From Pelobacter sp. (GTDB lineage: Bacteria; Desulfobacterota; Desulfuromonadia; Geobacterales; Pseudopelobacteraceae), in assembly GCA_030824515.1 (NCBI GenBank), contig JAVBXN010000015.1, forward strand, positions 1-64,000: DNA of 64,000 nucleotides, given 5' to 3'. Position numbers and translations under genes: made by a program. Below are positions 1 through 64,000 of the stretch, piece by piece (the first letter of the stretch is position 1; each line of letters starts with the position of its first letter). The notes below the pieces were generated by a model. The model worked only from the letters and a program-made list of their open reading frames with translations. It ran no database searches and had not been told where the DNA came from.

Positions 1-629
1 GGCAGAAGGTAGATCTGGTTGTTGTCAAGGTCGTATTTGTTCGGGGGGAGTGTCGATTCATGGACAATCACGACTCCGCTGCCATCGGCCTGGTCACCGT
101 TCTGGTAGACCTTGCCACCGATCAGTTCCACGTTGTCGGAGGGGGTCGCCAGGTCGCTGATGTCGAAGTCCGAGTATTCGAAGAGGTGGTAATCCAGATC
201 GGAGGTGGAAATGTTGCTGATGGTGACATTCTTCTGCAGCCGGGGCGTTCCACCGGCGGGATAGGTCAGTATATAGCCGACGGTGATATTGAAGGTGTCG
301 GCCAGGGTGTAGGTCAGGGAGAGCGTGTTGGGGCTCGTGGTAGATGGCGGAGTAACGCTGGTCAGGGGGAGCGACTCCAGTGACTTCTCCATGCCGGCCG
401 GCCCAACGCGATACCAGAACCACTGCTGCCAGAGCCGCTCGGAGCCGTCAACCACCAGGGAGTAGAGACCGGTGTAGGGCGTTGTGTCGTCCACGACAGC
501 CTTGGCAAGAACGATCCGACCGCTTTTGACCTGCAGGGTATGCGTTGTCGCTTCACTGACTGATACCAGGGAGCAGGCAACCAGGAAAACTGACAGCAGC
601 ATGGATAGCAGCACGTTCGTTGTTCTCAT
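1..629 (-). CDS. Exported protein of unknown function, 3' end beyond window
   Basis: The frame is open from an ATG at 629 to the window edge (209 codons), with a good Shine-Dalgarno (AAGGAG) just upstream. The N-terminus is a signal peptide with a hydrophobic core and an AC-S site near residues 18-20 that could be a lipobox-like or type I cleavage site. The mature part is rich in Thr, Ser, Asp and Tyr and reads as beta-strand, without cysteine pairs or a catalytic motif I recognise. It lies just downstream of the PpiC-type isomerase gene on the same strand, so both probably act on or in the envelope. The C-terminus is missing, so an anchor or sorting signal cannot be judged. No function is assigned. 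Confidence 0.7.
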   Translation of the reverse strand, partial: MRTTNVLLSMLLSVFLVACSLVSVSEATTHTLQVKSGRIVLAKAVVDDTTPYTGLYSLVVDGSERLWQQWFWYRVGPAGMEKSLESLPLTSVTPPSTTSPNTLSLTYTLADTFNITVGYILTYPAGGTPRLQKNVTISNISTSDLDYHLFEYSDFDISDLATPSDNVELIGGKVYQNGDQADGSGVVIVHESTLPPNKYDLDNNQIYLL

Positions 630-684
630 CTCTCTACTCCTTGCACTCATGACAATGTTGTTAATTCCTGACCACAGTCGAAAG

Positions 685-1617
685 CTAATTGATAAACTTT
701 TCTATCTTCGCCGATTGCTTAAGGTTGTTAACAAGCTCAAGTATTTTCTTTTGGCGGTACTCCTTCAGCATGTAACGGCCGATAAAATCCTTTATTTCTT
801 CAAAATCCTTTATTTTTTCAGGACTTTTTTCGTCAACGCGGATGATGTGTAACCCGTGGGACGTCTTGACAAGCCCACTTGTCTGGCCTGGCTTCAAGGA
901 CATGATTGCACCATCGAATTCAGATGGCATGTATCCCAGCTTGATAGAACCGAGATCGCCGCCCTTGTTTTTGCTGGCGCAGTCGGAGTATTTTTGCGCC
1001 AACTCGCCAAAGTCCTTACCTTTTTCAAGCTCTTTAATAATCATATTGCCCTTTGCAAGCGCTTCCTGATCAGTTGGCGAACCCTTCGAAACTTTTATTA
1101 AAATATGATGTGCCCTGACAGATGCCGGTTCTGTAAAGCTTAGTCGATTGTTGTCATAATATTTACGCGATTCCAGTTCGGGAACCTGTAGTGCAAATAT
1201 TCCCGCCCGACTCAAATACTCCTCAATCAGAATTTCCCGCCGAATCTTTTCCTTGAGCGCTCTTTCATCAACTTTTCCGTTATTATCCTGTCTTGCTGAA
1301 ATCCGTTTGTTAATCCTGTCTTCAAGATCTGATGGTTTTATGGCCAGAGCCGCTTGAAAAATGAGTTCCTGGTTGATGAGGTTGTCCAGCTCTTCCTTCT
1401 GGAAACGTTGCTTGATCTGTTCAAGCCCGGTCTTTGTACCGAGTTTTCGATATATTGCCAGACGTTTGTTTACCAACGGTGTCAGCTCGGTATCGCTTAT
1501 CGATATTCCATTTATGCGTGCAACAACCCGCTCTCCATCCGGAATCTCCGATGCGGACAGCGTGGCCGCGGTCATCAGTATTATGGTTGAAGTGAGTAGT
1601 AATGTTTTCAGTCTCAT
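685..1617 (-). CDS. Periplasmic PpiC/SurA-type peptidyl-prolyl isomerase
   Basis: The 310-residue protein has a signal peptide ending in LSAS (about residues 1-23), a helical SurA-like N-terminal chaperone region (about 30-150) and one parvulin domain (about 165-265). The parvulin signatures are VRAHHILIKVSKG, then KYSDCASKNKGGDLG, then TSHGLHIIRV. The family assists folding of secreted and outer-membrane proteins by prolyl cis-trans isomerisation in the periplasm. The Lys-rich C-terminal helix after the parvulin domain is usual for single-domain PpiC proteins. It sits between the subtilisin-like protease gene and a second exported protein, all on the minus strand, which suggests a secretion-related group. 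The exact client is unknown. Confidence 0.88.
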   Translation of the reverse strand: MRLKTLLLTSTIILMTAATLSASEIPDGERVVARINGISISDTELTPLVNKRLAIYRKLGTKTGLEQIKQRFQKEELDNLINQELIFQAALAIKPSDLEDRINKRISARQDNNGKVDERALKEKIRREILIEEYLSRAGIFALQVPELESRKYYDNNRLSFTEPASVRAHHILIKVSKGSPTDQEALAKGNMIIKELEKGKDFGELAQKYSDCASKNKGGDLGSIKLGYMPSEFDGAIMSLKPGQTSGLVKTSHGLHIIRVDEKSPEKIKDFEEIKDFIGRYMLKEYRQKKILELVNNLKQSAKIEKFIN

Positions 1618-1665
1618 AATTCTCTTTTCGTATGCTGTGATATCAATGTGGCTGTTAAGTGCGTA

Positions 1666-1696
1666 ATTATAGTGTTGTCGCGATTAATCTTTGCAA
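1666..1696 (-). promoter_or_regulatory. Candidate sigma-70 promoter for the PpiC gene
   Basis: On the minus strand a perfect TATAAT lies at 1671-1666, and TTGCAA lies 19 bases upstream (1696-1691). The spacing is longer than ideal. The -10 box is about 50 bases before the PpiC start codon at 1617. Confidence 0.35.
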
Positions 1697-1740
1697 CCTA
1701 TCGCAATTACTTGATTTATCGTGTATGGGCGATTTTCGGT

Positions 1741-3234
1741 CTAGTCGGGGACCGCTGTAATTGTAATGTCTGCTGAGGAACCAGGTTTCCCTGATGGCAG
1801 GAAAAGCAGTGAACCTGACTCTCCGATGATGACTTCAAACGTCATTTTCAGGGGGGCATGTTTAACTTTGGCGTGATTGCGATACATTTTCTGGTTTTTT
1901 TCGATGTTTCTAAGGCCTTTGCTGTCGAGTACCGATACTTTAAGCTCAATATTGCCGTTGTACTCGATAACAGTCGAGTAGGAACCGGGTTTCAGAGGCA
2001 CTTTAAGCAGTTGTGATTTGGGAGGGCCGACATTTCTGACGATTGAATAGTGATATGTGGATGGTGGTGGAGGCGTCAATGCTTTGCCCAGGTCAACGAT
2101 ACCGAATCCGAAGTATGGATCACGCCCGGGGTCGCCCAGGTCTTCAGCCGTCGCCGCTAAACGGGTGCGGACACCTTCCGTGGCATTGATGCCGGTGTTG
2201 CCGTCGGCAATGGCTTTGGCAAGCAGTATCGCGGCGGCACCAGATACATGCGCGGTGGCCTGGGATGTGCCACGCATGATTCCGTACCCGCCACCACGCA
2301 AGGTGGATTTTATGTCCACGCCTGGAGCGGCAAGTTCAACCTTCGTCCCGTAATTCGAGAAAGTTGCCCGCGTGTCATCAATGTTTGTGGCGGAAACCGC
2401 TATCACCGATTCGTATGCTGCCGGAAAATCCACCACACTGCTGTTGGCATTGCCGCTGGCGGCAACCACGATGATGCCGGCCTGGCGGGCCCTGTCGCAG
2501 GCCTCCTTGAAGGCGGTGGAATCCTGCGGGGAGCCGATGCTCAGGTTTATAATGTTCATATTATTGCTGATCGACCATTCGATTCCAGCCAGGATATCGC
2601 TGAGGTCTCCCATGACCATGCCGCCCAACACCTTGACCGCATAGAGAGAGACTTCCGGCGCTACTCCCACTACTCCGGTTCCGTTATTTCTGGCCCCGAT
2701 TATTCCGGCAATATGTGTGCCGTGACTTATGTAACCATCATCGTAAGGGTCGTCGTTATCATAGACAAAGTTGTAGCCACCCTTGTAATTATCGATCAGA
2801 TCAGGGTGTGAATAATCTATTCCGGAATCAAGAACGGCAACCTTGATGCCGGCTCCGGTAATGCCGGCCGCCACCGCGGCGTTGCCGCCAATTCTGGTTA
2901 CGCCCCACGAGTCCGTGTATTCCTGGGTAAGAGTTGGCGAAGTGAGGGCGGGCTCAATGACCCCAACCACCACATCCGGCTCGACATAAGCCACATCAGG
3001 ATCTTTTTTAAGTTTTTCGATCTCATTTTCCGGCAGCTGACCGGATACAGCGTTGATTATTTTATGTGAACGTTTGATATGCCCGCCTGATCGGTAAAAC
3101 TTCTGGCGTTTGCCCTCTTCGGTAACTCCGGTCACTTTCTTGAAACCGATAATTACCTTGCGATCGGCGGCCGCAGCCATGGAACTCAGACCAAACAGGA
3201 CTGCAATTATTATGGTTGCAATCAAACGGTTCAT
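1741..3234 (-). CDS. Secreted subtilisin-family (S8) serine protease
   Basis: From the ATG at 3234 (preceded by AAAGGAAC) the protein has 497 residues: a signal peptide (about 1-23), an inhibitor I9-type propeptide (about 25-88, ending in VAYVEPDVVV) and a peptidase S8 domain (about 108-385). The catalytic triad is visible: Asp136 in VAVLDSGID, His171 in SHGTHIAG and Ser324 in RGTSQATAH, with the oxyanion Asn262 in AASGN. A beta-rich C-terminal domain of about 105 residues follows. It should act outside the cytoplasm after autoprocessing. An upstream in-frame codon at 3306 would add 24 residues with no signal-peptide character and was not chosen. The cytochrome gene lies upstream, separated by a strong hairpin. 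Confidence 0.93.
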   Translation of the reverse strand: MNRLIATIIIAVLFGLSSMAAAADRKVIIGFKKVTGVTEEGKRQKFYRSGGHIKRSHKIINAVSGQLPENEIEKLKKDPDVAYVEPDVVVGVIEPALTSPTLTQEYTDSWGVTRIGGNAAVAAGITGAGIKVAVLDSGIDYSHPDLIDNYKGGYNFVYDNDDPYDDGYISHGTHIAGIIGARNNGTGVVGVAPEVSLYAVKVLGGMVMGDLSDILAGIEWSISNNMNIINLSIGSPQDSTAFKEACDRARQAGIIVVAASGNANSSVVDFPAAYESVIAVSATNIDDTRATFSNYGTKVELAAPGVDIKSTLRGGGYGIMRGTSQATAHVSGAAAILLAKAIADGNTGINATEGVRTRLAATAEDLGDPGRDPYFGFGIVDLGKALTPPPPSTYHYSIVRNVGPPKSQLLKVPLKPGSYSTVIEYNGNIELKVSVLDSKGLRNIEKNQKMYRNHAKVKHAPLKMTFEVIIGESGSLLFLPSGKPGSSADITITAVPD

Positions 3235-3281
3235 TTTGCGGTTCCTTTCCGTACTGGATAAAGATTCCTGCCAATTCGAAC

Positions 3282-3308
3282 CAATGGGGAGCGCTGGGCT
3301 CCCCATTG
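3282..3308 (-). terminator. Strong hairpin between cytochrome and protease genes
   Basis: Eleven-base perfect arms (CAATGGGGAGC and GCTCCCCATTG) flank a five-base loop. The hairpin lies after the cytochrome stop and before the protease start. No T-tract follows on the minus strand, so it may be a processing or attenuation hairpin rather than a classical terminator. Confidence 0.45.
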
Positions 3309-3336
3309 ATCTGTCATTGTTTTGCTGTTTTACTTA

Positions 3337-4704
3337 TCAGCGTGTTTTTTTGACGACTGCGGTGATCTGCTTGGAAACCGCACCGTTGATAGTCTTGAGT
3401 GCAATCATTTCCTCAGCTTTGAATTGCAGGCTTGAAGCAACAATCTTGGTGTCGCTCCAGGAGACAATCTTGGCTGCGGTTGTTCCGACAAATACGCCAA
3501 GGCCGGACTTGTATTCTGCCGGTGGTTTTGGTCCAAAGCCGGTGCCGGTAATGGTAACGGTACTCTTTGCGGCAAGAGCTGCAGCTTTTATTGCGAGTTC
3601 AGGAACCACCGTGACTTTGGCGAGGTTACTCTTTACACCGGTCTTGGCAACCTGCATGTTGTAGATTCCAGGAAGCAGAGCCGGTACGGTTACCTGGATC
3701 TCGCTGTCGGTGGTTGAATTCGGTGTAAGGGTGAGGCTGGTGGTTGCGCTTGTTATCAAAACGGTCGGGTTGTAGCTTGCGCCGTTGGCATCCACGTTTG
3801 TGAAAGCGGAGCCTGTCAGGGTCAGAGCGTTTGTCTTGCCCGCTGTCAGGGTATAGCTGCTCTGGCCGGTCAACGACGGGACTACAGCAGATGTCATGGT
3901 GTTGGTTGAATTGCCGTACCATGACCAGTGACAGCCCTGGCAGTCCCAGTTGTTGCCCACATGTCCGTATCCGAGCTCTTCAGCGCCAGGAACGATGGTG
4001 GCGTTGGCGGTTGATTTCTTCTGGATATTGTGCAGCGATTTGACGCCATGACATGCTTCGCACTGACGTATATCGGCTTTATTGAAATCATGGCACAGGT
4101 TGCAGTTCTGGATGCCGGTTCCATGGTGGGTGTCTTTGTTGCTGAAGATGGCGCGGGTTGTGTTTGTATTCGGATCGATCGCGGTAGCATCAGGCTGGTG
4201 GCATGCTTCACACCCCTGGACAGTAACGACGTTGCCCAGCGGATCTGTAACAGCACGGCCGCTCGGCATTGGAGTCACGCTGCTTACCGGGTATGTCGGC
4301 ACATAGTGTCCATCCTGCGGGTTGTCGATGAAGCTGCCGTGACATGCCTGGCAGTCGAGCGCAACTGCTTTGGCTGAGGTGTGATGTGGAGAGGCCGTGT
4401 GACACTTTGAACATGTTCTGAAATCGTCAAACACGAATCCACCGGTACCGTCAGGGATCATCGTATGGCAATCAAGGCACATCATGTTTTTGGTATTGAT
4501 CAGGGCATGGTGTATCGGGACCAGGACCTCATCACTGATATGGCAGACAAGACAGTCGTCCTTTGTGAAACTGGGGAATTTTGCGTCATAGATTCCCAGA
4601 TACTGATTGGCCGGTGGTGGTGGTGTCTTTGCCATCAATGCGGCTGTCGCACCGAATACCAGGGAAATTGTCAACAAGGCGCTGAATACAGTTTTTTTAT
4701 TCAT
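3337..4704 (-). CDS. Secreted octaheme c-type cytochrome with IPT/TIG-like C-terminal domains
   Basis: The 455-residue protein has a signal peptide (about 1-25) and eight CXXCH haem motifs in the N-terminal 265 residues: CLVCH, CLDCH, CSKCH, CQACH, CEACH, CNLCH, CEACH and CQGCH. Several free His residues (for example SPHHTS) could be sixth ligands. The C-terminal about 190 residues are haem-free and contain two immunoglobulin-like IPT/TIG-type stretches, seen in the glycine-rich VTITGTGFGPKPP motif. Such cytochromes in metal-reducing bacteria carry electrons across the periplasm and outer surface. The beta domains suggest surface attachment or binding. The physiological partner cannot be read from the sequence. 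A tiny ORF with a strong ribosome-binding site precedes it. Confidence 0.9.
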   Translation of the reverse strand: MNKKTVFSALLTISLVFGATAALMAKTPPPPANQYLGIYDAKFPSFTKDDCLVCHISDEVLVPIHHALINTKNMMCLDCHTMIPDGTGGFVFDDFRTCSKCHTASPHHTSAKAVALDCQACHGSFIDNPQDGHYVPTYPVSSVTPMPSGRAVTDPLGNVVTVQGCEACHQPDATAIDPNTNTTRAIFSNKDTHHGTGIQNCNLCHDFNKADIRQCEACHGVKSLHNIQKKSTANATIVPGAEELGYGHVGNNWDCQGCHWSWYGNSTNTMTSAVVPSLTGQSSYTLTAGKTNALTLTGSAFTNVDANGASYNPTVLITSATTSLTLTPNSTTDSEIQVTVPALLPGIYNMQVAKTGVKSNLAKVTVVPELAIKAAALAAKSTVTITGTGFGPKPPAEYKSGLGVFVGTTAAKIVSWSDTKIVASSLQFKAEEMIALKTINGAVSKQITAVVKKTR

Positions 4705-4765
4705 TCTTTAAAACTCCTTTCATATTTAGTTGCGGTGGATTCAAATGTCTTTTTCACCAGCACGG

Positions 4766-4808
4766 ATGTACATAATTACTGGCTGACCATTCGCAGTTTT
4801 ATGTACAT
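4766..4808. promoter_or_regulatory. Pair of ATGTACAT palindromes upstream of cytochrome
   Basis: Two identical self-complementary octamers ATGTACAT lie at 4766-4773 and 4801-4808, 35 bases apart, in the cytochrome leader and overlapping the mini-ORF. They could be a regulator site. Chance occurrence is possible. Confidence 0.25.
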
Positions 4809-4820
4809 ACGTATTCTCAT
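4776..4820 (-). CDS. Possible 14-codon leader peptide upstream of cytochrome
   Basis: A very strong Shine-Dalgarno (AAAGGAGG, about 4828-4835 on the minus strand) is correctly spaced from an ATG at 4820 that opens a 14-residue Arg/Met-rich frame (MRIRMYIKLRMVSQ) ending in TAA. An in-frame ATG at 4826 is too close to the Shine-Dalgarno. The cytochrome start is 71 bases further downstream. It may be a translated leader or an accidental frame. Confidence 0.35.
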   Translation of the reverse strand: MRIRMYIKLRMVSQ

Positions 4821-4836
4821 ATACATACCTCCTTTC

Positions 4837-5756
4837 CTGTGATCCAAGAGAGGAACAGCTTTGAATTACAGCCCACTTTCAGCGGTGCTTGTCTGTAAAT
4901 CAGTGACTGAGCTTCAAGGTAACACGTAAAATTATGGACAGTCGGTGGGTTTTGTTGCTGTTTATTGTTACACGCAAATGTAAATAGCCTTATGTTGTAA
5001 AAAATAAATAAAATTTAACAATGTTTGCTTAATCTACAATTTGTGTGCCAAACCATAACTATATAATAACATTGCACTTATAGTTTTTGTGTGCTGTGCT
5101 GTAAATTATATGGACAAGTCTGTTGTCGTGTGTGATTGATCTTGTTGATAATAAAAATGTGCAAAAACAGGTAGTAATGGCATTGTATGTTTTGTGTTTG
5201 TATGAAAAAGTGTAAACCTGTTCGACATTGCCAAAATTTGTAGTGAATGAACATTCTTGGCCGTCGATGGCCTGCATTAATTGCAACTACTCGGAATAAC
5301 ACTACTAATACCAGCTGTTCGCCTAGTATTAACTTTAGGATCTGTGCCTGGAAGTATGAAAGTTAGTTCATAAGGTGTCTACGCTACATGATGCAGAATT
5401 AATTATCAACTTGTTTTATTAATTACTGTGAATGTGTTTGTGTAAATTATTGTAGTATAATGTGTTTTTTGGCTATTTGAAAAAACAGTGAAGGAGAGCG
5501 TGGACGTTGTTTGGTTGTGAGTATGGAAAGGAAAAAATGAGGGTAAAAATTGAGCGGGAAGCGTCTGATGATAATAAGCCGGATTCCGTGCTGCCGGGAG
5601 TAATTACTAATTGCATTTTTATTGGGATAAATGGGATGGACAGGATGACGTACTGGAATTCAAATATGCTCTTTCAGTCCCAGTTTTGATGTCGAAAGGC
5701 TTCCTAGCTTGATGCTATTACCCGTATCCTGTACATCCCCGTTAAATAAAATGATT
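4837..5756. other. AT-rich intergenic region without a convincing gene
   Basis: About 900 bases between the cytochrome leader and the 3' end of the HpnN-like gene are markedly AT-rich compared with the surroundings and full of TGTGTTTG-like strings. Short open frames (for example 5059-5286 minus and 5507-5689 plus) lack family resemblance and codon character. I recognise no RNA fold. Regulatory DNA for the cytochrome is the likeliest content. Confidence 0.5.
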
Positions 5757-8432
5757 TTACCTTTTGCCGTACAACTCCAGCAGTGCCGGCAAAAAAGCCA
5801 GGAATACGGCTACACTGGCCACCATTCCCAGCGACATCACCGCTCCGATGCTGAACACGCCCTGGTGGTGGGCCACCGTCAGCGCGCCGAAACTGAAAAT
5901 GATCGTCAGTGCGTTCAAAAATACGCCGATGCCGGCGCTGCGGGTGGCCACCTGGCCGGGTGTTTCGGAACCCTGGCGGTAACGGTTGATGATGTAAATG
6001 GCCGAGTCGATTCCAACCCCCAGGATCAGCGGCAGTACGATGATATTGGCCGAGTTGAAGCTGACGCCCATCAGCCGCATGCCGCCGATCATCATCAGCA
6101 GGCCGGACGCCAGCGGCAGCGTGCCCAGCAGCGCGTAACGGATGCTCTTGAAGTTGATCAGCAGGATCGCTGCGATGCCGATGAAGGCGTAGACAAAGGC
6201 TTTCAGGTAGGCGTCCCGCAGCACCGACAGTGATTCGAAGACCATGACCGGTTCGCCGGTGGCGTTGGGCACCAGCCCCTTGACCTGGGTAACGAATTCC
6301 TGCAACGGCTCCCTTTCGAAGATCTCCTTTTTGGGGGCTACCTGCAGCAGCAGTTTTCCACTCTTGCCGACAAAACGCTGCATCAGCTGTTGCGGCACAT
6401 CGGCTTCGCCCACCGCAGAAGCTTCCAGGCTCTCTTTCATCATCTTGAGCTTGTCTGGCAGCTCGGCAAACATGCCGCCCTGGAACTCCCGCAACATGCC
6501 CAGCGCGTTGTTATCCTTCTCTTTTTCCAGTGTCTTGAAAAAAGCGTCCAGCGTCACCAGGAAGGCACCCACAGGTTTTGCCTCGGGCGCCTTGTTCGAG
6601 ACCAGCTTGTTCTCCAGTTTCGCCACCCGCTCGCGGAAACCCTCGAACACAGCCGGGAGCGCCATAACCTGCAGGTTCTCCTCATATGGCACAGGCACGA
6701 CATCCGCCAGAGTCTGTCGCAGGGCCGCCAGTTCGGCCAGTTTTTCAGTCTGCTGTTCCGGCACGAAGGTCAGGGGACTGACGACGTGATCCACGGCTGA
6801 CAGCTTCTCCAGACGTTCGGTCAGGCTGCGCGCCTCGGTCTTGTCCCGGGCCGTAACCACGGCAAAATAGCCGGAGTTTTCCTTGCTGCGCATCAGCTTG
6901 TAGGCATACTCCACCGATTGCAGTCCCTTGGCCTGCAGGTTCATCAGGTTGTAGTCGAAGCGCATTGTCATGACCGGGTAGATACAGGCCAGGGATATCA
7001 GAAGCGAGATGGCCACGACCGCCTTCGGCCGGGCGAAGATGGCCCTGAAGAAGGGGCGCTCGTGCAGTTCCGGCTTGTCACCCGCTTGAAGTCGGGGGGC
7101 AGGGGAGGGCGCTTTCCGGAAACGCTCCAGCAGCACCAGCATGGCCGGCAGTACGGTGAAGGTGGCGATTACGCAGATGAAGACACCGCCGGCGGCGATG
7201 ATGCCCAGCTCAGCGATGCCTTTGAAATCGGTGAAAGCAAAGGTGGCGAAGGCCAGCGCCACCGTGGCGGCCGCCATGATGATCGAACGCAGATTGCTGG
7301 CCAGGCCGGTTTCAATGGCGCTGAGTCCATCGGCGCCGTTTTTCAGCTCCTCCTGGTAGCGCAGCACGACCTGGATGCCGTACTCGATCCCCAAGCCGAT
7401 CAGCATGATCGCAAAGACCATCGAGAGGATGTTCAGGTGACCAACGGCCAGCGTGGCAAAGCCAAAGGAGAGGCAGATTCCGACAATCAGCGAGACCATT
7501 GCCGCGATCACGTTCAGCAGGCCGCGGAAGGCGAACAGTAGCAGTATCACGGTCAGCGTCAACGACAGCACCGTGGCGATCTCGATATCGCGCTGGCTGG
7601 TGATCATCTCCTCGTATTCCAGCACCGGCACGCCGGTCAGGCCGCCCTTGACATCCTTGAATTCCGGCTTCTTCAGGATTTCGTCCAGTGCCGCCCGGGC
7701 AGCCTTGATTGATTTTTCGGAGGCCACGAAACTCCCCTGTTGCTTGACCGGCAGCATCGTGATCACCTGCTGTCGTCCGGCGCTCTCCAGCATCGATGGC
7801 CGGCCGTCGCCGCTTCCCTTGAGGAAAGAGTCCATCGATAACCCGCTGGATTTGCCGTCAAAGGCTTTGAAACCCTTGTCCAGCGTGCTCAGCATGAAAG
7901 TCAGGCTTTGCAGCGCGGCCGGGTCGCCGCTTTTCAGGTAACCGTCGATCTGGTCGGTAAGGCTGGTGAAGAGGGTCTGCACCGAGGGAGCCGCTGCCAG
8001 GTCCTTCAGCACCGGCGCGGCCATGGTCAGCGTGTGGCGCAGCGCCCTGATCTCGTCCAGCGGCATGAAGAGCAGTCCGTTTTTGCGGAAGAAGGGCAAA
8101 CCGCCCGGATAGAACACTTCGCGGAAGAGGGCGCTGTCCCTGTTCAGCCTGGCATTCAGCGCGTCGGCGGCGCGGGTCGCTTTCTCGGCATCCTCCGCTT
8201 CGATCACCGCCACAATCTCTTCCTGGTCGCCGAATTCGGCGCGGTAGGCGCGGTAATCCACCTGGAAGGGGGCGTTGCGCGGCATCAGGTCGTCGCGGCC
8301 GGTCAGAAACTCCATTTTCTCTTTGGTATATATGACGGCCGCGACCGAAAGCAGAAGCGCCAGCGCCAGTATCAGGCGGGGACGGGCGGCAACGAAGGCG
8401 AACAAACGGCTTTTGTGGATATTTATAGACAC
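5757..8432 (-). CDS. hpnN: HpnN-like RND/MMPL transporter (hopanoid-type)
   Basis: The 891-residue inner-membrane protein has two similar halves. Each has one leading membrane helix (residues about 18-35 and 465-485), a large periplasmic domain and a block of five helices, as in RND/MMPL exporters and the hopanoid transporter HpnN. The phrases GLGIEYGIQVVLRYQEEL and ILGVGIDSAIYIINRYRQG are the paired helix motifs carrying the Asp/Glu of this family. The length matches HpnN (about 870-900). The family moves lipids such as hopanoids to the outer membrane using proton motive force. No other hopanoid gene is in the window, so the substrate is inferred from similarity only. The start at 8432 follows AAAGGAG. 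Confidence 0.7.
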   Translation of the reverse strand: MSINIHKSRLFAFVAARPRLILALALLLSVAAVIYTKEKMEFLTGRDDLMPRNAPFQVDYRAYRAEFGDQEEIVAVIEAEDAEKATRAADALNARLNRDSALFREVFYPGGLPFFRKNGLLFMPLDEIRALRHTLTMAAPVLKDLAAAPSVQTLFTSLTDQIDGYLKSGDPAALQSLTFMLSTLDKGFKAFDGKSSGLSMDSFLKGSGDGRPSMLESAGRQQVITMLPVKQQGSFVASEKSIKAARAALDEILKKPEFKDVKGGLTGVPVLEYEEMITSQRDIEIATVLSLTLTVILLLFAFRGLLNVIAAMVSLIVGICLSFGFATLAVGHLNILSMVFAIMLIGLGIEYGIQVVLRYQEELKNGADGLSAIETGLASNLRSIIMAAATVALAFATFAFTDFKGIAELGIIAAGGVFICVIATFTVLPAMLVLLERFRKAPSPAPRLQAGDKPELHERPFFRAIFARPKAVVAISLLISLACIYPVMTMRFDYNLMNLQAKGLQSVEYAYKLMRSKENSGYFAVVTARDKTEARSLTERLEKLSAVDHVVSPLTFVPEQQTEKLAELAALRQTLADVVPVPYEENLQVMALPAVFEGFRERVAKLENKLVSNKAPEAKPVGAFLVTLDAFFKTLEKEKDNNALGMLREFQGGMFAELPDKLKMMKESLEASAVGEADVPQQLMQRFVGKSGKLLLQVAPKKEIFEREPLQEFVTQVKGLVPNATGEPVMVFESLSVLRDAYLKAFVYAFIGIAAILLINFKSIRYALLGTLPLASGLLMMIGGMRLMGVSFNSANIIVLPLILGVGIDSAIYIINRYRQGSETPGQVATRSAGIGVFLNALTIIFSFGALTVAHHQGVFSIGAVMSLGMVASVAVFLAFLPALLELYGKR

Positions 8433-8542
8433 ACAGGTACTCCTTTGTGGGAATGAACTGTTCTGAATAGCACCTCAAACACTGAAAAGTCAATTATCGC
8501 AGTGGAAATGTATGCTATCGTGTCTGCAAAAGGGGGGAGAAT

Positions 8543-8938
8543 ATGGAAAGCACCGAATTAAATGTGTCTACAGACCGCCGTACCCGGTTCGTCCCGGTTA
8601 CCGGGCAGGTCGCCGCGGCTGTCGCTAAAAACCAATGGCGGGACGGTGTGCTGACGCTCTTTGTGCCGCACACAACCGCCGCCGTCACGATCAATGAAAA
8701 TGCCGACCCGGATGTGGTTCGCGATATGGAGTCCTTCAGCGATCAGCTGATTCCGCAAAGCCGGCATTTCCGACATGCCGAAGGGAACTCGGATGCCCAT
8801 ATCAAGGCCAGTTTTTACGGTTCTTCGCTGCAGGTGATCGTCAGAAATGGCAAAATGTGGCTGGGAACCTGGCAGGGCATTTATTTCTGCGAGTTTGACG
8901 GTCCTAGGGAGCGCAGGTTGTTTCTGGCATTTTCCTGA
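8543..8938 (+). CDS. yjbQ: YjbQ/UPF0047 family protein
   Basis: This 131-residue protein is of the usual family length with its hallmark sequences: FVPHTTAAVTINENADPDV, the NSDAHIKASFYG His region and LGTWQGIYFCEFDGPRERR at the C-terminus. Family members form trimers with a metal-binding His cluster. Some have weak thiamine-phosphate synthase activity, but the physiological role is unsettled. A strong purine-rich ribosome-binding site precedes the ATG at 8543. The gene stands alone on the plus strand, divergent from the HpnN-like gene, with about 110 bases between them that must hold both promoters. Confidence 0.9.
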   Translation: MESTELNVSTDRRTRFVPVTGQVAAAVAKNQWRDGVLTLFVPHTTAAVTINENADPDVVRDMESFSDQLIPQSRHFRHAEGNSDAHIKASFYGSSLQVIVRNGKMWLGTWQGIYFCEFDGPRERRLFLAFS

Positions 8939-8957
8939 CCGCCGGAAAAAATGAGTG

Positions 8958-9563
8958 TCATGGCGGTGTTTCCTGCGGGGGCGGCTGATCTGTCGACAGG
9001 ATCGGATTGGCGGAAAACTGCGGCGGAATCTCTTCCTGAACGGCAGCGCCGGCGGCCGGGGCAGCCTCTGGAGCGGGTGATTCGATTACTGGTGTTTCAG
9101 CAGGCGCTTCGACCGGGTTTTCAACAGGTGCCTCAACTGGCGCTTCAATCGGTACTTCTGCAGGTACTTCTGCAGGTGCTTCTGCAGGTGTTACAGCAGC
9201 GGCTTCGGCAGGTGGTGCGACCGGAGCTTCAACCGGAGCTTCAACCGGCGCTGTAGCAGGCACCTCGACCGCTGCTTCAGCTGGTGTTTCGACCGTGTCG
9301 GCGGGAATTTCAGCAGTGGCAGGGGGATCCAGTGGGATTTCAACCCCGGTTTCCGAGTGCGCCGGCGCTTCTGCCGGTACTTCCGGTTGGGGATCCGGTT
9401 CAGTGGGCTGGGTCAGGACCTCTTCCGGAAAAACGGGTTGAATCTGTTGCGCAGGAATCGCCGGTGGCGCTTCGGCTTGTGGCCACTCAGGTTCAGCCAG
9501 GCAGGGTGCGGCCAGCATCATGACGAGCGCCAGGAATAGCGCCGGGCGTACCAACCTGCCCAT
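8958..9563 (-). CDS. Secreted Pro/Ala/Glu-rich low-complexity protein
   Basis: The ATG at 9563 opens a 201-residue protein with a signal peptide ending in APCLAEPEW (a Cys at the cleavage region leaves a lipoprotein possible). The remainder is almost wholly tandem Pro-Ala-Glu-Val units such as VEAPVEAPV and AEVPAEVP. Such tracts form extended, PPII-like spacers that reach across the periplasm or cell wall. The gene starts 13 bases after the stop of the PpiC gene, so the two are probably cotranscribed. An ORF extension to 9797 overlaps the upstream gene and is not real. Function beyond a structural or spacer role is unknown. Confidence 0.7.
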   Translation of the reverse strand: MGRLVRPALFLALVMMLAAPCLAEPEWPQAEAPPAIPAQQIQPVFPEEVLTQPTEPDPQPEVPAEAPAHSETGVEIPLDPPATAEIPADTVETPAEAAVEVPATAPVEAPVEAPVAPPAEAAAVTPAEAPAEVPAEVPIEAPVEAPVENPVEAPAETPVIESPAPEAAPAAGAAVQEEIPPQFSANPILSTDQPPPQETPP

Positions 9564-9576
9564 GTTTCTTGACTGA

Positions 9577-10491
9577 CTATTTCTGCTTGTCATTGCCCAG
9601 GCCCTCTTCCTTTTTACCGGTGATCCTGTCCGCAAAAACTTCCACTCCGGCTTCCTTGGAAACCTTTTCCACGAATTCCTGCATCTTATTTGTTTCATAT
9701 TCATTCTGCAGTTTCTTGCGTATGTAGTCCCGGGCTTCTTCCTGCGTAGCGGTGCGCTTTTCCTTGCGCTCGTCCACCTTGATGATGTGATAGCCATAGG
9801 GGGTGGTCACCACACCGCTGACCTCACCGGCCTTGAGTGCGAAAGCCGCTTTTTCGAACTCTTCCGCGCTGGTGCCACCCGGTGAAATCGTGCCCAGCTC
9901 TCCGCCGCGTTTAGCGGACTCGGCATCCTCTGATGCATCCTGGGCCACTTTCGCAAAATCCTCGCCTTTTTTCAGACGTTGCTGCAACGCCTCGATTTTC
10001 TGCAGCGCCTTGCGCTTCTCTTCCTCTTTCATGTCCTTGGGCGCTTCGACAAAAATATGCCTTATCTTGACCTGTTCCGGAATCAGGAACTTGCTCTCGT
10101 TTTCCTTGTAATACTTTTTCAGGTCGTCTTCGGGAACTGTCACCGATGCGGCAACCACCTTGGTCAGGTATTCGCGGGTCAGGAAATCATCGATGACATG
10201 GCCCAGCTGCTCCTTGAAATCCGGTTTTCGGTCAAAACCCTCTTTCCTGGCACGCGCTGCGACAGCCTTTTGGGTCATCAGCTGTCTGACCAGGTTAACC
10301 CGCTGTTCGGGGTCGTCCTGAAACCTCTTCTGGATTTCTGCCGGTTGTGCCGCGACAAGGCGCTCAAGGTCGGTGGCTCTGAAGACGTAATCAGCGCTCT
10401 TTCCCACTACCGGGTTTATTTCTTCGGCGGGGACAGAACCGGGAAGGGCAGCAAACAGAAAGGTCGTGCAAATCGCCAGTTTTGCGAACAT
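9577..10491 (-). CDS. Periplasmic PpiC-type peptidyl-prolyl isomerase
   Basis: From the ATG at 10491, preceded by AGGAG, the 304-residue protein has a signal peptide (about 1-20), a SurA-type helical region (about 30-130) and one parvulin domain (about 135-240). The motifs are QVKIRHIFVEAP, ASEDAESAKRGGELG and TPYGYHIIKVDE. A charged C-terminal tail follows. The role is folding of exported proteins. This is the second such gene in the window (the other is at 685-1617); they differ clearly, so they are paralogues rather than a recent duplication. It is followed by the Pro/Ala-rich secreted protein, a possible client or partner. The ORF extension to 10569 lacks signal-peptide character. Confidence 0.9.
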   Translation of the reverse strand: MFAKLAICTTFLFAALPGSVPAEEINPVVGKSADYVFRATDLERLVAAQPAEIQKRFQDDPEQRVNLVRQLMTQKAVAARARKEGFDRKPDFKEQLGHVIDDFLTREYLTKVVAASVTVPEDDLKKYYKENESKFLIPEQVKIRHIFVEAPKDMKEEEKRKALQKIEALQQRLKKGEDFAKVAQDASEDAESAKRGGELGTISPGGTSAEEFEKAAFALKAGEVSGVVTTPYGYHIIKVDERKEKRTATQEEARDYIRKKLQNEYETNKMQEFVEKVSKEAGVEVFADRITGKKEEGLGNDKQK

Positions 10492-10688
10492 ATGAACTCC
10501 TGTGAAAGAAATCTGCCGGTAAATGACCCGGCCCGACAATGCCATGGACGTCAACGCTCCGATGGGCAATAGACGCAGAATAATCGCAGAGCATGGAGGC
10601 TGTCAATCAGATATGCCAATGAATATTTTCAAGTCGGGCAAGCGCCTGAAAATGGGGGTGCGGTGTTGGGCTTGATATTGAAATTCAA

Positions 10689-10717
10689 TTGCAATAAGTT
10701 TGGGAATCAGCTATTGT
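10689..10717 (+). promoter_or_regulatory. Candidate sigma-70 promoter for the 102-residue secreted protein
   Basis: TTGCAA (10689-10694) and TATTGT (10712-10717) are separated by exactly 17 bases and lie about 40 bases before the start codon at 10756. Each box matches four of six consensus bases. Confidence 0.4.
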
Positions 10718-10755
10718 AAAGCCAGTGGAAAATAATTCTCAAAAGGAGATAGGCC

Positions 10756-11064
10756 ATGAGAAGCATATCAAGAAAACTTGCCCTACTGGCTGCTGCCCTT
10801 ATGATCATGGCGGTACCGGCACTTGCTGACGAGGGTGCGATAGATAAGATGGTTGATCACGGTCAGCCGGCGGTAAAAAATGAGTGCCTGCTGGTTGCAA
10901 AAAACTGTGGAACCCAGGTGGATTCAATTCAGGAGAGAATTGAAAGGATAAGTGGAGAAATTGCAAAGGGAACCAATGTCTACACCAGGGATGAAATGAG
11001 AAGGCTGGAAAGACAGTTGGATGAAGCGAACAAATTGTTGAACGAACAGAGTTTTGGTGGCTGA
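10756..11064 (+). CDS. Small secreted coiled-coil protein, unknown function
   Basis: The 102-residue protein begins after a strong AAAGGAG site. It has a signal peptide ending in VPALADEG (about residue 24), two Cys (in NECLLVAKNCGTQ) that could form a disulfide, and an amphipathic heptad-like helix (about residues 55-98) rich in Glu, Arg and Leu. It stands alone with its own candidate promoter upstream and a hairpin terminator downstream, which supports a real monocistronic gene. I recognise no named family. A small periplasmic helical protein is the most that can be said. Confidence 0.75.
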   Translation: MRSISRKLALLAAALMIMAVPALADEGAIDKMVDHGQPAVKNECLLVAKNCGTQVDSIQERIERISGEIAKGTNVYTRDEMRRLERQLDEANKLLNEQSFGG

Positions 11065-11101
11065 TCCAGCCGGCAGGAGCATTCTGTTTGAAAATTATCC
11101 G

Positions 11102-11133
11102 ACGGGCTGCATCGCGGGAGCTGTGCAGCCCGT
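11102..11133 (+). terminator. Rho-independent terminator
   Basis: Perfect ten-base arms ACGGGCTGCA and TGCAGCCCGT are followed on the plus strand by a T-rich tail (TCTGTTTGTT). It lies 37 bases after the stop of the small secreted protein gene. Confidence 0.75.
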
Positions 11134-11161
11134 TCTGTTTGTTGATCCGTTCCTGAGAATA

Positions 11162-12799
11162 TCACAATTGAACCACACTATCGGCCATTGCCAGGCATGC
11201 GTCGCGATGTGTGATCAGCAGCACGGTCTTTCCCTGCAGGCGTTTTTTGAGACGTGCAACCACGACGGCTTCCGTTACGGCATCCAGCCCCTCGGTCGGC
11301 TCGTCCAGAAGAACGATCGGCGCATCGTGCAGCAGCATCCTGGCCAGTGCGATCCTCCTGGCTTCTCCTCCTGATACGGCGCTTCCGGCAACACCGACCG
11401 CGGTATCGAGCCCATCCGGCAATGATCCAACCCAGGCGGACAGGCCGGAATCTTCAAGCGCTGCGCGGATACGTTCAGCGCCGGCATCCGGATCTCCCAG
11501 CAGGATGTTGGCACGGATCGAGCCGCTGAAGAGGTGCGGGCGTTGCGGAGCAGCTGTTATCAATTCCGGAATGCTGTCGCCGGCAATGTCTCTCAGCTCC
11601 GTGCCGCCGATGGTGATACTGCCGCGATAGGGACGGAAACGCAATAAAATCTCTACGATGCTGCTCTTGCCCCGGCCACTGGGGCCGGTCAGGGCTACCC
11701 GCGCCCCCTGCGGAACGGTAAGCGAAAAATAGCTGAGCACCTCGGCCCCGTCGCCATAGGCAAAACTGACATTGCGAAAAACAATCCCATGGCCTTGAGA
11801 TAGCATGGCCGGGGCCGCGGGTTCCGCTACCGGGAGGGGTGCCGAGGAGAGTTCGACCAGGCGCCCGGCGGTGGCGGACGTGGCGGGAAGCGTCTGCAGG
11901 GCGGCGGCCAGCGGCGCGATCCCCTCAAACGAAGCGGCCGCGAAGAGCAGCATCATTACCAGTTCCGGTCCGCTGAGCGAGCCGCTGTAAACCTCGGCCG
12001 AGGCGACCGCCAGCAAAACGGCGAGTGTAATGCCGCCAGCAGTCACTAACCCACCCACCGCCAGGCCGTTGATCCCGCCCAGACGTCTTTGCCCGGCGGC
12101 TATTCCGGCGTACAGGGCTTCCACCCTGCGAGCCTGCTCGTCGGATGCGCCGAGCAGCAGCAGCTCTTCGGCCCCCTGTAATCCTTCCGTTACCGCTACT
12201 CTCAGCTCACCGGCCAGCCTGACCGTATTTTCGCCCGGCACAACAGCCATTTTCCTCGTCGCCAGCGGCAGTACGACGCCCGCCGCAAACAGCGCGACCA
12301 GCAGGACCAGTCCGGCGTCCGGGCTGAAGAGCGAGAGGCAGAAGGGGGCCAGCAGCATCACGGCGGCTCCGGTGGCGATCGGCGCGATGATCCGCAGGTA
12401 AAGGCTCTCCATGTTGTCCACGTCGGCCCGCAAGCGACCGGTAAGATCACCCCCGGCATAATTCTCCAGACCGGCCGGCGCCAGCGGGATCAGTCGTTCA
12501 AACAGCCAGGAGCGCAGGTCGGCCAGCATCCTGAAGGCCGCTTCGTGGGTCACCAACCGCTCGGCATAACGCCCCAGGGTACGGACAATGGCCAGCGCCC
12601 TGATCGCCACCGCCGGCAGCGCATAATTGAAGGATACTTTGGTTGCGCCGGCCACCGCCATGGAGGCTATGAACCAGCCGGAAACAGCCATCAGTGCGAT
12701 GTTGGCGGCTATTACCAGGATGCCGGCCAAGATTCCGGCCACCAGCCAGCGCCACTGGCGGGCCGCCATTACCCGGAGGATTTTTGCCAGCCCCCTCAT
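11162..12799 (-). CDS. cydC: CydC subunit of heterodimeric thiol-exporting ABC transporter
   Basis: This 545-residue fused ABC exporter half has six membrane helices (about 1-300) and an ATPase domain (about 330-545). Walker A is GPSGRGKSS, the signature is AVSGGEARR, and Walker B is PIVLLDEPTEGLD followed by the H-loop ITHRD. CydDC exports cysteine and glutathione to the periplasm and is needed to assemble cytochrome bd and some c-type cytochromes. The start overlaps the cydD stop by four bases (ATGA), so translation is coupled. No cydAB lies in the window. Assignment to CydC rather than another exporter rests on pairing and order. Confidence 0.85.
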   Translation of the reverse strand: MRGLAKILRVMAARQWRWLVAGILAGILVIAANIALMAVSGWFIASMAVAGATKVSFNYALPAVAIRALAIVRTLGRYAERLVTHEAAFRMLADLRSWLFERLIPLAPAGLENYAGGDLTGRLRADVDNMESLYLRIIAPIATGAAVMLLAPFCLSLFSPDAGLVLLVALFAAGVVLPLATRKMAVVPGENTVRLAGELRVAVTEGLQGAEELLLLGASDEQARRVEALYAGIAAGQRRLGGINGLAVGGLVTAGGITLAVLLAVASAEVYSGSLSGPELVMMLLFAAASFEGIAPLAAALQTLPATSATAGRLVELSSAPLPVAEPAAPAMLSQGHGIVFRNVSFAYGDGAEVLSYFSLTVPQGARVALTGPSGRGKSSIVEILLRFRPYRGSITIGGTELRDIAGDSIPELITAAPQRPHLFSGSIRANILLGDPDAGAERIRAALEDSGLSAWVGSLPDGLDTAVGVAGSAVSGGEARRIALARMLLHDAPIVLLDEPTEGLDAVTEAVVVARLKKRLQGKTVLLITHRDACLAMADSVVQL

Positions 12800-14511
12800 A
12801 GAGTCACCTCACCGGAGGTTTCCCCGGACGAAACCCGCACCAGGCGGCCGTCGGCGATGCATAGCGTTTGCGTGCAGTGCCTGAGCGCCTCCTCGCGGTG
12901 ACTGATCACGATCATAGTCCGGCCGGCAGCCAGGCGCTCGATGGCCTCGACAATCAGTTGCTCGTTGATCCGGTCGAGCCCGGCGGTCGGCTCGTCCAGG
13001 ACTATCAGCAGTGGATCGCGCAGCATCAGCCGCGCCAGCGCCAGACGCCGCAACTCGCCTCCGGAAAGCCCGGCGCCGCGATCCCCGAGCCGTGTATCCA
13101 GGCCATCCGGAAGCCGCTCGATTACAACGGTCAGTACAGCCGCGTCCAGCGCCTTGAACAGGTCGCCTTCGGTCGCGTCCTTTCTGGCCGTCAGCAGGTT
13201 GTCCCTGATGCTGCCCGCCGAAAAGAAGGGGCGCTGCGGAACCCAGGCCAGCTTTTCGCGCCAGCGCTCCTGATCGAAACTGTTGAGATCAAGCCCGTCA
13301 AGCAGCACTCTGCCCTGTTCCGGTGAAGAGAGCCCCAGCAGCAGCCGGGCGATGGTGGACTTGCCGCTCCCGCTTTCACCGATGATGGCCGTTACCGATC
13401 CGGCCGGCAGCTCCAGGCTGATATCGCGGATGCCGCCCCGGTTGCCGCCGTAGAGGAAGGTTACATTTTCCAGTTGCAACGAAGGCGGGCTGTCGGGAGG
13501 GGGGAGGGCGCCGCTTTCCAAAGGCGGCAGGGGGCGGAGCAGCAGCGGCAGTATTTTTGCCGCCGCGGCGGTGCCGTTCATCCGGCTGTGCCAGGAAAGT
13601 CCCAGGGTGCGCAGGGGCAGGTAAAACTCGGGAGCCAGAAGCAGCACGAACAGGCCGCCGGCCAGTTCCAGCCTTCCGGAGAGCAGCATGAACCCGGTGA
13701 TTACGGCCACCACCGCGGTCCCGACCGTGGCAAAAAACTCCAGCATCAGCGCCGAGAGAAAGGCGATCCTGAGCACCGCCATGGTGCTGCGGCGGTAATC
13801 CTCGGAAACTTCGGCCACCAGGGCCGCTTCCCGGCGGGCCGCGCCGAAGATCTTCAGGTCTGGCAACCCCTGCACCAGGTCGAGCAGATGGCCGGCCATA
13901 CGGGTCAGCTTGCCCCATTGGCGCTGATTCAGCCGCTCCGCCCCCTTGCCGATCAGGATCATCAGCAGTGGAATGAATGGCGCGGAAAACAGCAGCACGA
14001 TTCCGGCCCGCCATTCCACCGGCACAACCGCCGCCAGCATCAGCAGCGGCAGCAGCGCGGCCAGGATCAGCTGCGGCAGGAAGCGGGTCAGGTAGGTTTC
14101 GATCCCTTCAACCCCGGAGGTGACGATCTCCGCCAGGGTGCCGGCGTCCTCGCCGGTCACGCCGCTGGGGAGCAGGATCTGCAAATGCCGGTACAACCGG
14201 CCGATGATCAGCTGTTTGACTACGGTTGCGGCCCGTATCAGGCGGTGCTCCGCCAGCCAGGCGCCGCCGCCGCGCAGCAGCGCCATCAGGGCGATTATGA
14301 ACGCGGCGGGAAGGATGCTGTCGCGGCCGGCGCCGTTGATCACGATGTCATGGCAGGCTCCGGCCAGAACCCTGGCCTGGATTATGATCAGCACGGCGCC
14401 AGCCACGCCCAGCAACACGGCCGTTGCCAGCGGACGCCTTACAATGCGGGCCTCGCCGCGCAGCCACGCCTCCGGGGAGGCGGCCTTGTTGTCATCGATA
14501 GAATCTGTCAT
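12796..14511 (-). CDS. cydD: CydD subunit of heterodimeric thiol-exporting ABC transporter
   Basis: From the ATG at 14511 the protein has 571 residues: an exporter membrane domain (about 20-315, including the ALPLLMLAAVVPVEWRAG stretch) and an ATPase domain with Walker A GESGSGKST, signature GLSGGELRR and Walker B LLIVLDEPTAGLD. The size and six-helix layout match CydD. It precedes cydC with a four-base overlap, the usual order. A TTG at 14550 would add 13 residues and cannot be excluded because the ATG lacks a clear ribosome-binding site. The predicted role is thiol export, which supports haem-protein maturation and fits a cytochrome-rich organism. Confidence 0.85.
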   Translation of the reverse strand: MTDSIDDNKAASPEAWLRGEARIVRRPLATAVLLGVAGAVLIIIQARVLAGACHDIVINGAGRDSILPAAFIIALMALLRGGGAWLAEHRLIRAATVVKQLIIGRLYRHLQILLPSGVTGEDAGTLAEIVTSGVEGIETYLTRFLPQLILAALLPLLMLAAVVPVEWRAGIVLLFSAPFIPLLMILIGKGAERLNQRQWGKLTRMAGHLLDLVQGLPDLKIFGAARREAALVAEVSEDYRRSTMAVLRIAFLSALMLEFFATVGTAVVAVITGFMLLSGRLELAGGLFVLLLAPEFYLPLRTLGLSWHSRMNGTAAAAKILPLLLRPLPPLESGALPPPDSPPSLQLENVTFLYGGNRGGIRDISLELPAGSVTAIIGESGSGKSTIARLLLGLSSPEQGRVLLDGLDLNSFDQERWREKLAWVPQRPFFSAGSIRDNLLTARKDATEGDLFKALDAAVLTVVIERLPDGLDTRLGDRGAGLSGGELRRLALARLMLRDPLLIVLDEPTAGLDRINEQLIVEAIERLAAGRTMIVISHREEALRHCTQTLCIADGRLVRVSSGETSGEVTL

Positions 14512-14630
14512 GGAGCGGATATAATTACCGCTACGGCAGTCAAGTCGCAAGCGCTAATAATTTTTATCGGTCAATTGCCGGAATTCAGCGGGGAGGTTTT
14601 CAGGGTAGGTTTTGCTGGATAATCCGATTC

Positions 14631-15473
14631 TTATCCGGTTTCCCGGTCGCTTTCGTGCATCTCGATCATGCTGATCTCCATTGAATAAAGGTCGATCGCC
14701 AGTTGCCGCCCGCGCAGGGGCGTTCCCTGTCCCAGCAGCAGTTTGCAGACTTCGGCGACCTCCAGGCTGGCCACCACGGCCGGAGTGAAGGAGGGGTTTC
14801 CCAGTGATGTTTCGACCCCCTTGCACGATTTTTGCGCTCCATAGATGCTCTGAAGCGTGTCGTCTCCCGGGAACTGGGTCGTGACGTGCCCGAACCAGCC
14901 GGCTATGGCCCCGTGTACCAGCGGGATCCCCAGTGCGGAGCAGGCATCCGCCAGCTCGATACGAACTCCGATGCTGTCCAGGGCATCGACCGCCACCCGG
15001 CTTCCGTTCAGCAGCTCAACTCCGTTTTCAGCCGAGAATGCCGTTTGCCGCGCTATCAGCGTCACCGCCGGATTTATCCCGGTAACGCGCCGGAGTGCCG
15101 CTTCAACCTTGTACTGCCCCAGATTGTCCGGAGTGCTGAACAGCTGGCGGTTGAGGTTGTGCTCTTCGAACACATCCGGGTCGATGGCGACGATCGTCCC
15201 GACCCCCAGTCGCGCCAGTTCTTCGATGATGTATCCGCCCAGCCCGCCGCAACCGATCACCGCCACCCGGCTATGGAACAGCTCACGCTGGCCGGCCTGG
15301 GAGATGGTCTGGCGGTTGCGCTGGTAGCGGGCCGGCAGCAGGCCGTTATCGAGAATGATCCCTTCAACCAGGGCCGGAGACAGCGAGAAGCGCCGCGCGG
15401 CTTCAAGCTGATGTTGCCAGGCTACCAGATCTCCGACCGCACTCTCCCGGATGAAATCCAGCACGGCAATCAT
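14631..15473 (-). CDS. MoeB/ThiF/HesA-family adenylyltransferase
   Basis: This 280-residue E1-like enzyme has a Rossmann nucleotide site VAVIGCGGLGGYIIEE, then DPDVFEEHNLNRQLF, the Arg/Asn signature of the MoeB/ThiF family. Such enzymes adenylate the C-terminal Gly-Gly of a small sulfur carrier. It starts one base after the stop of the MoaD-like gene, so it should activate that partner, probably for pterin-cofactor (tungsten or molybdenum) synthesis for the nearby aldehyde oxidoreductase. No rhodanese domain is present. The C-terminal pair of CXXC zinc motifs typical of MoeB is not seen; only one Cys occurs in the SCKGVET segment. The ORF extension to 15545 overlaps moaD and was rejected. Confidence 0.83.
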   Translation of the reverse strand: MIAVLDFIRESAVGDLVAWQHQLEAARRFSLSPALVEGIILDNGLLPARYQRNRQTISQAGQRELFHSRVAVIGCGGLGGYIIEELARLGVGTIVAIDPDVFEEHNLNRQLFSTPDNLGQYKVEAALRRVTGINPAVTLIARQTAFSAENGVELLNGSRVAVDALDSIGVRIELADACSALGIPLVHGAIAGWFGHVTTQFPGDDTLQSIYGAQKSCKGVETSLGNPSFTPAVVASLEVAEVCKLLLGQGTPLRGRQLAIDLYSMEISMIEMHESDRETG

Positions 15474-15474
15474 T

Positions 15475-15699
15475 TCAGCCGCCTCCCAGCAGCGGGAACA
15501 ACGCCAGCGTGTCGCCTTCATCCAATACCCGGTCGAGTTTGACATGGCGGCTGTTGATCATCATGATGCCCAGCTCGTTGCGCGGCAGCTTCAGCACGTC
15601 GGCCACATCGGCCACCGTGGTTCCGGGCGGATAGTCTACTGTTTCGATCTCAAAGCGTCCGGTGCGGAACGAGGCGAACAGTTTTACGGTTACTCGCAT
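15475..15699 (-). CDS. MoaD/ThiS-like sulfur carrier protein
   Basis: This 74-residue beta-grasp protein ends in the activated-tail sequence FPLLGGG, the hallmark of MoaD/ThiS carriers, with the conserved DGDTLALFPL-like segment (here DEGDTLALFP). The C-terminal Gly is adenylated and then thiocarboxylated to donate sulfur for the dithiolene of pyranopterin cofactors. The MoeB-like gene follows after one base. AOR-linked MoaD homologues are common in organisms with tungsten enzymes, which fits the upstream AOR. A separate ThiS role is less likely because no thiamine genes are near. Confidence 0.85.
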   Translation of the reverse strand: MRVTVKLFASFRTGRFEIETVDYPPGTTVADVADVLKLPRNELGIMMINSRHVKLDRVLDEGDTLALFPLLGGG

Positions 15700-15709
15700 G
15701 GGCTGAACC

Positions 15710-16363
15710 TCAGGAATTAGTAAAATCGTTAACGCACTTATCCTGTTTATCAGGGCTAGGGAAATTAACGCTCAGGCGAACGGTGGATTGGTCGGGAAAC
15801 AGGTCTTCCCTGGACAACAGATGCGGCAGAATCGGGAAATTATCCAGCAGCGCCGAACGGCATCCCTGCCAGAAGTATTCGGACTTGCCGTTGAAAAAAC
15901 GGGACAGCTCTCCTGCCGGGATGATTATCCCCCGCTGGAGAAAACCGGGGCCTAATTCCGGCAGCAGCAGGTTGAAGAGTTTTACGCGTACGGTGGCATT
16001 GCGATCGACACCGTTTCCTGCAGTAGCGTGGTGCGTAATTCCTTCGCGCATCGCGGCATAATATCCGCCACGGCGCATCGTGGCGCCGACCAGCCCCGGC
16101 ATCGCTCCGGACAGGGCGATTACAGCGTCCTCGTTGATAATTGCCGTGGCCAGGCTGTCTATCGGGCGGCTGTTGAGAAAGATGGTCGTGATCCTCTGGG
16201 CTGCATACTCGGCCGGAATCTGCCACTGGTGGCTCAATAGCAGCTCCAGGCTGCAGCCGACATGTGCCTCGACCGTTACCCCCTTTTGCAGGAGCGGGAA
16301 GAAATCTCCCAGCCGGTCATGATCCATGTTCAGGATCAGGTTTGTTTTACGTTTATTTTTCAA
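15710..16363 (-). CDS. Unknown protein of the AOR/MoaD cluster
   Basis: I do not recognise this protein of about 217 residues. A TTG at 16363 is preferred as start: it overlaps the stop of the zinc-ribbon gene as TTGA and has GGGAG seven bases upstream. An ATG at 16327 would remove 12 residues. The protein is soluble and mixed alpha/beta, with a hydrophobic Gly-rich middle (ALSGAMPGLVGATMRRGGYY) followed by an ITHHATAGNG His pair that might bind metal or phosphate. It has no signal peptide. Its position between the zinc-ribbon protein and MoaD, in a tightly packed operon after AOR, suggests a role in maturation, cofactor insertion or electron transfer of the oxidoreductase. That is inference from context only. 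Confidence 0.65.
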   Translation of the reverse strand: MKNKRKTNLILNMDHDRLGDFFPLLQKGVTVEAHVGCSLELLLSHQWQIPAEYAAQRITTIFLNSRPIDSLATAIINEDAVIALSGAMPGLVGATMRRGGYYAAMREGITHHATAGNGVDRNATVRVKLFNLLLPELGPGFLQRGIIIPAGELSRFFNGKSEYFWQGCRSALLDNFPILPHLLSREDLFPDQSTVRLSVNFPSPDKQDKCVNDFTNS

Positions 16364-16605
16364 GGGGTCGCTCCCGTCTTTGATTTGTTCATATCCTCGG
16401 GGAGATGGAGCAGCCCGCAGCTTTGGCACTTGCCATAGCGTGCCGGAAGGTAAACCGTGTTGACGGAGAGGCATTTTTTGCAGAGCCAGAAATTGAAACC
16501 TGTCACTTCCCGGCCGGCCAGCTGGCTGAACTGCCAGCGATAGTAGGAGTCCCAGTCGTACTCGGGAGGTTGCTCCGCTTTTTTCACCAGTTGTTCCAGC
16601 AGCAT
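16360..16605 (-). CDS. Small zinc-ribbon-like protein of the AOR cluster
   Basis: From the ATG at 16605 (CGGAG upstream) the protein has 81 residues. The N-terminal half is acidic and aromatic (PPEYDWDSYYRWQF). The C-terminal half holds CKKC and CQSC separated by about 16 residues, a zinc-ribbon or rubredoxin-like tetra-cysteine knuckle. It overlaps the next gene by four bases. The Cys pairs could bind zinc for protein contacts or iron for electron transfer. The longer ORF to 16752 runs into hairpin-rich intergenic DNA and is not supported. Confidence 0.65.
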   Translation of the reverse strand: MLLEQLVKKAEQPPEYDWDSYYRWQFSQLAGREVTGFNFWLCKKCLSVNTVYLPARYGKCQSCGLLHLPEDMNKSKTGATP

Positions 16606-16643
16606 GTTGACTCCGGACCGGCTTGAAAATGGCTGTTCAAAAC

Positions 16644-16664
16644 GGCGGGGCAAATTGCCCCGCC
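16644..16664 (-). terminator. Hairpin between AOR and the zinc-ribbon gene
   Basis: A perfect palindrome (ten-base arms GGCGGGGCAA and TTGCCCCGCC around one base) is followed on the minus strand by GTTTTG. It may be a partial terminator or attenuator separating AOR from the maturation genes. Confidence 0.5.
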
Positions 16665-16709
16665 CGTCAGGAGAATTTACGGAGTTCAGATTTGCGTCAG
16701 GTTGTCCCC

Positions 16710-16772
16710 GCCCACAGGGACTCCGCGGAGGCGTAGCAGCGCTACGCCGCACAAGGAAGTCCCGCGGACGGG
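16710..16772. repeat. GC-rich inverted repeat downstream of AOR
   Basis: A core hairpin of GGCGTAGC (16730-16737), loop AGC, and GCTACGCC (16741-16748) is flanked by imperfect complementary arms containing CCGCGG. It is noncoding and lies between AOR and the next gene. Possibly a REP-like element; no second copy was noticed. Confidence 0.5.
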
Positions 16773-16806
16773 GTCGAGATGGCGGAAATATGGGCTCCGC
16801 CTTGTG

Positions 16807-18543
16807 CTACCAGTTGAAGACTTCGTCCAGTTCTTCATCTTTCATCATAAAGGTCTGGTTGTGCGGCGCGATCGGCTCGTTGTAGAAGAAACGCGGCAGA
16901 CGGTCGTGATGCTTGGTGAAGCCGGCCCGGGTGTTGAAATCGCGCTCGGCCGAGAGCACCTTCTTGCCCAGTGCCACAACATCGTCACCGGTCATGGTGA
17001 TGCCGTGGAAGGAACCGAGCATATCCAGCAGCGCCTGGAAGGTCTCGGGCTGATCCATGATCGCGAAAGCGATGAACAGGCACATGCCGGTGGAATCGAT
17101 GGCGGCGGTGGCAATCTGCAGGTTGCGTGACAGTTCGATCTGTCCTTCGGTCTTGAGCGGATCCACGTCGCCCCCCACCTTGAGGATGTTGGTCGCAATG
17201 GCGTAACCGGCGGTGTGGTCAGCGCCCTGGGTGGTGGTGGCGTAGGTGACGCCGATGCCCTGTACCGCCCGCGGATCGTAGGCCGGCAGCGCCTGGTCCT
17301 TGACCACCGGTACCCGCTCGACGCCGAAGACCTTGCCGGTGATGGCGGCGCCGCTGCCGAGTACGCGACCCAACGGAGTGCCTTTCTCTACCTCTTCCAT
17401 AAGGCGGATCGCGGCGGCATCGTCGCCGAATTCGGCCAGGCCGGCATCCATCGCCACGCCGATCGTGACTCCCATTTCAATCGTATCGACGCCGATGTTG
17501 TCGTCCATGTAGTCAAGCTTGGCAACGGTGTCCAGGTTGGAGATGCCGCAATGTCCGCCATGGGACCAGACCGTCTCGTATTCCGGCTGTTTGGTCACAT
17601 AGTTGCCGTCCTTGTCGTTATAGATACCGGAACACTGGATCACGCAGCCACGATGGCAACCGTGGGTGGCGGAACCGCCGCGCTGTATTTCCAGGGCGGC
17701 CTGGGTTTCGCCGCTCAGGTTGGCTGACTCTGCAAATTGTCCCGATTTGAAGTTGTAGGCCGGATAACCGCCGGCCTCGTTGAGTACGTTGGTCAGCACG
17801 TTGGTGCCGTAAGCCGGCAGGCCTTCGCCGGTGACCGGGTGCTTGCGCAGCCCTTCGACGAACTTGCGGTTGGCGTCGCGGTACTTCTCCGGATCCTTGG
17901 GGGGGCGCATCTTCATGCCGGCGTCGTCGAGGATGATCGCCTTGACCCGTTTGGCGCCCATTACCGCGCCTACGCCGCCACGCCCGCAGTGGCGGGTCGG
18001 TCGCAGCTCGGGGTCGGTGCAGGCGATCGAGGCTGCCAGCAGCTTGCGCTCGCCGGCCGAGCCGATGGTCATGTAGGCCACCTTGTCGCCATACTCCTCA
18101 CGCAGCTTGGCAACCAGCGGATAGTTGTCCATCAGTTTCAGGCTGTTGTCCACGATCACCTGGATGCCGTCCTTGTTGATCACGATCTTGTACAGATCGT
18201 CACCCTCCGGTTTTCCTTCCAGAACCACTGCGGCATAACCGAGGCGCGCCAGCACCTGGGCCGCCTGGCCGCCGGCGTTGGACTCCTTGATGGTGCCGGT
18301 CAGAGGGCTCTTGCAGCCGACCGAGAGACGGCCGGTCATGGAACCGGTGGTGCCGCTGAGCATGCCGGGAGAGATCACCAGTTTGTTCTCGGCGCCCAGT
18401 GGGTGGGCCAGCGGATGAACCTCGGCCGCTACCATCAGCGATGTCATCGCCCTGCCGCCCAGTCCGGCATACTCGCCGAGATCACCAACGGTTACCTTTG
18501 GGCCGCCCGCGGCCCCCATGTCGATTCGCGCAATTTTGTCCAT
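16807..18543 (-). CDS. Aldehyde:ferredoxin oxidoreductase-family tungsten enzyme
   Basis: The 578-residue protein is the usual AOR-family length. It has the N-terminal Gly-rich pterin region (GLGGRAMTS, then GTTGSMTGRLSVGCKSP), the RPTRHCGRGGVGAVMG signature and the 4Fe-4S cysteines Cys296, Cys300 and Cys304 in GCHRGCVIQC plus Cys488 near TGMCLF. The first spacing reads CX3C rather than the more common CX2C. Enzymes of this family oxidise aldehydes to acids with a tungsto-bispyranopterin and pass electrons to ferredoxin or a partner subunit. The exact substrate is not predictable. Downstream MoaD- and MoeB-like genes support cofactor demand. The mycofactocin locus ends 148 bases upstream on the same strand. 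Confidence 0.88.
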   Translation of the reverse strand: MDKIARIDMGAAGGPKVTVGDLGEYAGLGGRAMTSLMVAAEVHPLAHPLGAENKLVISPGMLSGTTGSMTGRLSVGCKSPLTGTIKESNAGGQAAQVLARLGYAAVVLEGKPEGDDLYKIVINKDGIQVIVDNSLKLMDNYPLVAKLREEYGDKVAYMTIGSAGERKLLAASIACTDPELRPTRHCGRGGVGAVMGAKRVKAIILDDAGMKMRPPKDPEKYRDANRKFVEGLRKHPVTGEGLPAYGTNVLTNVLNEAGGYPAYNFKSGQFAESANLSGETQAALEIQRGGSATHGCHRGCVIQCSGIYNDKDGNYVTKQPEYETVWSHGGHCGISNLDTVAKLDYMDDNIGVDTIEMGVTIGVAMDAGLAEFGDDAAAIRLMEEVEKGTPLGRVLGSGAAITGKVFGVERVPVVKDQALPAYDPRAVQGIGVTYATTTQGADHTAGYAIATNILKVGGDVDPLKTEGQIELSRNLQIATAAIDSTGMCLFIAFAIMDQPETFQALLDMLGSFHGITMTGDDVVALGKKVLSAERDFNTRAGFTKHHDRLPRFFYNEPIAPHNQTFMMKDEELDEVFNW

Positions 18544-18565
18544 ACTTGTGTCTCCTTTCCCTTAT

Positions 18566-18580
18566 CTGTGTCTGACACAG
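18566..18580. promoter_or_regulatory. Palindrome in AOR leader
   Basis: CTGTGTC-T-GACACAG is a perfect dyad with seven-base arms, 22 bases before the AOR start. It could be an operator or leader hairpin. Confidence 0.4.
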
Positions 18581-18620
18581 TGAAATTCTCCTTTTCAAAG
18601 GAAGGCTGCGCCGTTTCCCG

Positions 18621-18637
18621 CGCAACCCGATGGCCTG
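18621..18637 (-). promoter_or_regulatory. Candidate sigma-54 promoter for AOR
   Basis: On the minus strand AGGCCATCGGGTTGCG contains GG and GC with exactly ten bases between and a perfect TTGC -12 element; the -24 element is imperfect. It lies about 80 bases before the AOR start. Confidence 0.3.
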
Positions 18638-18690
18638 TCGCCGTGGGAGAGGTCCTGTAGGCGATCAGGCTCGGAGTAAAAATGTCAATC

Positions 18691-20130
18691 CTATGTAGCC
18701 TGTTCCATCTGCCGGGAGATGTCGATCCGGTAGCTGGAGAAGCATCTGCGGCTCAGGCAGCCCCAGAATACTCCCGTACCGTAGGCCAGCTGTTCCAGCA
18801 GGTAGATGAAGCAGAAACTGATAAAAGCAAGTTTTGGTTTTTTGATCGCATGATCGACACCGGCGGTGCACAGCAGCGCGGCGGCCGGCAGTAGCCACGA
18901 CCAGGGGCCGGGAACGGTCAGCGCCACCAGCAGTAGCGGCACGGCGTAGTAACGCACCAGATGGTAGCAGAGGTAATACAGCAGGCTGCCGAGCGCCCGC
19001 AGGCGTCCGCCCAGTATTGATGCAAAGCCGATCGGGAGCTGACGGCGTGACAGGCGGATGCGGGTTGTCACCGCGTCGAATGCCAGCACAGCTGCCGCCA
19101 GCAGCAGCGGCCACCAACCAGTGAAGGGAGCCAGCAGGGAAAGCGCCAGCACCAGCGCCAGCAGGGGGGGGATGACCATCTGTTTGCGCCTCTGCGGATG
19201 CAGCAGTTGCAGCATCCCCTCGGAGGTGCCGTAATCGAAGCGGCGGGACATGAAGGAGCGGATCGAGCTGCGGTGCTCATGCAGCACGTTGCCGGCCGGT
19301 AGATAGGCGATACTCCAGCCCTGGTCGCGAAGGCGCCAGGTCAGGTCCACGTCTTCACCCACATGCATCTCGTCCTTGAAGCCGCCGGCGCCGGTGAAGG
19401 CGCTGCGCCGTACCAGCAGGTTGCAGCTGGGGAGGTAGAAGGTGTCGTTGCCGCTGTTGCCGGTGCGCTCCCTGGTGCCGATCGAGAGGCTGGACATGAC
19501 CGCTTCGTAGCGATCTACGGCCGATTCGCTGCACATGCCGTCCACCTGTCCTCCGACCGCGGCCATGGCCGGATCGTTGAAGGCGGGGATCAGCTGGTCG
19601 AGCCAGCCGGTTGAGGCGCAGCAGTCGGAATCGATGAAGGCCAGTATTTCCCCGGTGGCCCGGGATGCGCCGACGTTGCGGGCCGCGGCCGGGCCTCTGC
19701 CGCAGCCGCCCGAAGGCACCAGCAGCGCGCCGGATTCCCCGGCCACCAGCGGCGAGTCGTCGCTGCTGCCGTCATCAACCACGATGACCTGGATTTTTTC
19801 CCTGGGATAACTGAGGCGGGCCAGCGAGGCCAGGCAGCGTTTCAATTCATCGGCGCGATCCTTGACCGGTATCACTACCGAGACGCCGGGCAATGTCTCC
19901 GGCTGCCTGAGCGTGCTCCGCAGCCGCTCCATGAACCCTTTTTTCACCAGCTGTTCCATTACAGCGCTCTCGCCTTCGGAAGCGCTGATCAGCGAGCCGT
20001 CCAGGCCGCGTCCGACGAGTTCGGCCAGTGAACGGTTCAGGCGCAGGGCGCGCAGTGGAGTATTGGATATGAGAAAACTGTTCCCGTCCCGTTCAAGCAG
20101 CTCCACATTTTGCGCCAGGCGGTAGATCAT
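18691..20130 (-). CDS. mftF: Mycofactocin glycosyltransferase MftF
   Basis: This 479-residue protein has the MftF architecture. An N-terminal PqqD-like region (about 1-80) is followed by a GT2 glycosyltransferase domain (about 83-320) with VSVVIPVKDR, VIVVDDGSSDD, the FIDSDCC metal site and the GEDVDLTWR acceptor motif. A C-terminal membrane region of four to five helices follows (about 325-455). MftF adds a beta-1,4-glucose chain to the mycofactocin core in mycobacteria. It overlaps etfB by four bases and is the last gene of the mft operon. The family call is strong because the precursor, MftB and MftC lie in the same operon. Confidence 0.88.
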   Translation of the reverse strand: MIYRLAQNVELLERDGNSFLISNTPLRALRLNRSLAELVGRGLDGSLISASEGESAVMEQLVKKGFMERLRSTLRQPETLPGVSVVIPVKDRADELKRCLASLARLSYPREKIQVIVVDDGSSDDSPLVAGESGALLVPSGGCGRGPAAARNVGASRATGEILAFIDSDCCASTGWLDQLIPAFNDPAMAAVGGQVDGMCSESAVDRYEAVMSSLSIGTRERTGNSGNDTFYLPSCNLLVRRSAFTGAGGFKDEMHVGEDVDLTWRLRDQGWSIAYLPAGNVLHEHRSSIRSFMSRRFDYGTSEGMLQLLHPQRRKQMVIPPLLALVLALSLLAPFTGWWPLLLAAAVLAFDAVTTRIRLSRRQLPIGFASILGGRLRALGSLLYYLCYHLVRYYAVPLLLVALTVPGPWSWLLPAAALLCTAGVDHAIKKPKLAFISFCFIYLLEQLAYGTGVFWGCLSRRCFSSYRIDISRQMEQAT

Positions 20131-21008
20131 GAGGTCAACCCCTCTTCGCGGAAGATCCGCAAAAGTCCCTTGACCGTGTCATCGGCCGAAAGCACGTTGA
20201 GTTTGCCTTCGCGGGCCTTGATGCCGCCCGAGAGCAGCGAAAGGATGCGCTCGAAGGCCGGCAGTTTCGGGTCAGGCGTCACCACCCGGACCGGGTCGGG
20301 GCGCGGAACGCCGAAATCGGCCGCCGCCAGGTAAGCGCCGCTGGCGCCGATCTCCCAGAAGGGCAGGCCCAGGTTCGTCAGATGCCATGCCTCGACCGGC
20401 GCCGAGATTGCGCGGGTGACCGCATCGACTGACGGATAGCGGGGTGTGCGGACCTCCTCGAACAGGACCGTGCAGGGCAGGGGGGCCTCGACGTTCTGGC
20501 GCGCGCCCCGGTCCGACTTGCGTTGGGCTTCAACCCGCTCCCCTTTCGGGACAAACGAGACGGCGGCGCCGATGCAGGGCATGCCTAGCGTGGCGGCGGC
20601 CAGGGCCGGTGCGGGGTCGTCACCACGATCAACCAGGCGGCTGCCGCTGAAGAGCAGGTCCGGCGACAGGATTTTTACGATGCGCGCCAGGACCCGGGCG
20701 TCGGTCGTTGCGTCGCCACCCTCCAGGCCGTGCTCCCAGAAACGGATGCAGCGGTTGGCCCCCATGGAGCTGGCCAGCCGCAGTGTGTCGTCCAGCCGTT
20801 TCGGGCCGACGGCCAGCACGGTCACCTTTGCTCCCAACGTGTCCTGCAGGTGCAGCGCCTCTTCCAGCGCCGACAGGTCGGCCGGGTTCGGCACGCGCCG
20901 CAGGCCGCGTTCACTGATGCCCGCCCCGCGGCTGGTGACGCTGGCCGGAGGGCGGGGGTCGTTGGTCTCTCGCAGCAGGACCAGTATGTCGAGTTTGTTG
21001 TCAGGCAT
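20127..21008 (-). CDS. etfB: Electron transfer flavoprotein beta subunit
   Basis: The 293-residue protein has the EtfB fold: an N-terminal LDILVLLRETNDP strand, NPADLSALEEALHL, and the AMP/FAD region GDDPAPALAAATLGMPCIGAAV. ETF beta pairs with EtfA to hold FAD and carry electrons between flavin dehydrogenases and ETF:quinone oxidoreductase. It is separated from fixX by 91 bases carrying a stem-loop, the only real gap between the etfA-fixCX genes and mftF. Cytoplasmic. Sequence alone does not show whether the ETF is bifurcating. Confidence 0.85.
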   Translation of the reverse strand: MPDNKLDILVLLRETNDPRPPASVTSRGAGISERGLRRVPNPADLSALEEALHLQDTLGAKVTVLAVGPKRLDDTLRLASSMGANRCIRFWEHGLEGGDATTDARVLARIVKILSPDLLFSGSRLVDRGDDPAPALAAATLGMPCIGAAVSFVPKGERVEAQRKSDRGARQNVEAPLPCTVLFEEVRTPRYPSVDAVTRAISAPVEAWHLTNLGLPFWEIGASGAYLAAADFGVPRPDPVRVVTPDPKLPAFERILSLLSGGIKAREGKLNVLSADDTVKGLLRIFREEGLTS

Positions 21009-21040
21009 TGGATAACTCCGGAAAATTCAAATTATGAATT

Positions 21041-21089
21041 ATGAATTATGAAGGTTGAATTTTTTCATCCTTCATCCTTCATAATTCAT
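21041..21089. repeat. Stem-loop repeat between fixX and etfB
   Basis: Nineteen-base arms (ATGAATTATGAAGGTTGAA and its complement, 18 of 19 paired) lie at 21041-21059 and 21071-21089. The same TTCATAATTCATCCTT unit recurs at 39455-39507, so it is a dispersed repeat. Confidence 0.7.
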
Positions 21090-21099
21090 CCTTGCTTTT

Positions 21100-21378
21100 T
21101 TACGTCATTCTATACGCCACCCCGAAGCCGCCCCGGGGGTAGCGCCAGCGGGTGAAGGCGTTTTTGTGGCAGACGACGTAGCAGGTGCCGCATTCCAGGC
21201 AGCCGTCGTGCACGAAGGTCATCTTCTGCTCTTCCTGCGACCAGGTGTAGCAGCGGGCCGGACAGGAGTTGACGCAGCCGCGGTTGTCGCAACCGGTGCA
21301 GATCTCATAGTTGAGGACGATATGGGCTTCGCGGTCGACCGTGAAGCTGGTGTTGTCGAAAATCTCGTCGATATTCAT
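21100..21378 (-). CDS. fixX: FixX-like ferredoxin of ETF:quinone oxidoreductase
   Basis: This 92-residue ferredoxin has two Cys clusters, CTGCDNRGCVNSCPARCY and CLECGTCYVVC, consistent with at least one 4Fe-4S site, and the FixX-like C-terminus RWRYPRGGFGVAYR. FixX carries the iron-sulfur cluster of the FixCX ETF:quinone oxidoreductase. Its start overlaps the fixC stop by four bases. It should act at the membrane, passing electrons from ETF through FixC to quinone. Confidence 0.87.
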   Translation of the reverse strand: MNIDEIFDNTSFTVDREAHIVLNYEICTGCDNRGCVNSCPARCYTWSQEEQKMTFVHDGCLECGTCYVVCHKNAFTRWRYPRGGFGVAYRMT

Positions 21379-22673
21379 AGTGCTCTCCAGGCGCTGAAAC
21401 CGTCCGCCAGCAGTTTGCCAAGGCCGACCTTTTCCCTGGCCGATTTCAGGAACAGGCTGGTAACGTTCTGCTTGGGCAGGCCTTCAATCTTGTAGATGTT
21501 TTCCATGAAGTCGCACATCATCTCCGGGTATTCATGGTAGATGCGGTTGTTGTGCAGCATGTGCGGGGCATTGCGGGCCTGTTTGAGGTCCTTGATGACA
21601 AAGCTCTCCTCAAGGAGTTTCTTGTAAGCGGTCAGTCCCTGCTTGCTGAAGTCGCCGGCCCGGTGGGCGGCTATCACCGCTTCTCCGGCCACGACTCCCG
21701 AGTGGGAGGCCAGATTGATCCCTTCCAGGTTCAGGCCGGTGGCGTTGCAGAAAGCGGCCGCGTCGCCGGCCACGATGATTCCGTCGCCGACCAGCTCCGG
21801 AATCATGTCATAGCCCCCTTCCGGAATCAGGTGGGCCGAGTATTCCAGCAACCTGCCGCCGCTGATCATCTTGGCCACCTGGGGCTGCTCCATGAAGGCG
21901 TTCAACAGGTCGTAGGGGGTCTTGCCGCTGGTGCGCAGGCTGGCCAGGTGGAAGACCAGGCCGAGCGAGAGCGAATCGTAGTTGGTATAGAAACATCCTC
22001 CGCCGCGCACGCCCTCGGTGCAGCCGACGAACTCGTTGGCAAAGCCCTGGTCGCGAACCAGACCGAATCGTTCGTCAATCATCTCGCGGGGCATGTCGAT
22101 CAGCGCCTTGACTCCGACCGCCATCTGGGCCGGATCGAAGGTCGGCTTGCGCAGACCGGCTTTCTGGGCCGTGAATGAAAGCACACCATCGGCGGCGACC
22201 AACACCGGGGCGCTGATCTGTCCGCTGCGCCCCAGGATCGTGACGCCGGCGATCTTGCCATTCTTGAGTACAATCTCGTCGACCGTGGAGCGGGTGATCA
22301 GCGTGGCCCCGGCGGCTACGGCTTCTTCGGCCAGCCAGCGGTCGAAACGCGGGCGGAAGACCGTGTATCCGTTGTAAGGCGGCTTGTCGAAACTTCCGGC
22401 CTCGATGGTGGTGCTGAAGCTGGAGTCACCGGTCATGAAGGTGACACCCTTCTTGATGATGTGGCGCTCCAGCGGGGCCCGCTCCCAGAAATCGGGGAAG
22501 ATCTTTTCCAGGGAGGGCATCCGGTGCAAAAGGCCGCCGAACATGTTTTTTTCACCCGGGAAACTGCCCCGTTCCACCAGGGCCACATCCAGTCCGGCGC
22601 GGGCCATGGTCAGCGCGGCCGAGGAGCCGGCCGGCCCTGCTCCGATCACGATTGCCTGATAAGTCTTGCTCAT
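21375..22673 (-). CDS. fixC: FixC-like ETF:quinone oxidoreductase flavoprotein
   Basis: The 432-residue FAD protein begins with the dinucleotide site AIVIGAGPAGSSAALTMARAG and has the FixC/ETF-QO signatures GEKNMFGGLLHR and GIIVAGDAAAFCNATG. It transfers electrons from ETF to the quinone pool, together with FixX. Short overlaps with etfA and fixX on both sides show a single transcription unit. The first Rossmann motif is intact and the length is that of FixC rather than the longer mitochondrial ETF-QO. Placement inside a mycofactocin operon suggests it drains electrons from mycofactocin-linked oxidation. Confidence 0.87.
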   Translation of the reverse strand: MSKTYQAIVIGAGPAGSSAALTMARAGLDVALVERGSFPGEKNMFGGLLHRMPSLEKIFPDFWERAPLERHIIKKGVTFMTGDSSFSTTIEAGSFDKPPYNGYTVFRPRFDRWLAEEAVAAGATLITRSTVDEIVLKNGKIAGVTILGRSGQISAPVLVAADGVLSFTAQKAGLRKPTFDPAQMAVGVKALIDMPREMIDERFGLVRDQGFANEFVGCTEGVRGGGCFYTNYDSLSLGLVFHLASLRTSGKTPYDLLNAFMEQPQVAKMISGGRLLEYSAHLIPEGGYDMIPELVGDGIIVAGDAAAFCNATGLNLEGINLASHSGVVAGEAVIAAHRAGDFSKQGLTAYKKLLEESFVIKDLKQARNAPHMLHNNRIYHEYPEMMCDFMENIYKIEGLPKQNVTSLFLKSAREKVGLGKLLADGFSAWRAL

Positions 22674-23674
22674 GGCGCACCTCCGTTGGCTGCTTTGACC
22701 TGTGTCAGAAGGCGCGGCAGCACCTCCTTCAGGTCGGCCACGAACCCTTCATCTACGTTTGGAAAGATCGGGGCCTTGGAGTCCAGGTTGACCGCCACGA
22801 TCCGGCGGGAATCCTTGATGCCGCCCACGTGGTGCATCGAGCCGGAGATGCCCAGCGCTACATACAACCTGGGGGTCACGGTGCGGCCGGTCTGGCCGAC
22901 CATGCGCTCGAAGCCGGTCCAGCCCAGGTCGTAGACCGGGCGGGTAACGCCGTAGGAAACGTTCAGCAGGCGGCAGAGTTCCTTGAATTGCTCAAAGGTG
23001 GCCGGGTCGCACCCCTTGCCGACGCTGAAGATCACTTCCGCTTCGGTCAGGTCTACTGTCTGCGGGTCGGGCGGTATCCGGCCGGTTACAGCTGTGGTTG
23101 CCCCGGTGATCGCTGCCGTGGAACGCCAGACAGCCACCGACGGTGTGGTGGCTCGTACGGTCGGCATCAGTACCTGACTCAGGAAGCGCGGCGGCACCGT
23201 GGCCACCAGCGGACGTGAATCGTCCCAGATTCTGGTTTCGGCGATGCGCAGGCCAAGCGCCCGTCGCGAGAGGCGCACACCATCCGGGCTCTGCCTGGCG
23301 GTGACCAGTTCTGTGATGATCGCGGCGTCCAGTTCCTGCGCAATGGCGGGAGCCAGTGTCGTTCCCAGGTCGTTGTGGGGCAGGATCACTATCCGGGCCA
23401 GTTCATCCCGCGCGACCCGGGCCAGAGCCTTGCCGAGCAGCGCCGGCGTATCCAGCAGTGTTTCGCAACCGGGCAGCGCTGTTATGGTCGGAGTGCCGTA
23501 GCTGCCGAACGCGTCCAGTTGGCTGCTGTCGGGCTGCGGCACGGTTACCGCTCCCCAGGGGGCATCCAGGATGCCGGCCAGTCGCGCTCCGTAGGAGAGC
23601 AGGCCACGGCCGGTCTCGTCGAGTTCGCCGCCCGGAAGATCGACAAAAACGAGAATTTTGCCGTTGATGCCCAT
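22670..23674 (-). CDS. etfA: Electron transfer flavoprotein alpha subunit
   Basis: This 334-residue EtfA has a divergent N-terminal domain and the conserved C-terminal FAD domain: YVALGISGSMHHVGGIKDS and AVNLDSKAPIFPNVDEGF. It pairs with EtfB, four genes away in the same operon. Its start shares one base with the stop of the OYE-like gene (TGATG), and its stop overlaps fixC. ETF accepts electrons from cytoplasmic flavoproteins; here the OYE-like protein or a mycofactocin-reoxidising enzyme is the likely donor by context. Confidence 0.87.
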   Translation of the reverse strand: MGINGKILVFVDLPGGELDETGRGLLSYGARLAGILDAPWGAVTVPQPDSSQLDAFGSYGTPTITALPGCETLLDTPALLGKALARVARDELARIVILPHNDLGTTLAPAIAQELDAAIITELVTARQSPDGVRLSRRALGLRIAETRIWDDSRPLVATVPPRFLSQVLMPTVRATTPSVAVWRSTAAITGATTAVTGRIPPDPQTVDLTEAEVIFSVGKGCDPATFEQFKELCRLLNVSYGVTRPVYDLGWTGFERMVGQTGRTVTPRLYVALGISGSMHHVGGIKDSRRIVAVNLDSKAPIFPNVDEGFVADLKEVLPRLLTQVKAANGGAP

Positions 23675-25635
23675 CAGAGCTCCCTCCCGATCTTATGCCC
23701 TTCCCAGATGGCCATATCGACCTTGCGGGGAGAAACGCAGTCGCCGATCCGATAGAGTTCCGGAACCTTGCCCTTCAGGCTCATGTACAGGTCGTCGTCA
23801 ACCTGCTGTCCCATGGCCAGCACCAGCGAGTCATAGGGACCCCACTCGTTCCAGACATTGGAGTAGACGTTGAAACCCTTGACCGTCTTGGCTCCTGCCT
23901 CGCCGGCGACTTCCATCACGGCGATGTCCGGGGTAAAGGTGACCCCCTTCTGCAGCAGTCGCTGTCTTGACGAGTAAAGATCCTGGGTTGGTCCCAGTTC
24001 GGCGCAGATGAACAGGCTGGAGGTGATCATGTCGACTTTTTTGCCCTGGTTTGCCAGGAATTCCGCGGTTGCGGTGGCCCGCTGGTGGCCGTCGTAGTCG
24101 ATCAGGCAGACCTTCTCGCCCAACTCGGCCTCACCGTTTAGCACCTGCACCACGTTGAAGATCGCGGGGCCGTCGGCGCCGCCGACCGGGTGCCTCTTGG
24201 GGACGCTGCCGGTGGCCACGATCACCACATCGGCCTGGTCGGCCAGCAGCTGCTCGGTGGTTGCCTCAACGCCCAGTTTCACGGTTACGCCGGATTTATC
24301 GATCTGGCTCTTCTCGTTGCGGATAATGACACCGAACTCGTCGCGTCCGGTCCCTTTCATGGCGGTGATTACCTGTCCGCCGAGGTTCTCGCCCCGGTCG
24401 ATCAGGGTGACCTGATGGCCGCGCCGATTGGCCATCTTGGCGGCCCACATGCCGGCCGGACCACCGCCGACGATGGTAACCCGTTTTTTGACGCCGGCTT
24501 TGGTCAGGGTGCCTTCACCCCACTCCTTTTCACGGCCGACAGCCGGGTTCTGGACACATCCCAGGGCCTTGTTCATGCCGATGCGGCCGATGCAGCCCTG
24601 GTTGCAGGCGATGCAGTAGCGGATGTCGTCCATACGCCCTTCCAGGGCTTTCTTGGGCAGGAACGGATCGCAGATCAGGGCGCGGCACATGCCGATCATG
24701 TCGGCCTGACCGCTGGCCAGCACCTTCTCGGCCATGACCGGATCGTTGATGCGCCCGGTGCAGAAGACCGGCAATTTGATACGCTCGCGCACGCCGGCCG
24801 CCAGCGGTATGGTGTAGCCCAGCGGGGTGTGCATCGAGCCTTCCACCAGGTACAGGTTGTAGAAAGTGGCTATGGAAAGGTCCATGAAGTCGATCAGACC
24901 GGAGGCCTCGAAACGGGCGCAGATCTCCTGCACCTGGGCCAGGTCCAGGCCGCCCGGGATCATCTCGTCGGCGCACATGCGGATGCCGAGGGTGAAGTCG
25001 TTGCCGACCGCTTTCCTGACCGCCGATATGAACTTGAGCGGCGCGCGCATGCGGTTTTCCAGCGATCCGCCGTATTCGTCCTGGCGGTGATTGGTCAGCG
25101 GCGAGAGGAACTGGCGCGCCAGACTGGAATGGCCGAACTGGATCTCGATCCCGTCGAAACCGCCTTCGCGGACATGAATGGCGCTCTTGGCAAAATAGCG
25201 GGTTACCTCCTCGATATCCTCCGGTTCCATCGCCTTGGGTACCTCGCGGAACAGCACGTCCGGAACCGGCGACGGCGCCCAGACCGGCAGGCGGGAGATG
25301 CTGCCGTCTCCCTGCTGACCGTTGTGGTTCAGCTGGGCGAAGATCTTGGAGTCGTACTGGTGCACGTAGTCGGTGATCTTCTTGAAACCGGGAATTACCT
25401 CGGAATGGTAGACGTCGATCAGTTTCTCGTAGGACATGTCGGTCGGGTGGACGGTCAGCTCTTCGGTGATGATCAGGCCGGCGCCGCCTTTGGCGCGCTC
25501 GCCCCAGTAATACATCTGCCGCTCACTCGGCAGGTTGCCTACCGCCAGGTTGGTCAGGTGAGGCTGGAAGGAGATGCGGTTCTTGACCTCGACCGTGCCG
25601 ATCTTGAGGGGTGAGAACAGATTCGGGAACATCAT
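23674..25635 (-). CDS. FadH/old yellow enzyme-family oxidoreductase of the mycofactocin locus
   Basis: From the ATG at 25635 (CAAGGAG upstream) the protein has 653 residues. An N-terminal FMN TIM-barrel (about 1-330) is followed by a 4Fe-4S site (Cys341, Cys344, Cys348, Cys360) and FAD/NAD(P)-binding domains with VTIVGGGPAGMWAAKMA. This is the 2,4-dienoyl-CoA reductase/2-enoate reductase layout. The FadH segment that normally carries a catalytic Tyr reads FGHSSLARQFLSP here, so the Tyr appears to be Ser. Members of this family are recurrent companions of mycofactocin genes. Its substrate may be an enoate or the cofactor itself. The upstream 29 residues of the longer ORF are translated repeat DNA. 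Confidence 0.85.
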   Translation of the reverse strand: MMFPNLFSPLKIGTVEVKNRISFQPHLTNLAVGNLPSERQMYYWGERAKGGAGLIITEELTVHPTDMSYEKLIDVYHSEVIPGFKKITDYVHQYDSKIFAQLNHNGQQGDGSISRLPVWAPSPVPDVLFREVPKAMEPEDIEEVTRYFAKSAIHVREGGFDGIEIQFGHSSLARQFLSPLTNHRQDEYGGSLENRMRAPLKFISAVRKAVGNDFTLGIRMCADEMIPGGLDLAQVQEICARFEASGLIDFMDLSIATFYNLYLVEGSMHTPLGYTIPLAAGVRERIKLPVFCTGRINDPVMAEKVLASGQADMIGMCRALICDPFLPKKALEGRMDDIRYCIACNQGCIGRIGMNKALGCVQNPAVGREKEWGEGTLTKAGVKKRVTIVGGGPAGMWAAKMANRRGHQVTLIDRGENLGGQVITAMKGTGRDEFGVIIRNEKSQIDKSGVTVKLGVEATTEQLLADQADVVIVATGSVPKRHPVGGADGPAIFNVVQVLNGEAELGEKVCLIDYDGHQRATATAEFLANQGKKVDMITSSLFICAELGPTQDLYSSRQRLLQKGVTFTPDIAVMEVAGEAGAKTVKGFNVYSNVWNEWGPYDSLVLAMGQQVDDDLYMSLKGKVPELYRIGDCVSPRKVDMAIWEGHKIGREL

Positions 25636-25668
25636 GGTGGTAGCTCCTTGAATTGATGCATTGTTTTC

Positions 25669-25756
25669 TCCCCCCTTTACGAAAGGGGGGCAGGGGGGAT
25701 TTGGTTTTAACGTCCACGGCAAATCCCCCTGAATCCCCCTTTCAAAAAGGGGGACT
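25669..25756. repeat. GC-rich double-palindrome repeat, copy 1
   Basis: Two hairpins are joined by a short spacer: CCCCCCTTTACGAAAGGGGG and CCCCCTTTCAAAAAGGGGG, with GGGGATTT and AAATCCCC inner tracts. It lies in the gap between mftC and the OYE-like gene. Copies with the same layout occur at 28050-28129 and 48086-48175. Confidence 0.85.
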
Positions 25757-25765
25757 TTAAATTAA

Positions 25766-26806
25766 TCAGGCCGCTTCAGCCAACCGGTTATCGGCAATTG
25801 ATGTCACGCAGCGCTCCAGACACTCGGGGTCACCGCCGTTGATGTCGTTCTTGAGATGCCAGGCCACGGCCGGGCAGCCGCCGTGACACTGGTCGAAGCG
25901 CTGGCACTCCTCGCAGGAGTGGATGCGCAGGTTGCGGAACGACTCGTATATCTCCGAACCGTCCCAGATTTCCTGGAAACTGTTCTGGCGCAGGTCGCCG
26001 GCCTCGAAACGATCGGTCTGCAGAAAGGCGCAGGGGTACATGTGTCCGGTGGGACTGACGCAACAGGTCAGTTTGGCCGCGCCGCACAGGTTTAGTCCCA
26101 ATCCCTGTCGCTCCTGGCTGGTCAGCGAGAAGAAGCTGTCACCGGTGCGCACGTCGCCGCTGGATGACAGCCAGTCGGAAAAAGCCAGCAGCTGGGCCGG
26201 GGAGGGACGCAGGCTTTCCCAGTTGTCGGCGCCGCGACCGGATGGGCGGAAACGGCTGACTCGCAGAGATACGCCCAGGGAGCTGGCCATTTCGTGCATG
26301 GCCGGAATCTCGTCGGCGTTCTGGGCGGTCAGCACGGTGTTGATGCTGGTGGGAATTTTGGTTGCGGCCAGCAGTTTGACCGCTGCAATCGCTGCATCGA
26401 AGACGCCTGCGCCGCGAATCGCATCACAGGTTTCACGCTTGGCTCCATCCATGCTGACCTGGATTGCGACCAGCCGGTTTCTGGAAAGCCGCGCCACCAG
26501 TTCGGGGGTGAACAGTGTGCCGTTGGTGGAGATGCAGGTCATGATGCCATGGGAGTGGCAGGCCGCCAGGATCTCTTCGAAATCAGGGCGGATGAACGGC
26601 TCGCCCCCGCCGAAATTGACCTGGAAAACTCCTGCCGTGTGCAGCTGTTCAACCAGGTCGAGCGCCTCGGCTGTCGTCAGCTCGTTGCAGGCTTTCTCTC
26701 CAGATGACGAGAGGCAGTGGCTGCATCGCAGGTTGCAGGCCAGGGTGACCTCCCAGGTCAGGTTTACCGGGGAACGCATTCCCATTTCGACGTATTTATT
26801 GCTCAT
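25766..26806 (-). CDS. mftC: Mycofactocin radical SAM maturase MftC
   Basis: The 346-residue protein has the radical SAM CX3CX2C motif (Cys24, Cys28, Cys31 in ACNLRCSHCLSS) after PVNLTWEVT, the GGGEP SAM motif, and a C-terminal SPASM domain with Cys-rich CGAAKLTCC, CEECQRFDQCHGGC and a final Cys. MftC oxidatively decarboxylates the C-terminal Tyr of MftA and cross-links it to the adjacent Val. The start codon lies 11 bases inside the end of mftB, indicating translational coupling. The first ten genes' order (A-B-C) and the family phrases VNLTWE and CLSSSG match known MftC. Cytoplasmic, requiring S-adenosylmethionine and iron-sulfur clusters. Confidence 0.93.
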   Translation of the reverse strand: MSNKYVEMGMRSPVNLTWEVTLACNLRCSHCLSSSGEKACNELTTAEALDLVEQLHTAGVFQVNFGGGEPFIRPDFEEILAACHSHGIMTCISTNGTLFTPELVARLSRNRLVAIQVSMDGAKRETCDAIRGAGVFDAAIAAVKLLAATKIPTSINTVLTAQNADEIPAMHEMASSLGVSLRVSRFRPSGRGADNWESLRPSPAQLLAFSDWLSSSGDVRTGDSFFSLTSQERQGLGLNLCGAAKLTCCVSPTGHMYPCAFLQTDRFEAGDLRQNSFQEIWDGSEIYESFRNLRIHSCEECQRFDQCHGGCPAVAWHLKNDINGGDPECLERCVTSIADNRLAEAA

Positions 26807-27044
26807 GGAGAAATCCTTTTTCCAGGAGTTGAGTTACGAATTTGTTCAGGGCCATCTTCTGGGATTCGGAAACGCCTGCGGGGAATTCGTCCCGCCTGCG
26901 GATGGTTCCGAAAAAATCGGCCGGGATGAGGGTGCCAGTGGCCGCGAAGAGCAGGCGCGGTCCCCTGCAATCGTAAAACAGGAGACCGAACCTCTCTTGC
27001 CGCGCGCGGCAGGACGGATGCAGCTTTATGCCTGCCGCAGCCAT
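26796..27044 (-). CDS. mftB: Mycofactocin precursor-binding protein MftB
   Basis: From the ATG at 27044 the protein has 82 residues. The diagnostic MftB segment is RQERFGLLFYDCRGPRLLF near the N-terminus, followed by a helical PqqD-like region (RRDEFPAGVSESQK to LLEKGF). MftB is a RiPP recognition element that binds the MftA leader and presents it to MftC. It begins one base after the mftA stop and overlaps mftC by 11 bases. The longer ORF to 27119 overlaps mftA and lacks a start signal. Confidence 0.9.
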   Translation of the reverse strand: MAAAGIKLHPSCRARQERFGLLFYDCRGPRLLFAATGTLIPADFFGTIRRRDEFPAGVSESQKMALNKFVTQLLEKGFLHEQ

Positions 27045-27045
27045 C

Positions 27046-27153
27046 CTAGTAAACCCCGCAGATTCCGTCGATTGCGAGCTCTTCAACCTGGATTTCCTCC
27101 AGGATGCGGGGCTCCTCACTGCAAGTTACTTCTGCCTGAAATTCTGCTTCCAT
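27046..27153 (-). CDS. mftA: Mycofactocin precursor peptide MftA
   Basis: This 35-residue peptide has an acidic leader (EEIQVEELAI) and ends in IDGICGVY, the MftA core signature (IDGMCGVY in mycobacteria) with Ile for Met. MftC acts on the terminal Val-Tyr. A strong ribosome-binding site (AAAGGAGAG) precedes the ATG at 27153, and mftB starts one base after the stop. The longer in-frame ORF reaching 27453 reads through the promoter region and is not real. The peptide is the source of the redox cofactor premycofactocin/mycofactocin in the known pathway. This tiny gene is the best single evidence that the locus is mycofactocin and not another PqqD/radical SAM system. Confidence 0.93.
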   Translation of the reverse strand: MEAEFQAEVTCSEEPRILEEIQVEELAIDGICGVY

Positions 27154-27210
27154 GTTACTCTCCTTTCTGTTCGCTCCATTTCCGGATGCGCTGTTATGTG
27201 ACATGTATAC

Positions 27211-27227
27211 TGCAACCGCAATGCCAA
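27211..27227 (-). promoter_or_regulatory. Candidate sigma-54 promoter for the mft operon
   Basis: The minus strand reads TTGGCATTGCGGTTGCA: TGGCA, then TTGC, with GG and GC ten bases apart, two mismatches to the sigma-54 consensus. The -12 element lies about 60 bases before the mftA start. Confidence 0.55.
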
Positions 27228-27352
27228 AAATATAACAACGATATATAGCGCTGTTTTCCGGTGTTTGCGGCTGTATGAAAATTGAGTGTTCGGCAAAGTG
27301 TAGAGAAAAGGGGCATTGGAATATATGCCGGTGGAGTGCTACGAACAGTTGG

Positions 27353-27389
27353 TTGTAGATTAAATCCCCAATGGGTATTTTATCTACAA
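27353..27389. promoter_or_regulatory. Dyad upstream of the mft promoter
   Basis: Perfect arms TTGTAGAT (27353-27360) and ATCTACAA (27382-27389) flank 21 bases in an AT-rich divergent region of 358 bases between mftA and the Nudix gene. It lies about 130 bases upstream of the sigma-54-like site, a usual distance for an activator site, and could equally serve the Nudix gene. Confidence 0.4.
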
Positions 27390-27511
27390 TATTATAAACC
27401 CGTGTTTTGTAAAAACAGTGTATCTCGGACATGGGAATGAAGTCTGCATGCATTTTGTGGATGATCAGCTAAGGCATTGGTCCAGTGTCCCTGGGCCCGG
27501 AAGGCGACCAC

Positions 27512-28024
27512 ATGTTTGAAAAAAACTCCTGCTGTTCCTATTGCGGCACCAGATTCCAAATTTTTGATTCCTGGCCGAAGAGCTGCCGGCTTTGCGGCAA
27601 CACCAGCTACCTGAACCCGCTGCCGGTGGTTGTGCTGCTGGCGCCGGTGGACGGCGGCCTGGTGGTGGCCAGAAGGAATATCGATCCGCGCAAGGGGACG
27701 TTCGTGCTGCCGGGAGGGTATCTGGACCTGGGTGAGACCTGGCAGCAGGGTGCGCAGCGGGAGATGTTCGAGGAAACCGGGATAATGGTGGACGTGGACG
27801 GCATCACCCTTTACGATGTGAGCAACGGACTCGATAACACGCTGGTGATCGTCGGTCTTGCTTCGAACCAGCCCGCCAGTTGCATGCAGCCGTTCTCGTC
27901 AGACGAGACGCAGGAGATCGGCCTGATCCGGGAACCGGTCCAGCTCGGTTTCCCATTGCATAACCTGCTGGTGCAGAGATACTTTGCGGAGGCAGGCAAA
28001 CTACAGGCAAATCCCCCCTGGTAG
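27512..28024 (+). CDS. Nudix hydrolase with N-terminal zinc ribbon
   Basis: From the ATG at 27512 the protein has 170 residues. An N-terminal zinc knuckle (CSYCGTRF, then CRLCGN) leads to a Nudix domain with the complete box GGYLDLGETWQQGAQREMFE-ETG (about residues 68-91). Zinc-ribbon Nudix proteins resemble NudC-type or ADP-ribose hydrolases. They hydrolyse nucleoside diphosphates linked to another group, and NADH, ADP-ribose or CoA types are possible here. It is divergent from the mft operon across a shared regulatory region. A GTG at 27485 is an alternative start. Confidence 0.87.
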   Translation: MFEKNSCCSYCGTRFQIFDSWPKSCRLCGNTSYLNPLPVVVLLAPVDGGLVVARRNIDPRKGTFVLPGGYLDLGETWQQGAQREMFEETGIMVDVDGITLYDVSNGLDNTLVIVGLASNQPASCMQPFSSDETQEIGLIREPVQLGFPLHNLLVQRYFAEAGKLQANPPW

Positions 28025-28049
28025 CATGTGAATAGTATTCTTCCGCTAT

Positions 28050-28129
28050 AACCCCTCTAAATCTCCCCTTATCTAAGGGGAGACTTAAAGGCTTCCCCCT
28101 TTGTGAAAGGGGGATTGAGGGGGATTTGC
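28050..28129. repeat. GC-rich double-palindrome repeat, copy 2
   Basis: Two adjacent hairpins (CTCCCCTTATCTAAGGGGAG and CCCCCTTTGTGAAAGGGGG, followed by GGGGGATTT) fill the gap between the Nudix and MFS genes. Same family as at 25669 and 48086. Confidence 0.85.
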
Positions 28130-28174
28130 TTTTGAATGTACAAAACAGGAATAAATGGATTGTCCCAACCAATC

Positions 28175-29380
28175 ATGAAAAACACTTATTCCAACATCAG
28201 AAAACTGTACGCCTTTTCCTTCCTGCAGATGATGCTGTTTCCGATGGCGATCATTACGCTGTTCTGGAAGGACCACATCGGCCTGTCGCTGACGCAGATC
28301 CTGCTGCTGCAGGGGATCCTCTCGGTCGTGATGGTGGTGATGGAGTATCCCAGCGGATATGTCAGCGACCGGATCGGCTACCGGGCCGCGCTCAACATCG
28401 CCGCGCTGCTGGGCATGGCCGGCTGGGGGCTGTATTCGGTGGCGGGCAGCTTTGCGCATGTGATGGCGGCCGAGATTCTGCTGGGGATCTCGCTGGCGTT
28501 CATCAGCGGTTCGGACAGCGCGCTGCTGTATGAAACCCTCAAGCAGCAGGGTACGCTGCAGGAGTACACCCGCCACCAGGGGCGCATGAGCGGCTATGCC
28601 CAGGGGGGCGAGGCGCTGGGGGCGGTATTTGCCGGGCTGCTCTACGCGGCCGCGCCGCTGCTTCCCTTCATCCTGCAGATCGGGGTCTGGTTCCTGGCGC
28701 TGCTGCTGACCCGTTCGCTGGTCGAACCGGCCCGGGAGATCGCCGTCCACGACGGACACCTGGTGGAGGCGTTCCGCACCGCGCGCTACGCCTTCGTGGA
28801 GAACCGGAGCCTGCGCTACACGATCCTGCTCAACTCGGTGCTGGGCATCGCCTCGTTCTATCCGGTCTGGCTGATCCAGCCCTACATGCAGCAGGCCGGG
28901 GTGCCGTTGACCTGGTTCGGCCCGGTCTGGAGCGTGGCCAACCTGACCGTGGCGGTTTTCGCGCTGGCCAGCCATCGCCTGAGCGCCGGCCTCGGCGAGC
29001 GGCAGATGGTGATGCTGTTCGTTGTGTTGGTTACGGCGGGATATCTGGGATTGGGGATGACCGGAGGGGTCTGGGGCTTTCTGTTCTATTACCTGCTGAC
29101 GAGCATGCGGGGGCTGCGCGGTCCGATGATGCTCAACATCACCCAGAAGGAGTGCCCTTCGGCCAACCGTGCCGGCATACTCTCGCTGCAGTCGCTCTGC
29201 TTCCGGCTGCTGTTCGTCTGCACCGGGCCGCTGGTGGGAATGCTGGCCGACCGGGACGGGGTCGGACGCGCCTTTCAAATCCTGCTGTTTGTTTTCCTGA
29301 TCGTACTGCCGCCACTTGCGATTCTCTTCTACCGGAACCTGCCGGTTGAACTCAAGGGTCTCCCCGCATCACCGGAATAG
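28175..29380 (+). CDS. MFS transporter
   Basis: The protein has about 401 residues from the ATG at 28175 and is a 12-helix major facilitator. The first loop reads YPSGYVSDRIGYRAAL, a form of the MFS loop 2-3 motif GX3DRXGRR. Helices are evenly spaced and the N-terminal and C-terminal halves are joined by a charged central loop. The substrate is not evident; drug or small-metabolite efflux is typical for this size. An upstream ATG at 28136 directly after the repeat is an alternative start; neither has a clear ribosome-binding site. It follows the Nudix gene on the plus strand and converges on the P-loop ATPase gene. Confidence 0.82.
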   Translation: MKNTYSNIRKLYAFSFLQMMLFPMAIITLFWKDHIGLSLTQILLLQGILSVVMVVMEYPSGYVSDRIGYRAALNIAALLGMAGWGLYSVAGSFAHVMAAEILLGISLAFISGSDSALLYETLKQQGTLQEYTRHQGRMSGYAQGGEALGAVFAGLLYAAAPLLPFILQIGVWFLALLLTRSLVEPAREIAVHDGHLVEAFRTARYAFVENRSLRYTILLNSVLGIASFYPVWLIQPYMQQAGVPLTWFGPVWSVANLTVAVFALASHRLSAGLGERQMVMLFVVLVTAGYLGLGMTGGVWGFLFYYLLTSMRGLRGPMMLNITQKECPSANRAGILSLQSLCFRLLFVCTGPLVGMLADRDGVGRAFQILLFVFLIVLPPLAILFYRNLPVELKGLPASPE

Positions 29381-29418
29381 ACTCCGAAGAGCCCCTTCAT
29401 CCTTCTCGTGCCGCCGTT

Positions 29419-30171
29419 TCAGCTCGCCGGAAGCCAGATGCCCGCCCCCATGGACATGCCGGTGTCGAGGCAGCCCAGGTAGTCGCTGTGAATGCGCAGG
29501 CCGTTTTCCAGTATCGACATTCCGACCTCAACCTTGTGGAAAGCCTCGTTGCGGCTGCGATCGGCTACCAGCAGCACCGTCGAATTGATCTGCCTGAGCT
29601 TGAGGTAGAGTTCGGAGATGTTCTTGAGGTTATCAGGAAAGAAGTCTTCAACCGGATCGAGGACGATCAGCTTGCATTTGTAGTATTCGCTGAACTGGTG
29701 CAGATAGGCATAGGTTTTGGTCATGCTTCCGGAAACGTCGATCAGGTGCGGCGAAACCCCGAAACACTCGTCGAACAGCGAGATGTGGGTGAAATTGTCG
29801 ATGTTGTCGTCGATGCGCGAAGACAGTTGCGGCACGCTGCGCCACTCCCTGACCAGACGTTTGAAGCGGCGATGGCTGTCTTCGTCCGTGTCGCGGGCAT
29901 TGATGAAAAGCACCTTGCCCGGTTGCAGGCAGGGGTAACGGTCAAGAAACGGCAGGCCGAATGCCACCGACATGGCCAGTTGTGTCGCCAGGGTGGTCTT
30001 GCCGAAGATGTCACTGGTCTGCAGTGAAACCAGCGCATTGGCCGGGATCAGTTTGTCTATCAGGTACTCTTCCGGCTTTGGCGGGGTGAACTGGCGGCTC
30101 TGCCACTCCTTGATCCCCAGTTTACCGGAAAAGGGGTTCTCCTCGATCTTCAGGTTGGCTGCTATGGCCAT
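29419..30171 (-). CDS. RecA/RepA-like P-loop ATPase with altered Walker A
   Basis: The 250-residue protein follows a strong AGGAGGAG site. It resembles the AAA_25/RepA-type ATPases: a hydrophobic strand before SLQTSDIFGKTTLATQLA, then VLFINARDTDED, a Walker B-like KLIVLDPVEDFF, and a sensor strand VLLVADRSR. In the Walker A the first Gly of GX4GKT is Thr, although GKTT is kept. It has no DNA-binding extension that I can see. Nucleotide binding is likely, but the function is unknown. It is convergent with the MFS gene and upstream of, but not overlapping, the DHH gene. Confidence 0.72.
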   Translation of the reverse strand: MAIAANLKIEENPFSGKLGIKEWQSRQFTPPKPEEYLIDKLIPANALVSLQTSDIFGKTTLATQLAMSVAFGLPFLDRYPCLQPGKVLFINARDTDEDSHRRFKRLVREWRSVPQLSSRIDDNIDNFTHISLFDECFGVSPHLIDVSGSMTKTYAYLHQFSEYYKCKLIVLDPVEDFFPDNLKNISELYLKLRQINSTVLLVADRSRNEAFHKVEVGMSILENGLRIHSDYLGCLDTGMSMGAGIWLPAS

Positions 30172-30361
30172 GGATTAAGCTCCTCCTGGTACGTGTCGCC
30201 TGCAGGGTGGTAATGCCGCTCTATCAATAGCATGGCGCAACTGGGCGGGCAAGTTTGCAGTGCAGGCGCCGGAAAAGGTGTCCGGCAGAGGCCGTGCCCG
30301 GAGCATCAATGTTCGCCTCCGGGTCTGGCGGTCGCGCTTCAATCATGAAACCGTTGGTCTT

Positions 30362-31420
30362 TCATCGCGGTTCGATCAGCCTGCGCGGAATTGCATCCCC
30401 GATGGAGAGCTCCTGCAATAGCCCTCTGGTCAGGAATCCTTCGACCTCTTTCAGCGCGGCCTGGTTGTGCGGTACATTATCCAGCTTGCCACCCGCCATC
30501 ATGCCGTGCCCTCCGGCCATCCCTCTTCCCGCCACAAGTCTTTTGATGATTTCTCCCGCATTCAGGAGATGGCTGGTGGTGCGGATCGAGAGGATTACTT
30601 CGTCGTTGTAATGCCCGATGCTCAGCACGGTTTCGATACCCTCGAGCCTGATCAGGTAGTCGGCCATTTCCGAAACCACTTCGGGAAAACAGATCTCCTG
30701 AAGGTTTACAACCAGCAGCTTTCCGTAAATCGTCGCGTTTTCAACTCCGCTGTGGATTGTGCGAAAGTGCTCCACAGGCAGTTTGGGGTTGGTTATCTCA
30801 TACAGAAGCCGCTTGTTCGCCAGGGGGAAGAGGCGCAGATACGCCTCCCGGTCGGGCCGGGTCGCCTCCCGGCCCAGATCCTGAGTTTCGGATTTGATCG
30901 CGTAGAACAGGGCCGTGGCCAGTTTCGTGCCGATGGTGATGTCCTGCGCCAGCAGGTATTCGTACAGTATCGTGGCGGTCACACCGTAATCATCGCGAAT
31001 GTCCACCCAGCGGCAACTTTTGCTCGTTTCGCGCAGCGGGTGATGATCGATGACAATATCGACCCGCCGATCCGGGGCAAGGGAGTTGTTGCCCGTGCCC
31101 GGCTGGGTGTCGAGCATGCAGACCGCGCTGTATTCATTCAGATCCACCATTTCCAGCGGGATCATCGTTATATCCAGTTGCCTGGCCATGGCGATGTTCT
31201 CGCTGCGCCCGATCATGCCGGAAAAGGTGATCAGGGCATCCCTGCTAAGCTTCATGGCCAGCAGGTGGCGCAGCGCCATGGCTGATGCCAGGCAATCCGG
31301 ATCCGGATTGTCATGGATGATGATAATGGTCTTTCCCTTGCCACGCAGCCATTCCAGCATCCCGTCTGAATTGGCTTTTGAGCGACGGAGACTCTCAGGT
31401 ACGCAGTCATCGCTATTCAT
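30362..31420 (-). CDS. DHH-family phosphoesterase
   Basis: From the ATG at 31420, with GAGGAGG seven bases upstream, the protein has 352 residues. It carries the DHH motifs: HDNPDPDC (motif I), CMLDTQPG (motif II) and IVIDHHPL (motif III) with a C-terminal GGHGMMAGG DHHA1-like Gly-rich motif. Relatives hydrolyse cyclic dinucleotides, pAp or short oligoribonucleotides using manganese. The substrate cannot be assigned from the sequence. The gene overlaps glpD by eight bases and may be cotranscribed with glpKD. An internal polar stretch replaces the membrane and PAS parts of GdpP, so it is a stand-alone soluble type. Confidence 0.87.
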   Translation of the reverse strand: MNSDDCVPESLRRSKANSDGMLEWLRGKGKTIIIIHDNPDPDCLASAMALRHLLAMKLSRDALITFSGMIGRSENIAMARQLDITMIPLEMVDLNEYSAVCMLDTQPGTGNNSLAPDRRVDIVIDHHPLRETSKSCRWVDIRDDYGVTATILYEYLLAQDITIGTKLATALFYAIKSETQDLGREATRPDREAYLRLFPLANKRLLYEITNPKLPVEHFRTIHSGVENATIYGKLLVVNLQEICFPEVVSEMADYLIRLEGIETVLSIGHYNDEVILSIRTTSHLLNAGEIIKRLVAGRGMAGGHGMMAGGKLDNVPHNQAALKEVEGFLTRGLLQELSIGDAIPRRLIEPR

Positions 31421-33038
31421 GGCTTTCCTCCTCATGATGTTTCAACAGGTACCCGCCGGCCAGTTCGGTAAAGGCGGCAACCTGCAACTCCTGCCAGGCT
31501 TGATCCCGAGCCAGTTCCCTGGCCATCAGTCCGGCCACCAGCGGCGCCGCGGCGATGGCGGCGCGGGCATCCAGAAGCAGTGCCCGGGTACGGCGGGCCA
31601 GCACGTCCTCGACCGTTCGCGCCCCCTCGTATCGTACACCCCAGACAACTTCGCCGACGCGGTAGGGGAGGGCGGGGTGCAGCAACTCGCTCCAGGCCGG
31701 ATTTTCCATGAACAGACCTTCAAGCTGCGCGGCATCGCTGCCGTAGACCAGCAGCGGGTCGGCCGGGTCGCCCCCCACCTGCCAACCGTGGATTTTAAGG
31801 CTGCCGGTGACGGATGGGCGTTCGTCCAGTCCGGCCACCTGTGCCGCTACGCTGACCGTGTCCTCCCCCATCCTGCGGTAGGTGGTCCATTTGCCGCCGG
31901 CGATCGTGACCAGGCCGCTGCTCTCCACCAGCAGGGTGTGGTCGCGGGAGAGCGAGGCGGTGTCGCCGCCGGCATCGTTGCGCACCAGCGGCCGGATGCC
32001 GGCGAAAACGCTAAGCACGTCGCTACGTTGCGGGTGGCGGGTCAGGTAGCGGGCGGCGTGGGAGAGCAGGAAGTCGATCTCTTCCGGCAGCGGGCGGGGT
32101 TCGAAGGTGGCTTCGGGGATTCGGGTGTCGGTGGTGCCGACGATGGTCCGGCCGTGCCAGGGGACCGCGAACAGCACCCGGCCGTCGTCGGTGTGCGGCA
32201 CCATGATCGCGCTGTCGCCCGTGAGGAACGAGCCCTCCAGCACCAGGTGCACCCCCTGACTGGGGGTGATCAGCTCTTTGGCTTCGGGATCGGCCATGCG
32301 CCGTACCCCGTCGATGAACGGACCGGCGGCGTTGATCACCACCCGGCCGCGGATGAAAAATTCCCGGCCGCTTTCCCGGTCATGTGCCCGTACCCCGGTC
32401 ACCAGTCCGTCTTCGCGGGTAATGCCGGTCACCGGCAGGTAGTTGAGCGCGACACCGCCCAGGTCGCTGACGGTCAGGGCCAGGCTGATTGCCATGCGCG
32501 AGTCGTCGAACTGGCCGTCGTGGTAGATCACCCCGCCGCGCAGGCCGTGCGGCTCCACGGTCGGGATCAACCGCAGGGTCTCCTCCCGCGACAGCAGCCG
32601 CGACGGTCCCAATCCCAGTTTTCCGGCCAGCACGTCGTACAGCTTTAGGCCGATCCCGTAGAAGGGGCCTTCCCACCAGTCGAAGAGCGGCACCACGAAG
32701 GACTGGTTGTGTACCAGGTGCGGGGCATTGCGGATCAGCAGGCCGCGCTCCCGCAGCGCCTCCAGCACCAGCGACAGGTTGCCCTGCTGCAGGTAGCGCA
32801 CCCCGCCATGGATCAGCTTGGTGCTGCGGCTGGAGGTGCCCTGGGCAAAGTCGCCCTGTTCCAGCAGCAGCGTACGGTAGCCGCGGCCGGCCGCCTCCAC
32901 CGCCGTGCCCAGGCCGGTGGCGCCGCCGCCGATCACGATCATGTCCCAGGTCTCTTCTTCCAGCCGGGAAAACAGGCTCCCCCGCCCTTGACGGGAGGGG
33001 GGTGGGGGGTGGGTGAAGCTGCCACATGTCGGCATCAT
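31413..33038 (-). CDS. glpD: Glycerol-3-phosphate dehydrogenase, FAD-dependent
   Basis: The 541-residue protein has an FAD site [18 protein letters not shown] at about residue 33, [17 protein letters not shown], and the family ending of the GlpD/GlpA C-terminal domain. It oxidises sn-glycerol-3-phosphate to dihydroxyacetone phosphate, giving electrons to quinone at the membrane. Its start (ATGATG at 33038) overlaps the glpK stop. The first about 30 residues ([15 protein letters not shown]) are encoded by a GC-rich repeat-like tract, so the N-terminus is unusually long. glpF is absent. Confidence 0.92.
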
Positions 33039-34525
33039 GGCTGCACCCATCCCCTGGAGCGCTCCAGGGCCCGGCTCCAGTTGCGGCGCAGCTCGGCCGC
33101 CTGTGCACGCTCCATGTTCGGGGTGAAGCTGCGCTCCGCCCGCCACAGTTGGCCGATTTCCGCACGATCGCGCCAGTAGCCGACCGCCAGCCCGGCCAGG
33201 TAGGCCGCTCCCAGCGCCGTGGTCTCCCGCACCTGCGGCCGTACAACCCTGCACCCCAAAAGGTCGGCCTGGAACTGCATCAAAAGGTCGTTGGCGGTGG
33301 CGCCACCGTCCACCCGCAGCTCGGCCAGCGGCGTTCCGGCGTCCGCCTCCATCGCCTCCAGCAGGTCGGCGGTCTGGAAGGCGATGCTCTCCAGCGTGGC
33401 CCGGGCGATGTGCCCGGCAGTGGTGCCGCGGGTGATGCCCAACAGTGCGCCGCGGGCGTATGGGTCCCAGTGGGGGGCTCCCAGGCCGGCAAAGGCCGGG
33501 ACCAGATAGACGCCGCCGTTGTCGGGAACCGAGGCTGCCAGCGTTTCGACCTCGCTTGATGAGCGGATGATGCCGAGTCCGTCCCGCAGCCACTGCACCG
33601 CCGCCCCGGCCACGAAGACGCTCCCCTCCAGCGCGTATTCTGTTTTTCCTCCAAGACGGCAGGCCACGGTGGTGAGCAGGTTCTGTCCGGAGATCACCGG
33701 CCGGTTGCCGGTGTGCATCAGCATGAAACAACCGGTGCCGTAGGTGTTCTTGACCATGCCGGGGCGGTCGCAGAGCTGGCCGAACAGCGCCGCCTGCTGG
33801 TCGCCGGCGATGCCGGCGATCGGCACCCGCGCGGCCAGGAAGCGGGCCGCGGTCGTGCCGTAAACCTGGCTGGAATCCACCACCTCGGGCAGCACCGAGG
33901 GCGGGATCCGTAGCAGCTCCAAAAGTTCCGGGTCCCAGTCTCCTTCGTGGATATTGAACAGCAGCGTGCGCGAGGCATTGCTGGCGTCGGTCAGGTGGCG
34001 TTCGCCACCGGTCAGGTTCCAGACCAGCCAGGAATCGATCGTGCCGAAAGCCAGCTCCCCGGCCTCGGCTTTTGTTCTTGCGCCCGGCACGTGATCCAGC
34101 AGCCAGGCCAGCTTGGTGCCGGAGAAATAAGGGTCCAGCACCAGCCCGGTCTTCTCCCGGAAGGTCGGTTCATGCCCCCGGGCCCGGAGCAGGTCGCACT
34201 CGCCGGCGGTGCGCCGGTCCTGCCAGACGATGGCATGGTGGATCGGCCTGCCGCTGGCGCGCTCCCAGACCACGGTTGTTTCGCGCTGGTTGGTGATGCC
34301 GATCGCGGCGATATCGGCGGCGGTCACACCGGCCCGGGCAATCGCCTCCACCGCCACTCCCAGCTGCGAGGCCCAGATTTCATCGGCGTCGTGCTCCACC
34401 AGGCCGGGTGCGGGAAAGAACTGGCGGAACTCCTTCTGGGCCAGACCGCGGATATTTCCGTCATGGTCGAATACCAGCGCGCGGGAGCTGGTTGTCCCCT
34501 GATCAAGGGCTAGGATGAAGCTCAT
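33035..34525 (-). CDS. glpK: Glycerol kinase
   Basis: The 496-residue FGGY kinase starts with [17 protein letters not shown], and has [12 protein letters not shown], the AIVWQDRRT motif and the [18 protein letters not shown] and [22 protein letters not shown] signatures. It phosphorylates glycerol to sn-glycerol-3-phosphate, feeding GlpD encoded just downstream with an overlapping start codon. The length and motifs are complete. A palindrome with an overlapping TATAGT lies upstream and is the likely regulated promoter. Transport of glycerol must be encoded elsewhere or occur by diffusion. Confidence 0.95.
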
Positions 34526-34581
34526 GTTTTATGACCTCCGGTCGGGAGTTGTCAGCTGATGCACATGCCATTCCCGGACAA

Positions 34582-34603
34582 CTATACCCCGTATCGGGTA
34601 TAG
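34582..34603. promoter_or_regulatory. Operator-like palindrome upstream of glpK
   Basis: CTATACCC-CGTATC-GGGTATAG is a perfect dyad with eight-base arms, 57 bases before glpK. A minus-strand TATAGT overlaps it and may be the -10. A repressor such as GlpR is possible, but none is encoded in the window. Confidence 0.5.
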
Positions 34604-34694
34604 AATCGAGCATATGGGATTCGTGTGGTTCGGGATAAGTATTAAAGCTGTGTATTAGTGTATTGATTTAAAATGGTTAGGCGATTTGTCGTAC

Positions 34695-34711
34695 TTGGCA
34701 TTACTAATGCT
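34695..34711 (+). promoter_or_regulatory. Candidate sigma-54 promoter for the Lys/Ala-rich protein
   Basis: TTGGCATTACTAATGCT has GG and GC ten bases apart and three mismatches to consensus. It lies about 45 bases before the start codon at 34755. Confidence 0.35.
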
Positions 34712-34754
34712 ATGATTAAAGACAGATTCGCAAAATTATACGGAGGTTTTACCC

Positions 34755-34991
34755 ATGAAAAAAGTTCTTTCCACAATCGTTGCCGCTCTCGTTGCCATGT
34801 CTTTCTCTGCAATCGCTTTCGCTGCTGAAATGCCTGCCGGCCATCCTCCTGTTGGCGCACCTGCTGCTGATGCCAAGCCTGCCGTAGAGAAAAAAGAAGT
34901 GAAAAAAGCAAAGAAAGTCAAAAAAGCCAAGAAAGCCGCAGAGAAGAAAGAAGCCGCTCCTGCTGCTGAAGCCGCTCCTGCTGCAAAGTAA
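34755..34991 (+). CDS. Secreted Lys/Ala-rich small protein
   Basis: The 78-residue protein has a signal peptide ending in AFAAEM (about residue 24), a His/Pro segment (MPAGHPPVG) and a highly basic Lys-Ala repeat (VKKAKKVKKAKKAAEKKE) closing in Ala/Pro. A Shine-Dalgarno (CGGAGG) and a good intrinsic terminator frame it. It resembles small exported histone-like or polycation proteins in composition only. Interaction with acidic surfaces such as LPS, DNA or acidic cytochromes is a guess. No family is recognised. Confidence 0.8.
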   Translation: MKKVLSTIVAALVAMSFSAIAFAAEMPAGHPPVGAPAADAKPAVEKKEVKKAKKVKKAKKAAEKKEAAPAAEAAPAAK

Positions 34992-35011
34992 TCCCACTTT
35001 CATAGTGATAA

Positions 35012-35045
35012 AAAAGGCTGCATCTTCGGATGTAGCCTTTTTTAT
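35012..35045 (+). terminator. Rho-independent terminator
   Basis: GGCTGCATC, the tetraloop TTCG and GATGTAGCC (one G-U pair) are followed by TTTTTT. It is flanked by A and T tracts, so it can terminate from both directions: the Lys/Ala-rich gene and the convergent metallo-beta-lactamase-fold gene. Confidence 0.9.
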
Positions 35046-35065
35046 TGTCCAACACGTCCCTGATC

Positions 35066-36034
35066 TTAACGAATCGCCAGCGGCGCAAACTCGATCGGCA
35101 CCCAGCTGTAGCTCTCTTTGCCGTCCCAGCGGACATGGCCGATACCGGGGAATGGCAGATGCATGCCGGCCACCAGGGATTTGGTGATTGCCATGGTTTT
35201 AAAGATGCCCTTGCGGGTGGCGATGGCCTGCTTCTCATCAATATCGAACTCGATGGAGACCTCCGGCCGGGCGAACTGCACGGCATGGGCATGCACGATG
35301 TCACCCCAGATCAGGAGTTTCTGCCCCTCGGACTCCACGCTAAAGGCTGTATGCCCCGGAGTATGGCCATTGGCCTTGACCGCCTTGATGCCCGGTACCG
35401 GCACGCTCCCCTCGCTGAAGGTTTGCCACTGCCCCCCCTTCTGGTAGGGAGCCGCCGTGTCGCGGGCCGCTTTGAAGGAGGGCTGCATCTTTTCAGGTGA
35501 GCTGTCCGCAATCTTCTGGGACAACCAGAAATCGTTGTCCTCTTTGGAAACAAAAATGCGGGCCTTGGGGAAGACCGGTTGGCCGCTTGCATCTGTCAGA
35601 CCGCCGATATGGTCGCGGTGCAGGTGGGTAATGATGACCGTATCCACCTGTGCCGGGTCATAGCCGGCCGCCCGCATGTTCTGCAGGACGAAGCCGAGCG
35701 TTGGGCCGATCAGCTTGGCCGCGCCGGCATCGACCAGCACCAGATTCTTGCCGGTGTTGATCAGGAAGGCGTTCACCGCGGTCTGCATCCTGGGAGGGGT
35801 GACGAACATGCGGGCCAGCAGCTTGTTCAGTTCGGCGGGGGTGTTGTGCAGGAGCTTGGTGTCCAGCTGGATAGCGCCGTCGTACAGGGCGGTGACCTCG
35901 AACTGCCCCAGCATCATACGGTAGTAACCCGGCACCTGGGCCTGGACCATGGGGGCCTCGGCCTGGGCGAGGGTTGCGAGGCACAGGAGGGTGAAAGCGC
36001 TGATGGTCAGGATGAGGCGAAGGAATTTAGGCAT
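35066..36034 (-). CDS. Exported metallo-beta-lactamase-fold hydrolase
   Basis: The 322-residue protein has a signal peptide ending in LAQAEAPM (about residue 25) and a complete metal-binding set: THLHRDHIGG (HXHXDH), the GHTPGHTAF His, the LLIWGDIVHAHA Asp and a late HLPFPGIGHV His. It should bind two zinc ions in the periplasm. Members of this branch include lactonases, sulfatases and the quinone-cofactor-associated PqqB/NDM-like enzymes; the substrate here is unknown. It is convergent with the Lys/Ala-rich gene and shares its terminator. The next gene on the other side is a toxin-antitoxin pair 467 bases away. Confidence 0.87.
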   Translation of the reverse strand: MPKFLRLILTISAFTLLCLATLAQAEAPMVQAQVPGYYRMMLGQFEVTALYDGAIQLDTKLLHNTPAELNKLLARMFVTPPRMQTAVNAFLINTGKNLVLVDAGAAKLIGPTLGFVLQNMRAAGYDPAQVDTVIITHLHRDHIGGLTDASGQPVFPKARIFVSKEDNDFWLSQKIADSSPEKMQPSFKAARDTAAPYQKGGQWQTFSEGSVPVPGIKAVKANGHTPGHTAFSVESEGQKLLIWGDIVHAHAVQFARPEVSIEFDIDEKQAIATRKGIFKTMAITKSLVAGMHLPFPGIGHVRWDGKESYSWVPIEFAPLAIR

Positions 36035-36442
36035 GGACGGTCCTCCTCGTACGTTTTTGGTCTGGTGGATAGTGTCGAGTTACACAAAGCAAGGTACAGG
36101 ACGGGACGTTTCCTGGCAAGAACAAGGAGTATGGATTGCTGTCATGGCGAACACTATTTCTGTCGTCGTGAGCCAGCCCCGGCCGGGGAGTGAGCTGGTG
36201 AAGTTCCAGGCCGGTACGAAGAGCAGGGTGGAGAGGATAAAACGGGTGGGGTTGGCGGGTGATGGGATGGGTGTACATAATTAAATCTTCACACTCGCTG
36301 CAATCTCATCCCACGCCATGAACTAAATGAAGTGTTTCAATAAACCGGAATGTCATGTCGGGCTTGTCTTGGCATGACGAATAATAGAGAAAGCTTCATA
36401 AAACAATAAAGCAGCTACGCAGATGCCACCCGTTTTGGCTTC
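36035..36442. other. Intergenic region without a recognised gene
   Basis: About 400 bases between the metallo-hydrolase and the toxin-antitoxin promoter hold no convincing coding frame. The first part has a GC content like the neighbours and the rest is AT-rich. Short overlapping frames (36027-36278 minus, 35949-36284 plus) look accidental. Confidence 0.5.
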
Positions 36443-36482
36443 TTGACTGGCAATAAATCATGCTGTACAGTAATCCTGTACA
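36443..36482 (+). promoter_or_regulatory. Promoter and operator of the yefM-yoeB pair
   Basis: TTGACT (36443-36448) and TACAGT (36466-36471) are 17 bases apart. Two TGTACA hexamers (36464-36469 and 36477-36482) overlap and follow the -10. TGTACA palindromes are the published core of the E. coli YefM operator, so autoregulation is likely. Confidence 0.75.
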
Positions 36483-36500
36483 TATAAAGGAGGTGCTGAC

Positions 36501-36779
36501 ATGCTACAAACAACCTATACCAATGCGAGAGCCAATTTCGCCGGACTTTGTGACGAAGTAATAGAAAATCGAGAGATCGTTCTCATTCGTCGTCGCAAGG
36601 GTAACAATGTGGCTATGATTGCTGCTGATGAACTGCAAAGTTTGGTGGAAAGTTCACACCTGATGCGTTCCCCCAAAAATGCCGAAAGGCTTCTTTCTGC
36701 GCTGGAGCGTGCACTGAAGGGGGGGGGCACAACATCCTCGGTGAAATCTCTTCGTTCCGAGGTTGGTCTTGAAGACTAA
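36501..36779 (+). CDS. yefM: YefM/Phd-family antitoxin
   Basis: The 92-residue antitoxin begins MLQTTYTNARANFAGLCDEV, the Phd/YefM DNA-binding fold, with the typical VIENREIVLIRRRKGNNVAMI segment and an acidic C-terminal tail for toxin binding. A strong AAAGGAGGT precedes the ATG. It pairs with the overlapping YoeB-type toxin. YefM neutralises YoeB and represses its own promoter through TGTACA sites, which are present upstream. The run of seven or more Gs at about 36719-36726 encodes Gly residues and is a possible slippage site. Confidence 0.92.
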   Translation: MLQTTYTNARANFAGLCDEVIENREIVLIRRRKGNNVAMIAADELQSLVESSHLMRSPKNAERLLSALERALKGGGTTSSVKSLRSEVGLED

Positions 36780-37038
36780 ACAACGGGACACTGTTTTTCA
36801 GCCAGAGTTCCGGGAAGACTTGCGTTTCTGGGTGCAGACTGACCGAAAAGTCGCGTTGCGGGCTTTTGATTTGATAGAAGCAATCATGCGAGACCCATTT
36901 ACTGGCATCGGCAAGCCAGAACCGCTCAAATACCTTTCAACCGGCACATGGTCGAGACGCCTCACACAAGAGCACAGAATTGTTTATCTTGTTCGCGATG
37001 ACAGAATCGATTTTCTTCAGGCACGTTATCATTATTGA
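36769..37038 (+). CDS. yoeB: YoeB-family mRNA interferase toxin
   Basis: The protein has about 89 residues starting at a TTG (36769) with GAGG six bases upstream; a TTG at 36763 is an alternative. It overlaps the antitoxin stop. YoeB signatures are EFREDLRFWVQTDRKVALRA, GKPEPLKYLSTGTWSRRLTQEHRIVYLV and the C-terminal ARYHY. These include the Glu, Arg, His and terminal Tyr of the ribosome-dependent RNase. It is released when YefM is degraded and cleaves mRNA at the ribosome. Complete by length and motifs. Confidence 0.93.
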   Translation: MKTKQRDTVFQPEFREDLRFWVQTDRKVALRAFDLIEAIMRDPFTGIGKPEPLKYLSTGTWSRRLTQEHRIVYLVRDDRIDFLQARYHY

Positions 37039-37373
37039 TCATAGCTATTTGTCTGTTTTTTTCTGTATTTATATCGTTTGACTTTGAAGGCCAGACTCCT
37101 CAAAAGCACAGTGCAATCAAAGAAGCCGTCCGAAAAAAGGTGAATATGATTTGCGAAAGCCCTGTGACTCTGGGTGAACCGCTAAAAGGAAGCTTTAGTG
37201 GCTTCTACAGTTGTCCCGTCAAACGCAAGTTTCAGATTATTTTCCTTTACTGTGCAACTTGCAGAAAAAAGGGGGACGATGCCATTGTCCTCTGTGCCGA
37301 TTGTCCCGACTGCCTTGACGACACCATCAAGTTTGTTGCCCTTGGTCCCCACGATAAAGCTTATTGGGGGTGA
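37035..37373 (+). pseudogene. Possible RelE-like toxin remnant
   Basis: The frame from 37035 gives 112 residues whose first about 25 are hydrophobic and unlike a toxin. The remainder (IKEAVRKKVNMICESP, then KGSFSGFYSCPVKRKFQIIF, then VALGPHDKAYWG) has the spacing of RelE/YafQ-type toxins. It directly follows yoeB and is AT-rich. The N-terminus looks replaced or frameshifted, so a decayed second toxin is the best guess. No antitoxin of its own is visible. Coding status is uncertain. Confidence 0.4.
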
Positions 37374-37430
37374 TTTTAGCCGGTGCTTCTTTCTGATATG
37401 TTTTGACACCGTGTATTCAACCTTCAAAAA

Positions 37431-38270
37431 TCATAATTCAAGAAACTCTCTCCCTTTCATGCTGAGCTTTGGCCGCCCTTTGTCGATAACAACCAACTCC
37501 AGCTTCACCAGCGCCCGGACAATATCCGCGGCAGAACCCTTGGCCAATGCCTGAATACGCGACATCACCCCCGAGACATCCCGTTCCGCCAAACCCCGCA
37601 ACAGCGCCACCGAAATATTCAGTTCCGATTCCTGCAGGCCGCGCCAGAGCCAGCGGCTGCCGAAAATCGCCCCGTAGGAGTCCAGAATCAGGTGCGCCAC
37701 GGACACCGCAATGCCCAGGCCGAGATGGGCCCGGTCGATGTCATCCTTAACGGTGAGAGGGTTATCCATCAGAATCGGCCCGGCCATCATGCCCAGATAA
37801 TATTCGTCCCTGGGTTCGTAGGCATGGCCGATACAGCCCAGCATGGCCAGTACCAACAGCAGATAGAGCGGCCAGAACCACCCCGGATGGGTCTGCACAA
37901 GCGGAGTCGCGTAGGACAGGGCCAGGATGGCGCAGAACAGGCCGAAGGCCACCAGCAGCCAGGTGGTGTCATCGTCCTGCCGCAGGTACTGTTCCTTGGG
38001 CCGGAGGAAATACGACGCGGCCATGAACGCCAGGCAGAGATTGGCGCCGGTGACAAACGACTGCCTGTAGCCGAGGTGGTCGATCACCGGCAGATCTACC
38101 AGCGCCAGGGCGTAGAGCAGCATCAGGATCGCCAGTGCCACCGCAAACGGTGTCAGCAGCACCGTCAGGACGGCAAAAAGCTTTGCGTCACTGCGGGCGC
38201 TGGCGCAGAGATCCCGCAGCTTGGAGCGGAGCGCCAGGTCGATCTTCTGTTGTTCGCTCAATTCGAACAT
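37431..38270 (-). CDS. Multi-pass membrane protein of unknown function
   Basis: The 279-residue protein begins with a basic cytoplasmic helix (FELSEQQKIDLALRSKLRDL) and has four to six hydrophobic segments between about residues 30 and 165 (for example LFAVLTVLLTPFAVALAILML). The cytoplasmic C-terminal about 90 residues look helical, with a winged-helix-like end (ADIVRALVKLELVVIDKGRPKLS). No active-site motif or named family is recognised. It stands alone after the toxin-antitoxin region on the opposite strand. Confidence 0.72.
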   Translation of the reverse strand: MFELSEQQKIDLALRSKLRDLCASARSDAKLFAVLTVLLTPFAVALAILMLLYALALVDLPVIDHLGYRQSFVTGANLCLAFMAASYFLRPKEQYLRQDDDTTWLLVAFGLFCAILALSYATPLVQTHPGWFWPLYLLLVLAMLGCIGHAYEPRDEYYLGMMAGPILMDNPLTVKDDIDRAHLGLGIAVSVAHLILDSYGAIFGSRWLWRGLQESELNISVALLRGLAERDVSGVMSRIQALAKGSAADIVRALVKLELVVIDKGRPKLSMKGREFLEL

Positions 38271-38337
38271 AGCCTTGACTGATTCCTTGAGTTAAAAAAA
38301 CTGTTAAAATCAAAGAAAACGATTGGTCACGCGACTA

Positions 38338-38352
38338 CGCTTAGAAGCGCCT
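38338..38352. repeat. Dispersed 15-base element, copy 1
   Basis: CGCTTAGAAGCGCCT occurs here and identically at 46511-46525. It has a short CGCTT/AAGCG self-pairing core and lies in noncoding DNA in both places. Confidence 0.6.
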
Positions 38353-38458
38353 GCTTTTGGTGCGTGATATCCGACTCAAACTTAACACCGTGCCGATTGT
38401 TCCCACCCGGTGAACACAAGAATCATCCGCGCGCAGTCTCTGTCCTGTGCGCGTATAT

Positions 38459-39412
38459 TCAGTTCTCCATGTAATATTCAAGTGCCTCTGGTGAGAATCC
38501 GCGGAAGTTCTTTTTACCGACGACAACCAGCGGGACGCCACGCCCGGGATAGCTGTCTTTGCGTTTCATGGCGTCGCTGCTTTTTTCCACATCGTATTTC
38601 ACATACGGGTATCCCATCATCTTTATGTAGTCCTCCGCTTCCTTGCAGCGCGAGCACCATTCGGTTACGTACAGCTCGATCGTCCCGTCGAACCGATTGC
38701 TTATTTGTTTCACTCTCGTTGCTTTACCCTGCTTCTGCTTGCCGGCTACAGGTTTGCCGGTAGCCTGTGTCATGGCTACCCTTCTGCTGTAGATCGAGTT
38801 TACTCGTTCAAATGATTTGGCAACGGTTGTCACCTCGCCACCGTTGTTTTTCCAGCCTGCGGCCCACAGGTCCGCCGTCAATTGTACTAACGCCGAATAT
38901 TTCTGCCCTTCCTCCGTGATTCTTCTGGAATCGTATATCCTGTCGGTAATAGCCCTGGTAGTTTCACCCTGGTAGCCTTTGTAGTCAATTACCGCGGTTT
39001 GGCTCAAATATTTGAACATGAACCGCTTGAGGTTGTCTCTGAACCTGTCATGGAACGGATCCGGTGCCGTGCTGCTGAATGCGACCAGGAAAATATCTTC
39101 CATGGAATTTACCAGCCAGACCGGCAACCCGTTTTCATTGGGAGCTTTGCTGTATCTCTCTATGAAGCTGTTTTTTGAGATGCTGTACAGTTTCTTCGAG
39201 CTGCTCAATTTACCCAGTCGACACTCGGATTTTAGCTGGTTTTTCTTTTTTGCGACGACCTGTTGCATCTTAGGTGGAAGAATCGAAATAACATCGCTAA
39301 TGAACATCTCCGAAAAATCCGGAATGTTTTCCCGTTGATCAGGTCGTGCAACAGCGGATGAACTGAATGAAATGACTGTCAGGAACAGAATCAGACAAAA
39401 CAGGGTTTTCAC
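38459..39412 (-). CDS. Exported protein with C-terminal glutaredoxin-like domain
   Basis: The 317-residue protein has a signal peptide (about 1-22, ending in SSAVARPDQ), a helical 190-residue domain of unknown kind with Trp, Arg and Asp-rich stretches (SFIERYSKAP, DPFHDRFRDNLKR), and a C-terminal glutaredoxin/thioredoxin-like domain (about 235-317). The domain has the redox pair CSRC in ELYVTEWCSRCKEAEDYI and the cis-Pro region GRGVPLVVVG. An exported glutaredoxin fold suggests thiol-disulfide exchange in the periplasm. The N-terminal domain is not recognised and the fusion is unusual. A dispersed stem-loop repeat lies just upstream. Confidence 0.75.
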   Translation of the reverse strand: MKTLFCLILFLTVISFSSSAVARPDQRENIPDFSEMFISDVISILPPKMQQVVAKKKNQLKSECRLGKLSSSKKLYSISKNSFIERYSKAPNENGLPVWLVNSMEDIFLVAFSSTAPDPFHDRFRDNLKRFMFKYLSQTAVIDYKGYQGETTRAITDRIYDSRRITEEGQKYSALVQLTADLWAAGWKNNGGEVTTVAKSFERVNSIYSRRVAMTQATGKPVAGKQKQGKATRVKQISNRFDGTIELYVTEWCSRCKEAEDYIKMMGYPYVKYDVEKSSDAMKRKDSYPGRGVPLVVVGKKNFRGFSPEALEYYMEN

Positions 39413-39454
39413 AATGCCCTCCGTAAGAAATTATGAATGTTGAATTGGAACAGC

Positions 39455-39507
39455 AAGGATGAATTATGAAAAAAGTCTTCATCCTTCAACCTTCATAATT
39501 CATCCTT
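39455..39507. repeat. Stem-loop repeat at the 3' end of the SPFH gene
   Basis: Perfect 16-base arms AAGGATGAATTATGAA and TTCATAATTCATCCTT flank a 21-base loop. It is the same unit as at 21041-21089. The right arm provides the terminal codon and stop of the SPFH gene. Confidence 0.85.
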
Positions 39508-41989
39508 TGTTGTTTAACGCTCCCAAATCCACCCCTGGCAATAGCCTCGACAGCTGCCCCATCAACCCATCCCCGGCCGTTCCGCCACCCGTCACCAAAA
39601 CATCCGGCACGATCTTGATCTTGCCGTTCTCGATGGCCGCCGCAATCAGTTCCACGATCTTGATCTGCTTGATGGCCTCTTCGCCGATTGCCTCCTGCTG
39701 CTTGTTGTAGGCCTGGGCGGTGGCTTCGCCGATGGCCGCGATCTTGGAGGCCTCGCCGTCGCCGATGGCTTTCAGGCGCTTGCCTTCGCCGATGCCGTCC
39801 AGCGCCTTGGATTCGGCGTTGCCCTCGGCCAGGGTGATCATCTCGGTCTTCCTCTGGGTGGCCACCTTCACTGCTATCTCCGAGGCAACCAGGGTCGGCT
39901 GCTGGTCGGCCGTGGCCCGCATCTTCTCCATCTCGGTACGCTCGGCCTGGGAGCGCTGTTCCATCTTGTACATCTCCTGCTGCTGCTCGGCGATGATGCG
40001 CTTGGTCTGGGTCTGCATCAGGTCTTCCGGTAGCTTGATCTGGCAGATCAGCACCGAGACGCACTCCACGTGGTAGCGCTCCAGGTCAATACGGGCGCGG
40101 GATTCGGCCTTGGTCTGCTCTTCCGAGCGGCTCTGCAGGAAGTTCATGGCCGAGGCGGTGGAGGCCTGATTGCGGAAGGACGAGTCAATCATGGGATGGA
40201 TGACGTGCAGGATCAGGTTGTCGATCGAACCGACCTTGGCCACCATGTAGGGGGCCTGGTCCGGGCGAACGCGGATGACGACCTTGACCGACACCTGGAT
40301 CGGGAATCCGTCCTTGGAGATGACCGTCAGCTGGTCGAAACGGGTCTCCGCCTGGTCGTCCCAGTCAATGGTGATGTTGGTGGTATCGATGATATAGCAC
40401 ATGAAGGCACGGCGGTTGAGGTAGTAGCGTCCCGGTCCGGCCACCTCCTCCTGGATGCCGCGGAAGCCCTTGGGTACCACGTACTTTTCCTTGCCCTCTT
40501 CCGCCGAGGCCCCGGCCTGGGTGGAACCGAGACGTTTTTTCATCTCCTCGGTCGGGTCCTCGCCCACGTTTGAGACGATCACGCCGACCTGGCCGCGCTC
40601 GATCACGGCTACATCATCCACTGACACGCTGAACATGAAGGGGTTGATGTAATAGGTGCCGGGGCGCAGCACGTCCAGCTGCGGGCCGCGTTGTCCCTGC
40701 TTGGTCAGGAAGGCCGAGCCGTCCTGGTAGTCGTTGTGGCCGGTGATGGGGGAGGCGACGTATTCCCGCTCCGGCAGCGGGATGCCGTCCAGTGCGGTGA
40801 CCAGGCCGATCTTGTTGGCCTCGATCACGGCGGCCGGCGCGATCTGGATGTTGAACAGGTTCAGGTTGATGCGGTAGGTACCGGGCAGCAGCACGTCTAT
40901 CTGCGGCCCCTTCTGGCCGCCGTTCTTCAGGAAGGACTCGCCGTTCTCATAGTTGGAATGTCCCGTAACGCTCTGGGCCAGCAGCCTGCCCATGGGGATC
41001 GGTGCGCCGTCCTGGGCGGTGACCATGCCGACCTCGCCCTTGGCGATCACCACCGCCGCGGCCTTGGTGATCTTGAACAGGTTGGGATGGATACGGTAGA
41101 CGCCCGGCGGCAGGATCTCGGTCTGGGGGCCTTTCTGACCGCCGTTCCTGATGAAGTCCTGGCCGGACTGGAAGGAGTTGTGGCCAGGCACCACGGTGGC
41201 GAAGATGCGCCCGGCCGGGATGGCAGATCCGTCGGCAGACTCCACCAGGCCGATCTCGCCGTCGCCGATCTTGGTGGCCGAACTCTTGGTGACCTTGAAC
41301 AGGTAGGGGTTGATGCGGTAGTTGCCGGGGGGGATGATCTCGATCTGCGGCCCCTTCTGGCCGCCGTTGTTGATGAAAATATCACCGTTCTGGAAGGAAG
41401 AGTGCCCCTCCACCGCCTGGGCGAAGATCTTCCCCTCGGGGATGGCCACGCCGTCCACCGACTCGACGATGCCGATCTCGAAGTCCTTGATCTCGGTGAC
41501 GTTGCCCTTGGTCAGCTTGAACAGGTAGGGGTTGATGCGGTACTTGCCCGGCGGCAGGATCTCGATCTGTGGTCCCTTCTGGCCGCCGTTTTTGATGAAG
41601 GCCTCGCCGTCCTGGAAGGAGTTGTGACCAGCCACCACGGCGGCAAAGATCCGTCCGGACGGGATCGAAGAGCCGTCCACCGACTCGATCAGGCCGATCT
41701 CGTTTTCCAAAATTTCGGTGAAGACGCTCTTGGTGGCCGTGTAGATGAACGGGATCAGGAAATGCAGGCCGGGTCCCAGTGTTCGGGCCTGGATGCCGAC
41801 CTCGTTGCCCAGCGCCACCACGCGCCCCTGGGGCATCTTGCTGCCGAACCAGCGCCGTTCGATCAGCGCGATCTCGTTGCCACCGACGATCACCACCGAG
41901 TTCCATAGCAGAACCGCGATAACGGCAATGGCGAAGAGGTAGTAATAATGGTTGCCTATCCAGATAAACAGGGCTGCGGGGTCGTTCAT
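39500..41989 (-). CDS. SPFH/flotillin-like membrane protein with five tandem 74-residue repeats
   Basis: The 829-residue protein has one N-terminal membrane helix (about 15-36), then five tandem copies of a 74-residue unit. Each starts EIGL(I/V)ESxDG and contains the constant NGGQKGPQ and PPGxYRINPYLFK phrases (about residues 95-465). Next come an SPFH/Band 7 domain (about 520-680, LTVISKDGFPIQVSVKVVIRVRPDQ) and a flotillin-like coiled coil (EQQQEMYKMEQRSQ, GEGKRLKAIGDGEASKIAAIGEAT). The protein should assemble as a membrane-bound ring or scaffold. The repeats resemble the N-terminal SPFH segment and may be serial duplications of it. M48 peptidase and DUF898 genes lie upstream on the same strand. 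Confidence 0.88.
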   Translation of the reverse strand: MNDPAALFIWIGNHYYYLFAIAVIAVLLWNSVVIVGGNEIALIERRWFGSKMPQGRVVALGNEVGIQARTLGPGLHFLIPFIYTATKSVFTEILENEIGLIESVDGSSIPSGRIFAAVVAGHNSFQDGEAFIKNGGQKGPQIEILPPGKYRINPYLFKLTKGNVTEIKDFEIGIVESVDGVAIPEGKIFAQAVEGHSSFQNGDIFINNGGQKGPQIEIIPPGNYRINPYLFKVTKSSATKIGDGEIGLVESADGSAIPAGRIFATVVPGHNSFQSGQDFIRNGGQKGPQTEILPPGVYRIHPNLFKITKAAAVVIAKGEVGMVTAQDGAPIPMGRLLAQSVTGHSNYENGESFLKNGGQKGPQIDVLLPGTYRINLNLFNIQIAPAAVIEANKIGLVTALDGIPLPEREYVASPITGHNDYQDGSAFLTKQGQRGPQLDVLRPGTYYINPFMFSVSVDDVAVIERGQVGVIVSNVGEDPTEEMKKRLGSTQAGASAEEGKEKYVVPKGFRGIQEEVAGPGRYYLNRRAFMCYIIDTTNITIDWDDQAETRFDQLTVISKDGFPIQVSVKVVIRVRPDQAPYMVAKVGSIDNLILHVIHPMIDSSFRNQASTASAMNFLQSRSEEQTKAESRARIDLERYHVECVSVLICQIKLPEDLMQTQTKRIIAEQQQEMYKMEQRSQAERTEMEKMRATADQQPTLVASEIAVKVATQRKTEMITLAEGNAESKALDGIGEGKRLKAIGDGEASKIAAIGEATAQAYNKQQEAIGEEAIKQIKIVELIAAAIENGKIKIVPDVLVTGGGTAGDGLMGQLSRLLPGVDLGALNNKG

Positions 41990-42052
41990 GTGTTCCTCCT
42001 TGGGTGTTGGCCTATTTCATTGTGATGTGCAAAACCAATACAAATTCTTGTT

Positions 42053-42200
42053 TCACGCGACGACGCAACGACACAACGAAAATCTCAAAAAAACATCTGG
42101 AGGTGCGCCTTGTTGCGACAACGCAACGAAAATCGGATGACTACGAGACGTAATTCAAATTTACATTTAGTTTAAAGCCTTTCGTTGCGTCGTCGCGTGA
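42053..42200. repeat. Inverted repeat with CGACGACGCAACGA arms
   Basis: Nineteen-base perfect arms TCACGCGACGACGCAACGA (42053-42071) and its complement (42182-42200) enclose about 110 bases with a further CGACAACGCAACGAAAA copy. It lies between the M48 gene and the SPFH gene and carries no coding frame. Confidence 0.85.
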
Positions 42201-42256
42201 GGCTGTCCTTTTTCGGGATGATCAGTCGGCCTGATCAATGTTTACCTTTTGCCCCG

Positions 42257-43303
42257 CTACTCGCCGCCCGCCTTCAAGATCCGCCGGATGCGGTCGCCGG
42301 TGTCCGGGTGGGTCGATAGGTAGTTGCGCGCCGGGCTTCCGCCGTCGGCCGCTTTGCCCTGGCGCACATCCAGCTGGGCCTGCAGCCGCCCCAGGATTTC
42401 GGCATAGCGCCGTGGCGAAATTCCGGCGCTCTTCATCCAGGCTATGGCCGCATTGTCCGCCTCGCGCTCGAATTCTCTTGAGAAGGAGGCGTCCACCAGC
42501 ACCGTCGGCAGCGTGGCCGCCAGCGAGGTGATCGACACCAGGTCGCCGGTCAGGGTGGCCACGATCAGTCCGGCGGCCGAACTCTGCATTATGTGGCGCA
42601 TGATGTGCCGGCCGCGCACGTGCCCCAGTTCGTGGGCCAGGATCGCGGCGATCTCGTCGTCCTGCCTGGCCAGATCGACCAGCTCGTCGGTGATTACCAC
42701 TATACCGGAGGGGAGCGCGAAGGCGTTGGCGCCGATGGCGGGGCTGGAGCGAAACTCCAGGCGATAGCCGTTTGCGTCAGCTCCCGGTCCGGCCACGCGT
42801 CGGAACAGGGCCGACAGCTGATCGCGGCGCTCCTTTTTGAGGGTGGAGGGTTTCATCAGGATGCGGTCCAGCGTGGCCAACGATTCGCGCCCGAGCATGG
42901 TCTCGGTGGCAGGGGGCAGCGCCAGCGCCGCGCGCCTGGCCAGGGAAGGGACGCCGAACTGCAGGAACAGCAGCACCACCAGCACGGTCAGCGCCACTGC
43001 CGCCAGCGCCAGCGGCAGGCTCTTCTCCCAGCGCAAAAGCAGTCCCCGTGAGCTTCCGGCTCCGTTGGCACGCTCCAGCTCCGCCAGGATTTCCATGTCG
43101 TCCAGCTCGCAGAGTCCGCCGTCCGGCAGGCGCACCGTGCGGCGGACCGAGCCCACGCCTGGCGGTATTATCAGCTCCGCCGCCGGAAAACAAAGCTCCG
43201 CTCCCTCGCAGCGGATGGTCACGCTTCCGCCCTCCAGCGTCAGCAGGGCCTGGCGGCGGGTGGAAACCCTGCCGTCGAAATATGCGACCGTGGCCGATTT
43301 CAT
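42257..43303 (-). CDS. M48-family membrane-linked metallopeptidase
   Basis: The 348-residue protein has a beta-rich N-terminal domain (about 1-85), one membrane helix (about 95-120, ALAAVALTVLVVLLFLQFG) and an M48 peptidase domain. It contains AILAHELGHVRGRH (HEXXH) and the third ligand EFEREADNAA. The active site should face the cytoplasm or periplasm depending on topology. Relatives such as HtpX degrade misfolded membrane proteins. It follows the YjgN-like gene with 19 bases between and is upstream of the SPFH gene, in a probable membrane-quality-control group. Confidence 0.9.
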   Translation of the reverse strand: MKSATVAYFDGRVSTRRQALLTLEGGSVTIRCEGAELCFPAAELIIPPGVGSVRRTVRLPDGGLCELDDMEILAELERANGAGSSRGLLLRWEKSLPLALAAVALTVLVVLLFLQFGVPSLARRAALALPPATETMLGRESLATLDRILMKPSTLKKERRDQLSALFRRVAGPGADANGYRLEFRSSPAIGANAFALPSGIVVITDELVDLARQDDEIAAILAHELGHVRGRHIMRHIMQSSAAGLIVATLTGDLVSITSLAATLPTVLVDASFSREFEREADNAAIAWMKSAGISPRRYAEILGRLQAQLDVRQGKAADGGSPARNYLSTHPDTGDRIRRILKAGGE

Positions 43304-43322
43304 CGAGTTCCCGGCTCAGTCG

Positions 43323-44621
43323 TCACAGCGCGATCTCGATCGGCATGTCAAACACGTCGCCGAACTCGTCACCGGCTGCGCCGACCCCGGCCGTGCCGGC
43401 CGCGGCCAGCACGTTGTCCAGCCCGTCCGTGGTTGCCAGCTCCAGATGCTCGAAGCGGTAGCGGGCCAGGCGCACCGTGGCCCAGGGAACCATCAGCCCC
43501 AGTGTGAAGAGGATCGCCAGTGCGTTGGTCACGAACAGTAGCGCCATGTCCCGGGTGCGGAGCGTGCTGCGGAAACTGCCGCCCGCGAGGCCGGTGCCGT
43601 TCCAGCTCAGGTTGGCCAGCGCGGTCTGGCCGTAGACCATCAGGATGAAATAGACCAGCGGCAGCGTCAGCATCGGCAGCAGTGCCAGGCCTTTCGGCGA
43701 CCAGCGCCCGGCGGCGCCCGCGGCAGCGGCCTGGACTCCGCCGGTCATGGCGGTGATGATGCCGATCAGGCCAAAGATGGCGACAAAACCGAGCACTGCT
43801 TTTAGGGCGAACAGGTAGAAATCCTTGACCGTCGCGTTGAAGGTGAAGGGCGTCGAACCATAGCTGCTGTTTTCGACCACGAACTTTTTCTGGCGGTAGA
43901 GCATGTACGGCGACAGCAGGCCGAGGGTCAGCACCGAGAGGATCGACAGCCCGGCAAAGACAATGTAGGCCTGGCGGTAGTCGGGGCGGAAGCCGAAGCG
44001 GATGTTGCGGTAGGAGGAGTTGGCGGCGTTGAAGATCCGGGAACGGACCAGCAGCCAGGGAAAGGCCAGAAACACGAGCAGCGCGATGACGATGCTCAGG
44101 ATCGGGCTGATGTTGGTGGCGATGCTGTAGAGTATGAAGGCCCCGGCGGCGATCAGCCACCCCTTGAAGAGCGCCATCGGGTCGGCCAGGTATTCGAACG
44201 GCTGACCGTGCAGCGTGGTGCTGCCGTAGAAGAAGCAGCGTTTGCGGACCTTGGCCCAGGCCGAATAGAATCCGACCGTAACGATCTTGAGCAGTGTGTT
44301 GACGACCCAGATGCCGAAGTAGTCTCTGGCGCTGCCGTGAAAGGAAAAGGCGAGAGTGCGTGGCGTGGGGCCGGCTGGCGCCCGGGGCGGTTCCGGAGGA
44401 CGGGGAGCAGCGGTGTCGTCCGTATCCGCGGCTGGCTGCGGCGGTGGAAGACGGTCCGACTCCAGGGGGGGCACCTCCGTTCGCATGGTTTCGGCGTTGA
44501 GCGGGAAAGCCTGCTTGCACCTGGGGCAGGTGGCCTTGCCGGCGCCGTCCGGGATGGCGCTCTTGGGGACGGTTCTGGAAAACGCGCAGTGGGGACAGAC
44601 GATCGTCAGCTGATCTGGCAT
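43323..44621 (-). CDS. YjgN/DUF898-family membrane protein with zinc-ribbon N-terminus
   Basis: The ATG at 44621 (with GGGAGG upstream) opens a 432-residue protein. It has an N-terminal zinc ribbon (CPHCAFS, then CPRCKQAFPL, about residues 10-40), a Pro/Glu-rich linker, and a DUF898/YjgN region beginning FSFHGSARDYFGIWVVNTLLK with six or so membrane helices. A GTG at 44627 lies within the ribosome-binding site and is unlikely. The function of DUF898 is unknown. The last residues overlap no gene, and the M48 peptidase gene starts 20 bases after it. Confidence 0.87.
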   Translation of the reverse strand: MPDQLTIVCPHCAFSRTVPKSAIPDGAGKATCPRCKQAFPLNAETMRTEVPPLESDRLPPPQPAADTDDTAAPRPPEPPRAPAGPTPRTLAFSFHGSARDYFGIWVVNTLLKIVTVGFYSAWAKVRKRCFFYGSTTLHGQPFEYLADPMALFKGWLIAAGAFILYSIATNISPILSIVIALLVFLAFPWLLVRSRIFNAANSSYRNIRFGFRPDYRQAYIVFAGLSILSVLTLGLLSPYMLYRQKKFVVENSSYGSTPFTFNATVKDFYLFALKAVLGFVAIFGLIGIITAMTGGVQAAAAGAAGRWSPKGLALLPMLTLPLVYFILMVYGQTALANLSWNGTGLAGGSFRSTLRTRDMALLFVTNALAILFTLGLMVPWATVRLARYRFEHLELATTDGLDNVLAAAGTAGVGAAGDEFGDVFDMPIEIAL

Positions 44622-44640
44622 GAACACCTCCCGGGTTATT

Positions 44641-44759
44641 CCGATTCCATATCAAGGCCCTCTCTTCGTTGGCTCGTCTTCGGTAGCTCAACGTACGTAT
44701 TTGTACGCCTCGCTGCCTCAATCCTTGCCGCCTTGAGATCATCCTTGATATGGAATCGG
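44641..44759. repeat. Inverted repeat with CCGATTCCATATCAAGG arms
   Basis: Perfect 17-base arms at 44641-44657 and 44743-44759 enclose about 85 bases with an inner CGTACGTATTTGTACG hairpin. It lies in the leader of the DUF898 gene and is unlike the other repeats in the window. Confidence 0.85.
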
Positions 44760-45108
44760 TATCAGTCACTATTGCATTAATTATCCATTACATGAATGTC
44801 TTGCCTAACGCATTTTACTGCAGCAATCAAGTGTAAATTCGTATAGTTAGCTTTTTAATAAAGTGTAAAGTTTCTTTCCACTCTCATGAAAACCGCAAGC
44901 AGATCAAGGGGTTATAAAAGTGTAAAGTTTCTTTTCAGTTGCTGTAACTTGCAGTATTTACACATGATTTTAAAATTGAAGTTTTTTGGGAAAAACTTTG
45001 CGGAAGGATGCTTTCGGGGGTTTTTGTCCGCGGGTGCCGGCAAATCGTACCCAAAACCGGCAGGTATCGTGTCGGGATGAGTGAGATGTGGTAGATGCGT
45101 TGCTGGTA
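44760..45108. other. AT-rich intergenic region
   Basis: About 350 bases with no recognised gene between the inverted repeat and the small protein at 45109. The string AAGTGTAAAGTTTCTTT occurs twice (about 44860-44880 and 44915-44935), a direct repeat that might be regulatory. A 64-residue frame at 44886-45080 is not convincing. Confidence 0.45.
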
Positions 45109-45564
45109 CTAGCGGGTGTAGGGCTTGGAGTTGTCGTAGACGCGGGCATGCTGCGTCCGCCGGTCGGCGACCTGCGTGGTTACTTCGTGGCGTTCGACCT
45201 TCTTGTTGACGATCAGTTCCTCGTAGCCGACATAACCCGATTTTGCCAGTTCGGCCACAATCTTGACGAACTGTTCCTTGTCCGCCGGCGACAGGGAATG
45301 AAAGGTGTCGAAACGCCCGCTTTTGCCCAGATTGTAGAAGTCGTCGACCGCGGTGAACACGTCGCGCGACACGGAAAATTCGACCGATACCGCATCGTTT
45401 GCGCCGGGCTTGACCGCCTGGCTCTCCGTTGTCGGCGACGGGTCTTGCGAATCCGCGACTCCCTGCTGGCGGAGCTGCCGGTTTGCCTGGAGTTGCGATC
45501 GGGTTGCTGTCTCCGCGCCTGACAGCATCTGATCACGCAGTGCAGAAAGTGTGGTAATCATCAC
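45109..45564 (-). CDS. Hypothetical soluble protein
   Basis: The 151-residue protein follows GGAGG. It has no signal peptide. The N-terminal about 55 residues are polar and disordered (Gln, Ser, Thr rich). The folded part (about 60-130) includes VEFSVSRDVFTAVDDFYNLGKSGRF and SLSPADKEQFVKIVAELAKSG, a helical region. No family is recognised, although flagellar-type small proteins have similar composition. ATG codons at 45564 and 45561 are adjacent and either may be used. It stands alone with AT-rich flanks. Confidence 0.6.
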   Translation of the reverse strand: MMITTLSALRDQMLSGAETATRSQLQANRQLRQQGVADSQDPSPTTESQAVKPGANDAVSVEFSVSRDVFTAVDDFYNLGKSGRFDTFHSLSPADKEQFVKIVAELAKSGYVGYEELIVNKKVERHEVTTQVADRRTQHARVYDNSKPYTR

Positions 45565-45633
45565 AGTCCTCCTTTCCTTATTATATTCATCGGGATCGGA
45601 TATTGAAACTGTAATTAATCGTTTGTACCGTAG

Positions 45634-45966
45634 TCAGCGCGCAAAACCGCCGGTACGCACTTCCGCCAGGATTCCGTTGCGGAAGATCAGCGTGTGCAGC
45701 AGCGTTGAGCCCTGGTTGTAGGCCCATTCCTGGACTTCAACGTAGACGACCTTTGACGATCGTCTGCCGTCCGCCGAGTTGAAGTCGGCTTCCATCGGTT
45801 CCTCGCGTTTGTACGAGAAGGCGGGCGGGTCGCATTTGGCGGCAACGGTGGAGATGCTGTCTCCGGTGGAGACGATGCTGCCATTCGGGCAGCGGAAGTT
45901 GTCGGCGAATGATTGAACCGCGGAAAGCGAGATAATCACGGCACAGATGGCGAAGATTCTTTTCAT
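45634..45966 (-). CDS. DUF2845-like exported protein
   Basis: The 110-residue protein has a signal peptide ending in QSFADNF (about residue 21) and a two-Cys beta domain: FRCPNGSIVSTGDSISTVAAKCDPP and the C-terminal EWAYNQGSTLLHTLIFRNGILAEV, a pattern characteristic of DUF2845. The Cys pair probably forms a disulfide in the periplasm. The family function is unknown. It starts 21 bases after the DUF4124-like gene, so the two probably form an operon of small exported proteins. Confidence 0.78.
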   Translation of the reverse strand: MKRIFAICAVIISLSAVQSFADNFRCPNGSIVSTGDSISTVAAKCDPPAFSYKREEPMEADFNSADGRRSSKVVYVEVQEWAYNQGSTLLHTLIFRNGILAEVRTGGFAR

Positions 45967-45987
45967 GGTCTTTTCTCCCCGGTACTG

Positions 45988-46362
45988 CTACTCAAAGCGG
46001 CGTTTGACCTCGCCGGTAGTCTCGTCCATCTCGATCACCAGTGTCTGTCCCTTTTTGGCCTGTTTCTTTTGCTTTGGTTCCTGTTGTTCCGTCCTGGCCG
46101 ACTCCCGCTGTTCATACTGTTCCCTGGCGGCCGCCTGGCGCTTGGCCAGCGGGTCCCTGGCCTCCAGGTCCTTGTCCCAGGTTACCTTGACTCGCTTGTG
46201 GTATTTTTTGGGGATGTCCTCGAAGCGGTTGGTGATGATCAACGCGCCGCTGTCATCCTTGTACTTGAAAAAATCGGCCCGGGCCACGAGTGGGGCCAGC
46301 ATCATCAGGGCAGCCGCAAGGCAAGCGGCCCTGGCGCTTGGAACGAATGACGGAATTTTCAC
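45988..46362 (-). CDS. DUF4124-like exported protein
   Basis: The 124-residue protein has an N-terminal signal segment (about 1-29, ending in VARADFFKYKD) and a short DUF4124-like region FFKYKDDSGALIITNRFEDIPKKY. It is followed by a highly charged Gln/Lys/Glu-rich tail (KRQAAAREQYEQRESARTEQ). DUF4124 occurs at the start of many periplasmic proteins and binds unknown partners. A short C-terminal LVIEMDETTGEVKRRFE segment closes it. Probably cotranscribed with the downstream DUF2845-like gene. Confidence 0.78.
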   Translation of the reverse strand: MKIPSFVPSARAACLAAALMMLAPLVARADFFKYKDDSGALIITNRFEDIPKKYHKRVKVTWDKDLEARDPLAKRQAAAREQYEQRESARTEQQEPKQKKQAKKGQTLVIEMDETTGEVKRRFE

Positions 46363-46400
46363 GACAACTCCTTTTTAGAGAAATTTAAGCCTTATTAACG

Positions 46401-46566
46401 GCAGTTAACCGCCGAGAAAATCGGATGCACGCCGATAAAACCTGGACTTAAATCAAAAAGTTAATCACCTTCTGGGTTAAACCAGTATTTTGTTCAAGGT
46501 TTTGATTTCTCGCTTAGAAGCGCCTACTCTGGCGGCGTGTATCGGCGTTCATCGGCGGTTAACTGC
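46401..46566. repeat. Inverted repeat with GCAGTTAACCGCCGA arms
   Basis: Perfect 15-base arms at 46401-46415 and 46552-46566 flank a core carrying GCCGATA/TATCGGC halves and the shared 15-base element at 46511-46525. It fills most of the gap between the DUF4124-like gene and the Aas-like gene. Confidence 0.85.
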
Positions 46567-46640
46567 TTTATTTCTGATTAAGAGTATTGCCGGATTCAAA
46601 TATATCAGCAGCTGATTAAATACACGACTTTCGGTAATGG

Positions 46641-49600
46641 TCAACCCGAAATGCCACCTGCAATCCGGAAATTGTCATCCGCCATAGCCGCCAGCGCAAT
46701 CTCCCTGATCCCCTTCAGGTCCAGCTTGCCGGTCCCCAGAATTGGCAGATTGTCCACCTCCAGGTAAGAGTCGCGCCCCGGTTTCCACAGGTTGGGCAGG
46801 CTGCTTTCGGCCATGTGCCGCCGCAGGGTCTCGGCGTCGGCCGCTTCGCGGGCGAAGAGCACCACCAGCCGTTCCCCCTTCTTCTCGTCCGGCACCGCCG
46901 TCACCGCCACCACCCCGGTCTGTCCCAAGCGGTTGTGCAGTTCGTCCTCGACCACGCCGTGCGGCACCATTTCGCCGCCGATCTTGCTGAAGCGCGACAG
47001 GCGGTCGGTGATGCGGATGAAGCCGTCCTCGTCCATCACGCCGATGTCGCCGGTCACGTACCAGCCGTCCCTGATCGCCTCGGCGGTCTTGTCAGGCCGC
47101 CCCAGGTAGCCGAGCATCACGTTGGGTCCCTTGACCAGCATCAGTCCGGCCTGGCCTGCCTCCAGTTCCGCGCCGCTCTCGGGATCGACCACGCGGATCA
47201 CGACACCCGGGATCGGGTGGCCGACGCTACCCTGCTTGGAGCCGTGCTGGCGAACGCCCCCCACCTCCACGTCCGGCAGCGACAACGTGATCACCGGGGC
47301 CAGCTCGGTGGCGCCGTAACCCTCCATAGGCCGCACGCCGAAGCGCTCCTCGAACGAATCGGCCACCTTGCTCTTCAGCTTTTCGGCGCCGGTGATGACC
47401 AGCCGCAGGCTGGTGAAATCCTCCCGTTTGGCGCGCCGCAGATAGGCCAGCAGGAAGGTCGGCGTGGCCAGCAGCAGTGTGGATTTGTGTTCGCGCACCA
47501 TCTGGGCGATCTTCTCGCCGTCCATCGGGTTGGGGTGATAGGCGGCCGAGAAGCCGGACGCCAGCGGAAACCAGAGCGTGGCGGTGAAGCCCAGCGAATG
47601 GAAGAACGGCAGCGCCGAGCAGACGTTGTCGGCGGCGCTGACCCGGAAGACCATGCGCAGCGCCTCGATGTTGGACATGATGTTGTGGTGGCTGAGCATG
47701 ACCCCCTTCGGCTCGCCGGTGCTGCCGGAGGAGAAGATCACCGTGGCGGTGCTGTCGGCGCTGAAATTATTACGATTGCAGAGCAGACGCACCGGCCAGA
47801 GGCGGGCCTTCAGCAGCGCCAGCAGTTTGTCGGTGCCGCTGATGCCGGGCAGGATCTCCTCCAGCAGCACCATCCCTTCCAGCTTGGGCAGCGAGGGGAG
47901 CTTTTCCAGGAAGGCCCGCGAGGTGACGATGGTGGTGATGCCACACTGCTGTACCGCCGAGCGCAGCGACCCTTCGGCGGCGGTGTAGTTCAGGTTGACC
48001 GGTATGCGCCCCAGCAGCATCAGCGCCAGGTTGGCCAGCACTCCGCCGACCGAGGGGGGCAGAAGGATGCCGACGTGGTTTTCAATTCCCCCCTTTACGA
48101 AAGGGGGGGCAGGGGGGATTTGCTGTGCCGCCGCTGAAATCCCCCTAAATCCCCCTTTCGTAAAGGGGGACTTTTCTAGCAGTACCTCCAGCTTCCCGGC
48201 CAAGGCCACGGCTCCGGCCAGCGTGCGTCCGTAGGAGAGCTCTTTGCCGGAGCTGTCGGCAATCGCCCGGCGCTTCCAGTTCTGGCGGGCGGACTGGACC
48301 AGGTACTGTTCCAGCGGCCGTCGCCGGGGTTTGCGCGAATCGAAGTAGTCGCAGGAGAGTTCGGCCACCTTCTGGCGCACCTCCCTGGCGCTGCTGGTCG
48401 AAGGCATCGGCTTGCCGAACAGGATCGTCATCGGGTAGGGGGAAAAGGCCGGCAGGCGCGACAGCAGCCGGCCATGGGCGTAGGAGAGGACGCTGCCCCA
48501 GGCGCCGCCGATGTAGACCGGTATGATCGGGTAGTCGCTGCCCCTGACGATGCGCTCGAAGCCGCCCCGGAACTCGCGCAGCATGCCGTTGCGGGTCAGC
48601 TGCCCCTCGGCGAAGATGCAGACCAGGTAGCCTTCATCCAGCGCCGCCCGGGCCTGGCGCATGAATTCCAGGAGCCCCTTTTTGCCGTCTTCGGAGGAGA
48701 CCGGGATCACCCCCATCAACCGGAACAGGCCGCGCAGGACCGGGGTGTTGTAGATGCGCCGCTCCATCACGAAGCGGATGCGGCGCTGGTTGGTGGCGGT
48801 CAAGAGCAGCGCGTCCAGCCAGGTGACGTGGTTGGGGATCAGCAGTGCCGGTCCCTCCAGCGGCAGGTGCTCGCCGCCGATGACGCGCAGGCGGTAGAAG
48901 ATGCGCATGGCGGCCAGCGCGATGAAGCGCAGCAGGAAATCGGGCAGCACCCAAAAGGATACCAGCGTGAATACCAGCGTGATGACGCCGACGGTGCTGA
49001 ACCCCTGGGCGGCCCTGAGCCCCATCGGGCCGCTGAACAGCCAGGTCAGCGCCGAAGCGCCCAGGATTGCCACCCAGTTGATGAAGCTGGAGGCGGCCAG
49101 CACCTCGCCCCGCCTGGCCGGATCGGCCCGGAACTGGATGAAGGTCTGCAGCGGCAGGCTGAACAGCCCGGCCGAAACGCCCAGCAGCACCAGGATCGCC
49201 AGGCAGGTGAACAGCGTCGGGGGCACCGCGTGCAGCAGGATCGGCGCAACGGTCAGTCCGAGCGCGCCGATCGGCACGATGCCGAATTCCACGTCGCGCC
49301 CGGACAGTTTGGCGGCCAGCAGCGAACCGCCGCCGATCCCCAGCGCCGCCGCCAGAAAAAGATAGCCGCTATTGGCCTCGGCCAGCCCCATCTCCTGCAT
49401 GCCGTAGGCGATCAGGTTGAGCTGGGCATAGGCGCCCACGAACATGAAATAGGCCTGGCCAATCACCGCCAGCATCAGTTGCCGGTCGTGGCGGATGGAC
49501 ATCACGGTGCGCAGGATCTCGGACGGGAACAGCGCAATCCTGCGGCCCGGATCGGCGTTGGTGGTCGTGTCGATGCCGGCTGCGCTCCAGAGGCCGGCCA

Positions 49601-50147
49601 GCGCCACCCCCAGGCAGAGCAGGGCCGCCAGCCAGTAGCGGCCGGTCACGGCCTGGGTCAGCGCCGAGGCCAGCACGGTGCCGAGGATGATCGCCAGGTA
49701 GGTGAAGGATTCCACCAGTCCGTTGGCGCTGGAGAGCTGCTCGCGTCCGGCCAGTTCCGGGATCACGCCGTATTTGGCTGGCGCGAAGAATGCGCTGTGG
49801 CTGGCCATCATGAAGATCACCAGGTACAGGCCGTCATGCCACCCCAGAGCGAAGGCGATTACCGCCAGTGCGGTCACCAGCACCTCGATCGCCTTGACCA
49901 CCACGATGACGCGCGATTTGCGCAGCCGGTCCGCCAGGCAGCCGGCCGGGGCCGAGAAGAGCAGGAACGGCAGCACGAAGGCCGCCCCGACGCTGGCGGT
50001 GATCACGCCGGCCCGGTCGGCTCCCTTGACGCCGATCAGGCAGAAGATGATCAGCAGCTTGAGGATGTTGTCGTTCATCGCCCCCAGGAACTGGGTCGCG
50101 TTGAGGCGTCCAAAGGAGCGGGGGAGTTTGGCGGTTGTATTTTCCAT
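46641..50147 (-). CDS. LplT-PlsC-Aas fusion: lysophospholipid transport and reacylation
   Basis: From the ATG at 50147 the protein has about 1168 residues in three parts. An MFS lysophospholipid flippase-like domain (about 1-420) begins FLGAMNDNILKLLIIF. A PlsC acyltransferase (about 430-620) has the HX4D motif NHVTWLD and the FAEGQLTR motif. An acyl-ACP/CoA ligase (about 640-1168) has the AMP motif FSSGSTGEPKGVMLSH and GYGATELAPV. The fused order matches LplT-Aas proteins that import lysophospholipid and reacylate it. A GC-rich repeat is inserted in frame at 48086-48175 (about residues 658-687). The ORF extension to 50222 is untranslated leader. Confidence 0.9.
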   Translation of the reverse strand: MENTTAKLPRSFGRLNATQFLGAMNDNILKLLIIFCLIGVKGADRAGVITASVGAAFVLPFLLFSAPAGCLADRLRKSRVIVVVKAIEVLVTALAVIAFALGWHDGLYLVIFMMASHSAFFAPAKYGVIPELAGREQLSSANGLVESFTYLAIILGTVLASALTQAVTGRYWLAALLCLGVALAGLWSAAGIDTTTNADPGRRIALFPSEILRTVMSIRHDRQLMLAVIGQAYFMFVGAYAQLNLIAYGMQEMGLAEANSGYLFLAAALGIGGGSLLAAKLSGRDVEFGIVPIGALGLTVAPILLHAVPPTLFTCLAILVLLGVSAGLFSLPLQTFIQFRADPARRGEVLAASSFINWVAILGASALTWLFSGPMGLRAAQGFSTVGVITLVFTLVSFWVLPDFLLRFIALAAMRIFYRLRVIGGEHLPLEGPALLIPNHVTWLDALLLTATNQRRIRFVMERRIYNTPVLRGLFRLMGVIPVSSEDGKKGLLEFMRQARAALDEGYLVCIFAEGQLTRNGMLREFRGGFERIVRGSDYPIIPVYIGGAWGSVLSYAHGRLLSRLPAFSPYPMTILFGKPMPSTSSAREVRQKVAELSCDYFDSRKPRRRPLEQYLVQSARQNWKRRAIADSSGKELSYGRTLAGAVALAGKLEVLLEKSPFTKGGFRGISAAAQQIPPAPPFVKGGIENHVGILLPPSVGGVLANLALMLLGRIPVNLNYTAAEGSLRSAVQQCGITTIVTSRAFLEKLPSLPKLEGMVLLEEILPGISGTDKLLALLKARLWPVRLLCNRNNFSADSTATVIFSSGSTGEPKGVMLSHHNIMSNIEALRMVFRVSAADNVCSALPFFHSLGFTATLWFPLASGFSAAYHPNPMDGEKIAQMVREHKSTLLLATPTFLLAYLRRAKREDFTSLRLVITGAEKLKSKVADSFEERFGVRPMEGYGATELAPVITLSLPDVEVGGVRQHGSKQGSVGHPIPGVVIRVVDPESGAELEAGQAGLMLVKGPNVMLGYLGRPDKTAEAIRDGWYVTGDIGVMDEDGFIRITDRLSRFSKIGGEMVPHGVVEDELHNRLGQTGVVAVTAVPDEKKGERLVVLFAREAADAETLRRHMAESSLPNLWKPGRDSYLEVDNLPILGTGKLDLKGIREIALAAMADDNFRIAGGISG
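48086..48175. repeat. GC-rich repeat inserted in the Aas-like coding sequence, copy 3
   Basis: It has the same double-hairpin layout as 25669-25756. In the gene frame it is translated as SPFTKGGFRGI and PPAPPFVKGGI with no stop codon. It lies near the start of the ligase domain. Confidence 0.85.
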
Positions 50148-50194
50148 TGTTGGCCTCGTCTGGGTTATTGCCGATGAGTCAAATTCTAAACCAT

Positions 50195-50330
50195 AACCCC
50201 TCCTGTCCTCCCCTTGAGTCAAGGGGAGGGACGCGGGCTGAGGTAGTGGTGGTTCTTTTGTTGTTTTGCCTTTGTTTTTGCCTTTAACTCCCCCTCTTAA
50301 GTTAAGAGGGGGAGGGGGGGAGTTATGATT
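50195..50330. repeat. GC-rich hairpins flanking the amidohydrolase 3' end
   Basis: Two hairpins, CTCCCCTTGAGTCAAGGGGAG (50207-50227) and TCCCCCTCTTAAGTTAAGAG with its GGGGGA tail (50287-50325), lie between the Aas-like gene and the amidohydrolase. The second overlaps the amidohydrolase 3' end and may act in termination. Confidence 0.65.
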
Positions 50331-51331
50331 TCAGCATCAGTTGCTGGTATTGCAAACATTTTTGAACTGTTCCCCAGTATCTCCTCTGTTACCCCCAGCG
50401 CCCGTTTCAGCTCCACATCCCGGTCCCAGGGATTTTTGATCGCGGCGATGCGGCGCACTTGCGGAAGCGGGATGCGGTAGGCGTGCCACCAGGGGGAGGT
50501 GATTGCGCTGTTGATGATCGGCATGTCGCTGCCGTACAGCAGGCGGTCGTGGATCCCGGCATGGTGCAGCACCCTGGTCAGATGGCCGAGTCGGTTGGCC
50601 TGGGTTAGCGCCGAGATGTCGGCGTGGAGATTGGGGTACTGCCTGAACAGCGCCAGCAGACGCTCCAGGTTGGCCTGGCCATCATTCTTGCCGTTGCTGG
50701 CGCAGTGGGCGGCGATCACGGTCACCCCCTCGTCCAGCGCGCGGCGAAGCCGCAGCGGGTCGGCCAGGCTGTTATCGACGCGGGTGAAGGATTCCTCGTT
50801 GCCGGTGTGGGTCAAAAGCGGCAGCCGCAGCTCCCGCAGCCGCCGGTAAAACGGCGTCAGCCGCGCATCGGCCGGGTCGATGTGCTGGACCGAGGGGAGC
50901 CACTTCAGTAGCACCGCCCCATCCGCGGCGGCGCGGTCGAGCCGTTCCAGGGCATCGCCGCGGCCGGGGTTGATGCTGGCGCCGAAGAGCAGGTTCGGGT
51001 ACTTGCGGCACTCCCGTCCCAGGAACTCGTTGGGGATATGGATCTCGGTCGCTGCTTGGTCCAGTTGCCCCTGCGCATCGACCACGCCGTCCATTGCCAG
51101 CACCACCGCCGCCGAAACCTGCCGCGACTCGCCCAGTTGCCGTGAAAGCCTCTCCAGCACCAGCCCGTCGCCATGCTGCAGCAGTTCACGTTCGGAAACG
51201 CCGAATGTTTTCAGAAAGAAGTTGAAGCGGACGTTGCGGCGCATTGCGCTGGAAACGAAGCAGCCGCTGGAACCGGCGCCGATGCCGGCGGTATGGCAGT
51301 GAATGTCGATGATGGCGGCAGTTGGCAGCAT
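50297..51331 (-). CDS. Amidohydrolase-family metalloenzyme
   Basis: From the ATG at 51331, with GGAG upstream, the 344-residue protein has the amidohydrolase_2 layout: IIDIHCHT metal ligands at the N-terminus, GASINPGRG, LLKWLPS (Lys), LLTHTGNE (His), VIAAHCAS (His) and LLYGSDMP (Asp). Such TIM-barrel enzymes hydrolyse or decarboxylate diverse substrates; none can be named here. The C-terminal segment after residue about 330 (IITPPLPLLT) is repeat-encoded and includes the stop codon. The longer ORF to 51823 is antisense to the regulator gene and not real. Confidence 0.84.
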   Translation of the reverse strand: MLPTAAIIDIHCHTAGIGAGSSGCFVSSAMRRNVRFNFFLKTFGVSERELLQHGDGLVLERLSRQLGESRQVSAAVVLAMDGVVDAQGQLDQAATEIHIPNEFLGRECRKYPNLLFGASINPGRGDALERLDRAAADGAVLLKWLPSVQHIDPADARLTPFYRRLRELRLPLLTHTGNEESFTRVDNSLADPLRLRRALDEGVTVIAAHCASNGKNDGQANLERLLALFRQYPNLHADISALTQANRLGHLTRVLHHAGIHDRLLYGSDMPIINSAITSPWWHAYRIPLPQVRRIAAIKNPWDRDVELKRALGVTEEILGNSSKMFAIPATDAEIITPPLPLLT

Positions 51332-51502
51332 GATGTTCTCCGTAGTCAGGTTTGTTGATGGATGTCTGCCATGCTTTTCAGGGAACATGCCAGAAACCGG
51401 CGGCACATGCAATAGCCTATGTTTCAGTACCTTAGCCCGTGTTGTCTGATTCCGGTTAATGTATGATTGACACTGGATGCCGGCGTGATGTACATCTTCT
51501 GC

Positions 51503-52993
51503 ATGACAAGACAACTGGCATTGACAAGTGAAGAGCGGGACTTTTTCCGGAACGTGGCCCAGGCCGCTTTTGCCAACCCCTTCAGCCAGACCAGGGTGGA
51601 GCTGGACCGTAAAATAGCCGGCAGCGATGCCGCGCTGTCCTGGGATGACCTGGTGGAACTGGCTATCAGCCGCATCGTCGAGCGCCTGAGCCGGCTGAGG
51701 GCGTCGGGGCGCGATGACCTGGCGCGTTACGGCGCGGACGACCGGGAACTGCTCAGGACCGCGTTCCTGTTCGACATCTACCACCGCTATCGCCAGACAT
51801 TCGATGACTTCATCCTCAAGCAACTGGCCGCTGGCGATGAACCGATCCCGGTTCCCTTTGCCCGCGAATTGCTGGGCTTGCTGGCCAGGCTGGGGCTGGA
51901 CGAAACCGGTTGCCGGCGCTACCTGGGGATCTTCTACCAGATCCGACGGGCCTTCTATTTCATCGAGACGTCGCTGACCGGTCTCTCCGCATCAATGCAC
52001 GGACTGAGGCTGCAGCTCTGGAACAATATCTTCACCTGCAACATCAACTGGTACGAACAGCACCTCTGGAACCGCATGGAGGATTTCTCCACGCTTTTGC
52101 TGGGCGAGACCGGCACCGGCAAGGGGGCCGCCGCGGCCGCCATCGGCCGTTCCGGATTCATCCCCTTTGACGGCCGTAGCGGCCGTTTCAGCGAGAGCTT
52201 CACCCGCAACTTCATCGCCATCAACCTGTCCCAGTATCCGGAATCGCTGCTGGAATCGGAGCTGTTCGGCCACAAAAAAGGCGCCTTTACCGGCGCGATC
52301 GAAAACCACGAGGGCATCTTCAGCCGTTGCGCTCCCCATGGTTCGATCTTCCTGGACGAGATCGGCGATGTCCCGGTCCCGGTGCAGATCAAGCTGCTGC
52401 AGGTGATCCAGGAGAGAACCTTCACGCCGGTGGGCGGCCACGAGCGCCGGCGGTTCCAGGGGCGGGTGATCGCCGCCACCAACCGGCCGCTGGATGACCT
52501 GCGCCGCTCCGGGCAGTTCCGTGACGACTTCTACTACCGGCTCTGCTCTGACATCATCGTGGTGCCGCCGCTCAGCCTGCGCATCCAGCAGGAGCCGCGC
52601 GAGCTGGAGGCGCTGATCGGCAGCATCCTCAAACGCCTGATCGGCGATGCGGCGGTGCCACACGCCAGGCTGGTGCGGGAGGCGCTGCAGCGCGACCTGG
52701 GGGCGCACTATCCCTGGCCCGGCAACGTGCGCGAGCTGGAGCAGGCGGTGCGGCGCATCATCCTGACCCGCCACTATCGCGGGGATACATCCGCTTCGGT
52801 TTCCAACGAGCCGTGTGATCGTTTGCTGGCCGGCATCGAGGCCGGCAGCATGGATGCCCAGCAGCTGATGGCCGAATATTGCGGCCTGTTGTATCGCCGT
52901 TTCGGCACCTACGAGGATGTGGCCCGTAAAACCGGTCTCGACCGCCGCACGGTCAAGAAGTACGTACTTCTCACCTCTGGAACTTCAACCTGA
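51503..52993 (+). CDS. Sigma-54-dependent transcriptional activator
   Basis: From the ATG at 51503 (51488 is possible) the protein has 496 residues. An N-terminal helical region (about 1-190) is not a standard receiver, GAF or PAS domain. The AAA+ domain has Walker A GETGTGKG (about 201-208), the sigma-54 contact GAFTGA (260-265) and Walker B GSIFLDEIGD. The C-terminal Fis-type helix-turn-helix is VARKTGLDRRTVKKY. It should activate sigma-54 promoters from upstream sites after sensing an unknown signal. It diverges from the amidohydrolase and is not linked to the mft locus. The N-terminal domain is the sensing part and is unrecognised. Confidence 0.9.
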   Translation: MTRQLALTSEERDFFRNVAQAAFANPFSQTRVELDRKIAGSDAALSWDDLVELAISRIVERLSRLRASGRDDLARYGADDRELLRTAFLFDIYHRYRQTFDDFILKQLAAGDEPIPVPFARELLGLLARLGLDETGCRRYLGIFYQIRRAFYFIETSLTGLSASMHGLRLQLWNNIFTCNINWYEQHLWNRMEDFSTLLLGETGTGKGAAAAAIGRSGFIPFDGRSGRFSESFTRNFIAINLSQYPESLLESELFGHKKGAFTGAIENHEGIFSRCAPHGSIFLDEIGDVPVPVQIKLLQVIQERTFTPVGGHERRRFQGRVIAATNRPLDDLRRSGQFRDDFYYRLCSDIIVVPPLSLRIQQEPRELEALIGSILKRLIGDAAVPHARLVREALQRDLGAHYPWPGNVRELEQAVRRIILTRHYRGDTSASVSNEPCDRLLAGIEAGSMDAQQLMAEYCGLLYRRFGTYEDVARKTGLDRRTVKKYVLLTSGTST

Positions 52994-53246
52994 TTGCTTC
53001 CGTCATTTCCGGGACGATGGTGGTCTGATTTTCCCTGTTCCGGTTGCAGCTTGGTCACATTGTTGCCAGCAGTCCGCTGAAGCTTGTAGCAGATCGACAG
53101 ATTGCCGGATTCACTGCTTAAACTGAACCGGCAACGGGGCATATTCCCGCTTTACACTTGACGATTCCGATGTACCATTCTCATAGCAAAAATCTGCCGC
53201 CGTGGAAGTTGCTGCAGTAGCACAAAAGAATATGCGGGGATCGCCA

Positions 53247-56200
53247 ATGAAAAGTCTCACTTCAAAAATGACCCTGACCGTATCCCTGGTGACAACAGTA
53301 TTACTGGGCTTGATCATCGCAATCAGTCATACTTTCTGGAGCAGCGAGCTGCAAAAGAGTATCGGCGACAACCAGAATGCCATGGTGGATGCCCTGGCCA
53401 GGCAGCTGGATACACAGCTGGCCACCGCGCAGGCACAGTTGCTGAAAATGGCGCAGCGCATCAGTGAAGACGATATCGTCAATGTACAACGATTGAACGA
53501 CAAGTTTGCCGACGAAGAAGATGCGCTGGTTTTCTTCAATGCCGGACTGGAGCTGCTTGCGCCGGACGGCAGGATCATCACCGAGTTTCCGCTGGACCCC
53601 AAGGATTCGGGCAGGGATGTTTCACATCTGGCTCATTTCGTCAGGGCAGCGTCCACAATGAAACCGTTTATCGGTTGCACCTATCTGAACCATAACAATC
53701 AGCAGCCAACCATTCCCTTTGTAGTGCCGCTGCTGAACAAGCAGGGCAAGTTGAGCGCCGTGCTGGTCGGGCGGCACGAGATCCTCAAGGGGAATACCTT
53801 CTCCTCGCTGCTTTCCACAAGAATCGGCCGGAGCGGTTATTTTTACATCATCGATACCGACCGACACATCGTGGTTCATCCTGACCCGGTACGCATGATG
53901 GAAAATATCGGTTACGGGATCAATCCGGCCATCGAGGCCGCGCTGTCAGGGTTTGAAGGAACCCGGGAAAACGTCAATTCCCGCGGGGTTAGAGGGCTGA
54001 CCTCCTTCAAACGTCTGAATTCCACCCACTGGATCCTTGGTATTCATAACCCTACCACCGAAGCCTATCAGCCGCTGTACAAGTCTCTGAAAATCTCGCT
54101 GGCGCTGCTGATACTGGGGCTGATTTCCAGCATCCTGGTCACCCGTGGCGCCATGGCCCGCATGCTGTCTCCGCTCAACCGGCTGACGGCGATCATCAAG
54201 GAGTTCGAACCGGGCCAGGATCGCTCGGATCTGCAGCGTCTGGCCGAATCCGACGACGAAGTCGGGCGCCTGGGGCTGGTCTATGACCGGATGGTCGTCA
54301 GGATGGAAGAACAGCATGCCGCGTTGCGGAAGAATTCGCTATTCACCGAAAACCTGGTCAACTACTCCGCTACCCCCTGTTTCGTGATCGACAGCGATCA
54401 TCACATCCTGTTCTGGAACCGGGCCATGGCAAAGCTGTCCGGTATTTCATCCGGGGAGATGCAGGGGAGCGACAGTCACTGGAAGGCCTTTTATCCCGAA
54501 CAACGGCCCACCCTGGCCGATCTGGTGCTGGACAGTGCCGAGCAGGAATTCTCCCGGCATTACGAAACCTACCGCAAGTCGAATCTGGTCGAGGGCGCCA
54601 TGCAGTCCGAGGGGTGGTTTCGTTTTCCCGCCAGCGGAAAGCGCTTCCTCTATTTTCATGCCTCCCCCATTTGTGACGATGACGGCAGGATTATTGCCGT
54701 GATGGAGACTCTGGAGGATCTGACCGAAACCAAGCAGATCGGAGACATGCTCAATGAACAGTACCGCTTCCTGCAGCAGGTGCTGGATTCGATCCCCAAC
54801 CCGGTCTTTTACAAGAACCGCAACAGCGCCTTTATCGGCTGCAACCGTGCTTTCGAGGAGTTCTTCGGTCGCAGTCGCACCGAGATCATGGGCAAGAAGA
54901 TCAACGACCTGAACCAGGGCGAGACAGCCGATTTTCAGGCCGAACAGGACCGGGCCTGCCTTAAGAACGACTCCATACAAACCTATGAAACTTCGTTGGT
55001 ACGTGCCGACGGCGTGATACGTCAGGTTATCTCCACCAAGGCGCCTATGCACGACCGCAACGGCAAGGTTAACGGTCTGGTGGGAACCTTTACCGACATC
55101 ACCGAGCGCAAGCAGACCGAAATCGCGCTGCGGGAGAGCGAGGAGAAGTTCCGCTCGATCAGCGATTCGGCCCAGGATGCGATCGTCATGATCGACAACA
55201 ATGGGCTGGTCACTTTCTGGAATGCGGCGGCGGAGAAGATTTTCGGTTATACCAAGGAGGAAATCCTGGGCAGGAATCTGCATGAGCATATTACGCCCGC
55301 CGACATGCTTGATACCCATCTGCGGGCGTTTGCCGGATTCAGGGAAAACGGGCAGGGGGCGGCGGTCGGCAAGACCCTGGAACTTCCGGCGAAACGCAAG
55401 GGAGGCGCGGTCATCCCGATCGAATTGTCGCTCTCCGCAGTCCGGTTGGAGGGAAAATGGTGTGCAATCGGCCTGGCCCGCGACATTACCGCCCGCCGGG
55501 AAGCCCACGATGCCCTTGCCGCCAGCCAGGCCGCTCTGGAGGCCAAGCATGCCGAACTGGGGCAGGTCTTCAACTGGGTCGAGGCCGCCAAGCTTGAGTG
55601 GGAACAGACCTTGGATTCGCTCAAGGACATCATTGTTCTAGCCGATGCGACGCATCAAATCCGGCGCTGCAATCGCATGCTCAAGGAGATCACCGGCAAG
55701 GATTTCGATGCACTGGTGATGCATGACTGGCGGGAGATTCTGATGGAGTCCGGTTTCAATTTCGTAACTTTCGACGGTACAACTGGCGAACTGATCCATT
55801 CCGGAACTAAACAGCAGTTCGACCTGAATATCTACGAAATCCGCGATCCCGGCAGTTCAGTGGTGAAGGGGGTGGTGGTTTCGATGAACGATGTGACACA
55901 GATCAAGACCATGACCCGTGAACTGGAGCAGGCCTACTCCGAACTGCAGTCAACCCAGACCAGGGTGGTTCAGCAGGAGAAAATGGCTTCCATCGGCCAG
56001 ATGGCCGCCGGCGTGGCCCACGAGATCAACAACCCGATGGGTTTCATCACCAGCAACCTGAATACGCTGGGCAAGTACATGGGGCGTCTGCGTGAATACC
56101 AGGATGCGCTCAAGACCCATCTGGCGGGCTGCGAAGGTGACTCCAAGGTTGCGTTGCTGGAGTTGCAGCGTCGGCTCAAGATCGATTATATCCTGGAAGA

Positions 56201-56750
56201 TACCGGCAGCCTGGTGGCAGAGTCGCTGGAGGGGGCCGAGCGGGTACGCAAGATTGTCCAGGATCTGAAGAGCTTTTCCAGGGTGGATGACGCAGACGAG
56301 TCCTTTGCGGACCTGAACCAGTGCCTGGAGAGCACCATCAACATCGTCTGGAACGAAATCAAATATGTCGCCACTCTCACCAAGGAGCTGGGCGATATTC
56401 CACGGATCAAGTGTTATCCGCAACAGTTGAACCAGGTTTTCATGAATCTGCTGGTAAATGCCGCCCATGCCATATCCGGCCAGGGAACAATCACGGTGCG
56501 CAGCTGGAACGATGCCGACAATGTCTTCGTTTCGATCGGCGACACCGGCAGCGGCATACCGGAAGAGCTGCAACGGCGAATCTTCGAGCCCTTCTTCACT
56601 ACCAAGGAGGCCGGCAAGGGAACCGGGTTGGGGCTTTCAATCAGTAGCGAGATCATCAGGAAGCATGGCGGGGAAATAATACTTGAGAGCAAGCCCGGAC
56701 AGGGAACCACTTTTACCGTCCGCCTGCCGCTCGGCAGCAAAGAGGAGTAA
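53247..56750 (+). CDS. Cache-PAS sensor histidine kinase
   Basis: The protein has about 1167 residues from the ATG at 53247: a first membrane helix (about 10-30), a large extracellular dCACHE-like domain (about 35-285, with GYFYIIDTDRHIVVHPDP), a second helix (about 287-310), HAMP, four PAS domains (starting near NYSATPCFVIDSD, FLQQVLDSIPNPVF, FRSISDSAQDAIVM and LDSLKDIIVL), a dimerisation helix with His925 in GVAHEINNPMG, and an HATPase domain ending GKGTGLGLSI. It senses a small ligand outside and phosphorylates a partner. The REC-PAS regulator follows after five bases, likely its target. Confidence 0.92.
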   Translation: MKSLTSKMTLTVSLVTTVLLGLIIAISHTFWSSELQKSIGDNQNAMVDALARQLDTQLATAQAQLLKMAQRISEDDIVNVQRLNDKFADEEDALVFFNAGLELLAPDGRIITEFPLDPKDSGRDVSHLAHFVRAASTMKPFIGCTYLNHNNQQPTIPFVVPLLNKQGKLSAVLVGRHEILKGNTFSSLLSTRIGRSGYFYIIDTDRHIVVHPDPVRMMENIGYGINPAIEAALSGFEGTRENVNSRGVRGLTSFKRLNSTHWILGIHNPTTEAYQPLYKSLKISLALLILGLISSILVTRGAMARMLSPLNRLTAIIKEFEPGQDRSDLQRLAESDDEVGRLGLVYDRMVVRMEEQHAALRKNSLFTENLVNYSATPCFVIDSDHHILFWNRAMAKLSGISSGEMQGSDSHWKAFYPEQRPTLADLVLDSAEQEFSRHYETYRKSNLVEGAMQSEGWFRFPASGKRFLYFHASPICDDDGRIIAVMETLEDLTETKQIGDMLNEQYRFLQQVLDSIPNPVFYKNRNSAFIGCNRAFEEFFGRSRTEIMGKKINDLNQGETADFQAEQDRACLKNDSIQTYETSLVRADGVIRQVISTKAPMHDRNGKVNGLVGTFTDITERKQTEIALRESEEKFRSISDSAQDAIVMIDNNGLVTFWNAAAEKIFGYTKEEILGRNLHEHITPADMLDTHLRAFAGFRENGQGAAVGKTLELPAKRKGGAVIPIELSLSAVRLEGKWCAIGLARDITARREAHDALAASQAALEAKHAELGQVFNWVEAAKLEWEQTLDSLKDIIVLADATHQIRRCNRMLKEITGKDFDALVMHDWREILMESGFNFVTFDGTTGELIHSGTKQQFDLNIYEIRDPGSSVVKGVVVSMNDVTQIKTMTRELEQAYSELQSTQTRVVQQEKMASIGQMAAGVAHEINNPMGFITSNLNTLGKYMGRLREYQDALKTHLAGCEGDSKVALLELQRRLKIDYILEDTGSLVAESLEGAERVRKIVQDLKSFSRVDDADESFADLNQCLESTINIVWNEIKYVATLTKELGDIPRIKCYPQQLNQVFMNLLVNAAHAISGQGTITVRSWNDADNVFVSIGDTGSGIPEELQRRIFEPFFTTKEAGKGTGLGLSISSEIIRKHGGEIILESKPGQGTTFTVRLPLGSKEE

Positions 56751-56755
56751 TTACC

Positions 56756-57592
56756 ATGACCAAGGACTCTGACAATAATAGCGATGACGGCATGCCTGTC
56801 CGCATACTCTGCGTTGATGACGAACGCAACGTACTGCGCGCCCTGGAACGTCTCTTTCTCGACGAGGATTACGAAATAGTTACCTGCGCATCCGGCGAAG
56901 AGGGCTTGCATACACTTGAAACCGGAGGCGATTTCCAGATCGTGATCTCAGATTACCGCATGCCGGGCATGAACGGCGTGGAATTTCTGAAACAGGTCTA
57001 TGCTCGCTGGCCGGAGACGGTGCGTATCGTTCTTTCCGGTTATGCCGACGCCGGCGCCATCGTGGACGCCATCAACCATGGCCATATTTACAAATTTATC
57101 CCCAAGCCCTGGAACGATGACGAACTGCATGTGACCATCACCAACTCGCTGGAACGCTACGCCTTGCGGAAGGAGAACGAGGAGCTGTTGCGGAAGCTGC
57201 AGGATTCCAACGAGGAGTTGTCCCTGTTGAACAACAATCTGGAACAGATGATCCAGGAACGCACTGTCAGCCTGGAACTGCACAACCGGGCGCTTACCTT
57301 TACCCAGGCCATGCTGGACAATTTGCCGGTGGCGGTGATGGGCGTTGACAGCAACGGCATGATCATCCAGTGTAACAGCTGCTGCCTGGAACTGCTGGCG
57401 CCGCTTCGGCAGGAGATCCTCGGCGAGAGTTGTTTCTCGCTGTTACCTCCCGAATTCGGTTCCAGCCTCCCCGATGGAGCGGCGGAACTCGGAATCTGGC
57501 TTGTGGGCGGACAACCGCTGCGTGTGAACGTGAAGTCCTTTCCCATCAACGATAACCGCGCATACGTGCTGGCTCTGCTGAAAACGGAATGA
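56756..57592 (+). CDS. REC-coiled-coil-PAS response regulator
   Basis: The 278-residue protein has a receiver domain (about 12-130) with the phosphoacceptor Asp66 in VISDYRMPGMNG and Lys in FIPKPWN, a coiled coil (about 140-175, ENEELLRKLQDSNEEL) and a PAS domain (about 180-275, PVAVMGVDSNGMIIQCN). It has no output DNA-binding or enzymatic domain, so it may work by protein contact. The gene starts 5 bases after the kinase gene and is followed by the MglA-type GTPase gene, its possible partner. Confidence 0.9.
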   Translation: MTKDSDNNSDDGMPVRILCVDDERNVLRALERLFLDEDYEIVTCASGEEGLHTLETGGDFQIVISDYRMPGMNGVEFLKQVYARWPETVRIVLSGYADAGAIVDAINHGHIYKFIPKPWNDDELHVTITNSLERYALRKENEELLRKLQDSNEELSLLNNNLEQMIQERTVSLELHNRALTFTQAMLDNLPVAVMGVDSNGMIIQCNSCCLELLAPLRQEILGESCFSLLPPEFGSSLPDGAAELGIWLVGGQPLRVNVKSFPINDNRAYVLALLKTE

Positions 57593-57631
57593 ACCGGTTG
57601 CTTTGGGGTGTAATAACCGTATGGTAACGTC

Positions 57632-58282
57632 ATGATCGAGTTTGATGAAAAAAATATGCGCATGGTGCTCAAACTGGTCTACTACGGTCCGGCGCAGTCG
57701 GGCAAGACCACCAACCTGCTCAGTCTGCACGACCTGCTCAATCAGGATGGCCGGGGCGAGCTGATGATGCTGGACACAACCGAGGACCGCACCATCTATT
57801 TCGACCTGCTCCCCTTTTTCTATGTCGCCCCCGGCGGGATGAAGATCAAGCTCAAGGTCTACACCGTGCCCGGCCAGGTGCGCCACGACGCCACGCGCAA
57901 GGCTGTCCTGCAGCGGGCCGACGGGGTTGTCTTCGTGGCCGATTCGCAGACGAGCCAGATGACCAATAATTTTGAAAGTTTCGATAACCTGGAACAGAAT
58001 CTCAAGCTGGTCGGGCTTGAAATAGAACGTACTCCACTGGTGTTGCAATTCAACAAGCGCGATCTGGGCGATATCGTCGGCGAGGACGATATCCGTGCCG
58101 CCTGGAGCCCTTCCGGCCTGCCGGTGCTTATGGCTTCGGCCATCAAGGGGGACGGGGTGCTGGAAACGTTCCGGGATGTGCTGGAGCGGACCTTCGACAA
58201 CGTCAATGCCCGCTACTGCCTGACCGCGCGCTATGGAGTAGACCGGGACGATTTCCTGACTGCGATTCTGAGGCCGGTATGA
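57632..58282 (+). CDS. MglA-like small GTPase
   Basis: The 216-residue Ras-like GTPase has Walker A GPAQSGKTTN (19-28), a TTEDRTIYFD region, TVPGQ (the DXXG position reads VPG as in MglA) and FNKRD (NKXD). MglA proteins in delta-proteobacteria set polarity of motility or signalling, usually with an MglB roadblock GAP. No MglB gene is in the window. It lies between a response regulator and a sensor kinase gene. A start at the second ATG (57659) is possible but shortens the first strand. Cytoplasmic. Confidence 0.9.
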   Translation: MIEFDEKNMRMVLKLVYYGPAQSGKTTNLLSLHDLLNQDGRGELMMLDTTEDRTIYFDLLPFFYVAPGGMKIKLKVYTVPGQVRHDATRKAVLQRADGVVFVADSQTSQMTNNFESFDNLEQNLKLVGLEIERTPLVLQFNKRDLGDIVGEDDIRAAWSPSGLPVLMASAIKGDGVLETFRDVLERTFDNVNARYCLTARYGVDRDDFLTAILRPV

Positions 58283-58301
58283 ACATGGGGGAAGTAAAGT
58301 A

Positions 58302-60284
58302 ATGGATCATGCTTCAATGAGCGACTACATGGCGCACGGATTCTGTTTTTCCTGGGAGCCGGGATTGGTCTGGCTGCATGTGGGCTCGGATATTCTTACC
58401 GGCCTGGCCTATTATGCGATAGCTGTCGCAATGGTCTATTTTGTCCATAAAAGAAGAGATGTGCCGTTCATTTGGGTATTTTTCCTGTTCGCGCTTTTTA
58501 TCCTGGCCTGCGGAACTACCCACTTTTTCGCGGCATATACCGTGTATCGTCCCGACTACTGGCCCGAGGGGTATCTGAAGGCCTTTACCACGGTGGTTTC
58601 GATTTTGGCGGCGATTGTATTCATACCGAAAATTCCGCAGATGTTATCCATGCCGAGCCAGGCAAAATCAGTCGCTGAGGTACAGAGACTTAATGCAGAA
58701 CTGCAGCGTAACAAGGAACGCCTGCAGTGTGTCGTGAACGTGCTGCAGTATGACGCCAAAAGCAAACAGGATTTGCTGGATTTTGCGCTGGATGAGGCGC
58801 TCAGTATGACATGCAGCAGCTATGGATACATCTACTATTACGACGAGGAAAAGAGACGATTTACCCTGAATTCATGGTCGCGTGACGTGATGCAGTCCTG
58901 CAACGTGGCCAACCCGGAAAGCCAGTATGAACTCGATAAGACCGGTATCTGGGGGGAGGCTGTCCGTCAGCGCCGGCCGATCATGGTCAATGACTTTGCC
59001 GCGCCCGACCCGCTCAAGAAAGGGTATCCGCAAGGGCATGTACATCTGACCCGCTTTCTGACCATTCCGCTGTTCGATCAGGGAAAGATCGTGGCGGTGG
59101 TTGGTGTGGCAAACAAGCAGGAGGAGTACGATGAGTCGGATGTTCTGCAGCTGACGCTGCTGATGGATGCCGTCTGGAAGGTCAGTGAACGCAAACGGAT
59201 CGAATCCGAGCTGCTGCACCAGTCGGCCCTGTTGCGGAGTATCATCGACTCGATTCCGGACCTGATCTTCTATAAGGACACCAACAGCGTTTATCTCGGC
59301 TGCAACAAGGCCTTCGAACGTTTTGCCGGACGACCGGAGCAGGAACAGGCGGGCAGGACCGATTTTGACTTCTTCGATCGGGAAGTGGCGGAGTTCTTCC
59401 GGCAGAAGGATTGTGAGATGCTGGAGTGTGGTCAGGCGCGCAGCAACGAGGAGTGGATTACCTATCCGGACGGACGCAAGGTCCTGCTGGATACGCTCAA
59501 AACGCCTTTCTGGGGGGCTGACGGCACCCAGTTGGGGCTGGTCGGCATCAGTCGCGACATTACCGAGCGTAAGGAGAAGGAGCGGGAAATCGAGGCCAAG
59601 AACGCCGAGCTGGAGCGTTTCATCTATACCGTTTCACACGATCTGAAGAGCCCGCTGGTGACGATCACCTCCTTCCTGGGGTACCTGGAGACAGACATCA
59701 AAATCGCCGATGTCGCCCGTATTCAGCAGGATATCGGTTATATCCGCACCGCTGCCGACAAGATGGGGCAGCTGCTGTCCGAACTTCTGGAGCTTTCGCG
59801 GGTAGGGCGTGTCATCGCCAATCCTGTGCTGGTTGACTTTCAGGAGTTGGTACGGGAAGCACTGCAGCTGGTTGCGGGGCACATCAGCGAGCGGGGTGTG
59901 CAGGTGACGGTTGCCCAAACCCCGCTCCTGCTCCATGCCGACCGGTCGCGTCTGGTTGAAATCTGGCAGAACCTGGTGGAAAACGCCGTCAAGTACATGG
60001 GGGATCAACCCCGGCCGTGCATAGAGATCGGTGTGGAACTGCAGGGGGAAACCCCGCTCTTTTTCGTGAGGGATAACGGACTGGGGGTAGAGGCCCGCTA
60101 TGCCGAAAAGATTTTCGGACTGTTCGAGAAGCTCGACAGGCAGAGCGAGGGGACCGGGTTGGGGCTGGCATTGGTCAAACGGATCGTGGAGATGTACGGC
60201 GGCACGATCCGGGTGGAGTCGGAAGGTCCGGGACATGGCTCCTGTTTCCGGTTCACGTTGCCGGAAGCTCTGAAGAGTGAGTAA
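58302..60284 (+). CDS. Ethylene-receptor-like sensor histidine kinase
   Basis: The 660-residue protein has an N-terminal three-helix membrane domain with Asp30, Tyr37, Cys70 and His74. These have the same spacing as the ligand and copper residues (D25, Y32, C65, H69) of plant ETR1, seen here as HVGSDILTGLAYYA and ILACGTTHFF. Next come a GAF domain (about 145-290), a PAS domain (about 300-420, SIPDLIFYKDTNSVYLGC) and a kinase core with His446 in VSHDLKSPLVTI and HATPase LGLALVKRIVEMYGG. Ethylene or another copper-bound ligand could be the signal. Bacterial members are known from cyanobacteria. Confidence 0.88.
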   Translation: MDHASMSDYMAHGFCFSWEPGLVWLHVGSDILTGLAYYAIAVAMVYFVHKRRDVPFIWVFFLFALFILACGTTHFFAAYTVYRPDYWPEGYLKAFTTVVSILAAIVFIPKIPQMLSMPSQAKSVAEVQRLNAELQRNKERLQCVVNVLQYDAKSKQDLLDFALDEALSMTCSSYGYIYYYDEEKRRFTLNSWSRDVMQSCNVANPESQYELDKTGIWGEAVRQRRPIMVNDFAAPDPLKKGYPQGHVHLTRFLTIPLFDQGKIVAVVGVANKQEEYDESDVLQLTLLMDAVWKVSERKRIESELLHQSALLRSIIDSIPDLIFYKDTNSVYLGCNKAFERFAGRPEQEQAGRTDFDFFDREVAEFFRQKDCEMLECGQARSNEEWITYPDGRKVLLDTLKTPFWGADGTQLGLVGISRDITERKEKEREIEAKNAELERFIYTVSHDLKSPLVTITSFLGYLETDIKIADVARIQQDIGYIRTAADKMGQLLSELLELSRVGRVIANPVLVDFQELVREALQLVAGHISERGVQVTVAQTPLLLHADRSRLVEIWQNLVENAVKYMGDQPRPCIEIGVELQGETPLFFVRDNGLGVEARYAEKIFGLFEKLDRQSEGTGLGLALVKRIVEMYGGTIRVESEGPGHGSCFRFTLPEALKSE

Positions 60285-60317
60285 CTGCCATGAGTCAAGT
60301 CGAACCGGAGTGAGCCA

Positions 60318-63110
60318 TTGAATTTGCCAAGTGACAGAGAGCCCGCGCTAACACCGATGTCAGGTGACTTCATCCACCGGCTTGTCATGATCGGCGGTGG
60401 AATAGCGGCGGTCATCGGTTGCATCGCTATGCTGGGATGGCTGCTGGCCCTGCCGCGTCTGACCAGCCTGGGCCAGGGTTTGATTCCGATGGCGCCCAGC
60501 ACGGCCGCTCTGTTCATAGCCTATGGAACCGCTCTCCTGCTGGTCCGCCGCTCGACATGTAACCGTCGAACGATGCTGATTCTCCATTCCATCTTTACCA
60601 TCGGGGCGCTGATCTCGGTGGCTCTGTTCTTTCTTTCCATCAACGGAGTCTTTCTTTCCGCGGAACATTTGGGGTTCAAGGTGATGGGAGCCGTGGAGGG
60701 ATCTCCCATTGGACACATGTCGCCGATAACCGCTTTTACCTTTCTGCTGATCAGTCTGGCGTACCTGACGGCAATAACTGTGCGCCAATCCGGGGACTGG
60801 CGGGGAGTAACAGCCTGGTGGCTGGCAATTATGGTGATTGTTGCCTACGTGATGCTGATACTGGCCTATCTCTTCGGAACCCCGATGTTCTACGGTGGTA
60901 CTTTCATTCCTCCGGCGGCGCCCACCAGCCTGGCTTTCCTGGCTCTCGGATTTGCCCTGCTGGCGCTGGCGCAGCCGCTGGCCTGGCCGGGAACAGGTCG
61001 AAGCGGCCAGGATGCCATGCGCTACCCTTCCAAAGTCCTGCTGATAGCCTTTCTGCTGCTGGCGGCCGGGATCATCTCCGCCGGTTACTATTATCACCGT
61101 AAGCAGGAGAAACACTACCTGTCCGAGGTTGAACGCCAGCTATCCGCCATTGCCGACCTTAAAATGGGCGAATTGCTGCTCTGGCGCGAGGAACGTCTGG
61201 CGGATGCCGCCCTTTTCCACAATAACATCGCCTTTGCAAACCTGGTGAAGAGCGTAATCAAACATCCCGGGGCGCAACAGCCCTTCCGGGAAATCAAGGC
61301 GTGGGGCGTCGCTCTCAAATCAAAACGCAATTACAACAGGATTTTCCTGCTGGACACCCTCGGCGCGAGCAGTTGGTCGTATCCCGAGTCCGCCTCGGAG
61401 CCGCTTTCCAGGCATGTGCGCCAAAAGGCGCTCGAATCCCTGCGGACCGGGCGGATCACGGTTGCCGATTTTTATCGCAACGAAATCAGCGGCAGGATCT
61501 ATCTGAGCATTCTGGTTCCGGTTTTTGATCCGGTCCGGGCGAGTGAACCGCTGGGTGTGATTGTGATGCGGATCGATCCGGAGAAATACCTTTATCCGTT
61601 CATCAAACGCTGGCCTGTCAGCAGCGCCAGCGCCGAAACGCTGCTGGTGCGCAGGGAAGGCAACGCGGCTCTCTTCCTGAATGAACTCAGGTTCAAAAAG
61701 GATTCGGCGCTGAATCTCAGCGTCCCACTGCAAAAAACAGAGGTCCCGGCGGTGATGGCAGCCCTGGGGCGCGAGGGTGTCGTGCGGGGTATTGATTACC
61801 GTGGTCACCCCGTGCTGGCGGCACTACGCTCTATTCCGGATTCTCCCTGGCGCCTGGTGACCCGCATGGATGTGGAAGAAGTGTATGCGCCGATGCGGGA
61901 ACGACTCTGGATAACGGTGTTCCTGGCAGGAGCCATGCTGCTTGCCGCCGGCACGGGTGTCGGTTTTGTCTGGCGGCGGCAGAGCAGTCAATTCTATCGG
62001 GACAAGTACGAGGCCGAGTTGAAACGGGTCGAGCTGGAGGAGAGGTTGACCAGGATCGCCGCCAATCTGCCGGGCGCTATTTTCCAGCTTCAGCTGCGTC
62101 CTGACGGCGTCTCCTGCCTGCCCTACGCCAGCAGCGGACTGGAGGAGCTTTACGGCGTGCTGCCCGGGGATGTCGTCCTGGAGACTTCCCGGCTGTTTGC
62201 CGTGATCCATCCCGATGACTCGCCCCGGGTGAGCGCCACGATCCTGGAGTCCGCCCGCACCCTGACGGCATGGCACAGCGAACACCGGGTAATCCATCCC
62301 GAACGGGGCCCAATCTGGGTGGAGGGGAGCGCCACGCCGGAACTAAAGCCTGACGGCAGTGTGCTGTTACATGGTTTCCTGGCCGAAATTACCGGGCGCA
62401 AGCAGAAAGAGCGGGAGATAGAGAAAAAAAACAGCGAGCTGGAGCGTTTTACCTACACAGTCTCCCATGATTTGAAGAGTCCGCTGGTGACCATCAAAAC
62501 CTTCATGGGATACCTGGAGGAAGATATCAGGTTCCGGAATGAGGACCGCATCCAACAGGACCTCGGATTCATGCACAATGCCGCCGACAAGATGTCGCAA
62601 CTGCTCGATGAACTGCTGGAGTTGTCGCGTGTCGGCCGTCTCAGCAATCCTCCCGAGGAGGTTGCCTTCCGGGATCTGGCCCGGGAAGCGGTCAGCCTGG
62701 ATGCGGGCAGGATCAGCGAACGGGGGGTGGCAGTGGAGATTGGTGATACAGCGCTTGTCCTGGTTGGTGACCGGTCGCGACTGGTCGAGATCTGGCAGAA
62801 CCTGGTTGAAAATGCCTGCAAGTTCATGGGTGATCAGGAATACCCCCGCATCGAGATCGGAGTCGAAGGCAGTGGTCACGAGACGATCTTCTTCGTCAGG
62901 GATAACGGTATCGGCATTGATCCGCGCTTTCACTCCAAGGTGTTCGGCCTGTTTGAAAAGCTGGAAGTGGGTGGCGACGGCACCGGACTTGGGCTGGCGC
63001 TGGTCAAACGGATCGTGGAACTGTATGATGGAACGATCCGGGTCGAATCGGACGGGACCGGTAAGGGCACCACGATTTTCTTTACCCTGCCGTCGGCAGT
63101 GAAACCTTGA
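60318..63110 (+). CDS. Membrane sensor histidine kinase with PAS domain
   Basis: The 930-residue protein starts at a TTG (60318, CGGAG upstream). The N-terminal region (about 20-250) has several membrane helices resembling a MASE-type sensor. A further helix (about 235-255) precedes a Cache-like extracellular domain (about 260-535), then another helix (about 535-560), PAS (about 570-690) and a kinase core with His717 in VSHDLKSPLVTIKTF and an HATPase with FVRDNGIGIDPRFHSKVF. Its kinase core closely resembles that of the previous kinase gene, so they are paralogues. It is followed by an Rcp1-like regulator gene. Confidence 0.9.
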   Translation: MNLPSDREPALTPMSGDFIHRLVMIGGGIAAVIGCIAMLGWLLALPRLTSLGQGLIPMAPSTAALFIAYGTALLLVRRSTCNRRTMLILHSIFTIGALISVALFFLSINGVFLSAEHLGFKVMGAVEGSPIGHMSPITAFTFLLISLAYLTAITVRQSGDWRGVTAWWLAIMVIVAYVMLILAYLFGTPMFYGGTFIPPAAPTSLAFLALGFALLALAQPLAWPGTGRSGQDAMRYPSKVLLIAFLLLAAGIISAGYYYHRKQEKHYLSEVERQLSAIADLKMGELLLWREERLADAALFHNNIAFANLVKSVIKHPGAQQPFREIKAWGVALKSKRNYNRIFLLDTLGASSWSYPESASEPLSRHVRQKALESLRTGRITVADFYRNEISGRIYLSILVPVFDPVRASEPLGVIVMRIDPEKYLYPFIKRWPVSSASAETLLVRREGNAALFLNELRFKKDSALNLSVPLQKTEVPAVMAALGREGVVRGIDYRGHPVLAALRSIPDSPWRLVTRMDVEEVYAPMRERLWITVFLAGAMLLAAGTGVGFVWRRQSSQFYRDKYEAELKRVELEERLTRIAANLPGAIFQLQLRPDGVSCLPYASSGLEELYGVLPGDVVLETSRLFAVIHPDDSPRVSATILESARTLTAWHSEHRVIHPERGPIWVEGSATPELKPDGSVLLHGFLAEITGRKQKEREIEKKNSELERFTYTVSHDLKSPLVTIKTFMGYLEEDIRFRNEDRIQQDLGFMHNAADKMSQLLDELLELSRVGRLSNPPEEVAFRDLAREAVSLDAGRISERGVAVEIGDTALVLVGDRSRLVEIWQNLVENACKFMGDQEYPRIEIGVEGSGHETIFFVRDNGIGIDPRFHSKVFGLFEKLEVGGDGTGLGLALVKRIVELYDGTIRVESDGTGKGTTIFFTLPSAVKP

Positions 63111-63123
63111 AAGGAGTCAACAT

Positions 63124-63573
63124 ATGCACGGCGAACCGATTACCATTTTGCTGGTGGAGGACGATCAGGCCCACGCCGAGATCGTGCGCAGGAATTTTGA
63201 AAAGTCCCGGATTGCCAACCGGCTGATCCATGTGTCCGACGGCCAGGCGGCACTGGACTACCTGTACGGTCGCGAGGCCTTCAGCGATCCGTTGCAGGCT
63301 CCACGGCCGGGATTGGTCCTGCTCGATCTGCGCCTGCCCAAGATCGATGGGCTGGAGGTTCTCAGGACCATCAAGGCCGATGCGTTACTGAGCCAGATCC
63401 CGGTGGTAATCCTGACAACCTCGGCGGCCGAGTCGGACGTTGCCCGGGCATACGACAGCCATGCCAACAGTTACCTGGTCAAACCGGTCGATTTCAGCCA
63501 GTTCATAGAGCTGATGGAAGTGCTCGGCTATTATTGGCTGGTTTGGAATCAGCATCCAAAATCCGAGGAGTGA
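63124..63573 (+). CDS. Single-domain response regulator (Rcp1-like)
   Basis: The 149-residue receiver has ILLVEDDQAHAEI, the phosphoacceptor Asp68 in LVLLDLRLPKIDG and the Lys in YLVKPVDF. It carries the longer loop before the beta-3 strand typical of Rcp1/phytochrome-type regulators (QAALDYLYGREAFSD). It has no output domain. It is probably phosphorylated by the kinase encoded 13 bases upstream. A good AAAGGAG site precedes it. It may act as a phosphate shuttle to the next regulator. Confidence 0.92.
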   Translation: MHGEPITILLVEDDQAHAEIVRRNFEKSRIANRLIHVSDGQAALDYLYGREAFSDPLQAPRPGLVLLDLRLPKIDGLEVLRTIKADALLSQIPVVILTTSAAESDVARAYDSHANSYLVKPVDFSQFIELMEVLGYYWLVWNQHPKSEE

Positions 63574-63584
63574 AGGGGAAGCGG

Positions 63585-64000
63585 ATGGATACGGAACAGC
63601 TTGATATCCTGGTCGTGGAGGATGACGCCGCCCATGCGGAAGCCATTCGCCGGGCCTTCAGCGCGAACGGCGTCAATGTTGCGCTCACACTGGTAGCCAC
63701 GTTGAGGGAGTTTCGCGACAGGGCGGCGCGGAATCCGCCCGATATCGCCATCATGGATCTCAATCTGCCCGACGGCCGGGCCGTGGAGGTAATGACCTAC
63801 CCCCCTGAAAACGGGGCTTTCCCGATCCTGCTGATGACCAGCTACGGCAACGAACGTGTCGCGGTCGAAACGATCAAGTCCGGGGCCATCGACTACATCG
63901 TCAAGTCGCCCGAAACTTTCGCCAGCATGCCACGCACAGTGGAACGCGCCCTGCGGGAGTGGCGCCTGCTGGTTGACCGTAAACGGGCCGAACAGGAAAT
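63585..64000 (+). CDS. Response regulator/hybrid protein, cut by window end
   Basis: The frame opens at the ATG at 63585, after GGGGAAG, and runs past the window end (138 codons seen). The receiver domain has ILVVEDDAAHAEA, Asp58 in IMDLNLPDG and the Lys in YIVKSPETF. The following region (VERALREWRLLVDRKRAEQE) is a linker helix of the type that leads into PAS or kinase domains, so the whole protein may be a hybrid kinase. It is 11 bases from the Rcp1-like gene. The output domain cannot be seen. Confidence 0.85.
   Translation, partial: MDTEQLDILVVEDDAAHAEAIRRAFSANGVNVALTLVATLREFRDRAARNPPDIAIMDLNLPDGRAVEVMTYPPENGAFPILLMTSYGNERVAVETIKSGAIDYIVKSPETFASMPRTVERALREWRLLVDRKRAEQE

Follow-up and report, generated by a model that had tools for sequence, protein, structure and literature searches.

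A flavoprotein-ETF-FixCX block in the mycofactocin operon of a Geobacter-type bacterium: a candidate oxygen-independent premycofactocin synthase

Mycobacterial MftD is a flavoenzyme that deaminates AHDP, yielding premycofactocin (PMFT). This step has been described as aerobic (PMC8406134), and MftD is essential for mycofactocin in Mycobacterium smegmatis, which without mftD was reported to make no mycofactocin and to pile up AHDP (PMC7491314). Yet mycofactocin loci occur in Geobacter-type anaerobes, which raises the question of how the cofactor could be completed there. In the present study, we analyzed one such locus in a stretch of 64,000 nucleotides from a Pelobacter sp. contig (JAVBXN010000015.1), referred to below as the window.

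Composition of the operon

The mycofactocin operon of this Geobacter-type bacterium occupies positions 18691..27153 of the minus strand in the order mftA-mftB-mftC-OYE2-etfA-fixC-fixX-etfB-mftF. Its genes and one adjoining gene are as follows.

mftA, 27046..27153, minus strand: precursor peptide of 35 aa (TIGR03969, 42.6 bits against a cut-off of 25; NF040489, 43.9 against 30)
mftB, 26796..27044, minus strand: peptide chaperone (TIGR03967, 62.5 against 33, scored with the longer ORF 26796-27119)
mftC, 25766..26806, minus strand: radical SAM/SPASM maturase (TIGR03962, 342.8 against 265)
OYE2, 23674..25632, minus strand: FadH/trimethylamine-dehydrogenase-type flavoprotein (TIGR03997, 1009 against 793.15; PDB relatives, motifs, and model)
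etfA, 22670..23674, minus strand: ETF alpha subunit (PF00766 and PF01012; NF038209 below cut-off; PDB relatives)
fixC, 21375..22673, minus strand: ETF:quinone-oxidoreductase-type flavoprotein (PRK10015/FixC models, below their cut-offs; PDB relatives)
fixX, 21100..21378, minus strand: ferredoxin-like protein with two 4Fe-4S motifs
etfB, 20127..21008, minus strand: ETF beta subunit (PF01012; nearest solved relative 1o94)
mftF, 18691..20130, minus strand: glycosyltransferase (TIGR03965, 391.1 against 280)
aldehyde:ferredoxin oxidoreductase-type gene, 16807..18543, minus strand: PF01314 and PF02730; adjoins mftF

The NCBIfam profile scan placed MftA, MftB, MftC, and MftF all over their curated cut-offs within one locus, which confirmed the four identities proposed in the first-pass annotation. 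The nine-gene order given there was also correct, with every gene in its place on the minus strand. Its description of the operon as almost gapless was fair: the intergenic gaps from mftA to mftF were 1, -11, 133, -1, -4, -4, 91, and -4 bases, with two of about 100 bases (133 and 91). The C-terminal core of the window MftA reads IDGICGVY. OYE2 carries FMN, 4Fe-4S, and FAD/ADP domains and is the putative dehydrogenase of the relay; its start at 25632 was picked from relatives (the longest ORF would begin at 25722).

The aldehyde:ferredoxin oxidoreductase-type gene is a conserved neighbor that lies outside the relay as counted here, and a match of at least 45 bits was found in 39 of the 51 loci with at least 9 kb downstream of mftC. 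For the 205-residue protein beside it, the predicted model (pLDDT 77) matched no PDB fold at an E value of 0.001 or lower. Other neighbors, such as sensor kinases and transporters, were scattered over individual loci.

A profile search of the whole genome carrying the locus returned no match to MftD (TIGR03966) and none to MftG (TIGR03970). For the peptidase step that would free AHDP, no protein of this genome exceeded the MftE cut-off (TIGR03964); one creatininase outside the locus scored 117.7 bits against 172. Weak creatininase matches to MftE, none over the cut-off, were observed in 22 of 30 genomes, and the genomic creatininase was rejected as MftE because equally weak matches occurred in genomes without MftC.

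OYE2 and the electron-transfer proteins

The predicted OYE2 model (pLDDT 85.3) gave fold matches over its full length. Compared with 2tmd, the Z score was 46.3, with an rmsd of 2.4 over 631 residues. Because 6qkg (Z 47.3) and 1ps9 (Z 45.2) matched about as well, the fold alone does not decide the OYE2 class. According to the model, OYE2 shares its three-domain, full-length fold with trimethylamine dehydrogenase, an ETF-linked amine dehydrogenase. By sequence, its nearest relatives were 2-naphthoyl-CoA and dienoyl-CoA reductases, with trimethylamine dehydrogenase farther away.

In the OYE2 alignment (some rows of the OYE, EtfB, and FixX alignments repeat one genome), the FAD-type motif was present in 62/62 rows, whereas no row (0/62) had GxGxx[GA] in its second Rossmann segment. 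The window protein reads LIDYDGHQRA where the NAD(P)-binding GxGxxG is expected and keeps four 4Fe-4S cysteines. Judged from these residues, the NAD(P) motif is lost in OYE2. The tyrosine of the compared enzymes, which we take to be the proton donor of ene-reductases, was replaced in all 62 rows, and the second Fe-S cysteine was aspartate in 20 of them. We also compared the active site with that of trimethylamine dehydrogenase, in which a cysteine presumably binds FMN covalently and Tyr-His-Asp presumably forms the catalytic set. OYE2 has leucine at the cysteine position and keeps the histidine, while the tyrosine and aspartate are not kept; an active site identical to that of trimethylamine dehydrogenase was ruled out by these differences.

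EtfA scored 135.6 bits against NF038209 (cut-off 240) and EtfB 74.1 bits against TIGR04503 (cut-off 200), both below the curated limits. The nearest solved relative of EtfB by sequence was 1o94, an entry listed as an ETF beta subunit and, we assume, an ETF complex with trimethylamine dehydrogenase. For FixC, it was 7koe FixC, followed by the ETF-QO 2gmh; 7koe, which we take to be an electron-bifurcating complex, was also the best match of EtfA. The DGDTAQ stretch of 5ol2 EtfB, presumably linked to electron bifurcation, occurred in 0/54 EtfB rows and not in the window EtfB.

Conservation of the block and its alternation with mftD

The OYE2-etfA-fixC-fixX-etfB block is a conserved unit. Six families of the phylum carry it, as do plasmid loci from Streptomyces and haloarchaea. 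Cultured carriers of the mycofactocin locus include Geobacter argillaceus, Geobacter sp. OR-1, and Anaeromyxobacter oryzae. The earlier view that the ETF and FixCX genes belong to the mycofactocin system was thus borne out by the same order in other families, with synteny kept across genera (the loss of synteny in relatives that was named there as a refutation was not observed), but its restriction of the arrangement to an anaerobe was too narrow. Among 395 sampled genomes, TIGR03997 exceeded its cut-off in 15 of the 18 whose MftC was over cut-off and in 1 of the 377 others (Fisher P about 2e-23, kinship ignored); the lone exception, 75% complete (G393), carried a partial MftC match of 110 residues beside OYE genes. 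The named-locus scan comprised the best 80 of 139 relatives, and locus-level counts used at most about 10 kb of DNA on each side of mftC. Genome-wide searches covered 50 of the 80 named loci, picked for long flanks, block absence, and spread. Several G genomes and named loci represent one assembly (for example, G381 = G416 = L127; G481 = G413 = L123; G484 = G415 = L126), and the overlapping sets were not summed.

The composition of the block varied among loci. Only one OYE2 gene is present in the window locus and in its Desulfuromonadales relatives (in L096, OYE2 matches in two pieces). Streptomyces plasmids (OYE1/OYE2) and type II, Desulfobacterales-type loci (OYEb/OYE2) have a tandem pair of OYE-type genes ahead of etfA, and one ETF pair per locus was observed also where two OYE genes were present. 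In two loci read whole (L030 and L031), a cytochrome-type protein and a CCG iron-sulfur protein replace FixCX between etfA and etfB. This slot of L030 encodes seven CxxCH motifs along with five hydrophobic stretches, and the pair is likely another route to the membrane.

Among 12 plasmid mycofactocin loci, viewed over 8-14 kb of plasmid sequence on each side of mftC, OYE2, ETF, and FixCX occurred without mftD in eight, mftD occurred without OYE/ETF in four, and no locus had both (Fisher P 0.002, kinship ignored). Streptomyces plasmids include both kinds. In SAT1, one of the eight block-bearing loci, the OYE2 gene is unannotated and OYE2 matches in two pieces. Across the whole genomes of the 50 named loci, OYE2 exceeded its cut-off in 37, MftD in 3, and both in 1, a 5.5 Mb MAG (G409/L117) that combines the block with two MftD genes on contigs without another mft match. 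Neither was over cut-off in 11 genomes, of which a single clade of Desulfobacterales-type loci accounts for 9, suggesting that some organisms with MftC get by without either system or that their assemblies miss it.

The negative association over the 50 genomes was not significant (P 0.16), and the P of 0.019 in a 31-genome subset was computed only after the pattern had been noticed. A kinship-aware test yielded 5 independent pairs, opposite in 3.9 and the same in 0 (p 0.125). Its tree excluded rows of fewer than 250 residues (92 rows), and dropping unknown-state rows left 62 for the pair counts. Once relatedness is allowed for, too few pairs are left to reach significance.

In the MAG KA08 (L127, Desulfuromonadales), the block is gone, an in-frame scar lies between mftC and mftF, and MftD is present about 18 kb away, as counted from the genome-wide searches. 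The scar joins the OYE2 start region (local score 68; 38 for the coding part alone) in frame to the terminal part of etfB (local score 80, computed without any mftF bases). As a control, 1000 random stretches of L126, a relative of the same genus that keeps the whole block, scored at most 34. No scar was detected in two other module-less loci, L123 and L135, and MftD was not over cut-off in the L135 genome either (genome-wide search). Within the family of KA08, 9 of 44 genomes had MftC, and OYE2 followed mftC in 7 of the 9. In the other two (G381 and G481), mftC was followed by mftF, and MftD lay on the same contig. Four of the seven block-bearing genomes (L121, L122, L125, and L126) were searched genome-wide for MftD, and none was found.

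A proposed premycofactocin synthase and its rivals

On balance, we lean toward reading OYE2, ETF, and FixCX as an O2-independent, quinone-linked premycofactocin synthase that converts AHDP to PMFT in place of MftD. In the proposed mechanism, OYE2, with its trimethylamine-dehydrogenase-like architecture, would oxidize AHDP by two electrons at the carbon that bears the amine, and the resulting imine would be hydrolyzed by water to the ketone. EtfAB would accept the electrons from OYE2 and hand them on through FixC/FixX to menaquinone, and MftF would then glycosylate the product. We infer AHDP as the substrate, the direction of electron flow, and quinone as the acceptor. Pno, of the same family, was reported to deaminate an amine without using NAD(P) or O2 and to pass electrons through EtfAB to an ETF:ubiquinone oxidoreductase encoded in its own cluster (PMC7688666). 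The same swap of mftD and the block in other bacteria and haloarchaea suggests an oxygen-free way to finish the cofactor. It seems somewhat probable that the block, as a second, oxygen-independent premycofactocin synthase, has both taken the place of the aerobic MftD and given way to it repeatedly across Desulfobacterota, Actinobacteria, and haloarchaea. Counting against a synthase, a whole ETF plus ETF:QO looks costly for a low-flux biosynthetic step. Further points against it are the genome with both systems and the 11 with neither, the closer sequence relation of OYE2 to CoA reductases, its differences from the active site of trimethylamine dehydrogenase, the aspartate in place of an Fe-S cysteine in 20 rows, and the scarless loci L123 and L135.

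A five-gene respiratory relay would suit a high-flux job. In a serious rival, a sharpened form of the reading in the first-pass annotation, which we hold as a tentative possibility, the block would act as an MftG analogue: it would reoxidize mycofactocinol (PMFTH2 and its glycosides), deliver the electrons to quinone, and couple mycofactocin-dependent alcohol oxidation to anaerobic respiration. The reported PMFT potential of -255 mV (PMC11778925) counts in its favor, since quinone reduction would be downhill. MftG exceeded its cut-off in none of 68 genome handles (some being the same assembly), MftD-bearing ones included, with weaker matches in 3, so another route of mycofactocinol reoxidation is needed. 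In the plasmid loci, mftG was annotated solely beside mftD (2/12), and the likely membrane route in the FixCX slot of L030 and L031 also agrees with respiration. About 25% of mftC genomes were reported to lack mftG, with replacement by other enzymes left open (PMC11778925, eLife 2025). However, a respiratory role leaves the mutual replacement of the block and mftD unexplained and the AHDP deaminase unaccounted for in block-bearing genomes without MftD, and KA08 has MftD, lost the block, and shows no MftG over cut-off. Because the block alternates with mftD and not with mftG, a biosynthetic role fits better than a respiratory drain. Of the route once drawn from mycofactocin to the quinone pool, the part in which electrons reach quinone through ETF probably holds; the drain of reduced mycofactocin does not fit as well.

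The tandem OYE genes that share one ETF pair could also point to a general flavoprotein outlet for the deamination of AHDP as well as the reoxidation of mycofactocinol, perhaps by way of both paralogues at loci that have them. We consider this unlikely; the single OYE2 of the window locus and its Desulfuromonadales relatives must then do both. The similarity of FixC and EtfA to 7koe, together with the two 4Fe-4S motifs of FixX, is what a FixABCX-like complex would offer, in which EtfAB-FixCX would bifurcate electron flow to quinone and ferredoxin and feed MftC or the aldehyde ferredoxin oxidoreductase. Such bifurcation appears very improbable, given the relation of EtfB to 1o94, the absence of DGDTAQ from the EtfB rows, and an OYE2 without the NAD(P) motif. 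For chance neighbors in an operon, we found no supporting point, and the same order across several families of the phylum, the clean loss of the whole block, and its presence in Actinobacteria and Archaea leave that reading with practically no weight.

If the synthase reading is true, it would explain how the cofactor is completed in anaerobes and in Streptomyces and haloarchaeal loci without mftD, and mycofactocin could be predicted in genomes missed by rules that require mftD. It would also mean that the final step in activating a peptide-derived redox cofactor is tied to the respiratory chain.

Comparison with known systems

In the open-licence literature searched, we found no report of the block alternating with mftD across phyla and no paper combining mycofactocin with electron transfer flavoprotein. 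Mycofactocin with old yellow enzyme gave only a coumarin-degradation paper, by title listing. Searches pairing mycofactocin with nickel-pincer, or with anaerob and Desulfobacterota, gave nothing, and mycofactocin appeared in none of the top matches listed for FixC, FixX, ETF, and OYE.

Compared with the actinobacterial mftABCDEF(G) clusters, the window shares mftA, mftB, mftC, and mftF over cut-offs and the C-terminal core type, but lacks mftD, mftG, and an mftE over cut-off, and carries the block between mftC and mftF. MftG, the known mycofactocinol dehydrogenase of the GMC family, belongs to an unrelated protein family and was not found here; it has the same electron sink as the block in the respiratory reading. 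Several parts of the block are already named by NCBIfam. In Streptomyces plasmids, it is annotated as OYE1-OYE2-mft_etfA-FAD oxidoreductase-4Fe4S-mft_etfB (NF038209, TIGR04503, TIGR03996, TIGR03997), with the same gene kinds, order, and place after mftC as in the window and with mftD absent from the stretch. The window differs in its single OYE, in the absence of an mftE over cut-off, and in ETF subunits that score under the curated cut-offs. The mycofactocin-like clusters of Saccharopolyspora, like the window, are reported to lack mftD and to contain a TIGR03997 gene; they differ in their actinobacterial host, and the word "flavoprotein" is absent from the main text of that report (PMC11162802). 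The same source, citing another paper, states that S. erythraea makes methylated mycofactocin.

Pno and trimethylamine dehydrogenase have the fold family in common with OYE2 and act on amines, as is proposed for OYE2, whereas both are catabolic, with nicotine-derived or methylated amines as substrates. As in the window, the Pno cluster groups the dehydrogenase with ETF and ETF:QO genes, and the Pno structure is reported to be without covalent FMN, like OYE2 without the cysteine (PMC7688666).

The mycofactocin locus and its surroundings

The nine genes were read on the minus strand in the order given by the first-pass annotation, and its identification of MftA, MftB, MftC and MftF was confirmed by scores above each NCBI curated cut-off.

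27153 to 18691, minus strand: mftA, mftB, mftC, OYE2 (a FadH/OYE-type flavoprotein gene, TIGR03997), etfA, fixC, fixX, etfB, mftF

OYE2 also exceeded its cut-off, and EtfA and EtfB resembled the NCBI mycofactocin-associated ETF models, both scoring below the curated cut-offs. From mftA to mftF, the intergenic distances were 1, -11, 133, -1, -4, -4, 91 and -4 bases. MftA ended in IDGICGVY, with a Val-Tyr core. Palindromic CCCCCTTT...AAAGGGGG-type repeats were observed in the mftC-OYE2 gap (25633-25765) and 5' of mftA (about 28060-28140). The stretch after mftF (14631-18543) held, in this order from mftF, an aldehyde:ferredoxin oxidoreductase-type gene, a gene for a 205-aa protein (probable start, 16327) and a ThiF-type gene. 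Among 51 loci with at least 9 kb downstream, the oxidoreductase was matched at 45 bits or more in 39 and the 205-aa protein in 28; the latter had no match in a Pfam search, nor at E 0.001 in a PDB fold search with its predicted model. The flanking regions contained CydC/CydD-type ABC exporter genes (11162-14550) and a glycerol kinase gene together with one resembling glycerol-3-phosphate dehydrogenase (31413-34525). Of seven iron-alcohol-dehydrogenase matches in the genome, four were on the mft contig (G000:C43:97187-113838), about 70-87 kb from mftA and beyond the window.

The remaining mycofactocin genes were sought in the genome as a whole (4.65 Mb; estimated completeness 100%). MftD had no match in the whole genome, and neither did MftG, the known mycofactocinol dehydrogenase. 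For MftE, the whole genome gave just one sub-threshold creatininase; since this weak match also occurred in relatives without MftC, it does not point to an MftE.

Conservation and locus types

Conservation of the gene order beyond the genus, which by the first-pass annotation would support a functional unit, was found: mftB-mftC-OYE2-etfA-fixC-fixX-etfB-mftF was read whole in six families of the phylum (f1, the window's own, and f6, f16, f27, f90 and f99). Among 395 genomes drawn from the phylum, 18 had MftC above the cut-off and 16 had OYE2, 15 of them among the 18. In the sixteenth (G393), a partial MftC match adjoined the OYE genes. The three MftC genomes without OYE2 above the cut-off were KA08, a MAG with MftD, and two with short contigs at the locus (G113 and G142). 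In a scan of named genomes by MftC alignment, OYE, ETF and FixC occurred together near mftC in 45 of the best 80 of 139 loci, including those of Geobacter argillaceus, Geobacter sp. OR-1 and Anaeromyxobacter oryzae, and a further 10 had OYE with or without ETF. The remaining 25, with no OYE above the script threshold, comprised 19 of the type III clade, two at contig ends (L108, L110) and L123, L127, L135 and L137.

Three locus types were distinguished, type I being the window's arrangement. Type II loci had two OYE genes, and their etfA-etfB slot (read whole in L030 and L031; cut in L035, L152 and L165) held a cytochrome-type protein and a CCG/4Fe-4S protein instead of fixC and fixX. In L030, the former had seven CxxCH motifs and the latter five hydrophobic stretches. 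Relative to type I, the dehydrogenase and ETF are kept and the outlet differs. A second MftC-like SPASM protein (28-32% identity) was seen 3' of etfB in one type II locus (L030:1-738, equal to L173 near 10177). Type III loci, in Desulfobacterales-type genomes, had a mycofactocin-coupled SDR, mftABC, often mftF, larE, larB, larC and an aldehyde oxidoreductase; OYE and ETF were not found at the locus. The nickel-pincer genes larE, larB and larC adjoined mft genes in most of L142-L160, L036, L032, L134, L136 and L139, and the type III MftA core mostly ended in GIY rather than GVY.

Alternation with mftD and loss of the block

Twelve mft loci in public plasmid records were examined over 8-14 kb on each side, seven of them from Streptomyces and the others from Haloterrigena, Halolamina, Thermomicrobium, Tsukamurella and Mycolicibacterium. 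Eight carried OYE2, ETF and FixCX without mftD, and four carried mftD without OYE/ETF (P 0.002, relatedness ignored). The OYE2 match of the SAT1 plasmid was in two pieces, and the unannotated lavendulae plasmid was read by tblastn. On the Streptomyces plasmids, the block (OYE2-etfA-fixC-fixX-etfB) and a second OYE lay directly 3' of mftC, which is the place of mftD in the mftD plasmid of the same genus. Across 50 of the genomes behind the named loci, OYE2 exceeded the cut-off in 37 and MftD in three, with both in one and neither in 11 (P 0.16, not significant alone). Within the window's own clade of 31 genomes, MftD was found in 2/3 without OYE2 versus 1/28 with it (P 0.019, computed after the pattern was seen). 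On the MftC tree, five independent pairs differed in MftD; the block differed in the opposite direction in an average of 3.9 of them and never in the same direction (p 0.125, five pairs being too few to reach 0.05). One MAG, G409, had the block and two MftD genes (L182, L183), whose contigs showed no match to any other mft gene. In the type III clade, 9/15 genomes of the 50-genome set lacked both MftD and OYE2 above the cut-off.

In KA08 (99% complete; locus L127), mftF came next after mftC. The intervening stretch kept 54 bases around the OYE2 start (score 68; coding part alone 38) and, in the same frame, the etfB end (score 80 without mftF bases; 112 when the alignment ran into mftF). In comparison, 1000 random stretches of L126 scored at most 34. 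L126, of the same genus by group code, grouped with KA08 on the MftC tree (SH-aLRT 99) and had a complete block. The KA08 MftD was on the same contig as the mft locus, near a putative iron alcohol dehydrogenase ORF, so called by its appearance. Together, the scar, the complete block in L126 and MftD on the KA08 contig show that a lineage holding MftD lost the whole block. In the KA08 family, MftC occurred in 9 of 44 genomes, seven with OYE2 3' of mftC; the other two were KA08 and G481 (76% complete; locus L123), where MftD adjoined mftB and a search for a scar found none. MftG above the cut-off was found in neither.

OYE2 and the proposed role of the block

By sequence, the solved relatives of OYE2 were 2-naphthoyl-CoA reductase, dienoyl-CoA reductase, trimethylamine dehydrogenase, histamine dehydrogenases and 6l6j, titled 6-hydroxypseudooxynicotine amine oxidase. 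Each of these aligned with the AlphaFold model of OYE2 (pLDDT 85.3) along some 630 residues, with Z scores of 43.7 to 47.3. The first (FAD/ADP) motif was present in all 62 OYE2 rows, and GxGxx[GA] in the second Rossmann stretch in none, which makes NAD(P) an unlikely partner. A tyrosine common to the compared enzymes was Ser in 60 rows and Gly in two; the four Fe-S cysteines were complete in 42, with one replaced by Asp in 20. The closest solved relative of EtfB by sequence was 1o94, the ETF of trimethylamine dehydrogenase itself.

In M. smegmatis without mftD, mycofactocin is reported to be abolished and the MftD substrate AHDP to accumulate (PMC7491314), and the MftD step has been called aerobic (PMC8406134). 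Genomes with mftABC and mftF but without mftD need another deaminase. The clusters of Saccharopolyspora relatives of S. erythraea are described as lacking mftD and carrying a TIGR03997 gene, and S. erythraea is reported there, by citation, to produce a methylated mycofactocin (PMC11162802). OYE2 with ETF was the extra common to most mftD-free genomes examined. Pno (6-hydroxypseudooxynicotine dehydrogenase), an FMN/4Fe-4S/ADP enzyme of the OYE2 family, is reported to deaminate an amine with EtfAB as acceptor, which is reoxidised by an ETF:ubiquinone oxidoreductase that the Pno cluster also encodes (PMC7688666). As the most likely mechanism, we therefore propose that OYE2-EtfAB-FixCX-menaquinone serves as an O2-independent premycofactocin synthase. 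OYE2 would take the deaminase role otherwise held by MftD, and electrons would pass from OYE2 via EtfAB and FixCX to menaquinone; we infer both chemistry and direction.

The main rival, suggested by the first-pass annotation, is that the relay leads from reduced mycofactocin to quinone. It accords with the lack of MftG in this genome and with the eLife 2025 paper, which left open what takes the place of MftG in the roughly 25% of mftC genomes that lack it (PMC11778925). The rival would need an extra deaminase in every block genome without MftD, and it leaves the alternation with mftD unaccounted for. The type III genomes with neither system and G409 with both are explained neither by this route nor by the proposed synthase.

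The component families are already known to NCBI curators, since TIGR03997, NF038209 and TIGR04503 have mycofactocin in their model names. Haft 2011 figured the Geobacter uraniireducens cluster and stated that neither the MftD nor the MftE family is universal (PMC3023750), and the BGCFlow paper noted the OYE gene where Saccharopolyspora lacked mftD (PMC11162802). In the open-licence literature searched, no account was found of the alternation across phyla, the KA08 scar or a part for ETF/FixCX in replacing MftD. Among known enzymes, trimethylamine dehydrogenase resembles OYE2 in that NAD(P) is an unlikely partner, and Pno, as described, offers the precedent of a same-family enzyme with EtfAB and ETF:ubiquinone oxidoreductase in its own cluster.
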